A stretch of 37,209 bases of DNA from Gammaproteobacteria bacterium (GTDB lineage Bacteria; Pseudomonadota; Gammaproteobacteria; Pseudomonadales; Azotimanducaceae). Each line of letters begins with the position of its first letter. Within the stretch, counting starts at the first letter, position 1. A program made the position numbers and the translations under genes. This document shows, piece by piece, positions 1 through 37,209 of this stretch. Under the pieces are notes generated by a model that was not told the DNA's origin, searched no databases, and saw only the letters and a program-made list of their open reading frames with translations. The DNA is taken from assembly GCA_028821125.1 (NCBI GenBank), contig JAPPHD010000100.1, positions 1-37,209 on the forward strand. The letters are read 5' to 3'.

Positions 1-121
1 TGGCCGTGCGCCGAAAGGGAAGCGCCGCATGCGAACTCGCTGTTGAGACTGACGAGATTATGTCAAGCAACTTTATCCTTAAAATCAACGCATCAAGTTT
101 TGTTCCATGAAGGGCATCGTC

Positions 122-1423
122 ATGAAGATAGTCAGTCTTGCAGTCCCCGTCCTGATCGCCCTGGCGCTGGCCGGCACCGGCGGTTTTTCCGGCGTCGCGG
201 AAGCCCGCGCGCTGGCCGATACCACCCTCCAGCGCATGATGGGGCAGATACGCCGGGACAAGTTCGATCATGTCCTGCCGCGTGCCATGCGCGACAACGG
301 CGTGGACATGTGGATTCACGTGATCCGCGACCGCAACCCGGATGGGCTGGCCAGCGAGCTCGGCGGCCAGTCGGGCGTGTTCGTGTTCACCGACCGGGGC
401 CAGGACAGGATCGAGCGGGCCATTCTCGGCCACACCGATGAGGCGCTGTGGGAGGAAGATGCCTACGACATCCTGGCGGGGGAAGAAGCCTTCGAAGGCG
501 ATGCCGGCTGGGCACACGTGATCGGCGAGTTCGTGGCGGCGCGGGACCCGCAACGCATCGCCGTCAACTACTCGGGCATCAATGCCCTGGCCGACGGCAT
601 CTCGCACACCGACTACGAGACGCTGGCCGGTGCGCTGGGCGAGAAATACGCCGCCAGGATCGTCTCCGCCGAGCATGTGATCGGCGATTTCCTGGCGGGG
701 ATCGTGGTGGGCCAGATCGCGCTGGCGGGCTATTTCGGCCTGATCACCACCGAAACGATCGATGAGGAGTTCGCGAAGATCGAGGTGGGGGTGACGAGGC
801 TCGAGCAGATCGACGGCAACGTCTTCGTCCGCGACCCGGACGGCAACGAGAACAACAACAACGACTACGTGATCCAGCCCGGTGACATCGTCACGATTCT
901 CAACGGCACCGGCGAGGGGCTGTTTGTTGCGGATCTCGGCGGCAACGGCTATGCGCTCCGTGACGGCGAGACGGAGTTGCCGGAGCGGGTAAGCCGGATC
1001 TGGGACCATGCCATGGATGTCCGGGACATTCTCCGCGCCAACATCCGCATCGGCCCCACCGCGGGCGAAACCCTGGAAACGCTCATCGGCAAGCTGGAGG
1101 AGGCCGGCTACCTGTACATCGACAGCGATCAATACGATCCGGGCCTGGATCCGACGAAGACGCAGGTGCACCTCGACCTGCACGCCCAGGGCCGCCGGGA
1201 CATGGACGCGCCACGCATATCGCCCCTCGGCGGCGACTGGCAGCGCGCCATGCGCATCCCGCTGTTCCACAGCTTCACCCTGGAGTACATGGTGCACATG
1301 CCCGTACCCGAGTGGGGCCCGGGCAAACACCTCTACATCGCCTTTCACGACGGCGCGATCGTGACGCCCCGGGGCATCGAGTTCCCGTATCCGCCGGATC
1401 CCGGCATGCGAATCATCCGCTAG
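122..1423 (+). CDS. Exported M24-family (creatinase/Xaa-Pro aminopeptidase fold) paralogue 1, degenerate metal site
   Basis: About 433 residues with an N-terminal signal peptide (MKIVSLAVPVLIALALAG, cleavage near residues 25-30). I start at 122 because AAGGG lies 7 nt upstream; an ATG at 107 adds five residues but has no ribosome site. Family hallmarks are the N-terminal KFDHVLPRAMRDNGVDMWIH stretch, FVAARDPQRIAVNY, DGISHTDY, and a C-terminal pita-bread domain. The family His (about 354, in LHAQG) and Glu (about 388, in TLEYM) remain, but the first Asp ligand position reads TILNG and the last Glu position reads His (about 409, AFHDGA). A normal M24 hydrolase needs Asp-Asp-His-Glu-Glu, so peptidase activity is doubtful. 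It acts outside the cytoplasm. It is followed 26 nt later by a sodium symporter on the same strand. It most resembles the paralogue at 10477-11715. Confidence 0.85.
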   Translation: MKIVSLAVPVLIALALAGTGGFSGVAEARALADTTLQRMMGQIRRDKFDHVLPRAMRDNGVDMWIHVIRDRNPDGLASELGGQSGVFVFTDRGQDRIERAILGHTDEALWEEDAYDILAGEEAFEGDAGWAHVIGEFVAARDPQRIAVNYSGINALADGISHTDYETLAGALGEKYAARIVSAEHVIGDFLAGIVVGQIALAGYFGLITTETIDEEFAKIEVGVTRLEQIDGNVFVRDPDGNENNNNDYVIQPGDIVTILNGTGEGLFVADLGGNGYALRDGETELPERVSRIWDHAMDVRDILRANIRIGPTAGETLETLIGKLEEAGYLYIDSDQYDPGLDPTKTQVHLDLHAQGRRDMDAPRISPLGGDWQRAMRIPLFHSFTLEYMVHMPVPEWGPGKHLYIAFHDGAIVTPRGIEFPYPPDPGMRIIR

Positions 1424-1449
1424 CCGGTCGCTGGGCAGTCCAACGCACC

Positions 1450-3168
1450 ATGCATGACTGGACCCTCGACTACATAACGCTCGGCGCCTACCTGATCGCC
1501 GTGACGGTGATCGGCACCCTGGCCGCCCGCAAGGTCACCTCGACTTCCACCTTTTTCATGGGCGAGCGGAAGTTCGGCAAGTGGATGATGACCCTGTTCA
1601 CCTTCGGCACCGGAACGAGCACCGACCAGGCCGTCACCACCGTTGCAAAGACCTATACCGTGGGCGCCTCGGGGATCTGGTACCAATGGCTGTGGATATT
1701 CGCAACGCCGGTCTACTGGCTGCTGGCCCCCCTCTTCCGGCGCATGCGGGCCGTGACCACCGCCGACTATCTCCACGCGCGCTACAACCAGAGCGTTGCG
1801 GTGCTGTTCGCCATCGTGGGCGTGCTCAGCCTGTCCGTGCAGATCGGCGTCATGCTCAAGGCCTGCGGCGCCATGGTCACTTCCGTGACGGCCGGCGCCG
1901 TGAGCGAAGGCCTCGCCATCTACGGCATGACCGTCCTGTTCGTGATCTACGGCGTTGCCGGCGGATTGACCGCCGCGGTCATCACCGATTTCATCCAGGG
2001 GATACTCACCGTCGTGCTGTCGTTCCTGATCCTGCCGTTTGCCCTGCAGGCTGTCGGCGGGCTGGGCGAACTGCGCATACTCATCGACGATCCTTCGTTC
2101 TTCGACCTGATCTCGGATGCGTCCGGAACCGAGCGCCTGGGGCTTTTCTACGTCATTGTCATCTTCGTCAACGGGCTGATCGGCTGGGTGACGACACCCC
2201 ACTCCATGCAGATGTGCGGCGCCGGCCGCACCGACCAGGAGGCCCGGGTCGGGCTGGTCGGCGGCATGTTGCTGAAGCGCTTCTGCACCATTGCCTGGGT
2301 GCTGACGGCGCTCTGCGGCGTGGGCCTGTACATGAACACCACCATGCACGAAGACCTGGTGTGGGGCACCATGGCCCGTGACCTCTTGCCCACCATCGCG
2401 CCGGGGCTGGTGGGCCTCTTCATCGCCTCGGTTCTGGCCGCGGTGATGAGTTCCTGCGATGCCTTCATGGTTTCTTCCGCCGCGTTGTTCACGGAGAACA
2501 TCTACCGCCCGCTGATCCGTCCAAACCGCTCCGAGAAGCACTACGTGCTGGTGGGCCGGCTGACCGCCCTGGCCGTGGTGGCCGGCGGCATCGGCCTGGC
2601 GTTCGAGCTGCCGAGCGTCGTGGACGGCCTGGAACTGGTCTGGATCGTCCAGGCCATGATGGGCGTATCGATGTGGTTCAGCTTCTTCTGGCGCCGGGCA
2701 ACGGCCGCGGCCGCCTGGGCTTCGACCCTTGCCGGTTTCGCCACCTGGTTCCTGACCAGCACCATCGAAGTGGCCGGCGTGGTTATCTGGGATTTCAACG
2801 GCCGCTTCGCGCACCTGTTGCCCGCCAACATGACGGTCGAGGGCGCCCTGTCGCTGCCCTGGCAGATGCTGATCTATCTCTCCGTCGCCGCCGTCGTCAT
2901 GGTCGTCGTGAGCCTCCTGACCAGGCCGCCCGCCGAGGACAAACTGGACAGCATCTACGCCACCCTGCGCACGCCCGTGGCGTCGGACGAACCCGAAGTG
3001 CCGCCGCTCACGCTTCCCGAAGGCGTGCAGCCCGCGCCACGCGACCCGCTGATCGATCTGCCGGGCCTGGAGATCATGAAGCCTTCGCGTTCAGGCGTGG
3101 CGGGCTTTCTCGCCTGTTCGGCCCTGGTGGCGAGCCTGATCTGGTTTTTCGCCTGGATTCTCGGCTGA
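1450..3168 (+). CDS. Sodium:solute symporter (SSS family)
   Basis: About 572 residues with roughly 13 hydrophobic segments, the usual SSS size and topology. Diagnostic stretches are YGVAGGLTAAVITDFIQGIL in the middle and MSSCDAFMVSSAALF followed by ENIYRP, which matches the SSS transmembrane segment that helps bind sodium (usually MSSADS...SSLF..DIYRP). Start ATG 1450 is the first in-frame start after the upstream stop; no good Shine-Dalgarno is visible, so translation may be coupled to the gene ending at 1423. A soluble linker rich in Pro and Glu lies before a last hydrophobic segment. SSS proteins take up proline, pantothenate, sugars, acetate or amino acids; the substrate cannot be read here, but the setting among Xaa-Pro-type enzymes makes proline, hydroxyproline or small peptides attractive guesses. 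Confidence 0.9.
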   Translation: MHDWTLDYITLGAYLIAVTVIGTLAARKVTSTSTFFMGERKFGKWMMTLFTFGTGTSTDQAVTTVAKTYTVGASGIWYQWLWIFATPVYWLLAPLFRRMRAVTTADYLHARYNQSVAVLFAIVGVLSLSVQIGVMLKACGAMVTSVTAGAVSEGLAIYGMTVLFVIYGVAGGLTAAVITDFIQGILTVVLSFLILPFALQAVGGLGELRILIDDPSFFDLISDASGTERLGLFYVIVIFVNGLIGWVTTPHSMQMCGAGRTDQEARVGLVGGMLLKRFCTIAWVLTALCGVGLYMNTTMHEDLVWGTMARDLLPTIAPGLVGLFIASVLAAVMSSCDAFMVSSAALFTENIYRPLIRPNRSEKHYVLVGRLTALAVVAGGIGLAFELPSVVDGLELVWIVQAMMGVSMWFSFFWRRATAAAAWASTLAGFATWFLTSTIEVAGVVIWDFNGRFAHLLPANMTVEGALSLPWQMLIYLSVAAVVMVVVSLLTRPPAEDKLDSIYATLRTPVASDEPEVPPLTLPEGVQPAPRDPLIDLPGLEIMKPSRSGVAGFLACSALVASLIWFFAWILG

Positions 3169-3269
3169 ATCAGGGCTTGGGCGCACCGCAACGGTGCAGG
3201 GCGAAACACCGATGCACCAGCTTGCGCCACGTTGAGTTCAGCATGCCGCCGCACAGGCGCTTTCGCCGG

Positions 3270-3298
3270 TGGACTGGGCAGCGAATAAAATATACAAT
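3270..3298 (+). promoter_or_regulatory. Promoter candidate of the TonB receptor, with the motif shared with 36306-36320
   Basis: TGGACT (3270-3275), a 17-nt gap and TACAAT (3293-3298) form a plausible sigma-70-type promoter about 87 nt before the receptor start. The AT-rich stretch AATAAAATATACAAT (3284-3298) stands out in GC-rich DNA and occurs again, letter for letter, before the SDR-like gene at 36389, where TGGAC also lies at nearly the same distance. That suggests a common regulator or sigma factor. The remaining gap from 3169 to 3384 shows no other gene. Confidence 0.5.
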
Positions 3299-3384
3299 TG
3301 TGGCTTGGGGGATAGAAACATCTTTAAATTCAGCATGTTACCTATTCACCGAACACTTCTGCGGAGTTTCTTTGGAGGAAGACA

Positions 3385-5748
3385 ATGGCCTTAACGCGAT
3401 ACCTGGTTACAGCATCGGCAGCGATCCCTTTCGCGATCTTCGCCCTGTCGGGCGCTTCGCCGTCGGCATGGGCCGAGGACGACGAAGCCGGGGCGCCGGC
3501 GATCGAGGAAGTCATCGTCACCGCAACCAGGCGGGGGCAGGCGCTGAGCAAGGTACCGCTTGCCATTTCCGCCGTGGGGCAGGACGAGATCGAGCGGATG
3601 GGCTACACCAACATGGACGACTACTTCCGCTCCCTGCCATCGCTCAGCCTGATCGACGGCGGCGGCTATCAGAAGCACATGATCATCCGCGGCGTTGCCA
3701 TAGACCCCGGCCCGGAAGAGAAGGCGGCCACCGGCGTCTATGTCGACGAAACCCTGGTATCCGGCAACTTCGCCAATCTCGACCCGCGCATCTTCGACAT
3801 GGAACGCATCGAGGTTCTGAGGGGACCCCAGGGCACCCTGTACGGCGGCGGTTCGATAGCGGGTTCCGTGCGCTACATCACCAACAAGCCGAACGCCAGC
3901 GAGTTCGAAACCAACGTCGCCGCCGATGTGTATGCCACCAAGGGCGCCGACGCCGCCTGGTCCGCCGATGCGATGGTCAACATTCCGCTGATCGAAAACA
4001 CCCTGGCCATGCGCGTTTCCGGCTTCTACCACGACGCGTCCGGCATCTACCAGAACGAACTGTTCGATCTCGACGACCAGTCCAGCTACGAGCAGTCCGG
4101 CGGGCGGTTGGCCCTGCGCTGGACCCCCACCGACAACCTGACCGTCACTGGCATGTACATCAAGGACAAGACGGACCAGGACGGCCAGGCCCGCTCCCAT
4201 ACCCGCGACTGGAAGAACCGCAAGCAGACGAACATGGCGCCGGAGATCTTGAACGCGGACGCCGAAGTGCTCTCGCTGACTGCCACCCTCGATGTCGGCT
4301 GGGCCACCGTCACGTCCGTCACCTCGCAACTGGATATCTTCACGGACTACCAGCAGGACAGGAGCTTCCTGATCGGTGCATGGGGCATCTCGGACTGGGA
4401 TCCGCTGCGCCTCGTCGTCTACGGCGGCCGCGACGACGAGCAGTTCAGCCAGGAGATCCGCGTGGTCTCCGCCCCCGATGCCTTCGGCCGGTTCGACTGG
4501 ATCGCCGGCATGTATTATGCGGACCGGACCGACGGGAATGTATTCCAGGACTGTTTCGCGGTCGACGACGATGGGTTCGCCTCGATCGACGTCAACTACA
4601 TTGACGGCGGCGACCGGTTCGCCGCCAACGACCCGGACCAGGGAGCGCTCAATCCCTTCCCCGAGGGTCACGTCGACCCGTTCGGCGACCAGGGCGATAT
4701 CTCGGCCGGCACCTATCCGGAGTGCCTGTATCGGCAAGTCGGGAACACTTACAAGGAAGAACTGGCGTTCTACGGCGAGTTGAACTTCCGGGTGACCGAT
4801 CGGCTGACGGCAACGGTGGGCTATCGCAGAACCGACGACTCGCAGTCGCACGACGTCACGGCGCAGGTCGCCGAGGCGCCCCCGACCACCTTCAGCTTCA
4901 CCGACGTGGGGGACAAGTACAAGGAAAAGCACAACAACTTCATGGGCAACCTGTCGCTGGAAGTGAACGACAACCTCACCCTCTTTGCCCGGGCCGCCGA
5001 AGGGTTCCGTCTCGCGGCCGGCGCGCTGGCCCCGAACCTGGAGCCCGGCTGCGTCACGCTGGCCCAGGAACAGCTCGGCGGCGCCTCGCCCAGTGCCGTA
5101 TCCTCGGACAGCCTCTGGTCCTATGAAGGCGGGGCCAAGATGCTGTTGGCCGACGGCCGGCTGGCCATCAACGCCGGCTACTACCGCAACAGCTGGAAAG
5201 ACATCCTGGCCGGCATCATCGTCAGCGGCCCCAACTGCACCTGGTCGCAGTTTCTCCAGAACATCGCATCCGCCACCGGGAACGGTGTCGAGTTCGACAT
5301 GACCTACATCGCCACCGACGACCTGGAGCTGGGCGTCTCCGCGTCGTATCTGAAGTTCACGGTCGACGGCGACCAGCCCGTGCTCGGGGCCAGCGACGGC
5401 GACCGTCTGCCCAGCCATCCGGACTTCACCCTGAACGGGTACGCCCGGTACGGATTCCCGGTCGCCAACGGCTGGGACGGGTTCGTCCGCGGAGAGGTCT
5501 CCTACACCGGCAAGATCGTCGCCAATTTCGTGGCCGACCCGACGGTCGCAAGGCCCGACAGCGGAGACTATGCACTGGCGAACGTGCGCGGGGGAGTCAT
5601 GGGTGACCTGTGGGAAGTCGCCCTGTACGTCAACAACGTCTTCGACAGCCGCGCCCGGGCGTTCCAGTACGAGGACTGGACCGGACGTCTCGAGACCTTC
5701 GTGCTGCGGCCGCGAACCATCGGCCTGACCCTGCGGACGAAGATGTAG
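3385..5748 (+). CDS. TonB-dependent outer-membrane receptor
   Basis: 787 residues, standard length. A signal peptide ends near residue 30 (SAWA), followed by a TonB box (EEVIVTATRR, 41-50), a plug domain with FDMERIEVLRGPQGTLYGGG and a ring of beta strands to the C-terminus. The start is fixed by GGAGGA 6 nt upstream of ATG 3385. The protein would import a scarce large solute across the outer membrane using TonB energy. It lies between a sodium symporter and five exported M24 paralogues on the same strand, suggesting import of peptides or peptide-derived compounds; siderophore or other ligands are not excluded. The last residues are LTLRTKM: the usual terminal aromatic residue for barrel insertion is Met here. 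There is no SusD-like partner. Confidence 0.93.
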   Translation: MALTRYLVTASAAIPFAIFALSGASPSAWAEDDEAGAPAIEEVIVTATRRGQALSKVPLAISAVGQDEIERMGYTNMDDYFRSLPSLSLIDGGGYQKHMIIRGVAIDPGPEEKAATGVYVDETLVSGNFANLDPRIFDMERIEVLRGPQGTLYGGGSIAGSVRYITNKPNASEFETNVAADVYATKGADAAWSADAMVNIPLIENTLAMRVSGFYHDASGIYQNELFDLDDQSSYEQSGGRLALRWTPTDNLTVTGMYIKDKTDQDGQARSHTRDWKNRKQTNMAPEILNADAEVLSLTATLDVGWATVTSVTSQLDIFTDYQQDRSFLIGAWGISDWDPLRLVVYGGRDDEQFSQEIRVVSAPDAFGRFDWIAGMYYADRTDGNVFQDCFAVDDDGFASIDVNYIDGGDRFAANDPDQGALNPFPEGHVDPFGDQGDISAGTYPECLYRQVGNTYKEELAFYGELNFRVTDRLTATVGYRRTDDSQSHDVTAQVAEAPPTTFSFTDVGDKYKEKHNNFMGNLSLEVNDNLTLFARAAEGFRLAAGALAPNLEPGCVTLAQEQLGGASPSAVSSDSLWSYEGGAKMLLADGRLAINAGYYRNSWKDILAGIIVSGPNCTWSQFLQNIASATGNGVEFDMTYIATDDLELGVSASYLKFTVDGDQPVLGASDGDRLPSHPDFTLNGYARYGFPVANGWDGFVRGEVSYTGKIVANFVADPTVARPDSGDYALANVRGGVMGDLWEVALYVNNVFDSRARAFQYEDWTGRLETFVLRPRTIGLTLRTKM

Positions 5749-5757
5749 ATTGAGGAT

Positions 5758-5799
5758 GGGCGGGCCGGCGTTTTTCCGATTCTTGACGCCGCCCCGCCC
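5758..5799 (+). terminator. GC-rich hairpin after the TonB receptor gene
   Basis: Arms 5758-5771 (GGGCGGGCCGGCGT) and 5786-5799 (ACGCCGCCCCGCCC) pair over 14 bp with one mismatch around a 14-nt loop. It begins 10 nt after the receptor stop codon. There is no U-run after the stem, so it may be an attenuator or a 3'-end stabiliser rather than a full intrinsic terminator. It would lower expression of the downstream M24 array relative to the receptor. Confidence 0.5.
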
Positions 5800-5888
5800 C
5801 ACTCCCGCAATCCAGAAATATCCGGGGTGACAATCGCAATCGTCGCCCCGTGCTCATACCGGCTAATCCGCGAACAGGAGGCCTGACC

Positions 5889-7397
5889 ATGCTCGCACGA
5901 CCCGTTTCCCTGGGAATCCTTCCCCTGGCCCTCGCGCTCGGGGCCTGCGCCCCGCAATCACCGGACACCGATGCGTCCGGTGCACACACCGCCGAGGCAT
6001 TGCCCGAGGACCCCTGTGCGCTCACCCTCGAACCCATGCCGCCGGAAGAAATGGGCGCCCTTAAGAACCGGATACGGCACGAGAAGTTCGACCAGGTGCT
6101 GCCCGTGGTCATGCGGGCCAACGACATCGACATGTGGATCTACGTCTCCCGCGAGACCCTGCCGGACGACCTGGGTCACGAGGACTTCGGCGACAACAAT
6201 GCGGTGTTCATCTTCACGGACCGCGGCGGCGACCGTATCGAGAGGGCCGTGCTCGGCCGCCGCTTCCAGGGTGCGGAATTCGTCGCCGGCCAGGGTTCCG
6301 ATGTGGACCCGCTTGAAGTCAGCGGCGCTTACGACATCGTCGGGAAGCCGGTGGAGCGCGCCGAAGACCCGGGCATGTCGGGGACGGAGTACGACTATCG
6401 GTTCAAGGGGATCGGCGCCTTCGTGGCGGAGCGCGACCCGGAACGCATCGCGCTGAACTACATGGAGAAACTCGGGCCACGCATCGGCGGGCGTTCGCGC
6501 GACGGCATTTCCCACACCGACTACATCCTGCTGGCCCGGGAGCTCGGTGAAACCTACGCCTCGAGGCTGGTTTCCCACGACTACCTGATGCACGACTACA
6601 TTTCCAGAACGACACCGGCCGAGTGGGAATTTCTCACCCACATGCGCGAGTACATGCTGGCCGTTCAGGAACGGGACTGGTGCCGCATCGTGCCGGGCGA
6701 AACCCGGTTCTCCGAGCTCGACTCGGTGCTGTGGGTGGTCTCGAAGGACGGTGACCGAATCGGCTTCCGCGAGGAACTGTACCCGGGAGGCTATTCGAGC
6801 GAGACCGACTACGTGATCCAGAAAGGCGACACGATCTATCTCCGCCTGGGCTACTTCAAGACCGAAGGGCTCGTGAAGGAGATCTTCGGCAACTACTACG
6901 ACGGCCTGAACGAAATCGGCTACGTGCTCGATGACGGCGAGACCGAAGCGCCGCAATACGTGAAGGATGCCTGGGCCACGTCGCTCAAGGTGCACGACAT
7001 CGCCGAACGCCACCTCCGGGTCGGCAGCACGGGCCGGGAGATCTTTCGCGACATCATGGCCGAGGTGGAGGAGGCGGGCATCATGCCCCTCAATTCCCAG
7101 GTGTTCGATGAGAACCATGCCGACAGGATCCAGGTCAACCTGGATTTCCACGCCGCGGGCCAGGGCGACTCCACCCTGTTCCCGGCGCCCAGGCTCGGCA
7201 TCTACGGCCCCGACTGGAACCACGAGATGCCGTTCCCGCCGGGCCACCACTTCTATTTCGAATACTTCCTGTTCATGCCGATGCCGCAATGGGACGAAGG
7301 CAGCCTGCTCCTGCAGAGCCACGACGGCGCCATCCTCAACGAGGACGGCGTGCTGTTCCTGACGCCGCGGCCCATGGAAATCCGGCTCATCAAATGA
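5889..7397 (+). CDS. Lipoprotein of the M24-like family, paralogue 2, degenerate metal site
   Basis: About 502 residues. AGGAGG (5876-5881) lies 7 nt before ATG 5889. The N-terminus is a lipoprotein signal with lipobox LGAC (Cys20), so it should be membrane-anchored and face the periplasm or exterior. Family motifs: KFDQVLPVVMRANDIDMWIY, FVAERDPERIALNY, DGISHTDY, and the C-terminal pita-bread domain. The His of the metal site remains (about 421, DFHAAG) and so does a Glu (about 458, YFEYFL); the first Asp position reads YLRLG and the last Glu position reads His (about 478, QSHDGA). It is longer than its paralogues, with inserts near residues 100-130 and 320-350. Its stop overlaps a possible ATG of the next gene (ATGA at 7394-7397). 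It is probably not a conventional metallopeptidase; its role is unknown. Confidence 0.85.
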   Translation: MLARPVSLGILPLALALGACAPQSPDTDASGAHTAEALPEDPCALTLEPMPPEEMGALKNRIRHEKFDQVLPVVMRANDIDMWIYVSRETLPDDLGHEDFGDNNAVFIFTDRGGDRIERAVLGRRFQGAEFVAGQGSDVDPLEVSGAYDIVGKPVERAEDPGMSGTEYDYRFKGIGAFVAERDPERIALNYMEKLGPRIGGRSRDGISHTDYILLARELGETYASRLVSHDYLMHDYISRTTPAEWEFLTHMREYMLAVQERDWCRIVPGETRFSELDSVLWVVSKDGDRIGFREELYPGGYSSETDYVIQKGDTIYLRLGYFKTEGLVKEIFGNYYDGLNEIGYVLDDGETEAPQYVKDAWATSLKVHDIAERHLRVGSTGREIFRDIMAEVEEAGIMPLNSQVFDENHADRIQVNLDFHAAGQGDSTLFPAPRLGIYGPDWNHEMPFPPGHHFYFEYFLFMPMPQWDEGSLLLQSHDGAILNEDGVLFLTPRPMEIRLIK

Positions 7398-7414
7398 TTG
7401 CGAGGCCCTACGAC

Positions 7415-8797
7415 ATGACTGTTCGAATCACCGCACTGCTGATCGTCGCAGCCCTGGCATCGCCCCAAGCCGATGCCCGGGCGATGCCGCCGATGGAGAC
7501 GTTCCAGGCCCAGTGGGAAATGTCCTGCATCATCCGCCGGGACAAGCTCGACTACGTGCTGCCCACCGCCATGCGCCGGAACGATGTCGACATGTGGATC
7601 GTCTTCGACCACGGGCGCGGCACCCAGCCGCTGATGCTCGACTTCGGCATCGAGACCGCCTACGGCCAGGGCACCTACATCTTCTACGACAGCGGCGAGG
7701 GGCGCGTTGAACGGTATTCCCTGGGCGGCCCCGGCTCATCGGACTTCAGCACCCTGTGCGGCGCATACGACCCGGTACCGCCGAGTGCGCAGGGCCCCGG
7801 CGGCGAGGAACTGAGCACGCTGCAATCGATCGTGTTCGAGCGCGACCCCCAGCGCATTGCCGTGAACATCGTGCCGGACAACATCAAGGGCGAGGCGGTT
7901 CACATCGCCGACGGCCTGTCGTACAAGAACTACAACTACCTGGTGCGGGAACTCGGCGAGAAGTACGAAGAGCGGTTCGTTTCCTCGCTGGACCTGATCA
8001 CCGACTTCCACGGCGAACACGTGGCGGGGGAAATCGTCGAGATGCACAAGGTCGGCGACATCACCCGCCGGGGCCTGGAACGCGCCCTTTCCAACGAGGT
8101 GATCGAGCCCGGCAAGACCACCTACCGCGATGTGTACCTGTGGCTCGAGGAACTGCGCGAGACCCTGGGCCTGCGCCGCACCTGGGTACCCGGCATGGCG
8201 TTCGTGCAGCAGGACTTCAGGGGATACCAGAAGTTCTACGACAACCTCGCCGAGCGCGTCATTCAGCGCGGCGACCTGGTCTATATCGACTGGGGGCTGA
8301 AACGGAACAACTTCGCCACCGACATGAAGCGCACCGCCTACGTTCTCAAGGAGGGCGAGACCGGCGTGCCGGCAGACCTGCAGAGGGCCTGGAACGCGAT
8401 GCTGGATGTGCGGGAGATCATCCGCCGGCACGTCCGGGTGGGCAGGACCGGGCGCGAGCAGCTCGACGAGCTCAAGCAGTTGGTACGGGATGCCGGATAT
8501 GTCTATACGGAACAGGAGCGCGCCAGCGACGTGCCGGGCATCGAGGTCAACATCGGCATGCACGGCATGGGCAATATCGCCCACGACATGGTGGCCTCGC
8601 TGTTCGAGATACAGCCGGAGCTGACCGAGTACGAAGTCAGGCCGAACGCCTTCATGTCGCTGGAGTTCCGGGTTTTCTCTCCCTCGGACCAGCCGGGCTA
8701 CAAGATCCTGCTCGCCATAGAAGACAACGTCATGATCACGGAACGGGGCATCGAGTGGCTGTACCCGCCCCAGGACCGGGTACTGCTGGTGCGGTAG
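7415..8797 (+). CDS. Exported M24-family metallopeptidase with complete metal site, paralogue 3
   Basis: About 460 residues with a signal peptide (MTVRITALLIVAALASPQAD). GAGG lies 9 nt before ATG 7415; an ATG at 7394 overlapping the previous stop is an alternative that adds seven residues. All five M24 ligands are visible: Asp292 (YIDWG), Asp303 (FATDMKR), His383 (GMHGMG), Glu417 (SLEFR) and Glu436 (AIEDN). The 11-residue Asp-Asp spacing equals that of aminopeptidase P. The creatinase-like N-terminal domain has KLDYVLPTAMRRNDVDMWIV. M24 enzymes of this type cleave the bond before proline (Xaa-Pro aminopeptidase or dipeptidase) with two metal ions, though relatives include creatinase and lyases, so substrate is inferred. 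This is the only member of the local array likely to be catalytically competent in the classical way. Confidence 0.88.
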   Translation: MTVRITALLIVAALASPQADARAMPPMETFQAQWEMSCIIRRDKLDYVLPTAMRRNDVDMWIVFDHGRGTQPLMLDFGIETAYGQGTYIFYDSGEGRVERYSLGGPGSSDFSTLCGAYDPVPPSAQGPGGEELSTLQSIVFERDPQRIAVNIVPDNIKGEAVHIADGLSYKNYNYLVRELGEKYEERFVSSLDLITDFHGEHVAGEIVEMHKVGDITRRGLERALSNEVIEPGKTTYRDVYLWLEELRETLGLRRTWVPGMAFVQQDFRGYQKFYDNLAERVIQRGDLVYIDWGLKRNNFATDMKRTAYVLKEGETGVPADLQRAWNAMLDVREIIRRHVRVGRTGREQLDELKQLVRDAGYVYTEQERASDVPGIEVNIGMHGMGNIAHDMVASLFEIQPELTEYEVRPNAFMSLEFRVFSPSDQPGYKILLAIEDNVMITERGIEWLYPPQDRVLLVR

Positions 8798-8806
8798 CGG
8801 GCTCCA

Positions 8807-8982
8807 AGAGTGGGTATGCGGTACGGGTATCCGGCACGGGAGGTGAAAATTCTTTGGTGGGCAGCGCTGGGTGATCGACACCCGGCCCCGCAACTAGTTG
8901 CGGGGCGTCGCCACCTGCCGAAGCGGTGCTTCGGCTCGGGCTGCGCCCGACCGGTGGCGACCCCGTACCGCACACCCACTCT
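8807..8982. repeat. 176-bp hairpin-rich element with 21-bp terminal inverted repeats (MITE-like or structured RNA)
   Basis: The ends 8807-8827 and 8962-8982 are inverted repeats of 21 bp with one mismatch (left core GTGGGTATGCGGTACGGG). Inside are: GGGTG/CACCC around ATCGA (8869-8883); the perfect 20-bp palindrome CCCCGCAACTAGTTGCGGGG (8886-8905); and an outer stem GTCGCCACC/GGTGGCGAC that encloses two tight hairpins, GCCGAAGC-GGT-GCTTCGGC and TCGGGC-TGC-GCCCGA. CTCC occurs on both flanks (8802-8805 and 8983-8986), a possible but weak target duplication. It lies between two M24 paralogues, just after the stop at 8797, and occupies the place where the next gene's normal start would be. It could be a non-autonomous mobile element, a REP-like element, or a structured transcript region. 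No transposase is near. Confidence 0.7.
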
Positions 8983-8986
8983 CTCC

Positions 8987-10480
8987 TTGCAATCATCCGT
9001 TGTTCCCTACGCCCCGGCGTCCCGGCCGCCCGGGGCGGAAACTGACGGGATTGGTATCGGCGGGGCGATACCAGGGCATTTCGCCCGTCTGCTTGCGGTC
9101 GCTTCATTGGCAATCCTGCTGGCTGGGGAGCCATCGGCCCAGGAACGCTACACGGATCTCATGCACGGCATCGGCGACGCCAACTACGGCATCTTTGACC
9201 GCAACAACCCGTACGCCACCGAGGACATGCTGAACCATGTGCGGCGGGAGCGCTTCGAACTGCTGCTGCCCCGGGTGATGAAGGAGCACGGGGTGGACAT
9301 GTGGATCCACGTCATTCGTCCCTGGTCCTGGGGCGGGACGGACCCCATGCGCTACGAGTTCGGCACCAAGTCCGGTGTCCTGGTTTTCACCGATCTCGGC
9401 GAGCGGGTCGAACGGGTGGCATTCGAAGGCGAGGTGGCGGACCCCGGAGCCTACGATCTCGTGCGCGGCGAGAACCCGTTCGTCAGCCAGGAAAACTACG
9501 AGTTCATGGATCTCTTCGCCGAGCAGCCGGACTTCGAACTCGACACGGACATGGATTTGAGATTCCAAGGTCTCGGCGATTTCGTGGCCGAGCGCGACCC
9601 GTCGCGCATCGCCGTGAACTACGGCGAGACCCTGTCGCTGCCGGAAGGCTCGGAGACTTTCACCATGGCCCTGACGGACGGCATCTCCTACACCGACCAC
9701 GCCCAGCTCCGCAAGGCCCTGGGCGAAACGTACACCGGCCGCATGGTCTCCGCCGAATACATAATCCTCGATTACCTGTCCCGGCGGGTGATCGGCGAAG
9801 TCGCGCTCTATGGCACGTCCGGGGCGTTGCGCAGCGGCGGGCCGGATTTCGGGGCCATCGTGCCGGGGGTGACGACTCTCGACGAGATCGGCGCCGACTC
9901 CGCAATCGACCAGGACGGCAACCGGCGCCGGGGCGGCGACCATGTCATCCAGCGTGGCGATCTCGTCAGCGCCAATGCAGCCATGGCCTATGTGCTCAGG
10001 AAGGGCGAGGTCGGACTCCCCGCATACATGCGCCGCTACGACGAGGAGAACCGTGAGGTCCGCCGGATCCTGCGGGAGAACATAAGGACGGGCCTCACCG
10101 CGGGCGAGATGTGCGACGTTCTGGCGGCGAAGCTGGAGGAAGCGGGCTACATCTATACGGACTACCAGGAGTACAACAAGTACGTCGAGCACCCCGAGAA
10201 GACCCAGGTGCACCTGGACCTGCACGCCGAGGGCAAGGGCATACTGGCTCCGAGGATTTCCCCAATGGGGCCGAAGTGGCACTGGAACATGCAAGTCCCT
10301 CTTTTCAACACCTTTGCCGTCGAATACATGATCTACGTGCCGGTGCCGGAATGGTCCCGGGGCAACAACTTCACCGGACAGCAGTTGTACGGCGCCTTCC
10401 ACGACGGCGCGGTGGTCACGGGCCGCGGCATGGAGATCCCCTACCCCGACCGACGCATTGAAATTCAGGTGGTGCAATGA
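8987..10480 (+). CDS. Exported M24-like paralogue 4, metal-site loop deleted; start uncertain
   Basis: The reading frame is open from 8810, but the first part runs through the inverted-repeat element and is unlikely to be protein. No ATG lies between that element and the evident signal peptide (FARLLAVASLAILLAGEPSAQ, coded around 9078-9140). I place the start at TTG 8987 as the first start codon after the element; ATT at 9050 or GTG at 8843 are alternatives. The mature part has DNPYAT-type and RRERFELLLPRVMKEHGVDMWIH motifs, FVAERDPSRIAVNY, DGISYTDH and a C-terminal domain ending VPEWSRGNN...FHDGAVV. The strand pair carrying both Asp ligands is shortened (GDLVSANAAMAYVL), so both are absent; His (LHAEG, codon at 10223) remains and the last Glu is His. 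Closest local relative is 11715-13253. Its stop overlaps the next start by 4 nt. Confidence 0.75.
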   Translation: MQSSVVPYAPASRPPGAETDGIGIGGAIPGHFARLLAVASLAILLAGEPSAQERYTDLMHGIGDANYGIFDRNNPYATEDMLNHVRRERFELLLPRVMKEHGVDMWIHVIRPWSWGGTDPMRYEFGTKSGVLVFTDLGERVERVAFEGEVADPGAYDLVRGENPFVSQENYEFMDLFAEQPDFELDTDMDLRFQGLGDFVAERDPSRIAVNYGETLSLPEGSETFTMALTDGISYTDHAQLRKALGETYTGRMVSAEYIILDYLSRRVIGEVALYGTSGALRSGGPDFGAIVPGVTTLDEIGADSAIDQDGNRRRGGDHVIQRGDLVSANAAMAYVLRKGEVGLPAYMRRYDEENREVRRILRENIRTGLTAGEMCDVLAAKLEEAGYIYTDYQEYNKYVEHPEKTQVHLDLHAEGKGILAPRISPMGPKWHWNMQVPLFNTFAVEYMIYVPVPEWSRGNNFTGQQLYGAFHDGAVVTGRGMEIPYPDRRIEIQVVQ

Positions 10481-11715
10481 AACCGCGAGCCATCCCGAAC
10501 CTGTTCCTCGCCCTCCTGCTGGCGTGCCTTGCCGGCAACCTTGCCGCGCAGCACCGCGCACCGGACGCCGCTCCCGACCTGATGCAACTGATGCGCAGCG
10601 AAAAGCTGAACGTGATCCTGCCCCGGGCCATGCGGGCCAACGAAGTCGACATGTGGATTCACGCCATGGGGCCCGACGATCCGTTGGGATTCGAGCTGGG
10701 GCCCGGGCCGGGGGTCTGCATCTTCACGGACCCGGGCAGCGGGCGCATCGAGCGGGCGGTATTCGGCGGGCGCCGGGACGCGAAACTGTTCGACGTTGCC
10801 GGCGGCCCGGGTGACATCGCGGCCTACGTGGCTGAGCGCGACCCCGGGCGCATCGCCCTGAACCATTCCGACATTCCCGCATTCGACACGATTTCGGAAG
10901 CGGACCGCGAGAGCCTCGCCGAGACGCTGGGGCCGGAACTCGACGGCAGGACCGTATCCGCCGACCGCCTGATCGCCGACTTCCTGGCGGGCCGAACCAT
11001 GCCCGAGATCGCCCTGTACGGGCGGCTGATCATGGACAGTTCGAGGATCATGGAGGAACAGCTCGACAGCATCGTGCCGGGCGAAACGGCGCTACGGGAC
11101 CTTGCCGGAGAGGCGTTCATCGGCGCTCCGGACGCCACCGGCGAAAGCGACGGCGACCGCGTGATTCGGCGCGGGGACCTCGTCAGCGTATTCCATGGCT
11201 CGGCCATGATGGGCTTCTCCCAGCGAAATGCGCTCCACGCCTACGTGCTGCGCGAAAACGAGGCGGAAACGCCCCCGGAAGTACGCCGGCTCTGGGAACA
11301 GGCGCTCGAACTCCGCAACATCATGCGGCACAACGTCAAGGCGGGCCTGAGCGGCGCGGAGAACCTCGCAGCCCTTGCCGCCGCCATCGGGGAAGCGGGC
11401 TACATCCACATTGAAGAGAACCGGGTCGACACGGACGCCGACCCGGCCGCTACCCAGGTATTCATCGATTTCCATGCCCAGGGCCGCCGCATCTCGGCGC
11501 AGCATGCCCCCGGCATCTCCGCCTCCGGCTGGGGGCGCGACCTGGAGATTCCGCTCTATCACGCCTTCGCCTTCGAGTACGTGGTTCACATGCCGGTTCC
11601 GGCCTGGGGTCCGGGTGAACGTCTTTCCATCCGCCTGAGCGACGGCGCTGCCGTCACCGAACGGGGCGTGGAGTTTCCCGCGCCGCCGGCGCAGGGAATC
11701 AGGGCGATACGCTAG
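10477..11715 (+). CDS. Exported M24-like paralogue 5, degenerate metal site
   Basis: 412 residues, the shortest of the set. ATG 10477 overlaps the previous stop (ATGA) and has AGGTGG 5 nt upstream, which points to translational coupling. A signal peptide runs to about residue 25 (ACLAGNLAAQ). Motifs: KLNVILPRAMRANEVDMWIH, YVAERDPGRIALNH and the C-terminal VPAWGPGERLSIRLSDGAAV. The shared DGISHTDY element is changed to DTISEADR. The His (about 333, DFHAQG) and Glu (about 367, AFEYV) of the metal site remain; the first Asp position reads SVFHG, the second lies in SQRNALHAYVL without Asp, and the last Glu position reads Ser (RLSDGA). Conventional dinuclear-metal hydrolysis is unlikely. It resembles the paralogue at 122-1423 most closely. 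Confidence 0.83.
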   Translation: MKPRAIPNLFLALLLACLAGNLAAQHRAPDAAPDLMQLMRSEKLNVILPRAMRANEVDMWIHAMGPDDPLGFELGPGPGVCIFTDPGSGRIERAVFGGRRDAKLFDVAGGPGDIAAYVAERDPGRIALNHSDIPAFDTISEADRESLAETLGPELDGRTVSADRLIADFLAGRTMPEIALYGRLIMDSSRIMEEQLDSIVPGETALRDLAGEAFIGAPDATGESDGDRVIRRGDLVSVFHGSAMMGFSQRNALHAYVLRENEAETPPEVRRLWEQALELRNIMRHNVKAGLSGAENLAALAAAIGEAGYIHIEENRVDTDADPAATQVFIDFHAQGRRISAQHAPGISASGWGRDLEIPLYHAFAFEYVVHMPVPAWGPGERLSIRLSDGAAVTERGVEFPAPPAQGIRAIR

Positions 11716-13253
11716 TGTCCCGTGTTTTCGCTGCTATCGTCGACTGCAGTAGATTATTCGTGAACAGGGGCAGCCAGCTGCACGCAGCGAGCGCGAAAAC
11801 CGCCTCCTATAGCCGCTGCAGACTGCTGTGGCTGACGGGTCTCCTGTTCTGGTCGGGATGGGCCGCCGCCAGCGAGTACGAGGAAGCCATGCCCGGCATC
11901 AGCGACGCCTATTACGGCAGCTTCGACGCCGACAACCCGTACGCCACCACAGCCATGCTCGACCACATCCGCCGCGAGAAGTTCGACCTCGTCCTGCCCC
12001 GCATCATGCGCGCGCGCGGCGTCGACATGTGGATCCACGTGATCCGGCCCTGGACCTGGAGCGGCAACGAGGCCCGGCACCTGGAGGGCCTTGGCCTCAA
12101 CTACAGCAACATCGACAGCGTCGACCCCCTGCGTTACGAATTCGGCACCAACGCCGCCGTGCTGGTGTTCACCGACCGGGGCGGAGGCCGCATCGAGCGC
12201 GCGGTCTTTTCGGGCGAGGTCGAGGACGCCGGCGCCTACGACATCGTCCGGCCACAGTCGCCGTACATCAACCAGGAAAACTACGAGATCATGGATTTCG
12301 CGGCGCAGTATCCCGGCCGCGTGCCAGACACCGAGATCGGCTACCGGTTCATGGGGCTGCGCGAGTTCGTGGCCGAGCGGGACCCCGAACGGATCGCGCT
12401 GAACTATGCGGAGGAGCTGTCCCTGGCCGAGGGCTCCGAAACCTTCACCCTTTCCCTCACCGACGGCATCTCCTACGCGGACCACCTGCAGATCTCGAGG
12501 GAACTCGGGCCGGACCTGTCCGCCCGCCTGGTCTCCGCCGAGTACCTGATCCTCGATTACCTGAACACGAGCGTGCTGCCTGAAATCGTGCTCTTCGGCG
12601 GCACCGGCGAACCGCCCGAGATCCGCGACCTCGGCCCCGTCGTGCCCGGGCAGACGACGCTCGGCGACGTCAACGCCGGCTGGTTCAGCACCCGGGAAGC
12701 CGACCACGACGAAGAAGCCTTCGCCGACTTCCCGCTGCAGTTGGGCGACATGTTCCAGATCGGCCGCACCCCCTACTACCTGCTGCGGGAAGGCGAGACC
12801 GAACCGCCCGCCGAATACGTGCGCAGTTGGAACCACGTGGTCCGCGTGCGTGAGATCCTGGCCGAGAACATCGTGGCCGGCCGCACCGGCAGGGAGACCC
12901 TCGAACTGGTGATCGGCAAGCTCGAAGAAGCCGGCTACGCCTACATCGACCGGGACACCTTCGACCCGAGCCTGGACCCGGACAAGACCCAGGTCCACCT
13001 CGACCTCCACGCCGTGGGCAAGGGCATACTCGCACCGCGGGTCTCCCCCATGGGTTCCCGATGGCACGCCGACACGAACCTACCGCTACTGCAGACCCTC
13101 GGCGTCGAGTACATGGTCCATTCCCCGGTTCCCGAATACGGCGAAGGCAGGCACATCTACTACTGCAGCCTGCATGAGAAGGGCGTCGTCACCCGGGAGG
13201 GCCTGCAATTCGCCGCCCCTCCCACCCCAGGAATTCACAGCGTCCCGCCCTGA
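11715..13253 (+). CDS. Exported M24-like paralogue 6, metal-site loop deleted
   Basis: 512 residues from GTG 11715, whose first base is the last base of the previous stop codon. Another GTG at 11760 is possible, since the hydrophobic signal segment (LLWLTGLLFWSGWAAAS) begins only about 37 residues in. Motifs: SDAYYGSFDADNPYAT, KFDLVLPRIMRARGVDMWIH, FVAERDPERIALNY, DGISYADH and VPEYGEGRHIYYCSLHEKGVV. As in the paralogue ending at 10480, the segment with both Asp ligands is shortened (GDMFQIGRTPYYLL); His (LHAVG) and Glu (GVEYM) remain and the last Glu is His. The DNPYAT segment and an N-terminal insert after IRPW group these two as a recent duplicate pair that then diverged. It ends the + strand array; the next gene is convergent. 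Confidence 0.82.
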   Translation: MSRVFAAIVDCSRLFVNRGSQLHAASAKTASYSRCRLLWLTGLLFWSGWAAASEYEEAMPGISDAYYGSFDADNPYATTAMLDHIRREKFDLVLPRIMRARGVDMWIHVIRPWTWSGNEARHLEGLGLNYSNIDSVDPLRYEFGTNAAVLVFTDRGGGRIERAVFSGEVEDAGAYDIVRPQSPYINQENYEIMDFAAQYPGRVPDTEIGYRFMGLREFVAERDPERIALNYAEELSLAEGSETFTLSLTDGISYADHLQISRELGPDLSARLVSAEYLILDYLNTSVLPEIVLFGGTGEPPEIRDLGPVVPGQTTLGDVNAGWFSTREADHDEEAFADFPLQLGDMFQIGRTPYYLLREGETEPPAEYVRSWNHVVRVREILAENIVAGRTGRETLELVIGKLEEAGYAYIDRDTFDPSLDPDKTQVHLDLHAVGKGILAPRVSPMGSRWHADTNLPLLQTLGVEYMVHSPVPEYGEGRHIYYCSLHEKGVVTREGLQFAAPPTPGIHSVPP

Positions 13254-13344
13254 CACGCTCCGCGGCCTCGAATTCGATCAACGAATGACCCGCGCTTTCA
13301 AACGCGAACCCTTGTGGATTCGCGAGCCTTCAATCATCTCGTAG

Positions 13345-14343
13345 TCAGGGATTGATCAGAATCTTCCCGAACTGCCGGTCGCTTTCCGCATATCGGTGCG
13401 CCTCAACCACCTCGTCGAGCAAGAACCGGCTGTCGATGATCAGTCGCAGCCTGTCTTCATTCAGGCCGGAGGTGATGTACTCGACAGCCTTTGCCAATGC
13501 TGCCCGGTCGATTACAAAAGGGTCGTCCACGTTGTATCCGCGCAATGTGATGTGCTTGTTGATGAGAACGTCGGGGTCGAAGCTGCAGAACTCCGGGTAG
13601 GTGAGTACGCCATAGAGCAGCACTCTACCCTTCTGCGCTACGGCATCGAGGTGCCTGGCGACGAATGGGCCGCCGATCGGGTCGAAAATGAAGTCCGCGC
13701 CCCTGCCTGCCGTCAGTTCCAGCACGCGGGCCTCATAATCTTCGGTGCTCGTGTTGACGGTGAAATCGGCGCCGGCAGCCAGCAGCCGTTCGCACTTGTG
13801 GGCGGAGCGGGTCGTGGCAATGACCTGTGCGCCGGCCAGTTTGGCGAACTGGATGGCGGCGAGGCCGGTGGCGCCCGGGGCGGCTGCGATGACGATCACC
13901 TCGCCGGGCTGCAGCCTGCCCACATCGATAAGCGCGCCGTACGCCGTCAGGTAGTTGACCCAGATGGCGCCGGCTTCGGCGTCGGAGACGCTGTCCGGCG
14001 TCTTGACCAGCCAGTCTGCATTGGTAGTGAAGTATTCCGCGGTCCTCCCGTAGTCGTGCAGCTTTACAAACGATGAGCCAGGCAGGGTGCCGACCCTGTC
14101 TCCTGCCTTGAAAATAGAATCGCCCGCCCCTTCCACGACGACGCCAGCGGCCTCGTGCCCGATTCCGCATGGCGCCGCCGGCTGAACGGGGTAGATTCCC
14201 CGACGGCAGTCCAGGTCGGAGCGGTTCATGCCGATGGAGGTCGCCCTCACCAGCACTTCGCCAGGCTTGGGAACCGGGGTCCCGGTCTCGATCAGCTCGA
14301 TGACATCCGGATCACCGAACGACCGAATCCACGCCTTCTTCAT
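13345..14343 (-). CDS. MDR-superfamily NAD(P)H-dependent reductase (quinone oxidoreductase-like)
   Basis: About 332 residues from ATG 14343 (MKKAWIRSFGDPDVIEL). Medium-chain dehydrogenase/reductase fold: GroES-like N-terminal part with MNRSDLDCRRGIYP and GIGHEAAGVV, then a nucleotide-binding part with AAPGATGLAAIQFAKLAGAQVI (a split AxxGxxG motif) and DFIFDPIGGPFV. The Cys-rich structural zinc lobe and full catalytic zinc set of alcohol dehydrogenases are absent, so a zinc-free quinone or enoyl reductase is likelier. A second ATG 18 nt upstream (14361) is created by an 18-bp tandem duplication and would add MLQADA. It is the last gene of the - strand run that begins at 20830 and is convergent with the M24 array. 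Substrate not deducible. Confidence 0.85.
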   Translation of the reverse strand: MKKAWIRSFGDPDVIELIETGTPVPKPGEVLVRATSIGMNRSDLDCRRGIYPVQPAAPCGIGHEAAGVVVEGAGDSIFKAGDRVGTLPGSSFVKLHDYGRTAEYFTTNADWLVKTPDSVSDAEAGAIWVNYLTAYGALIDVGRLQPGEVIVIAAAPGATGLAAIQFAKLAGAQVIATTRSAHKCERLLAAGADFTVNTSTEDYEARVLELTAGRGADFIFDPIGGPFVARHLDAVAQKGRVLLYGVLTYPEFCSFDPDVLINKHITLRGYNVDDPFVIDRAALAKAVEYITSGLNEDRLRLIIDSRFLLDEVVEAHRYAESDRQFGKILINP

Positions 14344-14376
14344 GGCGTCTGCCTGTAGCATGGCGTCTGCCTGTAG
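14341..14376. repeat. 18-bp perfect tandem duplication spanning a start codon
   Basis: CATGGCGTCTGCCTGTAG occurs twice without a gap (14341-14358, 14359-14376). On the - strand each copy supplies the leader and an in-frame ATG for the MDR reductase, so the gene has two equivalent starts with identical upstream sequence. Because 18 is a multiple of three, the frame is kept and the longer product gains six residues. It looks like a recent replication-slippage event. Confidence 0.9.
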
Positions 14377-14413
14377 AGAGCCGGGTTCACCGCCCCAATC
14401 GCATCGGCATCCT

Positions 14414-15574
14414 TCAGGAATCGTCCCGCTTGATCGTACGCGCAGCCAGAGCGGTCAGCACGAGAACGATCAGGAAGATGATTCCATACAGGGAACCCAG
14501 CACGCCGTAACTTCCTGTCGTCTCCGCGAGCAGGCCGCTCAGGAACGGGGCGATGGCGCCCCCGATGAGCCCGATGCCCATGGCGGCGACGACCACCCGG
14601 CCCTTGGGGTCCATCGCCGCTGCCGTGCCATAGACGAAAGGCAGGGCGAAGGCATAGGCGAAGTTGTAGGAGATCTGCGAACCCATGTAGACCGTCTGCA
14701 CGGCCGTGTGCGTAATCATGTAGACGGTCGTGGACATCAGGCCCAGCCCGAAAATGAGTGGCAGGTACCTCCCGAAACGCATGCCGACGGCGGAGGCCAG
14801 CGCCGAGCCCAGGGGCACGGCGAACACTCCGACGCCCAGCACCAGCCCGACGGTCTTGATGTCGAGGCCGATGGAAACGGCGACGCGCTCCGTGAACGAC
14901 CAGATTCCCGCATCGCCCACCAGGAAAACGAACAACGCACCGATCATCACCATCTCCATGGGCTTCGGGAACCACTTCTCCTTGACACGGGTTTCGGGCG
15001 GCGCCTCGTCCCTGGGGAACAGGAAGAAAACCACCACAAGGTAAAACGTCGCGTTGAGCGCCTGGTAGGCGTAGGCGCCCGCATGGCCGCCCAGTTCGAT
15101 GAAATAGGGCATCACCGCGATGGTGAGTGCCTGAATGGGCGTGATGACGATGAACGACCAGGCATACACCTGTTCCGGTTCATCGTGGGATGCGACCATG
15201 GCATTGGCCGCGGCCATGGCGCAGCCGGCGCCCATGCCGGCAAAGACGCGGCAGGCGGCGATCATCGGCACCTGGTCGAAGAACGACGAGGCGATGTAGC
15301 CCAGTCCGGCGAGCGCGATTCCCCCGACGGCGAGCTTGCGCTTGTCGATGCGCTCGATATGCGCGGACAGCACGATGATGGTGAAGGCCAGGCACAACAG
15401 CTCGATGGTGCCCACCAACCCGGCCATCTTCTCGCTCAGGCCGATTTCCCCGGATACCAGCCCCTCGATCAGGTGCGGCATCAGGAAATAGGACATGTTC
15501 CCGACGCCCCACTGCGCGGAGGCCACGCCGAGCGCGAATTTCGCGAGTTGCCCGTAGTTTCTCGATTTACTCAT
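14414..15574 (-). CDS. MFS transporter
   Basis: About 386 residues from ATG 15574 (MSKSRNYGQL); a GTG at 15583 would add three. Around 12 hydrophobic segments, with the MFS loop 2-3 signature recognisable in SAHIERIDKRKLAVGG and a charged central loop (PRDEAPPETRVKEKW) between two six-helix halves. The length is normal for the superfamily. It is an inner-membrane secondary transporter; direction and substrate cannot be told. It lies in the same - strand run as two proline-racemase-family genes and a CocE-type hydrolase, so an amino acid, peptide or ester-derived acid is a reasonable guess. The gap to the CocE-like gene upstream is about 120 nt and holds nothing recognisable. Confidence 0.88.
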   Translation of the reverse strand: MSKSRNYGQLAKFALGVASAQWGVGNMSYFLMPHLIEGLVSGEIGLSEKMAGLVGTIELLCLAFTIIVLSAHIERIDKRKLAVGGIALAGLGYIASSFFDQVPMIAACRVFAGMGAGCAMAAANAMVASHDEPEQVYAWSFIVITPIQALTIAVMPYFIELGGHAGAYAYQALNATFYLVVVFFLFPRDEAPPETRVKEKWFPKPMEMVMIGALFVFLVGDAGIWSFTERVAVSIGLDIKTVGLVLGVGVFAVPLGSALASAVGMRFGRYLPLIFGLGLMSTTVYMITHTAVQTVYMGSQISYNFAYAFALPFVYGTAAAMDPKGRVVVAAMGIGLIGGAIAPFLSGLLAETTGSYGVLGSLYGIIFLIVLVLTALAARTIKRDDS

Positions 15575-15697
15575 GTTCGTCACTCATCGGGCAATTTTAT
15601 GGTACGGGCGGCAAAGGCCCTGCGGCCCTTGGGGTTCATCGCCTCCGCCGCGCCCGGCCACCTCGAAAAAATCACGTTTCACCCCCCCAGGAACGCT

Positions 15698-17593
15698 TCA
15701 GTCGCCGCCCGGAATCACCGGCAGGATCAGGTGTGACGGATGCTCGGCCGAGTGATGGACGCTGTTCTCGGCGATCACCCATTCCACTTCGTCATAGTTG
15801 TTGCCCCCGGTGTTCAGGTTGCGCTCGTAGAGCGGGAAGTCGCTGCTCGATACCTGCAGCCGTATCCGGTGCCCCGGGGCGAAATAGTTGCTGGTCGCAT
15901 CGAGGTCGATGCGCAACTCGTAGACCCCGTCCGGCTCCATCCACACTTTCCTGGTGAATCCCTCCCGGTAGCGGGCGCGCAGTACCGAACCCTGGACGTT
16001 GTAGGCGGTGCCGTCCGGGTAGACATCCACGAGCTTGACGGTGAAATCCGTATCCTTCGCCGACGAAGACACGTAAAGTACCGCGGTGATCGGCCCCGTC
16101 AGCTCAATGCCTGTCTCGAGGGGCGGCGTGGAATAGACCAGCACATCGCCGCGAACTTCCACCCGGCCCTGATCGACCGCGCCCGCCTTGGTGCCCCAGT
16201 CCGTGCCGCGCGGGCCGCCCGTGGACGGCACCGGATTTGCCGGGTCGTAGACGAAGGAGTCCACGGGTTCATCGCCGGGCGGTTCCGTCGACAGCCGGCC
16301 GTCGCCGTATCGGCTGTTGGCATTGCCGCCGCTGCGCAGGTAATAGTTCGTGTATTCCACTTCGGGTAGCGGCCAGACTTCCGCGGAACGCCACTCGTTG
16401 CGCCCCATGGTGTAGTAGCGGACCTTGGGCCCGTCCACTACCCCGTTGTCGATGCCCTTGAGCCAGTAGTCGAACCAGGCCAGGTAGATGCCGTAGTAGT
16501 CCAGGCGCGCATCGCCGATGTCGCGGTCGCCGACCAGGGTTCTTGCCGTGGCCTCCTCGTAACGGCAGTGGGTTGACGGCGCCAGGATCAGGAACTGGCC
16601 GTTCGCCGCGGCATCGGTGGTCGCGTTCTCGCGGAAATAGTTGAATTCGAAGATGCTCTCGTCAACGCTGATGTCGTACCAGGAACTCACGTGCAGCGCC
16701 GGCACCGAGATCGTCTCCGTGCCGTCGTAGTACCCCATGGTGTCGTGCCACCAGGGGTCGCCGAAATCACGCGTGACCAGTTCCAGGAAGTCGTTCGGCA
16801 GCGCCCCAGCCTTGTTCATGATATCCACCAGAGGAAGGGTCCAGACGAGCTTCTCCCAGTCGGGTTCGGCCAGCTTCGACGGGGTCGGATCGTAAAACTC
16901 CCTGATCCTGGCAAGTTCGTCCTCCGGAATGCCTGCCGGTGGTTTGAACGAGTACTTCACGCCGGTCTCGAAATACCAGGGCAGCGACGCCGCGAAGTCG
17001 AGCACCCCGCCCTTGAAACCGGACCAGTACCGGTAGCGGCCGTTGGCGGCGCCGATCATGGGGCCGTTGCGCGGGATCATGGTGGTGAGGTTCGGGTGCT
17101 TCAGCGGGGCCGTCGCCGCCTGCACTTCCGCGGGATAGGAGCAGCCGTGCATGCCCACCTTGCCGTTGGACCAGGGTTGCGCGGCGATCCACCCCACCGT
17201 GTCGTAGCCGTCCTCCGCCTCCTTGCCGGCGGGCGGCGAGAAGATGCCCTCGGATTCGAACTTGCCGCGGCTGTCCTGGGCGACGACGACGAAGCCGTGC
17301 GAGGCGAACATGTGCGCATCGCCGTCGGCTTCGTCCCTGAGCCGGTTCTTGTTGTAGGGGGTGCGGATCAGCACCGTGGGCAGTTTCCCGCCCTCCACGT
17401 CGGGAAAGTAGATGTCGGCCGCAAGGCGCACGCCGTCCCGCATCGGCACCATGCGGCTTTTTTCCAGCCGGAAGCCGTATTCCCCATCCGGCCGGGCGAT
17501 GGGCCCGGAATCCGATGCCTGGATGCCGCAACCGGCCATCAGCAAGCCGGCAAGGCCAAGGGGAAAGGCGCGTATCCATGAGAGCCTGAGCAT
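15698..17593 (-). CDS. CocE/NonD-family (X-Pro dipeptidyl-peptidase-type) lipoprotein hydrolase
   Basis: About 631 residues. CAGGAGA sits 7 nt before ATG 17593. The signal ends in lipobox MAGC (Cys22), so the enzyme should be lipid-anchored outside the cytoplasm. The alpha/beta-hydrolase part carries MVPMRDGVRLAADIYFP, RTPYNKNR, AQDSRGKFESEG and the nucleophile elbow GCSYPAE (Ser152). VSSWYDI and APSTHCRYEE supply the likely acid and base. The C-terminal half is the jelly-roll domain of X-Pro dipeptidyl-peptidases and cocaine esterase (GHRIRLQVSSSDFPLYERN). Members cleave either Xaa-Pro dipeptides or esters and acyl groups; sequence alone does not separate them. The elbow GxSYPxE differs from the common GxSYxG. 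Neighbouring proline-racemase-like genes favour a peptide role. Confidence 0.88.
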   Translation of the reverse strand: MLRLSWIRAFPLGLAGLLMAGCGIQASDSGPIARPDGEYGFRLEKSRMVPMRDGVRLAADIYFPDVEGGKLPTVLIRTPYNKNRLRDEADGDAHMFASHGFVVVAQDSRGKFESEGIFSPPAGKEAEDGYDTVGWIAAQPWSNGKVGMHGCSYPAEVQAATAPLKHPNLTTMIPRNGPMIGAANGRYRYWSGFKGGVLDFAASLPWYFETGVKYSFKPPAGIPEDELARIREFYDPTPSKLAEPDWEKLVWTLPLVDIMNKAGALPNDFLELVTRDFGDPWWHDTMGYYDGTETISVPALHVSSWYDISVDESIFEFNYFRENATTDAAANGQFLILAPSTHCRYEEATARTLVGDRDIGDARLDYYGIYLAWFDYWLKGIDNGVVDGPKVRYYTMGRNEWRSAEVWPLPEVEYTNYYLRSGGNANSRYGDGRLSTEPPGDEPVDSFVYDPANPVPSTGGPRGTDWGTKAGAVDQGRVEVRGDVLVYSTPPLETGIELTGPITAVLYVSSSAKDTDFTVKLVDVYPDGTAYNVQGSVLRARYREGFTRKVWMEPDGVYELRIDLDATSNYFAPGHRIRLQVSSSDFPLYERNLNTGGNNYDEVEWVIAENSVHHSAEHPSHLILPVIPGGD

Positions 17594-17765
17594 GGGTTTC
17601 TCCTGAATCCGTTCATTGAGGGCGTCTTTTCGGCCAGTTGTACGATGGAAATCCGGCAACCCGGGCCCTGATCAGGTTCGACGACGCCCAAATCGCCGAA
17701 CCCAGCCCACCGGGGGCGGCCTGGAGTTGTTGCGGTTTTTTCATCGCCAGCCCGGGCCATCTCGT

Positions 17766-18818
17766 CTAGTTGGGTCTGTCACCGGGAGCGGGCCCAAGCC
17801 GGAACCCCGTCGGGAACGGGTCGCTTTCGTAAAGCACGAAGTGGTGATAACCCGTTATGTAGGCGCTTCCGGTCACCCGCGGGGTCACATAGGTCATGCC
17901 GTTCCTGGTTTCCGCCCGGGTCACCTGGCCGGTGAAGCAGGTGCCGAGCACGCCTTCGAACCGCTTTGCTTCCTCCAGCGCGATTTCGCCCCTGGTGTAG
18001 AGGCAGGCGAGCCGGGCGCTGGTGCCCGTACCACAGGGGGAACGGTCGATGGCGCCCGGAGGCGACAGGATCGTCTGCTTGTAATCGCCGCTGCCGGTTT
18101 TTCGCGAAACGAACTGGACCTGGTAACACCGATCGATGTGGGGCTGCTCCGGGTGGACGATGTCGAGTTGCTCCGCGACGGCCTCGCGGATGGCAACGTA
18201 TGCGGCGATCAACTCCGCATCCCGGTCGGGCCGCAGTTCGAGATCGAGCGCATCGGCATCGACAATGGCGTAGTAGTCGCCGCCATAGGCGATATCGACG
18301 GCAAGCCGGCCGAGGCCCCTCACCTCCACGGGCACGCCGCTCTCGTGCAGGAAGCTGTCCACATTGTCGAAGGTGACCGAGCGGGCCCGCTGGCCGTCCC
18401 AGTCGACGTAACAGGCCACCCGCCCCGCCGGGGTGTGGAACCGGACGACGGTCACCGGTGATTCCCGGGGCACCAGGCCGGCTTCCACCACCGTGGTTGC
18501 CGTGCCGATGATGCAATGGCCGCTCATGGGCACGTAGGCATCCTGTTCCATGATGATCACGGAGAAATCCGATTCCTCGTCCAGCGACGGCATGAGCAGC
18601 ACCGAACACATCAAGCCGCCGCCGCGCGGCTCGAAACAGAGCAGTTTGCGCAGGGCATCGTCGTGCTCGGCCAGCCAGCGCTGCTTTTCCAGGAGAGAGT
18701 CGCCGGGAGGCACCGGTACGCCACCCACGATCACCCGCGTGGGATTGCCTTCCGTGTGGGAATCCACGGTGCGGACGATTCTGCTGAGGTCCGATTTGAT
18801 CGGTCGCTGTTCTGCCAT
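17766..18818 (-). CDS. Proline racemase-family protein, Ser/Cys type (hydroxyproline epimerase or dehydratase)
   Basis: 350 residues, normal for the family. The fold markers are TVDSHTEGNPTRVI at the N-terminus, MSGHCIIGTATT and DRSPCGTGTSAR. In proline racemase and 4-hydroxyproline epimerase two cysteines act as acid and base; here the first is Ser99 (MSGH) and the second is Cys262. Family members with one catalytic Cys replaced include trans-3-hydroxy-L-proline dehydratases (which keep the first Cys and change the second), and Ser/Cys members with epimerase or dehydratase activity are known, so a dehydratase or a weak epimerase is plausible. It is a cytoplasmic enzyme lying downstream of the GntR regulator and about 170 nt before the CocE-like lipoprotein. 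It is a clear paralogue of 19796-20830. The 195-nt gap before it shows nothing recognisable. Confidence 0.88.
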   Translation of the reverse strand: MAEQRPIKSDLSRIVRTVDSHTEGNPTRVIVGGVPVPPGDSLLEKQRWLAEHDDALRKLLCFEPRGGGLMCSVLLMPSLDEESDFSVIIMEQDAYVPMSGHCIIGTATTVVEAGLVPRESPVTVVRFHTPAGRVACYVDWDGQRARSVTFDNVDSFLHESGVPVEVRGLGRLAVDIAYGGDYYAIVDADALDLELRPDRDAELIAAYVAIREAVAEQLDIVHPEQPHIDRCYQVQFVSRKTGSGDYKQTILSPPGAIDRSPCGTGTSARLACLYTRGEIALEEAKRFEGVLGTCFTGQVTRAETRNGMTYVTPRVTGSAYITGYHHFVLYESDPFPTGFRLGPAPGDRPN

Positions 18819-19013
18819 TTCCTGAAAGCGTTACCGTGGAGCGGACCCGGGATTCATGCGACTACACCGCCATCCGGCGACCACCCGGGATACGCGGTCG
18901 CACCCGGCGTCCCGGTCAACCGCCGCAATTCCGAACGGTCTTCATCGGCCGGCCAGGCATGGAGTGCCGGGGAAGATCTGCGCCGGCCCGCGCAGGAGAC
19001 CGTCATTGCCAAC

Positions 19014-19682
19014 TCAGGCAACGTTTTTCAACGCCCGCACAAGTTCCTTGCCGGTGGTCAGAATGTGTTCCCTGAGGCACTTTCTCGCGCGGCGCTTGTC
19101 CCGCACCCGGCACAGGCGCAGCAGTTCGTGATGTTCGTGTTCCGCCCTGGGATAGTCGGCAATCAACTGGATCTGCATGCGCAGGTAGCGGTCGCAGTTG
19201 GTATGCAACTGGCTGATCAGGCCCAGGGTCCGCTTTCTGCCCGAGGGCTGGTAAAGGCTTCGGTGGAACTTCCAGTTCAGTGCACCCCAGGGGTGCTTGT
19301 CGGCGCCGGGTTTCAGCAGTTCATCGAATTCCTTGAGGATCAACTGCGACTTGTCGAGGTCTTCGTCGGTGATCCTGGCGAGCGCATAGCCCAGTACATC
19401 GCACTCGAGAATCGCACGCAGCCCGAACAGTTCGTTGACTTCCTCGAGGGATATCCTTGTCGCGACAGCGCCACGATGGGGAGCGAATTCCACCAGCCCT
19501 TCGGCCTCCAGTTGCAGAAGGGCTTCCCGCACCGGGATGCGGCTCACGTTGAGTTCGGCCGCCAGGGCATCCTGGCGTAGCGGCGTACCCCCTTCGATCT
19601 CGTGGGAGATGATTTTCTCGCGCAGAACGTCGACCACCGACGATGTGACGGTTTTGCGCGTGATCTGGTTTACGTTCGACAT
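19014..19682 (-). CDS. GntR-family transcriptional regulator, FCD (FadR) subgroup
   Basis: 222 residues. The N-terminal winged helix-turn-helix has LRQDALAAELNVSRIPVREA and LEAEGLVEFAPHRGAVAT. The C-terminal FCD domain shows the metal-ligand pattern with NWKFHRSLY, AEHEHHELL and LREHI, so it probably binds a metal and a carboxylic-acid effector. It lies between two proline-racemase-family genes on the same strand, the standard place for a regulator of hydroxyproline catabolism, and probably controls the divergent promoters at 20853-20890. Activator or repressor role is not visible; this subgroup is mostly repressors released by the pathway substrate. The 113-nt gap to the gene upstream holds no other gene. 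Confidence 0.92.
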   Translation of the reverse strand: MSNVNQITRKTVTSSVVDVLREKIISHEIEGGTPLRQDALAAELNVSRIPVREALLQLEAEGLVEFAPHRGAVATRISLEEVNELFGLRAILECDVLGYALARITDEDLDKSQLILKEFDELLKPGADKHPWGALNWKFHRSLYQPSGRKRTLGLISQLHTNCDRYLRMQIQLIADYPRAEHEHHELLRLCRVRDKRRARKCLREHILTTGKELVRALKNVA

Positions 19683-19795
19683 TGTGGGCTGTCACCAATG
19701 AATGAGGAGATTGTCGAAACCGGAATATCGCGAGCTTCGATGATACCCGGTTTCCAACGCATACCGCATAACCCGTACCACCTCGCAATCCCGCG

Positions 19796-20830
19796 CTATC
19801 CGGACAGGTCGCGGGGCGCCGGGCCCACGCGGTAGCCTTCCGGCAGGGGATCGTCCGGGTCCAGCACGAACTGGTGGTAGCCGGTGATATAGGCCCTGCC
19901 GGAAATGCGCGGCCGAATGAACGTGCGGCCGTTACGTACTTCCGCGCTGGTCGCTTCCCCCACAAAACAGGTACCCAGCGGCCCCTCGAAACGCTTCGGT
20001 TCGCCCAGGCCGATCTCGCCGCGGCTGTAGAGCAAGGCCACCCTGGCGCTCGTGCCCGTACCGCAGGGGGAACGGTCCAGCGTACCGGGCGGCACCAGTA
20101 CGGTCTGCCGATAGTCTCCCACCGTGCTGTCGGAAGAGGTGAAGAGCACCTGGTAGCAGCGATTGATGGACGGGTCGTCGGGGTGGACGGTTTCCACCTG
20201 CTCGCCCACGGCGCCGCGGATCCTGATCCAGGCATCGATCAGGGCGCCGTCGTTGTGGATACTCAGGTCGAGCCCCATCGCATCGGCATCGACGAAGGCA
20301 TACATGTCGCCGCCGTAGGCCACGTCGATCTCGATCCGGCCCAATCCGTCCACATCCAGCGGCGCGCGCTCGACCAGCAGGAAACTTTCGACGTTCTCGA
20401 AACTGACGGCGCCCACACTGCCCGATGCGACCTGCACATCGCAGGCCACCGGCCCGGCAGGGGTGTCGAAGCGAACGGTGGTGACCGGTTCCCGGACCGG
20501 AACCATACCCTGGGCGACCACCGTGGTCGCGGCGCCGATGATGCAGTGGCCGCACATGGGCACGTACTCGTCCTGCTCCATGATGACGGCGGCGAAATCC
20601 GCCTCGGCAGAGTCCGGCGGCAGCAGCAGCACGGAACACATCAGGCCGGAACCGCGCGGTTCGAAGTTGACCATGCGCCGCATGCCGTCGGCATGGGTCA
20701 TCAGCCAGTCCCGCCGCTCGAACAGGTTGTTTCCCGGCGGCACCGGGACGCCGCCGACGATCACGCGCGTCGGGTTGCCCTCGGTATGGGAATCGACCGT
20801 GCGAATGCTGCGCAGGGAATAACTGGCCAT
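19796..20830 (-). CDS. Proline racemase-family protein, Cys/Cys type (probable 4-hydroxyproline 2-epimerase)
   Basis: 344 residues. It carries both catalytic cysteines: Cys93 in MCGHCIIG and Cys256 in DRSPCGTGT. The Cys/Cys pattern belongs to proline racemase and 4-hydroxyproline epimerase, which invert the alpha carbon by a two-base mechanism without a cofactor. The neighbourhood (GntR/FCD regulator, divergent alpha-ketoglutarate-semialdehyde-type dehydrogenase) fits conversion of trans-4-hydroxy-L-proline to cis-4-hydroxy-D-proline, the first step towards alpha-ketoglutarate. Start ATG 20830 gives MASYSLRSIRTVDSHTEGNP, aligning with the paralogue at 17766-18818. A promoter on this strand is visible just upstream. 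Confidence 0.9.
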   Translation of the reverse strand: MASYSLRSIRTVDSHTEGNPTRVIVGGVPVPPGNNLFERRDWLMTHADGMRRMVNFEPRGSGLMCSVLLLPPDSAEADFAAVIMEQDEYVPMCGHCIIGAATTVVAQGMVPVREPVTTVRFDTPAGPVACDVQVASGSVGAVSFENVESFLLVERAPLDVDGLGRIEIDVAYGGDMYAFVDADAMGLDLSIHNDGALIDAWIRIRGAVGEQVETVHPDDPSINRCYQVLFTSSDSTVGDYRQTVLVPPGTLDRSPCGTGTSARVALLYSRGEIGLGEPKRFEGPLGTCFVGEATSAEVRNGRTFIRPRISGRAYITGYHQFVLDPDDPLPEGYRVGPAPRDLSG

Positions 20831-20852
20831 CGCTCCGCCAGGTGGCTGATCG

Positions 20853-20881
20853 TTGACGGCAATATACTAAAATCGTATACA
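20853..20881 (+). promoter_or_regulatory. Sigma-70-like promoter for the aldehyde dehydrogenase, with TATAC repeats
   Basis: TTGACG (20853-20858), a 17-nt spacer and TATACA (20876-20881) face the + strand gene at 20993. Between and over these boxes lie TATACT (20863-20868) and CGTATACAG, whose GTATAC core is a palindrome like the GT..AC core of GntR-family operators. A regulator bound here could block both this promoter and the opposing one. Confidence 0.55.
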
Positions 20882-20890
20882 GTATCCCAA
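20861..20890 (-). promoter_or_regulatory. Opposing promoter for the hydroxyproline epimerase-type gene
   Basis: On the - strand TTGGGA (20890-20885), an 18-nt spacer and TATATT (20866-20861) form a candidate promoter 31 nt before the start at 20830. It overlaps the + strand promoter almost completely, so the two should compete or be co-regulated by one operator. Confidence 0.45.
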
Positions 20891-20992
20891 TCGGGAGCCT
20901 GACGTTCGGGAACGGGCCGCGCTCGCGAACCGCCTTCGACGGGAAGGCCGGGCTTTACTCTACGGAACTCTACAGACGCAACCGGAGCGGAC

Positions 20993-22429
20993 ATGTCGGT
21001 ACACCAGAATTTCATCGCGGGGGAATGGCGCGCATCGTCCCGCACCAGTCCCAACATCAATCCATCGAACACGGATGAATCCATCGGCGAATACGCCCTG
21101 GCGGACGAGTCCGATACCGAAACCGCCATTGCCGCCGCCACCGAGGCGTTTTCCGGGTGGTCGACGAGCGGCATCCAGCAGCGCTTCGACGCGCTCGACG
21201 GCATCGCCACCGAAATCCTCGCGAGAAAGGAGGAGCTCGGCCGGCTCCTCGCCCGGGAAGAAGGCAAGACGCTGCCGGAGGGAATCGGCGAAGTCGCCCG
21301 CGCCGGCCAGATATTCAAGTTCTTCGCCGGCGAGACCCTGCGCCTCACCGGCGATGTGGTGCCGTCGGTGCGGCCGGGCATCAATGTGGAGATCACCCGG
21401 GAGCCGGTCGGCGTGGTCGGCATCGTCACCCCCTGGAATTTCCCCATCGCCATTCCGGCCTGGAAGATCGCACCGGCCCTGGCCTATGGAAACTGCGTGG
21501 TCTTCAAGCCCGCGAGCCTGGTCCCCGGAAGCGCCTGGGCGCTTGCCGACATCATCGGCCGCTCCGGCCTGCCGGCCGGCGTCTTCAACCTGGTCCTCGG
21601 CCCGGGCAGCGTCGTCGGCAACGCGCTTTTAGAAGACCGCCGGATCGCGGCGGTGAGCTTTACCGGGTCTGTGGAGACCGGGCACCGGGTCGCTACCGCC
21701 TGTAGCGCAAGAGGCGCCAAATTCCAACTGGAGATGGGCGGCAAGAACCCGCTGGTTGTATTCAACGACGCCGATCTCGATATCGCCGTCGACTGCGCTG
21801 TCAACGGCGCCTTCTATTCCACCGGCCAGCGCTGCACGGCCTCTTCGCGCCTGATCATCGAAGCCGGCATCCACGACCGGTTCGTGGACGCGATGATCGA
21901 AGCCACCGGCTCGCTGCGGGTGGGCGATGCCATGGACGAATCGACGCAGATCGGGCCGGTGGTGGACCAGGCTCAACTGAATCAGGATGTCGACTACATC
22001 GGTATCGGCAAGTCGGAAGGCGCAACCCTCGCTGTCGGCGGGGACCCCGTCGAGGGGAAGACGCCCGGTTTCTACCTGTCGCCGGCGCTGTTCGTCGATA
22101 CCGACAACGCCATGCGCATCAACCGGGAGGAAATCTTCGGGCCGGTGGCCACAGTGATTCGAGCCCAGGACCAGGACGAAGCCGTGGCCATCGCCAACGA
22201 CACGGAATTCGGGCTCTCGGCCGGCGTCTGCACCCGTTCCATGGCTGCCGCCAACCGCTTCAAGCAAGGGAGCCGCGCCGGCATGGTCATGGTCAACCTG
22301 CCGACCGCCGGCGTCGACTACCACGTCCCGTTCGGCGGCACCAAGGCATCGAGCTACGGCGCGCGCGAACAGGGCAGCTATGCGGCGGAGTTCTATACGA
22401 CGGTGAAGACCGCTTATATCAGGCCTTGA
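20993..22429 (+). CDS. Aldehyde dehydrogenase, alpha-ketoglutarate semialdehyde dehydrogenase type
   Basis: 478 residues, normal for the NAD(P)-dependent ALDH family. GGAG lies 6 nt upstream of ATG 20993. Visible motifs are PWNFPIAIPAWKIAPALAYG, FTGSVETG, catalytic Glu247 (LEMGGKNPLVV), catalytic Cys281 (GQRCTASSRL) and EEIFGPVATVI. It oxidises an aldehyde to an acid in the cytoplasm. Overall sequence style (GDVVPSVRPGINVEITREPV, and ending AAEFYTTVKTAYIRP) is that of succinate/alpha-ketoglutarate semialdehyde dehydrogenases. Being divergent from a proline-racemase-family gene with a GntR regulator supports alpha-ketoglutarate semialdehyde as substrate, the last step of hydroxyproline breakdown. 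Sugar-acid pathways use the same enzyme, but none is visible here. Confidence 0.9.
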   Translation: MSVHQNFIAGEWRASSRTSPNINPSNTDESIGEYALADESDTETAIAAATEAFSGWSTSGIQQRFDALDGIATEILARKEELGRLLAREEGKTLPEGIGEVARAGQIFKFFAGETLRLTGDVVPSVRPGINVEITREPVGVVGIVTPWNFPIAIPAWKIAPALAYGNCVVFKPASLVPGSAWALADIIGRSGLPAGVFNLVLGPGSVVGNALLEDRRIAAVSFTGSVETGHRVATACSARGAKFQLEMGGKNPLVVFNDADLDIAVDCAVNGAFYSTGQRCTASSRLIIEAGIHDRFVDAMIEATGSLRVGDAMDESTQIGPVVDQAQLNQDVDYIGIGKSEGATLAVGGDPVEGKTPGFYLSPALFVDTDNAMRINREEIFGPVATVIRAQDQDEAVAIANDTEFGLSAGVCTRSMAAANRFKQGSRAGMVMVNLPTAGVDYHVPFGGTKASSYGAREQGSYAAEFYTTVKTAYIRP

Positions 22430-22492
22430 ACGGCGCTGGCCCGCATCCACGATCCCGAAGGAAACGCGATGGAGCTTTGGGAACCCGGGCAA
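22430..22492 (+). pseudogene. Remnant of a VOC/glyoxalase-family gene (C-terminal scrap)
   Basis: Directly after the dehydrogenase stop, and in the same frame, the DNA reads TALARIHDPEGNAMELWEPG. The part RIHDPEGNAMELWEP is the typical C-terminal strand and metal-ligand Glu of glyoxalase/bleomycin-resistance (VOC) proteins. Nothing upstream belongs to that family, and the usual stop after ELWEP is missing, so only about 20 codons survive. It marks an old deletion or recombination joint between the dehydrogenase and the HipA-like gene. Confidence 0.65.
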
Positions 22493-22516
22493 AGACGCTC
22501 CCTGATTTTGGCAAGA

Positions 22517-23734
22517 TCATGGAGAACTCGCCGGGACGGTCTCCAATTGCCCCTTGATCGCTTCGGAAACCTGTTGAGACACGGGCAAATCCCTGGCCAG
22601 GCCCTCCCAGATGGACCGGAAGCTCTCGATGGTTTCCTTGACCGGATTGAGCATGGCAGCGGAGTCGACCCCCATGTAATCCGCCATTCGGCGGAAGTCG
22701 TCCAGGGCCAGGGCGTCCCAACGCTTCGTCCTGCCTAGCCGCAATCCCATGTTCGGGTCGCTGACGTGGGCGATAGTGGACAGCATGTCGTAAGCCGGGG
22801 AGATCTCCGCATTGATGCCGTCACGGTAGATCAGCGACCAGTTCTTGAGGTGCATGTCGGCATTTCCGATCAGGGCGCTGTAGATGAGCCTTCGGGCGAA
22901 CTGGTCGACGGCGCGGTCGTTGGCGTAGATGGCGAGCACGCGGCCAATGTTGCCGTAGCTGAATTTCCTGTACTTTGCATCGGGGTACTGGCCGAACACC
23001 TGCGCGAAATCCTCGGTGTGGATTCTGAGCCCTTGATCACGGTCGAATCGGCGTATCGCGAGCGCGTTAGCGTTGGCGAGGGACGAGTCTGCGGCGGCAG
23101 CCGGGAGGCCGCGGATGTTTCGCATCGGCACCAGCCGGACCTCGGGCACCTCAATGCCGATAGTGCCGGCGATCGACATCAGGGAGTATTCGTTCTCGGG
23201 AATCCCCGGGTAGGCTGCTGACGGTAACTTGATGATCCAGTCGCCGCCGGCGCCCTGGGCGGGGATCGTCAGGCCGCCGCTGGTTTCCATCACCGCCGAG
23301 AATTTCAGTTGCACGCCGGCGAGGGAGAAGCGAAGCGCAGGGGAGTCGTCCGGACCGCGGGGCGCGTCGGCATCCAGGTCGTCGGGCGAATCCCGTGCCG
23401 GGGTGAGTCGCACCGCCCCCGGCAGATCGCCGCCGGTCAGGCGCAGCAGGGGATAGTCTCGGGTCTTGTTGACGCCGGCGCGCTCGGCCAGGTAGTCGCG
23501 GAGACGGCCTTCCGGGAGCAGGTTGGCGAAGTAGGGTGGGGCGGCCGTCGTGGTGATGCGCTGTTCCTCGAGGATGCCTCCCTGGGGATTCAGAAAGGAC
23601 AGCCCGAGGGTGGGACGGACGGGCATGCGGACGTAGTCGGCATCGAAGATGAGCGTGGTACGGTCACCGGAGAGGTGCGCGAGGGTTCCGACGGTGAGGT
23701 CGCCGAGACGCACGTGCAGTTCATCGACGATCAT
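22517..23734 (-). CDS. hipA: HipA-like serine/threonine kinase toxin
   Basis: 405 residues, close to E. coli HipA (440). The N-terminal HipA domain has ILEEQRITTTAAPPYFANLLPEG. The kinase part has GVQLKFSAV, the catalytic loop IGNADMHLKNWSLI (Asp293 as base) and the metal-binding ISPAYDMLSTI. HipA phosphorylates glutamyl-tRNA synthetase and arrests growth; targets of relatives vary. Its ATG overlaps the stop of the helix-turn-helix gene upstream (4-nt overlap), the normal HipBA arrangement. All kinase residues I can check are present, so it looks active. It is convergent with the dehydrogenase at 20993-22429. Confidence 0.9.
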   Translation of the reverse strand: MIVDELHVRLGDLTVGTLAHLSGDRTTLIFDADYVRMPVRPTLGLSFLNPQGGILEEQRITTTAAPPYFANLLPEGRLRDYLAERAGVNKTRDYPLLRLTGGDLPGAVRLTPARDSPDDLDADAPRGPDDSPALRFSLAGVQLKFSAVMETSGGLTIPAQGAGGDWIIKLPSAAYPGIPENEYSLMSIAGTIGIEVPEVRLVPMRNIRGLPAAAADSSLANANALAIRRFDRDQGLRIHTEDFAQVFGQYPDAKYRKFSYGNIGRVLAIYANDRAVDQFARRLIYSALIGNADMHLKNWSLIYRDGINAEISPAYDMLSTIAHVSDPNMGLRLGRTKRWDALALDDFRRMADYMGVDSAAMLNPVKETIESFRSIWEGLARDLPVSQQVSEAIKGQLETVPASSP

Positions 23735-24066
23735 TCGTCGTCTTCCTGGGCATCACCGTCGCCGACAAGAAGTTCGATCGCAGACAGGGGGCGCTCGGCG
23801 GCGCCCGGTTCCAACCCCCGCAGGAGGCCGAGGACGACGGGCATTGCCCGGCGTGGGATCAGCATGGGCTCAAACCCCAGCGTTCGGGCGATCTTCGTAG
23901 CGCTGGACAGCCTTGGGTCTACGGCGCCGTTCTCGATACGGGAGACGTGTCCCTGCGGCAAGCCGATTCGGGAAGACAGTGCGCGCTGGGACATTCGCGA
24001 CCGACGACGCGCGTCGCGCAGTGCGGCGGGCCAGGACGAGACTTGGATGGCTGCTGCAGGTTCCAT
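23731..24066 (-). CDS. hipB: HipB-like XRE-family antitoxin and repressor
   Basis: About 111 residues from ATG 24066 (MEPAAAIQVSSW); the frame is open further upstream, but that part runs through the AT-rich operator. A Cro/CI-type helix-turn-helix spans about residues 15-70 (LRDARRRSRMSQRALSSRIG followed by LPQGHVSRIENG). The acidic tail (GDGDAQEDDE) is typical of antitoxins that are easily degraded. It should neutralise the HipA-like kinase and repress its own operon through the palindromes at 24085-24135. It overlaps hipA by 4 nt. Confidence 0.88.
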   Translation of the reverse strand: MEPAAAIQVSSWPAALRDARRRSRMSQRALSSRIGLPQGHVSRIENGAVDPRLSSATKIARTLGFEPMLIPRRAMPVVLGLLRGLEPGAAERPLSAIELLVGDGDAQEDDE

Positions 24067-24084
24067 GGTGGATTGCCTAGAAAT

Positions 24085-24135
24085 GATATATATAAATATA
24101 TCAATTATACATAAAGATATGTATAAACGTATATC
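24085..24135. promoter_or_regulatory. Tandem GATAT...ATATC palindromes, probable HipB operators
   Basis: Two dyads lie in an AT-rich island just upstream of the antitoxin gene: GATATATATAAATATATC (24085-24102, 7-bp perfect arms) and GATATGTATAAACGTATATC (24116-24135, GATAT/ATATC arms). Two dyads 31 bp apart, about three helical turns, suit cooperative binding by a dimeric XRE repressor. The rest of the gap to 24327 shows no gene and no clear promoter for the divergent CmcJ-like gene. Confidence 0.6.
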
Positions 24136-24327
24136 AGGGTGTTTTTGCACATGGCATGCCGCATCAAAGGCGACGAAATACTGTCACCCAGCCATCACAT
24201 GGCGTTTCGCCGCGCAGCCCCTCGGTCACGGCCCGGTCTTCTCCTCTTGTGTACGGTCGGCCGTGCCGAACGAAATTTGCGCGAACCGTAGTTTCAGCAT
24301 GCGACAATTGCCGTTCAAGGCAATCCC

Positions 24328-25320
24328 ATGAGTATGACAATGCCAGCGCCCAACGCCCTTCGAACGGGAGCCTTCAACTACATCTCGGCGAGGACCCAGG
24401 CCTCGCTCTATCGCAACGGCAAGGTGCGGCTGAACCGGGACTACGAAGGCACCGACAGCGACATCACGGGCCTCGATTTCGAAGAGCGGAGAATGCCGAT
24501 ACGGGACGCGCGTGGCCTGGCGGCGTCACGGCGACCCAAGCTCGATGCCAATGGCTTTGAACGGCTCCATCGGCCCCTCTCGCCTCCCGGCATCGACTTT
24601 CTCGATCACGATCAGGTCGTCCACCACTACTATCCGCACTGTGAGGACATCGTCCGCGAGGCGAGCGGCGCGCGTCTGGTCGCGGCCTTCGACCACAATA
24701 TCCGGTCGGCATCCGGTCACGAAAGCGGGCGTCGCATCAAGGGCGGGCAGCCGGTGATGCGGCCCGTGCACTTCGCGCACGCCGACTACACTCTGACCAG
24801 CGGACCGCAGCGGTTGCGCGACCTGGGAAACCCGCCCACCGTCAACGACACGTACCGCACCCGGTTATCCGATGGCGAAACGTTGCTCGACGAGGCGGAT
24901 GTCGCGTACGCGCTCGATGCGGGCCGGTTCGCAATCGTCAACCTCTGGCGAAACATCGCACCGGAACCGGTCGCGCTGCATCCTCTCGCCCTCTGCGACG
25001 CCGCGACCGTCAATCCAGATGATCTGGTCGTCTTCGAAATCCACTATGTCGACCGGGTCGGCGAAAACTACTTCGCCAAGCACGCCGACAGCCATCGCTG
25101 GTACTTCTACTCCGCCCTGACCCGCGACGAGGCGGTACTGATCAAGCAGTGGGATTCGGCCGGAGGACTGGCGCGCTCGAACGGCGAGAGGTCCGACTCG
25201 ATGAGCCCCGGCGCCCCCTGCACGTTCAGCTTCCACACCGCCTTCGAAGACCCGACGACCGCACCCGACGCGCCCGATCGCTGGAGCATCGAAGTACGCT
25301 GCATTGCGCTTTACGACTAG
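24328..25320 (+). CDS. CmcJ/NvfI-family oxygenase-like protein
   Basis: 330 residues, no signal peptide, cytoplasmic. The sequence has the outline of the CmcJ/NvfI (GA4-desaturase-like) family: an N-terminal domain (TGAFNYISARTQASLYRNGK), a middle part with HNIRSASG, VHFAHADYTLTSGPQRL and FAIVNLWRNI, and a C-terminal part with LHPLALCDAATV and HRWYFYSALTRDEAVLIKQWDS. The HAD motif could supply two of the three iron ligands of a Fe(II)/2-oxoglutarate-type centre, with a later His as the third. Characterised relatives take part in cephamycin methoxylation and fungal meroterpenoid or gibberellin chemistry, but most bacterial members have no known substrate. ATG 24328 has AAGG 8 nt upstream; ATGs at 24334 and 24340 are alternatives. 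No biosynthetic genes surround it. Confidence 0.75.
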   Translation: MSMTMPAPNALRTGAFNYISARTQASLYRNGKVRLNRDYEGTDSDITGLDFEERRMPIRDARGLAASRRPKLDANGFERLHRPLSPPGIDFLDHDQVVHHYYPHCEDIVREASGARLVAAFDHNIRSASGHESGRRIKGGQPVMRPVHFAHADYTLTSGPQRLRDLGNPPTVNDTYRTRLSDGETLLDEADVAYALDAGRFAIVNLWRNIAPEPVALHPLALCDAATVNPDDLVVFEIHYVDRVGENYFAKHADSHRWYFYSALTRDEAVLIKQWDSAGGLARSNGERSDSMSPGAPCTFSFHTAFEDPTTAPDAPDRWSIEVRCIALYD

Positions 25321-25354
25321 TTCTCCGTCCCAGAGCCTGAGCCGGACTTCTCCT

Positions 25355-26368
25355 CTACCGCAAGTGACAAGCGATGGCGTGGGCCGGCGTCATCGGTACC
25401 AATTCAGGCTCAACGCGGTGGCAATCGATTCGATGTTCCGTTTTCACCCGGTGCTTCACGGGGCAGCGCGTGCAGAAATTGCAGCCCGTCGGCGGATAGG
25501 ACGGGCTCGGCATCTCGCCCTCGAGCGTCGTGGTCAAGCCCTGTCGAGCACGCTTCGGGTCGGGCACGGGCACAGCGGCTAGAAGCGCTTGTGTGTAGGG
25601 ATGGCGTGGGCTGTCGAACAGCTCGGTGCGGGTCGCGGTCTCGACGATCTTGCCCAGGTACATGACCGCCACACGATCGCTGACCCGGCGCACGGCGCCC
25701 AGGTCGTGGGCGATGAACAGGTAGGAAAGCCCCAGGCGCGCCTGGAGGTCGCGCAGCAGGTCGATGATCTGTGCCTGTACAGACACATCGAGTGCCGAGG
25801 TGGGCTCGTCGCAGATCAACAGGTCGGGCTCCAGAGCCAGGGCGCGGGCGATGCCGACGCGCTGGCGCTGGCCGCCGGACAACTGGCGCGGCAGGCGCGA
25901 GCCGAGCGCCGGGTCGAGGCCCACGGTCTCGAACAGCCGATCGACCCGGGTGCGCAGCTCGCGGCCTGCGACTCCCCGATGGATTTCCAGGGGCTCGGCC
26001 ACGAGCCGGCGCACCCGCCAGCGCGGGTTGAGCGCCGACCCGGCATCCTGGAAAACCAGTTGCATGCGCGGGCGCAGGGCGCGCAGCGGGCCCTCGCCAA
26101 GCTTGGTTATGTCGACGCCGTCGAAGCGGATGGAGCCCGAGGTTGTCGGCACGAGCCGCAGGAGCGCGCGCCCGAGCGTGCTCTTGCCGCAACCGCTCTC
26201 GCCGACGAGGCCGAGCGTTTTGCCGCGGCCGACCGTCAGGGAAACGCCGTCGACGGCCCGTACGATGCCGGGGCGGCGCTCGAACATTGAACCGCCGCGG
26301 CCTGCGAAGTGAACCCGCAGGTCCGATACCTCGACCAGAGGCGCCTCGGCGGAGGTGGGTGCATTCAT
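25355..26368 (-). CDS. Peptide-type ABC transporter ATP-binding protein (OppF/DppF-like)
   Basis: 337 residues. Walker A GESGCGKST, signature LSGGQRQR and Walker B LLICDEPTSALD are intact. The C-terminal oligopeptide-transporter extension is present (HPYTQALLAAVPVPDP, then GCNFCTRCPVKH and further Cys), a cysteine set that binds an iron-sulfur cluster in some OppD/DppD-type proteins. It is the last gene of the importer operon, and its start overlaps the preceding ATPase stop by 4 nt. It powers import of a short peptide or similar solute from the periplasm. Confidence 0.93.
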   Translation of the reverse strand: MNAPTSAEAPLVEVSDLRVHFAGRGGSMFERRPGIVRAVDGVSLTVGRGKTLGLVGESGCGKSTLGRALLRLVPTTSGSIRFDGVDITKLGEGPLRALRPRMQLVFQDAGSALNPRWRVRRLVAEPLEIHRGVAGRELRTRVDRLFETVGLDPALGSRLPRQLSGGQRQRVGIARALALEPDLLICDEPTSALDVSVQAQIIDLLRDLQARLGLSYLFIAHDLGAVRRVSDRVAVMYLGKIVETATRTELFDSPRHPYTQALLAAVPVPDPKRARQGLTTTLEGEMPSPSYPPTGCNFCTRCPVKHRVKTEHRIDCHRVEPELVPMTPAHAIACHLR

Positions 26369-27204
26369 GCGCGGCCAGCGACTCCCACCGCATTCGACCG
26401 CGCAAGCGCTACAAGCTCCCGCGTATAGGGCTCCCGCGGGGAGGCGTACAGTTGGCCCGCCGGCGCCGTCTCCACGACCCTGCCCGAACGCATCACCGCG
26501 ACCCGATCGGCTATGCCGGCGACGACGCCGAAGTCATGGCTGATCCAGATCAGCGCCATGCCCAGCTCGTCGCAGAGTTGCCGGATGAGGGCGACGATCT
26601 GCGCCTGCACCGTCACATCGAGCGCGGTGGTCGGCTCGTCGGCGATCAGCAGCTCGGGTTCACCCGCGAGCGCCATGGCGATCATGGCCCGCTGCCGCAT
26701 GCCGCCCGAGAGCTGGTGCGGGTACGCGCTCGATATCTCGGCCGGTGCGGGTATGCCGACATGCGCGAGCCAATCGATCGCCGCGCGCTCCGCGTCTTTT
26801 CGCGAAGCACCGCCATGGAACTCGATCACCTCACCGATCTGGCGACCGACGCGCATCACCGGGTTGAGGGCTGCGAGCGGGTCCTGAAAGACGAAGCCGA
26901 CCCGCCGTCCGCGAACGCTGACCATCCCGTCCGAATCCAGACCAAGCAGGTCGGTGGCGCCAAGTCGAATGCGCTCCGCACGAACGCGGGCGGGCGGTAC
27001 AGGCAACAAACCCATGAGCGCGAGCGCTGTCACGCTCTTGCCCGAACCCGACTCGCCGACGATGCCGAGCGCCTCGCCGGCGTGCACCGCAAGGCTCACA
27101 CCGTCGACCGCCCGCACATGCCCCTCCGCCGTATCAAACCCGACATGCAGATCGCGCACGTCCAGAAGCGGCGCATTGCCGGCGCAGCGGGCCTGGCCGT
27201 TCAC
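26365..27204 (-). CDS. Peptide-type ABC transporter ATP-binding protein (OppD/DppD-like), short C-terminus
   Basis: 279 residues from GTG 27204. Walker A GESGSGKSV, signature LSGGMRQR and Walker B LLIADEPTTALD are intact. It ends soon after SPREPYTRELVALARS, so it lacks the Cys-containing C-terminal extension that OppD-type proteins of about 320-330 residues have. The sister ATPase keeps its extension. It pairs with the OppF-like protein as an ATPase heterodimer. No strong ribosome site is visible before the GTG; AGAGG lies about 16 nt away. Confidence 0.9.
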   Translation of the reverse strand: MNGQARCAGNAPLLDVRDLHVGFDTAEGHVRAVDGVSLAVHAGEALGIVGESGSGKSVTALALMGLLPVPPARVRAERIRLGATDLLGLDSDGMVSVRGRRVGFVFQDPLAALNPVMRVGRQIGEVIEFHGGASRKDAERAAIDWLAHVGIPAPAEISSAYPHQLSGGMRQRAMIAMALAGEPELLIADEPTTALDVTVQAQIVALIRQLCDELGMALIWISHDFGVVAGIADRVAVMRSGRVVETAPAGQLYASPREPYTRELVALARSNAVGVAGRA

Positions 27205-27301
27205 GGCCCGTTGCTAAACCTCTTGTTCGGTGACAAGGTTCCCAAACGAGTCAAGCTCCCACTCGGCCACAGTTTTCCCGTCGGGCTCGGGACTCGCCTC
27301 G

Positions 27302-28306
27302 TCAGGTTTCAAAACCCAGCATCCCGGTGTTGAACTCGTTGGCGCTGCACAGCACCTCGCCGTCGAGGATCACCGTCGGCCCGGCCAGCATGATGTCCAC
27401 GTGGTAGTCGCCCATGCCCACCGTGCCGCCGAGGATCGGGTTCTGGTAGCCGAAGCCGAAGTCGATGGCGCCGAACTTGCGCTCGTCCTCGATCATCCGG
27501 CCCGAGATGCCCGCCTCCGGGTTCAGCCCCAGGCTGAAGTGGCAGAGCTTGTAGATGATCGAGTCGTTGCAGCCGGCCAGCCAGGCGCGCATGACATCCG
27601 CCTCGGAGCCGCCCTCGACCTTGGCGATAACGCCGTTTTCCATGGTGAAACTGTAGGGTTCGTGCACCACGCCCTGAACGCTGTCGGACGCATCGATGAC
27701 GATCACGCCGTTGATGGTCTCCTCCACCGGCGCGATGTTGACCTGCATGCCGGGGTAGAAGTCGTCCTTGCCGGGTTGGTCCAGCATGCCGTTGCCGAAC
27801 TCGCACTTGCGGGGCTTCAACCGGAAGCTGACGTCCGTTCCCTGGGGCGAGGTGACCCGGCAGATATCGGTGTTCTCCCAGAGCTCGCAGACGCGCTCGC
27901 CGATGCGGTTCATCTTTCCGACATCGACGTTCAGGAGCGCCCGAACGACGTAGTCTTCCACACCCGTGGGCTCGGTGTAGAGAATGCTCGTGCCCCCCTC
28001 CTTGGCGTCGAGCATGGCCTGCGAGGCATCGATGCCGTCGTCGATGATCGAGACGATGTACTTGGCCGCCTTGATCGACGCCGAGAGGATGGGCCCGGTC
28101 TGCATCGCCTCGCCCGCCCTGGCGTGGGGCTTGACGATGAGCTGCGTGTCGGCGCCGGAGCGCACCCCCGCCGCCCGCAGTGCGTGCGCCAGGTTCAGGT
28201 CGCTGTTCGCATCGGCGAGTATCAGCAGCGGGTCGCCGGCATCCGGCTCCACCAGGCGCCTGACGGTTACATCCGCGAATTCGTCCCAGAATTCTCTCGA
28301 TTTCAT
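27302..28306 (-). CDS. M29 aminopeptidase/NicX-superfamily metalloenzyme
   Basis: 334 residues, cytoplasmic. AAGGAGTG lies 7 nt before ATG 28306. The C-terminal half has LCHFSLGLNPEAG (His256), EDERKFGAIDFGFGYQ and YHVDIML (His302, Asp304). The HxD pair corresponds to the metal ligands of M29 aminopeptidases and of NicX, the 2,5-dihydroxypyridine dioxygenase that shares this fold. The spacing between the first His and HxD (46) lies closer to NicX (53) than to AmpT (31), but I cannot place it in either. The gene sits inside a peptide-type ABC importer operon beside a racemase-like gene, which fits either trimming of an imported peptide or opening of an imported aromatic or heterocyclic ring. 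Confidence 0.75.
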   Translation of the reverse strand: MKSREFWDEFADVTVRRLVEPDAGDPLLILADANSDLNLAHALRAAGVRSGADTQLIVKPHARAGEAMQTGPILSASIKAAKYIVSIIDDGIDASQAMLDAKEGGTSILYTEPTGVEDYVVRALLNVDVGKMNRIGERVCELWENTDICRVTSPQGTDVSFRLKPRKCEFGNGMLDQPGKDDFYPGMQVNIAPVEETINGVIVIDASDSVQGVVHEPYSFTMENGVIAKVEGGSEADVMRAWLAGCNDSIIYKLCHFSLGLNPEAGISGRMIEDERKFGAIDFGFGYQNPILGGTVGMGDYHVDIMLAGPTVILDGEVLCSANEFNTGMLGFET

Positions 28307-28348
28307 GTTTTCACTCCTTGTTTGCAGGATCTGCAGGTTTGGTTGTCA

Positions 28349-28370
28349 CTGGTTGGTTGCTGGTTGGTTG
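28349..28370. repeat. 11-bp perfect tandem duplication in an intergenic leader
   Basis: CTGGTTGGTTG occurs twice in a row, and related GGTTGG blocks continue on both sides. It lies in the 74-nt gap before the M29/NicX-like gene on the - strand, where the transcript would read as an unstructured CAACCA-rich leader. Confidence 0.8.
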
Positions 28371-28380
28371 GAACTTGCCA

Positions 28381-29124
28381 TCAATTCTCGATATCCACGT
28401 TGCCCGGCCTCGGGTGCGCCCGAACGCTTTGCGCAATCGACAGCCGCGCCAGGCTCTCGGCCATCATTGCCGATGCCTGAACGGGGTCGATCACCGGGAT
28501 CGGCAACTCGCGCTGCAGGCGGCCGATAACGTCGAGGCTGCCATAGCCGATAATGGCATCGGCGCCGTCCTCCTGCATTGCGAGCCGCGCCTGCTCGATC
28601 ATCGCCTCGGGCAGGCTGTCGTCGCGCGCGGCGAACTCCAGCGTCTTGCCGCTCACCGTGCGCACCGAGGCGAGCTTGTCGGCAAAGCCGTACATGCGCG
28701 CCACGTCCTCGATGCAGCGCGTGCCGTAACCGCCGCGCTGGTTGCCGCTCGTCTCGCCCGGCAGCAGGAACGTGAAGCGCCGGCCGACCATGGAGGCGAA
28801 GTGCATCGACGCCTCCGATTCGCCGGTTACCGGAATGGCGAGCGCCTCTTTCGCGGCCTGCACGCCCGGTTCGTCGAGGCATCCCATGGCAACCGCGTGA
28901 AAGCCTTCCTCCTCGGCGCGCTTGGCTGCGCGTAGGTGAGGCATGGCCACCAATTCGCAGTCGTAGGCATTGCCGATGGCCTCGATCGGGGCGTCGGGCA
29001 GGTCCCACAGGACGATCTCGAGTCCCGGCCGCTGCAGCGGCGCGAGCAGCTCGCGATGCACGTCGCCCCAGGCCTTGAGCCCGTTGCGTACGGGGATAGT
29101 TGCACAGATGCGTATGGGTTCCAT
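28381..29124 (-). CDS. Asp/Glu/hydantoin racemase-superfamily protein with one catalytic Cys
   Basis: About 247 residues from ATG 29124, which shares one base with the stop of the permease gene upstream (TGATG) and has AGGAG 5 nt away. The fold markers are MEPIRICATIPVRNG, an AMGCLDEPGV loop (Cys82) and VTGESEASMHFAS. Racemases of this superfamily use two cysteines; the second, normally in LGCAGM, is Tyr194 here (IIGYGSLDV). One-Cys relatives such as arylmalonate decarboxylase do other chemistry, though that enzyme keeps a different Cys. So a true racemase is doubtful; decarboxylase, isomerase or lyase are alternatives. It is co-transcribed with an ABC importer and an M29/NicX-like enzyme. 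Confidence 0.8.
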   Translation of the reverse strand: MEPIRICATIPVRNGLKAWGDVHRELLAPLQRPGLEIVLWDLPDAPIEAIGNAYDCELVAMPHLRAAKRAEEEGFHAVAMGCLDEPGVQAAKEALAIPVTGESEASMHFASMVGRRFTFLLPGETSGNQRGGYGTRCIEDVARMYGFADKLASVRTVSGKTLEFAARDDSLPEAMIEQARLAMQEDGADAIIGYGSLDVIGRLQRELPIPVIDPVQASAMMAESLARLSIAQSVRAHPRPGNVDIEN

Positions 29125-29984
29125 CATTTCTCCTTGGCGGGGCTCGCCACGGTAGCGGTCGAGCCCCGTGTTTGCAGGTCTTGACGGTCGCCGACAGCCT
29201 CGCCGATCAGGTTGAAGCCGACAACCAGAATAAAAAGAACGACCCCCGGAAACGCCGCCACCCACCATTGGTCGAGCAGGAACATCTGCCCCTCCGCGAC
29301 CATGCGCCCCCATTCGGGCGTGGGCGGCTGTGCCCCGAGGCCAAGATAGCTCAGCGACGCCGCGGTTAGCGCCACGAAGCCGGCATCGAGCGACAGGCGC
29401 ACGATGACCGGATCGATTACGTTCGGCAGCATGTGCCGGATGATACGGAACCGGCTGGCCCCGATCACCCGCGCCGACTCGACGAATTCCTGGCGGCGCA
29501 CGGCGAGGATCTGCCCGCGCACCAGCCGGGCGTACGCGGGCCACCAGAGCAGCGCGACCGCGAACACCGTCTGGCGCAGGCCCCGGCCGAGCACCGCGTT
29601 GATCGCCAGCGCCAGGATCAGGGGCGGAAACGCCAGGAACACGTCGGTGGTGCGCATCAGCAGGTTGTCCAGCCAGCCGCCGATAGAACCGGAAATGGAT
29701 CCAACGGCGATTCCCAGGAGGCTGGCGATCGCCAGCACGGCGATCACGGTGCCCAGAGTCGTGCGCGAACCGTAGACGATGCGCGTGTACACGTCGTTGC
29801 CGGTGGAGTCGGTGCCGAGCCAGTGGCCCGGCGAAGGCGGCGTCAGGCGGCCTTCGAGATTCAGCACCGCCGGGTCGAGGCTGGTGAAGAGCCACGGCGC
29901 CGCGGCCATGGCCGCGAACAGCCCGACGATGAGAATGCCGGCGACGAGCCGGCGGTCGTGCATCCAGAACGCTGCGCTACGCAC
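29124..29984 (-). CDS. Peptide-type ABC transporter permease (OppC/DppC-like)
   Basis: About 286 residues from GTG 29984, with GGGAG 7 nt upstream and a normal OppC N-terminus (RSAAFWMHDRRLVAGILIVG). The frame is also open from ATG 30083, which adds 33 residues of TATPT repeats coded by a 15-bp tandem repeat and lacks a ribosome site; I judge that part to be a leader. About six membrane segments, the WLGTDSTGNDVYTR motif and the EAA loop ESARVIGASRFRIIRHMLPN that docks on the ATPases. It pairs with the permease at 30098-31105 to form the pore. Confidence 0.88.
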   Translation of the reverse strand: MRSAAFWMHDRRLVAGILIVGLFAAMAAAPWLFTSLDPAVLNLEGRLTPPSPGHWLGTDSTGNDVYTRIVYGSRTTLGTVIAVLAIASLLGIAVGSISGSIGGWLDNLLMRTTDVFLAFPPLILALAINAVLGRGLRQTVFAVALLWWPAYARLVRGQILAVRRQEFVESARVIGASRFRIIRHMLPNVIDPVIVRLSLDAGFVALTAASLSYLGLGAQPPTPEWGRMVAEGQMFLLDQWWVAAFPGVVLFILVVGFNLIGEAVGDRQDLQTRGSTATVASPAKEK

Positions 29985-30017
29985 AACGGGCTCCCGGGTC
30001 GAGGCGCGCCTGGACCG

Positions 30018-30077
30018 CGTTGCCGTCGTGGGCGTTGCCGTCGTGGGCGTTGCCGTCGTGGGCGTTGCCGTCGTGGG
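30018..30077. repeat. Four copies of a 15-bp tandem repeat between the two permease genes
   Basis: CGTTGCCGTCGTGGG is repeated four times without change (30018-30077). It falls between the OppB-like stop and the likely OppC-like GTG start. In frame it would encode TATPT units. The unit length (a multiple of three) keeps the frame, so copy-number changes would alter leader length or an N-terminal tail without breaking the gene. Confidence 0.92.
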
Positions 30078-30097
30078 CGGCATAAAGAGGGAGCGCG

Positions 30098-31105
30098 CTA
30101 TTCATATCGTATTCGCGGGTCGAGTCGCGCATAGACGAGATCGACGCCGAGATTGACGATCAGGTAGACGGTGGTGGCGATCAGCGTGATCCCCATGATC
30201 ACAGGAATGTCCATGCGGAAGATGCCGGTCCAGGCGTAAGTGCCGAGACCGCCCCAGGAGAACAGGTTCTCGATCAGCACGGTGCCGCCGAGCAGGAAGG
30301 CGACCTGCAACCCGATCACGGTGGTTGTCGGCAGCAACGCGTTGGGCAGGGCATGGCGCAGCCACACGGTGCGTTCGGGGAACCCTTTCGCCCGCGCGGT
30401 GCGTACATACTCCTGGTCCAGCGCCTGCAGCATCGACCGGCGCGTGATGCGGGCCACCTCGGAAGTACCCGCCATCGCCAGGGTCAGGGCGGGCAGCAGG
30501 AGATGACGGAGTGCGTCGAGGAGCGTCGTCCACTGGCCCACCAGCAGGGCATCGACCGTGTACATGCCCGTGAAAGTGGGCGGCGGAACGGTCTCCAGGC
30601 CGAGGCGCCCGGCGATCGGCAGCACGCGCAGCCACCCGGCGAAGACGATCTGCAGCAGCAGCGCCATGAAGAACACCGGCATGCCCACCCCGAAATAGGA
30701 AAACCCGAGAAAGGCGCGATCGGCCCAACTGCCGCGCCGCGTCGCCGTGAATACGCCGAGCGGGATGCCCACACTGACGGCGATCACCATCGTCGCCAGC
30801 AGCAGTTCCAGGGTTGCCGGGAAAAACAGGCGAAGCTCTTCGGCCACCGCCTGCTTGGAGGTAAGCGACGTCCCCAGATCGCCCTGGAGCAACCGGCCCA
30901 TGTACATCGCGTATTGCACCGGCAACGGGCGGTCGAGCCCGAGCCGGTCGCGCACCGCCTCGAGCTGCTCGGCGTTCGCGTGCCGGCCCGCGGCGGCACG
31001 GGCGGGGTCGCCGGGCAGCAGATTGGTCAGCGCGAAGGTGAGAATGCTGACGCCGAGCAGCACCGGCACCATCTGCAGCAGGCGGCGTGCGACGAACGGC
31101 CCCAT
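30098..31105 (-). CDS. Peptide-type ABC transporter permease (OppB/DppB-like)
   Basis: About 335 residues from ATG 31105, which shares a base with the binding-protein stop (TGATG); ATG 31108 is an equal alternative. Motifs: an N-terminal MGPFVARRLLQMVPVLLGVS membrane segment, LPGDPARAAAG, and the EAA loop EYVRTARAKGFPERTVWLRH. About six membrane segments. It is the first permease of the importer operon, directly after the solute-binding lipoprotein. Confidence 0.92.
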   Translation of the reverse strand: MGPFVARRLLQMVPVLLGVSILTFALTNLLPGDPARAAAGRHANAEQLEAVRDRLGLDRPLPVQYAMYMGRLLQGDLGTSLTSKQAVAEELRLFFPATLELLLATMVIAVSVGIPLGVFTATRRGSWADRAFLGFSYFGVGMPVFFMALLLQIVFAGWLRVLPIAGRLGLETVPPPTFTGMYTVDALLVGQWTTLLDALRHLLLPALTLAMAGTSEVARITRRSMLQALDQEYVRTARAKGFPERTVWLRHALPNALLPTTTVIGLQVAFLLGGTVLIENLFSWGGLGTYAWTGIFRMDIPVIMGITLIATTVYLIVNLGVDLVYARLDPRIRYE

Positions 31106-32637
31106 CATTCCTTCCACATGGCGTAGAGGTTCTGCGTCAGCGGGTGGCCGAGGCTCACCGCGGAGCCGTGCAGGTCGTCGCGTTGCGCCGACAGCCCCAC
31201 CATGGTCACGCCCACGGCGAACGGCATTTCCTCGAGCCACAGCGCCTCGGCCTCGCGGTACAGTTCGCAGCGGCGTTCCCCGTCGAGTTCGGCGGCGGCG
31301 GTGTCCAACAGTTCGTCCATGGCTGCATTCTCGTACCACGCAAAGTTGTCGCCGCCGTCGCCGGCCTGGCTCGAGTGCACGAGCGAATGCATGTAGTGGT
31401 GCGCTTCCGGACCTGGGGCGAAGATCCAGATGGTGCCCATGTCGGTGGAGGTCTCGAGACGGGTGTAGTTCTCCACCTTGGCGTCCCACTCGATGTCCAC
31501 CGCGTTCAGCCTGATGCCGAGTTGTGCCGCACCGGCGCGCATGATCTCGAAGAACGGTGTCTCGCCCGTGGTGCCCTCGAACGCCATGGTCAGCTCCACC
31601 TCGCCCGGCCGGATGCCGGCGCTGGCCACGAGCCGGCGCGCCGCGTCGAGATCCGTACGCGGCCGTGGCGCATCGGGGCTGGCGCATTCGGCTCCCGCGG
31701 GCAGCACCCCGTGCGCCTGCGCGGCGTTGCCGCCCATGAGATGCTCGATGTGGCCCTCGTAGTCGTAGGCGAGCGCCAGCGCGCGCCGCACGCGGGCGTC
31801 GCCGAGATGTTCGCTTTGGGTGTTGAAGGCGAAATACAACTGGTTGAGGGTCAGGTCCCGGTTCACCCGGACGCCCGGCTCCCCGGCCAGAGCCTGCAGG
31901 GTGTCGGCGCTCGAGACGAAGATCCAGTCGGCATCGCCGGTGACCAGCGCGATGCGGCGGGCCACCTCCTCGCGGATCACGCGAAACACGGCGCGATCCA
32001 CATGCCGCGGCCCCCAGCCCAGGTGATAGCCGGGGTTCCGCTCCACAGTGACCTGCTGCTCGGGCTGAAACGAGACCAGGCGGTAGGGCCCGGCGCCGGC
32101 CGTGTGGTTCTGCAACCAGCGCTGGCCCAGGTCCCCTTCGTATTCATTGGCGCGGATGAGATCGGCGTTGGCGATATAGAGCCGTGTCATGGCTCCCAGA
32201 AATCCGGCGAACGGCTCGTGCAGGTCGATGGCGACACGGCGCGTATCGAGAACTTCAGCGCCACTGACCGGCGTGAGATAGCGCCAGACCCCGATCCGCA
32301 AGGTCAGCATCCGGTCGATCGAAAACTTGACGTCTTCGGCAAGCACCGGCTTGCCGTCGTGAAAGCGTGCGTTCTCGCGCACCTCGAAGACATAGCGGCG
32401 CGCGTCTTCGGACACCTCGTAGGAAGCGGCCAGGTCCATACGCACTTCGGTGGTGCCCGGCCTGTACTGAACGAGCGCGCTGTACAGGTTGATGGCCAGG
32501 TTGTCCACCCGGCTGTCGGTGGCCATCACCGGATCCATTGTCGGCGCAATCCCCTCGGTGAGCAGCACCAGGTGAGAGCGTTCGCCAGCGGGCGCGCAGC
32601 CAAGACAGGTGACGAACAGCGCACACGTCACCAGCAA
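31105..32637 (-). CDS. ABC transporter solute-binding lipoprotein (SBP_bac_5, OppA/DppA-like); start uncertain
   Basis: About 510 residues in the form given. The SBP_bac_5 family is shown by YVFEVRENARFHDGKPVLAEDVKFSIDRM, GAGPYRLVSFQPEQQVTVERNPGYH and NFAWYENAAMDELLD (quoted as separate family motifs). The signal is LLVTCALFVTCLGCAP with a CLGC lipobox, so it is lipid-anchored. No ATG sits at the right place: TTG 32637 is the nearest start codon, but a positively charged segment (GRIQRDYCC) just upstream looks like the true signal n-region, implying a start near 32640-32690 with a rare codon such as ATT. It delivers a peptide or similar solute to the permeases encoded next. Confidence 0.82.
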   Translation of the reverse strand: MLVTCALFVTCLGCAPAGERSHLVLLTEGIAPTMDPVMATDSRVDNLAINLYSALVQYRPGTTEVRMDLAASYEVSEDARRYVFEVRENARFHDGKPVLAEDVKFSIDRMLTLRIGVWRYLTPVSGAEVLDTRRVAIDLHEPFAGFLGAMTRLYIANADLIRANEYEGDLGQRWLQNHTAGAGPYRLVSFQPEQQVTVERNPGYHLGWGPRHVDRAVFRVIREEVARRIALVTGDADWIFVSSADTLQALAGEPGVRVNRDLTLNQLYFAFNTQSEHLGDARVRRALALAYDYEGHIEHLMGGNAAQAHGVLPAGAECASPDAPRPRTDLDAARRLVASAGIRPGEVELTMAFEGTTGETPFFEIMRAGAAQLGIRLNAVDIEWDAKVENYTRLETSTDMGTIWIFAPGPEAHHYMHSLVHSSQAGDGGDNFAWYENAAMDELLDTAAAELDGERRCELYREAEALWLEEMPFAVGVTMVGLSAQRDDLHGSAVSLGHPLTQNLYAMWKE

Positions 32638-32690
32638 TCCGCAGCAATAGTCCCGCTGGATTCGACCGACGATCGCAATGCCCCAAAATC

Positions 32691-32703
32691 GAATATTGTA
32701 TTC
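32691..32703 (-). promoter_or_regulatory. GAATA-N3-TATTC dyad and -10-like box before the importer operon
   Basis: The 13-nt sequence GAATATTGTATTC is a perfect 5-bp inverted repeat in GC-rich DNA. On the - strand it contains TACAAT, the same -10-like box as before the TonB receptor and the SDR-like gene. A matching -35 box is weak (TTGTGC, 19 nt away). It probably marks the start of the importer transcript or an operator on it. Confidence 0.4.
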
Positions 32704-33048
32704 AATCGAGAGCAGGGGCGCACAAGGCGGGAAACACCGGCGAGTGGTTGGTGCCGCACGCGTCCCGGCCGCTGAGCGGCATGGTCGACCGCCTGAACCG
32801 GCCGGGCGGCTTGCGGAAGATGCGCCCATGGCGTCCGCGCACGCCGTCCGACCCCAACCGGATACTGGCCTGGCTTGCGGCCGACCGTTCCGATGTCGAA
32901 GAGGACCTGGCATTCGACAACCTCGCCGCACGCCGGCTCGCGGGGCCGGTGCAGCGACACCCTGATTGCGCTTTAAGCTCTCCACGACAATCGCGGGGGT
33001 CTCAGGCCCGCAGAAGCAGTCTGAGCAACTGAATCGATGGTCCCGCTC
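32704..33048. other. Intergenic stretch without a recognisable gene
   Basis: Between the importer operon promoter and the DUF885 gene. A + strand frame is open from ATG 32748 to 33032 (94 codons) and continues upstream without a start, but it has no ribosome site and no family I recognise, so it could be a decayed gene or chance. A short dyad CCGCT-CCTAA-AGCGG overlaps the DUF885 stop. I see nothing else. Confidence 0.4.
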
Positions 33049-34776
33049 CTAAAGCGGCTCCGTCTCCAGCACGACGTCGTCGCGGTTGCCTGTCATCTCC
33101 CAGCGAATCAGCGACATGGGGATCGTGCCCGATGACAGGAATTCGTCGATGAAGTCACGGATCACGAAGTCGTCGCCCAGCGCCTGGGCCTGCTCCCGGA
33201 ACAGCTTCATGAAGTAGGCCTTGCCGGCGACGACGTTGCTGCTGTGGAAACCGCCGGGGTTGCGCAGGTTCGACTGCATTTCGAACCAGACCATGCGCTC
33301 GTCCGGGCGCGACCATCCCCGCGGCATGATCTGCGCGCAGAGGTGACGGGCCTCGGTGAGGTCGATCTCGTTGGCGTGCATCTTCAGGTCCGGGATGCCA
33401 AGGCTCATGTGGGAGGCGTTCATCAGGTACTCCATCTCCCTTCCGTTGCGCGGCCGCCCGTCGAGAACGCCCGCCTGCATGAGCAGTTCCTCGAGCGCGA
33501 CCGCCCAGCCTTCCAGGCGCATCGAGCCCATGTTGAAACGCCGCCCGGCGCTGCGTATCGGGCTCCGGGTCAGACGTTCCTGGCGCTGGTAGTCGAGCAT
33601 GTGGCCGATGTACTCGTGGGCCTCCCCCGGCAGGATCTCGCGCTGGCGCACCTTGGTATCGATGCTCGAGTTCTCCGGAAGCAGCCAATCGGCCACCGAG
33701 TCGTCGAGTTCGCCGGTGGCCCCCCGGCCGCCGTGCGCGTAGTAATCGGCCGGGTTCACCCAGTCGTCGACGGTCATCAACTCCTCGTCGCGCAGGAAAT
33801 CGACCACCCGGTGCAAGGCTTCGCGCATGCTTTCGTGCCAGGATTTCTCGGACATCGACACCTTCAGGGGCGGCAGGCGCCTGTTCCTGTTTTCCTCGAG
33901 CTTCAGGAAGGTGATGATGCGGTCGTACTCCCGCTCGATGATCTGGTTGGTTTCCTCCCACCCCCAGGGCGAGAGCTGGACATTGCGCATCCACCAGTCG
34001 TAGTTGTCCTTGCCGAGGCCGGCATTGGGCGCCATGTCGGCCTTGTTGGCCTGAATCCACTGGCGATATTCCTCGACGGACGCGGCGGCGCGCCGGGCAG
34101 CGTCTGCGAGATCGGGATAGCCTGCCGCCAGCATTTCGGCGGCTTCTTCGAACAACTGACGCTCCTCGATGAAGTTGCGCACGGCAAATTCCGCGTAGTC
34201 GGCCACCGGTTCGCTCAGGTTCTCCCGCGCCTGTGCGTAGATTCCCGGTATGCCTTCGAGCGTTCGGCGCAACGCCTTCTGCTGATCGGCCGCAAGTGAC
34301 AGGGGCCTGTCCGCATCGTCGGACGGGTCCGGACCGTCGTCGGAAAAGCCGAACAGGTCGTAGACGGGCCCGAAGAAATCGGGCGCGTTGATGCTCGCGC
34401 CGGCATCGCCCTCGAACATGGAGTAGAAACCGGGATCGCGGGACCAGGGCCTGTGCTCCCTGTGGTGGAACTCGAGCGCGTTCATTTCCGCGCGGACCAG
34501 GTGATGATCCACCTGTTGCCACACCGGCCAACCCGTCGTGTCGATTGCCGCCAGTTCCGTCTGAAACACCTTGAGGCCCCGGTACTGGTCTGCCATCGCG
34601 GCTTTGCTGTAGTCCGGAATGCCCCCGTTGATTCTCGCCTGCTGGAATTCGCGGAATTCAAAGAACAGGTCGACCAGATCGTCATAACTGTCGCCGGCAG
34701 CGGCAATGGGGGGACTCGTCAGGGCGCAACAAGCAAGCAGAAGAACAGGCAGGATTGTCGTTTTGAGGTTGTTCAT
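33049..34776 (-). CDS. Exported DUF885-family putative metallohydrolase
   Basis: About 575 residues from ATG 34776, with a signal peptide (MNNLKTTILPVLLLACCALT, cleavage near IAAAG); ATG 34791 would add five residues. The DUF885 pattern shows as FFEFREFQQARINGGIPDYS near the N-terminus, PGEAHEYIGHML (His387, Glu388, His392) and EGWAVALEELLMQAG. The zinc motif of this family usually reads HEAxPGHH; here it is one residue shorter, HEYIGH, so metal geometry may differ. DUF885 proteins resemble gluzincin-type peptidases, but few have known substrates. It follows the amidohydrolase gene by 48 nt on the same strand, so the two are probably co-transcribed and may act on related peptides in different compartments. 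Confidence 0.85.
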   Translation of the reverse strand: MNNLKTTILPVLLLACCALTSPPIAAAGDSYDDLVDLFFEFREFQQARINGGIPDYSKAAMADQYRGLKVFQTELAAIDTTGWPVWQQVDHHLVRAEMNALEFHHREHRPWSRDPGFYSMFEGDAGASINAPDFFGPVYDLFGFSDDGPDPSDDADRPLSLAADQQKALRRTLEGIPGIYAQARENLSEPVADYAEFAVRNFIEERQLFEEAAEMLAAGYPDLADAARRAAASVEEYRQWIQANKADMAPNAGLGKDNYDWWMRNVQLSPWGWEETNQIIEREYDRIITFLKLEENRNRRLPPLKVSMSEKSWHESMREALHRVVDFLRDEELMTVDDWVNPADYYAHGGRGATGELDDSVADWLLPENSSIDTKVRQREILPGEAHEYIGHMLDYQRQERLTRSPIRSAGRRFNMGSMRLEGWAVALEELLMQAGVLDGRPRNGREMEYLMNASHMSLGIPDLKMHANEIDLTEARHLCAQIMPRGWSRPDERMVWFEMQSNLRNPGGFHSSNVVAGKAYFMKLFREQAQALGDDFVIRDFIDEFLSSGTIPMSLIRWEMTGNRDDVVLETEPL

Positions 34777-34824
34777 GGCTGATCCGATCATTGAGCCGCT
34801 GGCGGCTCGGGTTGCGGGTGGTGC

Positions 34825-36078
34825 TCAGAAGTACAGGTCAAAGAAGTCTTCCACGCCTTCGTTGGGCCCGAGATTGACGAGGCGGCCGTCCTTCATCACC
34901 AGCCGAACGTCGCGAACGGCGGAGATGTCGGCCAGCGGGTCGCTCCCCAGCACCGCCAGGTCCGCCAGCTTGCCGGCTTCGATGGTGCCCAGGTCGCCGG
35001 CGAGCTCACAGAGGTCGGCGGATGTCCGGGTCGCCGCGATCAGGGCGTCCATTTCGGGCATGCCCACCTTGACCATGCATTCGAGTTCCCGCTTGTTGAA
35101 TTCCGCGATGGGACTCGAATCGCTGCCGCAGGCGATCTTGACACCGGCGCGCATGGCTTTCCGCACGCTCTCCCGGTGCTGGGCCGCCGCGCCGCGGGCC
35201 TTCCTTATCTGGAAATCCGGCAACGAGTCGATCCATTCGTCGTCCTGGGTACAACTGATGGTCGGAACGTAGAAGGCATCGCGTTCCAGGATCATGGCAA
35301 CCGCTTCATCGTCGAGAAAACCGTGTTCGATGGTGTCGGCGCCGCCGCGCAGCGCCGTCTTGACCCCGCCGAGCCCCCAGGTGTGCACGGCCACCCGCTT
35401 GTCCTTGGCGTGCGCGACTTCGGTGGCCGCCTCGATCTCCTCCAGCGTGAACTGGGACTCCTCCATGGTCTCCCCCTCGGTCATGATGCCGCCGGTGACC
35501 ATGAGCTTGATCTGGTCGGCCCCGAATTTCAGGTTCTGGCGCACGGCCTTGCGCATCTCCCAGGGGCCGTCGATCTCCAGCGCGCCCAGCGTGCCGTGGC
35601 CGTGGCCGCCCGTGATGGATATCCCCCTGGTGCAGACGGTGAGCCGCGGGCCCTGCATCACGCCCTTTTCGAAAGCGCGCTTCCACGCCACGTCGACGAA
35701 CCCGTCCTCGCCGACGCAACGGACCCCGGTGACGCCCACGCGCAGCGCGTCCATCGCATTGCGGCCGGCCCGGATCGTGTAGTCGGTGAGCGCTTCCGTC
35801 TCCAGGTAGTTGTGAGGATCGGGAATCAGGTCGCCCATGTGCGCATGCACGTCCCACATGCCGGGCAGCAGGTAGCCGCCCGCAAGGTCGATCCAGCGCG
35901 AGCCGTCGGGGAGTGCCACCGGCTGCAAGCCGGCGCCGGGGGTAACGCCCGCGGGCGGCACGAACGCGCCCTCACCCACCGCCGTTATACGGTTGCCCTC
36001 TACCGTCACCGTGCTGTCCGCCAGGGGCGGAGCGCCCGTGCAGGGGATGACCGTGCAGTTGCCGAGAATGGTTTTCAT
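34825..36078 (-). CDS. Metal-dependent amidohydrolase, prolidase-like subgroup
   Basis: About 417 residues from ATG 36078 (MKTILGNCTVIPC); no signal peptide, so cytoplasmic. The amidohydrolase-superfamily metal site is complete: DVHAHMG (His78, His80), the bridging Lys in DQIKLMVTGG, VHTWG, IEHGF and Asp in CGSDSSP. The SITGGHGHG stretch and overall pattern match the subgroup that contains imidazolonepropionase-like prolidases and Xaa-Lys/Arg carboxypeptidases. It probably hydrolyses a dipeptide or N-acyl amino acid. It is the first gene of a two-gene - strand unit with the DUF885 gene, and diverges from the SDR-like gene. Confidence 0.88.
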   Translation of the reverse strand: MKTILGNCTVIPCTGAPPLADSTVTVEGNRITAVGEGAFVPPAGVTPGAGLQPVALPDGSRWIDLAGGYLLPGMWDVHAHMGDLIPDPHNYLETEALTDYTIRAGRNAMDALRVGVTGVRCVGEDGFVDVAWKRAFEKGVMQGPRLTVCTRGISITGGHGHGTLGALEIDGPWEMRKAVRQNLKFGADQIKLMVTGGIMTEGETMEESQFTLEEIEAATEVAHAKDKRVAVHTWGLGGVKTALRGGADTIEHGFLDDEAVAMILERDAFYVPTISCTQDDEWIDSLPDFQIRKARGAAAQHRESVRKAMRAGVKIACGSDSSPIAEFNKRELECMVKVGMPEMDALIAATRTSADLCELAGDLGTIEAGKLADLAVLGSDPLADISAVRDVRLVMKDGRLVNLGPNEGVEDFFDLYF

Positions 36079-36388
36079 GCCAGCCCACCCGATCCGGGTT
36101 CTTCGTTCAGCCGGTTGTCTCTGCAAGTGACCTGGCCATCAGCCTCTGTTTTCCCGGTTGTCATCGGTCAAGCCTCCCGGTTCCAAGCGTCGCGTTCCCG
36201 TCGGGTCCGCACCGTTCGCACTCGCAGGAACACCTGCAGTTCCAGGGCGCAAGTTCGGAAAGGTGCGGCTAGTAGCCCCGAATCGCGGTTTGGACCGACA
36301 AAGAAAATAAAATATACAATCGCTCCAAACCGTCGGCAACGACACCGTCGCGGCGTCTTTTCAACCGCACATCTGGAGGATCTTTTAC
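36079..36388. other. Divergent intergenic region between amidohydrolase and SDR-like genes
   Basis: 310 nt without a gene. The half near the SDR-like gene holds the promoter motif at 36291-36320. The half near the amidohydrolase is GC-rich, and no clear promoter for that strand is visible; GGGTGGG lies near its start codon as a ribosome site. Confidence 0.6.
36291..36320 (+). promoter_or_regulatory. Promoter candidate of the SDR-like gene, identical 15-nt core to the TonB receptor promoter
   Basis: TGGACC (36291-36296), an 18-nt gap and TACAAT (36315-36320). The core AATAAAATATACAAT (36306-36320) matches 3284-3298 exactly over 15 nt, and the TGGAC box is at almost the same distance. It lies 69 nt before the start codon. 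Confidence 0.5.
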
Positions 36389-37135
36389 ATGAGCGAACAA
36401 CGGGTTGCATTGGTCACCGGATCCGCCACCGGCCTTGGTGCGCGGATCGTGCGCAGTTTTGCCGACAGGGGATTCGGCGTGGTTGTCAACCATCTCTTCG
36501 ACAACGAGGCCGATTCCTTGAGGGAGGAGATTTCCCGGGAGCACGGCGCCGATGCGGTTCTCACCTGCCAGGCCGACGTGGCCGACCGCGCCCAGGTACA
36601 GGCGATGTACGGGGAAACGATCCGGAATTTCGGCAGGGTCGACGTGCTCGTCAACTGCGCCGGGATCAACCTCGACGCCCCGTTCATGGAAATCACCGAC
36701 GAGTCCTGGGACGCGGTGATTTCCGCACACCTGAAAGGGCACTTCGTCTGCGGCCAGGAGTTCGTCAATCACAATCCCGACCGGGACGGGGTCATTATCA
36801 ATCTGGGCGCCGCCGCCGGTTCCATCGGCCGCAGGAACGGCGCCAATTTCTGCGCCGCCAAGGCCGGCGTGATCGTATTGACCAAGTGCATGGCGCTTGA
36901 ACTGGCGCCGCGCATCCGGGTGAATTGCCTGGTGCCCGGCTCCGTCCAGACCCGCGAGGTCATCGACCGCTACGACCTGGAAACCCCGGAAGGCCTTGAG
37001 AAGGAACTGGCCACCCTGCCCCTGGGCCGGCTCGGCGAGTTCGAGGACATCACCCACATGGTGCACTGCATCGTGGACGCGAAGTTCACCACCGGGGCCA
37101 AGTTCTACGTCAACGGCGGCCAGTACATGCACTGA
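36389..37135 (+). CDS. Short-chain dehydrogenase/reductase (SDR) fold protein lacking catalytic residues
   Basis: 248 residues, the normal classical-SDR length. GGAGG lies about 10 nt before ATG 36389. The cofactor motif TGSATGLG and NCAG are intact, as are PGSVQT and the C-terminal FYVNGGQYMH, so the fold and nucleotide binding look sound. Against the FabG-type tetrad Asn-Ser-Tyr-Lys, it reads His114 (SAHLKG), Ala141 (NLGAAAG), Phe154 and Lys158 (NFCAAK). Loss of both the Ser and the Tyr should abolish ordinary oxidoreductase activity. It might be a non-redox SDR, a sensor of NAD(P)H or a partner subunit. The reading frame is uninterrupted, so it is not simply decayed. No partner gene is visible downstream before the window ends. 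Confidence 0.88.
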   Translation: MSEQRVALVTGSATGLGARIVRSFADRGFGVVVNHLFDNEADSLREEISREHGADAVLTCQADVADRAQVQAMYGETIRNFGRVDVLVNCAGINLDAPFMEITDESWDAVISAHLKGHFVCGQEFVNHNPDRDGVIINLGAAAGSIGRRNGANFCAAKAGVIVLTKCMALELAPRIRVNCLVPGSVQTREVIDRYDLETPEGLEKELATLPLGRLGEFEDITHMVHCIVDAKFTTGAKFYVNGGQYMH

Positions 37136-37155
37136 ACGAGGCGAACTAGCCTTCC

Positions 37156-37209
37156 CGGCGGCTCGGCGGCTCGGCGGCTCGGCGGCTCGGCGGCTCGGCG
37201 GCTCGGCGG
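37156..37209. repeat. 8-bp tandem repeat CGGCGGCT at the window edge
   Basis: CGGCGGCT is repeated nearly seven times (54 nt) and is still running at the last base, so its full length is unknown. It starts 21 nt after the SDR-like stop codon. Confidence 0.93.

Follow-up and report, generated by a model that had tools for sequence, protein, structure and literature searches.

The window analysed here, a whole contig of 37,209 bases read from its base 1, carries six intact M24-like open reading frames on its plus strand between positions 122 and 13253, of which one is canonical and five have a rebuilt metal site. Common descent and one shared rebuilt site unite proteins of this kind, and most of their A-D types are recurrently linked to canonical copies. 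We consider it slightly better than even (roughly 55%) that they are exported, neofunctionalised M24-fold proteins whose site was rebuilt in one ancestor and which work beside canonical M24 enzymes in the use of prolyl peptides.

Array organization

A first-pass annotation had reported six M24-like members with a symporter and a TonB receptor on one strand within 13 kb, and all of these were recovered intact (Table 1). ORFs 2 and 3 are separated by 17 bases and ORF 3 lies 12 bases from the open frame of ORF 4, while ORFs 4 and 5 overlap by 4 bases and ORF 5 overlaps the open frame of ORF 6 by 1 base. The open frame of P0004 begins at 8810, with the nearest start codon before its hydrophobic stretch at 8987, and the candidate start codons before that of P0006 are 11715 and 11760; such starts give ORF 4 and ORF 6 a long lead. 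Signal peptides of the six M24-like ORFs were judged by eye.

Table 1. Features of the window
Feature	Coordinates	Strand	Remarks
Contig end	1..121		inside REP/REPIN-like repeat at 8-38; assembly breaks there
P0001 (ORF 1)	122..1423	+	group A rebuilt M24-fold protein
SSF sodium:solute symporter	1444..3168	+	PF00474, 5.6e-33
TonB-dependent receptor	3385..5748	+	PF00593, PF07715
P0002 (ORF 2)	5889..7397	+	rebuilt M24-fold protein
P0003 (ORF 3)	7415..8797	+	canonical M24 peptidase homologue
P0004 (ORF 4)	~9050..10480	+	group B rebuilt M24-fold protein; translated from 9050, start uncertain
P0005 (ORF 5)	10477..11715	+	group C rebuilt M24-fold protein
P0006 (ORF 6)	11715..13253	+	group D rebuilt; open frame from GTG 11715; translated from 11820, start uncertain
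S15/CocE-NonD family hydrolase	15698..17659	-	lipobox-like N-terminus by eye
Proline racemase family enzyme 1	17766..18818	-	Cys in DRSPCGTGT motif
GntR/FCD regulator	19014..19682	-	
Proline racemase family enzyme 2	19796..20830	-	
Aldehyde dehydrogenase	20993..22429	+	best NCBIfam equivalog alpha-ketoglutaric semialdehyde dehydrogenase, under cutoff
Amidohydrolase	34825..36126	-	best NCBIfam equivalog Xaa-Pro dipeptidase, under cutoff

In L037 an additional canonical copy stands immediately ahead of the orthologue of P0001, and the genome that holds the window has the orthologue of that extra copy at the end of contig C30. This canonical copy, 'act1', most likely sits just upstream of P0001. 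Since the contig ends in a repeat and L037 has a canonical copy directly before its P0001 orthologue, the complete array very probably comprises seven; the count of six thus stands for the window but not for the array, which also has counterparts in other genomes.

Homology and fold

The DMWI motif is invariant in all six copies and the ERDP and DGIS motifs occur in most, as had been noted at first reading. With P0001 as query the other copies were matched at 4.6e-89 to 2.2e-22, and with P0003 as query the other five were matched at 3.8e-44 to 1.7e-12, taking the best piece for each; judged by these matches, the homology among the six is beyond chance. The AF2 models of P0001 and P0004 have pLDDT values of 88.4 and 81.6. 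Foldseek placed Xaa-Pro peptidases (aminopeptidase P and prolidase; 2zsg, 5cnx, 3q6d) at the top of the PDB matches of the P0001 model, in which the predicted fold is the pita-bread fold. The same fold is expected from homology for P0002, P0005 and P0006.

The canonical copy

P0003 alone among the six keeps D-D-H-E-E (D292, D303, H383, E417 and E436), with a second His (H390) as in M24 Xaa-Pro peptidases, and it alone passes Pfam M24 (PF00557, 62.4 bits against a gathering cutoff of 23), so that ligand columns and profile agree with the earlier assignment. Its fifth ligand is E436, in AIEDN. E447 was considered for this place and rejected; E436 aligns with the RIED Glu of E. coli YpdF (5cnx) in a weak alignment (15.7 bits, domain E 0.05), and the family profile sets the E436 column over the equivalent Glu of 2zsg (domain 2, -0.6 bits). 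We take this YpdF/2zsg-type Glu to be an M24 metal ligand. The Trp at P0003 position 243 is constant in canonical rows and missing from the five rebuilt copies. P0003 is most likely a Xaa-Pro-type peptidase, a putative assignment drawn from its sequence.

The rebuilt site

Unlike M24 Xaa-Pro peptidases, all five non-canonical copies lack the first metal Asp and fall under the Pfam cutoff: P0002 (14.0 bits) and P0005 (12.2 bits) score below 23, and P0001, P0004 and P0006 gave no PF00557 match at E<=1. Because four of the five have His and P0005 has Ser at the fifth-ligand column, the sites are rebuilt rather than simply lost. In P0001 the first Asp is replaced by L260, the second His by M361 and the fifth ligand by H409, D271 is retained, and D352-x-H354, R365, W373 and E388-Y389 complete the conserved set. 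P0004 has lost both metal Asp, their segment being deleted or replaced, and P0005 has the most eroded site. The metal sites had been called ruined, a word that does not fit copies sharing one derived constellation. The rebuilt pocket would suit one metal ion held through His-Glu-His, or a dedicated ligand pocket. A member of this trio is gone from all three gammaproteobacterial group C copies (Ser for His in P0005, Ser or Ala for Glu in L037 and L038), so metal binding is probably dispensable in that group.

One clade of rebuilt proteins

Among 52 related proteins without D-D-H-E-E, a count that leaves out one truncated row, 50 carry the rebuilt signature, and these form one side of a branch with an SH-aLRT value of 100 (also in a 37-row tree); the trees were built by the 'quick' method, with SH-aLRT as the sole support measure. 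The hosts are Pseudomonadota, Acidobacteriota and one Aminicenantes MAG. The first Asp is missing from all 50 rows, which argues against intact ligands at shifted positions. Within the clade His replaces the fifth-ligand Glu, there is an own conserved set of DxH, R, W, EY and H, and the His-Glu-His trio is present in 47/50 rows (34/37 in the smaller set). D381 occurs in 50/50 and Y418 in 49/50 clade rows, as against 7 and 22 of 90 canonical rows, D381 and the His having been part of the label that defined clade rows. The C-domains of groups A and E are on average only 32% identical, so the conserved site columns stand out. Only one of 20 clade members matched Pfam M24 at E<=0.01. Independent ligand losses, copy by copy, were rejected, as the trees give one clade. 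A separate ligand loss outside it was seen in the N/N group (two genes, L053 and L159).

Arrays in other genomes

The set of one canonical and three distinct rebuilt types recurs in gammaproteobacteria and Acidobacteriota. Of the 31 rows on the clade's A-D side, 28 are arranged in tandem with a canonical copy, a count that takes in P0001 by inference across the contig gap. L175, L177 and L178, on the same side, have no canonical M24 gene adjoining, and neither L133 nor any of the 17 rows of group E is next to a canonical M24 gene; partnership is therefore not universal. In the Acidobacteriota set the orthologues of groups B, C and D form a single run with a canonical copy of a different subclade. 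P0002 was not found at the corresponding place in L037 or L038.

At 1e-5, P0001 was matched in 3/57 relatives, weakly and partially, and in 0/8 same-genus genomes. At 1e-50, with no more than four candidates scored in each genome, it was found in 0/368 other class members among the matches listed; L037 and L038 come from hosts that do have a P0001 homologue, yet these hosts are absent among those matches. Vertical inheritance within Gammaproteobacteria is thus unsupported. Gammaproteobacterial and Acidobacteriota copies of group A are 76-80% identical, with dS of 0.89-1.09, and horizontal transfer is the probable explanation on these sequence comparisons.

Selection and domain comparison

Pairwise dN/dS was 0.06-0.24 in groups A-D and 0.09-0.22 in canonical groups. 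Mean C-domain values were 0.092 (Acidobacteriota) and 0.132 (gammaproteobacteria) in group A, 0.175 in B, 0.251 in C, 0.145 in D and 0.165 in E, beside 0.07-0.21 in three canonical groups. Both domains are under purifying selection in the five orthologue groups covered (mean dN/dS 0.09-0.25), P0002 standing outside them for want of a close orthologue. The claim that the degenerate copies are maintained rather than decaying is borne out for these orthologues, none of which evolves neutrally.

Rebuilt and canonical proteins are 47.5% identical in the N-domain and 28.1% in the C-domain, with N above C in all 3330 pairs. The partner clade set against other canonical rows also gave N above C (48.9 and 42.1%; 1489 of 1584 pairs), so part of this contrast is general; among the other 66 canonical rows the two domains are level (59.6 and 58.5%).

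Possible proline setting

The nearest NCBIfam equivalog of the SSF symporter is PutP, under its cutoff; counterparts are 88% identical in L037 and 63-64% in L159, L160 and L177, and those of the TonB receptor 66% in L037 and L038. The S15 hydrolase, above the cutoff of the broad CocE/NonD NCBIfam model, is a recurrent array neighbour (83% in L037 and L038, about 70% in L174, L175 and L177). Both proline racemase family enzymes were assigned by Pfam, and the first has 78% identical counterparts in L037 and L038. Every NCBIfam name behind the proline reading is under cutoff, those of the racemases included, except CocE/NonD for the S15 gene. That reading draws on the S15 hydrolase, both proline racemase family genes, the amidohydrolase resembling Xaa-Pro dipeptidase and the PutP-like symporter.

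Proposed function

We propose that the dinuclear site was rebuilt once, in a single ancestor, through loss of the first Asp and a change of the fifth-ligand Glu to His, and that the new conserved set came to replace the old site while the N-terminal domain stayed much nearer the canonical enzymes than the C-terminal domain. The M24 N-terminal domain shares in oligomer contacts in known enzymes. Exported to the periplasm, where one or two canonical M24 enzymes would accompany them, the proteins would most likely serve as partner subunits or as companion enzymes, acting on prolyl and perhaps hydroxyprolyl peptides that enter through the TonB receptor, with products imported by the SSF symporter. 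Similar sets in distant bacteria point to working proteins rather than dying copies. It is a tentative and doubtful extension that the clade forms a new class of exported mononuclear M24-fold metalloenzymes, with His-Glu-His created by one Glu-to-His swap, and that the A-D types build a multi-subunit or relay machine with the canonical peptidase for prolyl peptides, moved as a set between phyla.

The rebuilt copies could instead be purely non-catalytic subunits that hetero-oligomerise with canonical M24 enzymes and tune their specificity, stability or activity, the pocket being merely structural. Tandem linkage to a canonical copy, the closer N-domain and the precedents of PID-5/APP-1 (PMC10377022) and the mitochondrial processing peptidase (PMC11266112) would fit this, but the C-domain, which is constrained to much the same degree as the N-domain and holds a conserved polar site, suggests more than scaffolding, and group E has no neighbouring canonical copy; we regard it as rather unlikely. 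Less probable still is a receptor role, in the periplasm or at the surface, in which the proteins would deliver peptides or imino acids to the SSF symporter or the TonB receptor. In the window, L037, L159 and L177 a rebuilt copy has an SSF gene directly next to it, and in L160 the distance is 1.1 kb; the C149 copy of the window's own genome is divergent from a TonB receptor, and P0002 has an LGAC lipobox-like motif (by eye). However, in the Acidobacteriota group A loci searched, which do have a canonical neighbour, no counterpart of the window's SSF or TonB receptor gene was found. Decay of peptidase duplicates, which the missing ligands and the further erosion of group C might suggest, is rejected as having negligible probability by dN/dS of 0.06-0.25 and the conserved site, the frames being intact and A-D orthologues present in both Pseudomonadota and Acidobacteriota.

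Comparison with known systems

No bacterial case of such an array turned up in the open-access literature searched. To our knowledge, the M24-fold proteins described so far as having no peptidase site, namely EBP1, Spt16 and PID-5, are isolated eukaryotic examples. The Spt16 N-terminal domain, among the Foldseek matches of the P0001 model, is not known to have peptidase activity. Creatinase, EutD/DoeA and DddP, also named in Foldseek matches, are M24-fold enzymes of other chemistry and a precedent for new enzymes built on this fold. The mitochondrial processing peptidase (MPP, M16) differs from M24 in fold and family. According to PMC11266112, its inactive alpha paralogue is needed by the active beta, a working model for such pairing. 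The same source gives EBP1/PA2G4, an M24 fold without peptidase site, D, N, H, D and K at the ligand positions. EBP1 and Spt16 are unlike the rebuilt copies in being eukaryotic with other roles, and EBP1 in its ligand set. PMC10377022 describes the aminopeptidase P-related domain of C. elegans PID-5 as having lost ligands while keeping one His and one Glu, and proposes that it holds one Zn and pairs with active APP-1. On that account PID-5 resembles the rebuilt copies as an M24 homologue with lost ligands, the candidate pairing here being one of gene linkage, and differs as a nematode domain in a larger eTudor protein, where Gly rather than His takes the place of the second Glu and there is no array. 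The first-pass view that no such system had been described therefore holds for bacteria within our search, but not for pseudo-M24 proteins and one proposed pseudo/active pair, which are in print in these sources.

If the prolyl-peptide reading is true, such bacteria would have a possible route to the use of collagen-type peptides. The isolate labels COS1 and RHO1 hint that the array MAGs may come from sponges. A sponge MAG survey reports no collagenase genes (PMC8163846). The array belongs to a bacterial clade that has a single rebuilt site in common and several co-maintained types, with adjoining canonical paralogues as built-in controls, and the system should allow one to tell cleanly whether 'dead' paralogues of a peptidase act as partners, as receptors or as new enzymes.

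Gene array and its extent

The six M24-like ORFs of the window (products P0001 to P0006) are all intact, and each has a hydrophobic, putative signal-peptide-like N-terminus as judged by eye, with a lipobox-like LGAC in P0002; the start positions of P0004 and P0006 are unsure. P0003 alone passes Pfam M24 (62.4 bits, cutoff 23). P0002 (14.0 bits) and P0005 (12.2 bits) fall below that cutoff, P0001, P0004 and P0006 have no Pfam M24 match at E ≤ 1, and none of the six proteins matches an NCBIfam model at cutoff. We refer to P0003 as canonical and to the other five as rebuilt; groups A, B, C and D denote the P0001, P0004, P0005 and P0006 types, and E a further rebuilt group.

Features of the window and of loci from other genomes
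Feature	Position	Strand	Remark
31-base REP/REPIN-like repeat	8-38		5' end of window
Six M24-like ORFs	122-13253	+	P0003 at 7415-8797
SSF symporter	1444-3168		within array
TonB-dependent receptor	3385-5748		within array
ADH-like gene, MFS gene		opposite	past array
S15/CocE-NonD hydrolase		opposite	past array
Two proline racemase family genes, GntR regulator		opposite	past array
Aldehyde dehydrogenase		+	past racemase/GntR genes
HipA-like gene	22517-23734	-	PF07804, PF13657
Amidohydrolase			far end of window; best NCBIfam equivalog Xaa-Pro dipeptidase
Separate degenerate M24 pair	L053:2425-3966; L159:6381-7922	-; +	Asn at first Asp, Ser at fifth ligand
RTX-repeat and sulfatase locus	L158:4294-6921; 10064-11656	+; -	Acidobacteriota

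The window spans contig C65 in full, and the repeat at its 5' end occurs in 218 copies genome-wide at up to 3 mismatches (reversed control, 0); many of the copies listed are paired in inverted orientation, their starts separated by 78 bases, and several contigs carry copies at their very ends. Another contig of the genome, C30, terminates in the same repeat on the opposite strand, and a canonical M24 gene on it, 57% identical to P0003, has its stop 143 bases before that terminal repeat. Comparison of the two contig ends found no overlap, and because the copies are so numerous the shared repeat alone is no proof of adjacency. The gammaproteobacterial locus L037, however, holds on a single contig an orthologue of the C30 gene, group A, SSF, TonB, a P0003 orthologue, B, C and D; this order makes canonical 1 - A - SSF - TonB - P0002 - canonical 2 (P0003) - B - C - D the very probable layout of the real array. 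A counterpart of P0002 is absent from the corresponding place in L037 and in L038, also gammaproteobacterial.

Upstream of its canonical copy, C30 carries a series of genes that resemble oxidoreductases (SDR, Rieske, flavoprotein and OYE-like, by eye from translations), possibly another catabolic cluster. A further rebuilt copy, of group E, adjoins a divergently oriented TonB receptor gene on contig C149 of the same genome, where two TonB receptors and amidohydrolase-like and cupin-like genes were recognized by eye.

Metal site

A weak phmmer alignment (15.7 bits, domain E 0.05) places E436 of P0003 opposite the RIED Glu of E. coli YpdF, and in the family profile the E436 column falls on the corresponding Glu of 2zsg (-0.6 bits). 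We take this Glu to be the fifth M24 ligand, in which case the predicted ligands of P0003 would be D292, D303, H383, E417 and E436. The first four are each present in 90/90 canonical rows and E436 in 89/90, the exception being one truncated row. Among 37 rebuilt rows, by comparison, Asp stands at D292 in none and at D303 in 11, H383 is kept in all and E417 in 35, and in the E436 column 36 rows have His and the remaining row, P0005, has Ser. The H390 column has His in 0/37 rebuilt versus 83/90 canonical rows. Other columns are near-invariant among rebuilt rows (at least 36/37) with a letter unlike the commonest canonical one, for example D352, R365, W373, Y389 and H409 of P0001, although canonical rows share the Asp of the D352 column in 7/90 cases and the Tyr of the Y389 column in 22/90.

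The rebuilt trio His-Glu-His (H354, E388 and H409 in P0001) is present in 47 of 50 rebuilt rows, later finds included, the exceptions being the three gammaproteobacterial group C proteins. D303 is also kept in all nine group A proteins of the 37-row set, which with the trio could give these proteins four possible ligands. A second, separate degenerate M24 group consists of two genes, one in L053 and one in L159, with an amidohydrolase near in both and a TonB receptor adjoining in L053.

Descent, fold and selection

Rows were first labelled by residues and afterwards positioned with trees of whole domains; the label fits 50 of the 52 rows without D-D-H-E-E. Rebuilt rows lie on one side of a single branch (SH-aLRT 100) in the 37-row tree and again in the 50-row tree. 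Since M24 enzymes generally carry D-D-H-E-E, we read the rebuilt state as the derived one. Each of groups A to D is represented both among gammaproteobacterial MAGs and within the Acidobacteriota set, and group C additionally in a MAG named Aminicenantes (L132 in L154), a taxon that GTDB places within Acidobacteriota. Between gammaproteobacterial and Acidobacteriota members, group A shows 76-80% protein identity (dS 0.89-1.09), hinting at horizontal transfer across phyla.

The predicted model of P0001 (mean pLDDT 88.4, pTM 0.85) has Xaa-Pro peptidases as its best PDB matches (2zsg, E 2.6e-15, TM 0.58 when scaled to the query); the 50 matches listed also include creatinase, DddP, EutD and Spt16; the P0004 model has a pLDDT of 81.6.

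Pairwise dN/dS (Nei-Gojobori) is 0.06-0.24 in groups A-D and 0.09-0.22 in two canonical groups. Domain-wise means are N 0.09-0.18 and C 0.09-0.25 for the rebuilt proteins (two sets of group A and one each of B, C, D and E, with P0002 outside all six), and N 0.13-0.41 and C 0.07-0.21 in three canonical sets, the 0.41 being based on a dS of 0.07.

Rebuilt and canonical proteins share a mean identity of 47.5% in the N-domain versus 28.1% in the C-domain, and the N-domain value is the higher in 3330/3330 pairs, which are non-independent. The control was mixed: compared among themselves, the 66 canonical rows that do not belong to the partner clade gave N 59.6% and C 58.5% (N higher in 2148/4290), and the partner clade against those 66 gave N 48.9% and C 42.1% (1489/1584). 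Set against these controls, the rebuilt N-domain is therefore about as near to canonical enzymes as one canonical subclade is to another, whereas the C-domain is far more distant.

Linkage to canonical copies and SSF

A canonical copy is followed directly by group A in 9/9 one-contig cases (L037, L053, L040, L041, L044, L045, L047, L051 and L179), and by inference over the contig gap the same holds for the window; the canonical clade preceding A is also found without A, e.g. in L042 and L048. The order canonical-B-C-D is common to the window, L037 and L038. In the Acidobacteriota set, L174 and L176 show the orders canonical-D-B-C and D-B-C-canonical, with a canonical copy of a different subclade from that of the gammaproteobacterial arrays. 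On the A-D side of the rebuilt clade (fork support 93), 28/31 rows lie in runs with a canonical copy, those in L175, L177 and L178 standing outside, versus 1/19 on the other side, namely P0002. In L159 and L177 a rebuilt copy has as its neighbour an SSF gene with about 63% identity to that of the window, and in L160 such an SSF gene lies 1.1 kb from a rebuilt copy. In L044, the Acidobacteriota locus examined, the group A unit sits among unrelated genes such as MgsA.

Genomic setting and proposed role

The S15 hydrolase, one racemase and the GntR regulator are common to the window, L037 and L038, and S15 also to L174, L175 and L177. A putative role of the locus in the use of proline/hydroxyproline peptides is likely, not established, because specific NCBIfam names for the setting genes fall below cutoff and only the broad CocE/NonD model lies above it. 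Peptides would enter via the TonB receptor, their prolyl bonds would be cleaved by the canonical M24 enzymes, S15 and the amidohydrolase, and the products would be taken up by SSF and channelled into metabolism by the racemase family enzymes and the dehydrogenase. The rebuilt copies may use their own pocket while working alongside the canonical enzymes; their readings as partners, receptors or new enzymes are mutually compatible.

Known relatives and distribution

A review of pseudo-metallopeptidases tabulates EBP1 as an M24 entry (PMC11266112), and one-Zn binding and pairing with APP-1 have been proposed for PID-5 (PMC10377022). No bacterial array of comparable kind was found among the matches listed from open-access literature. 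With up to 4 candidates scored per genome, the survey of the class gave a match at 1e-50 in 1/369 genomes, the one that carries the window, and 44/396 of the Acidobacteriota set had a family match at 1e-50, canonical included. In 17 of these 44 the match exceeded 440 bits and so fell in the range shown by the classified full-length rebuilt members; the residue classification covered part of the 17. In one Acidobacteriota locus (L158), two RTX-repeat proteins and a sulfatase lie near a group E copy.
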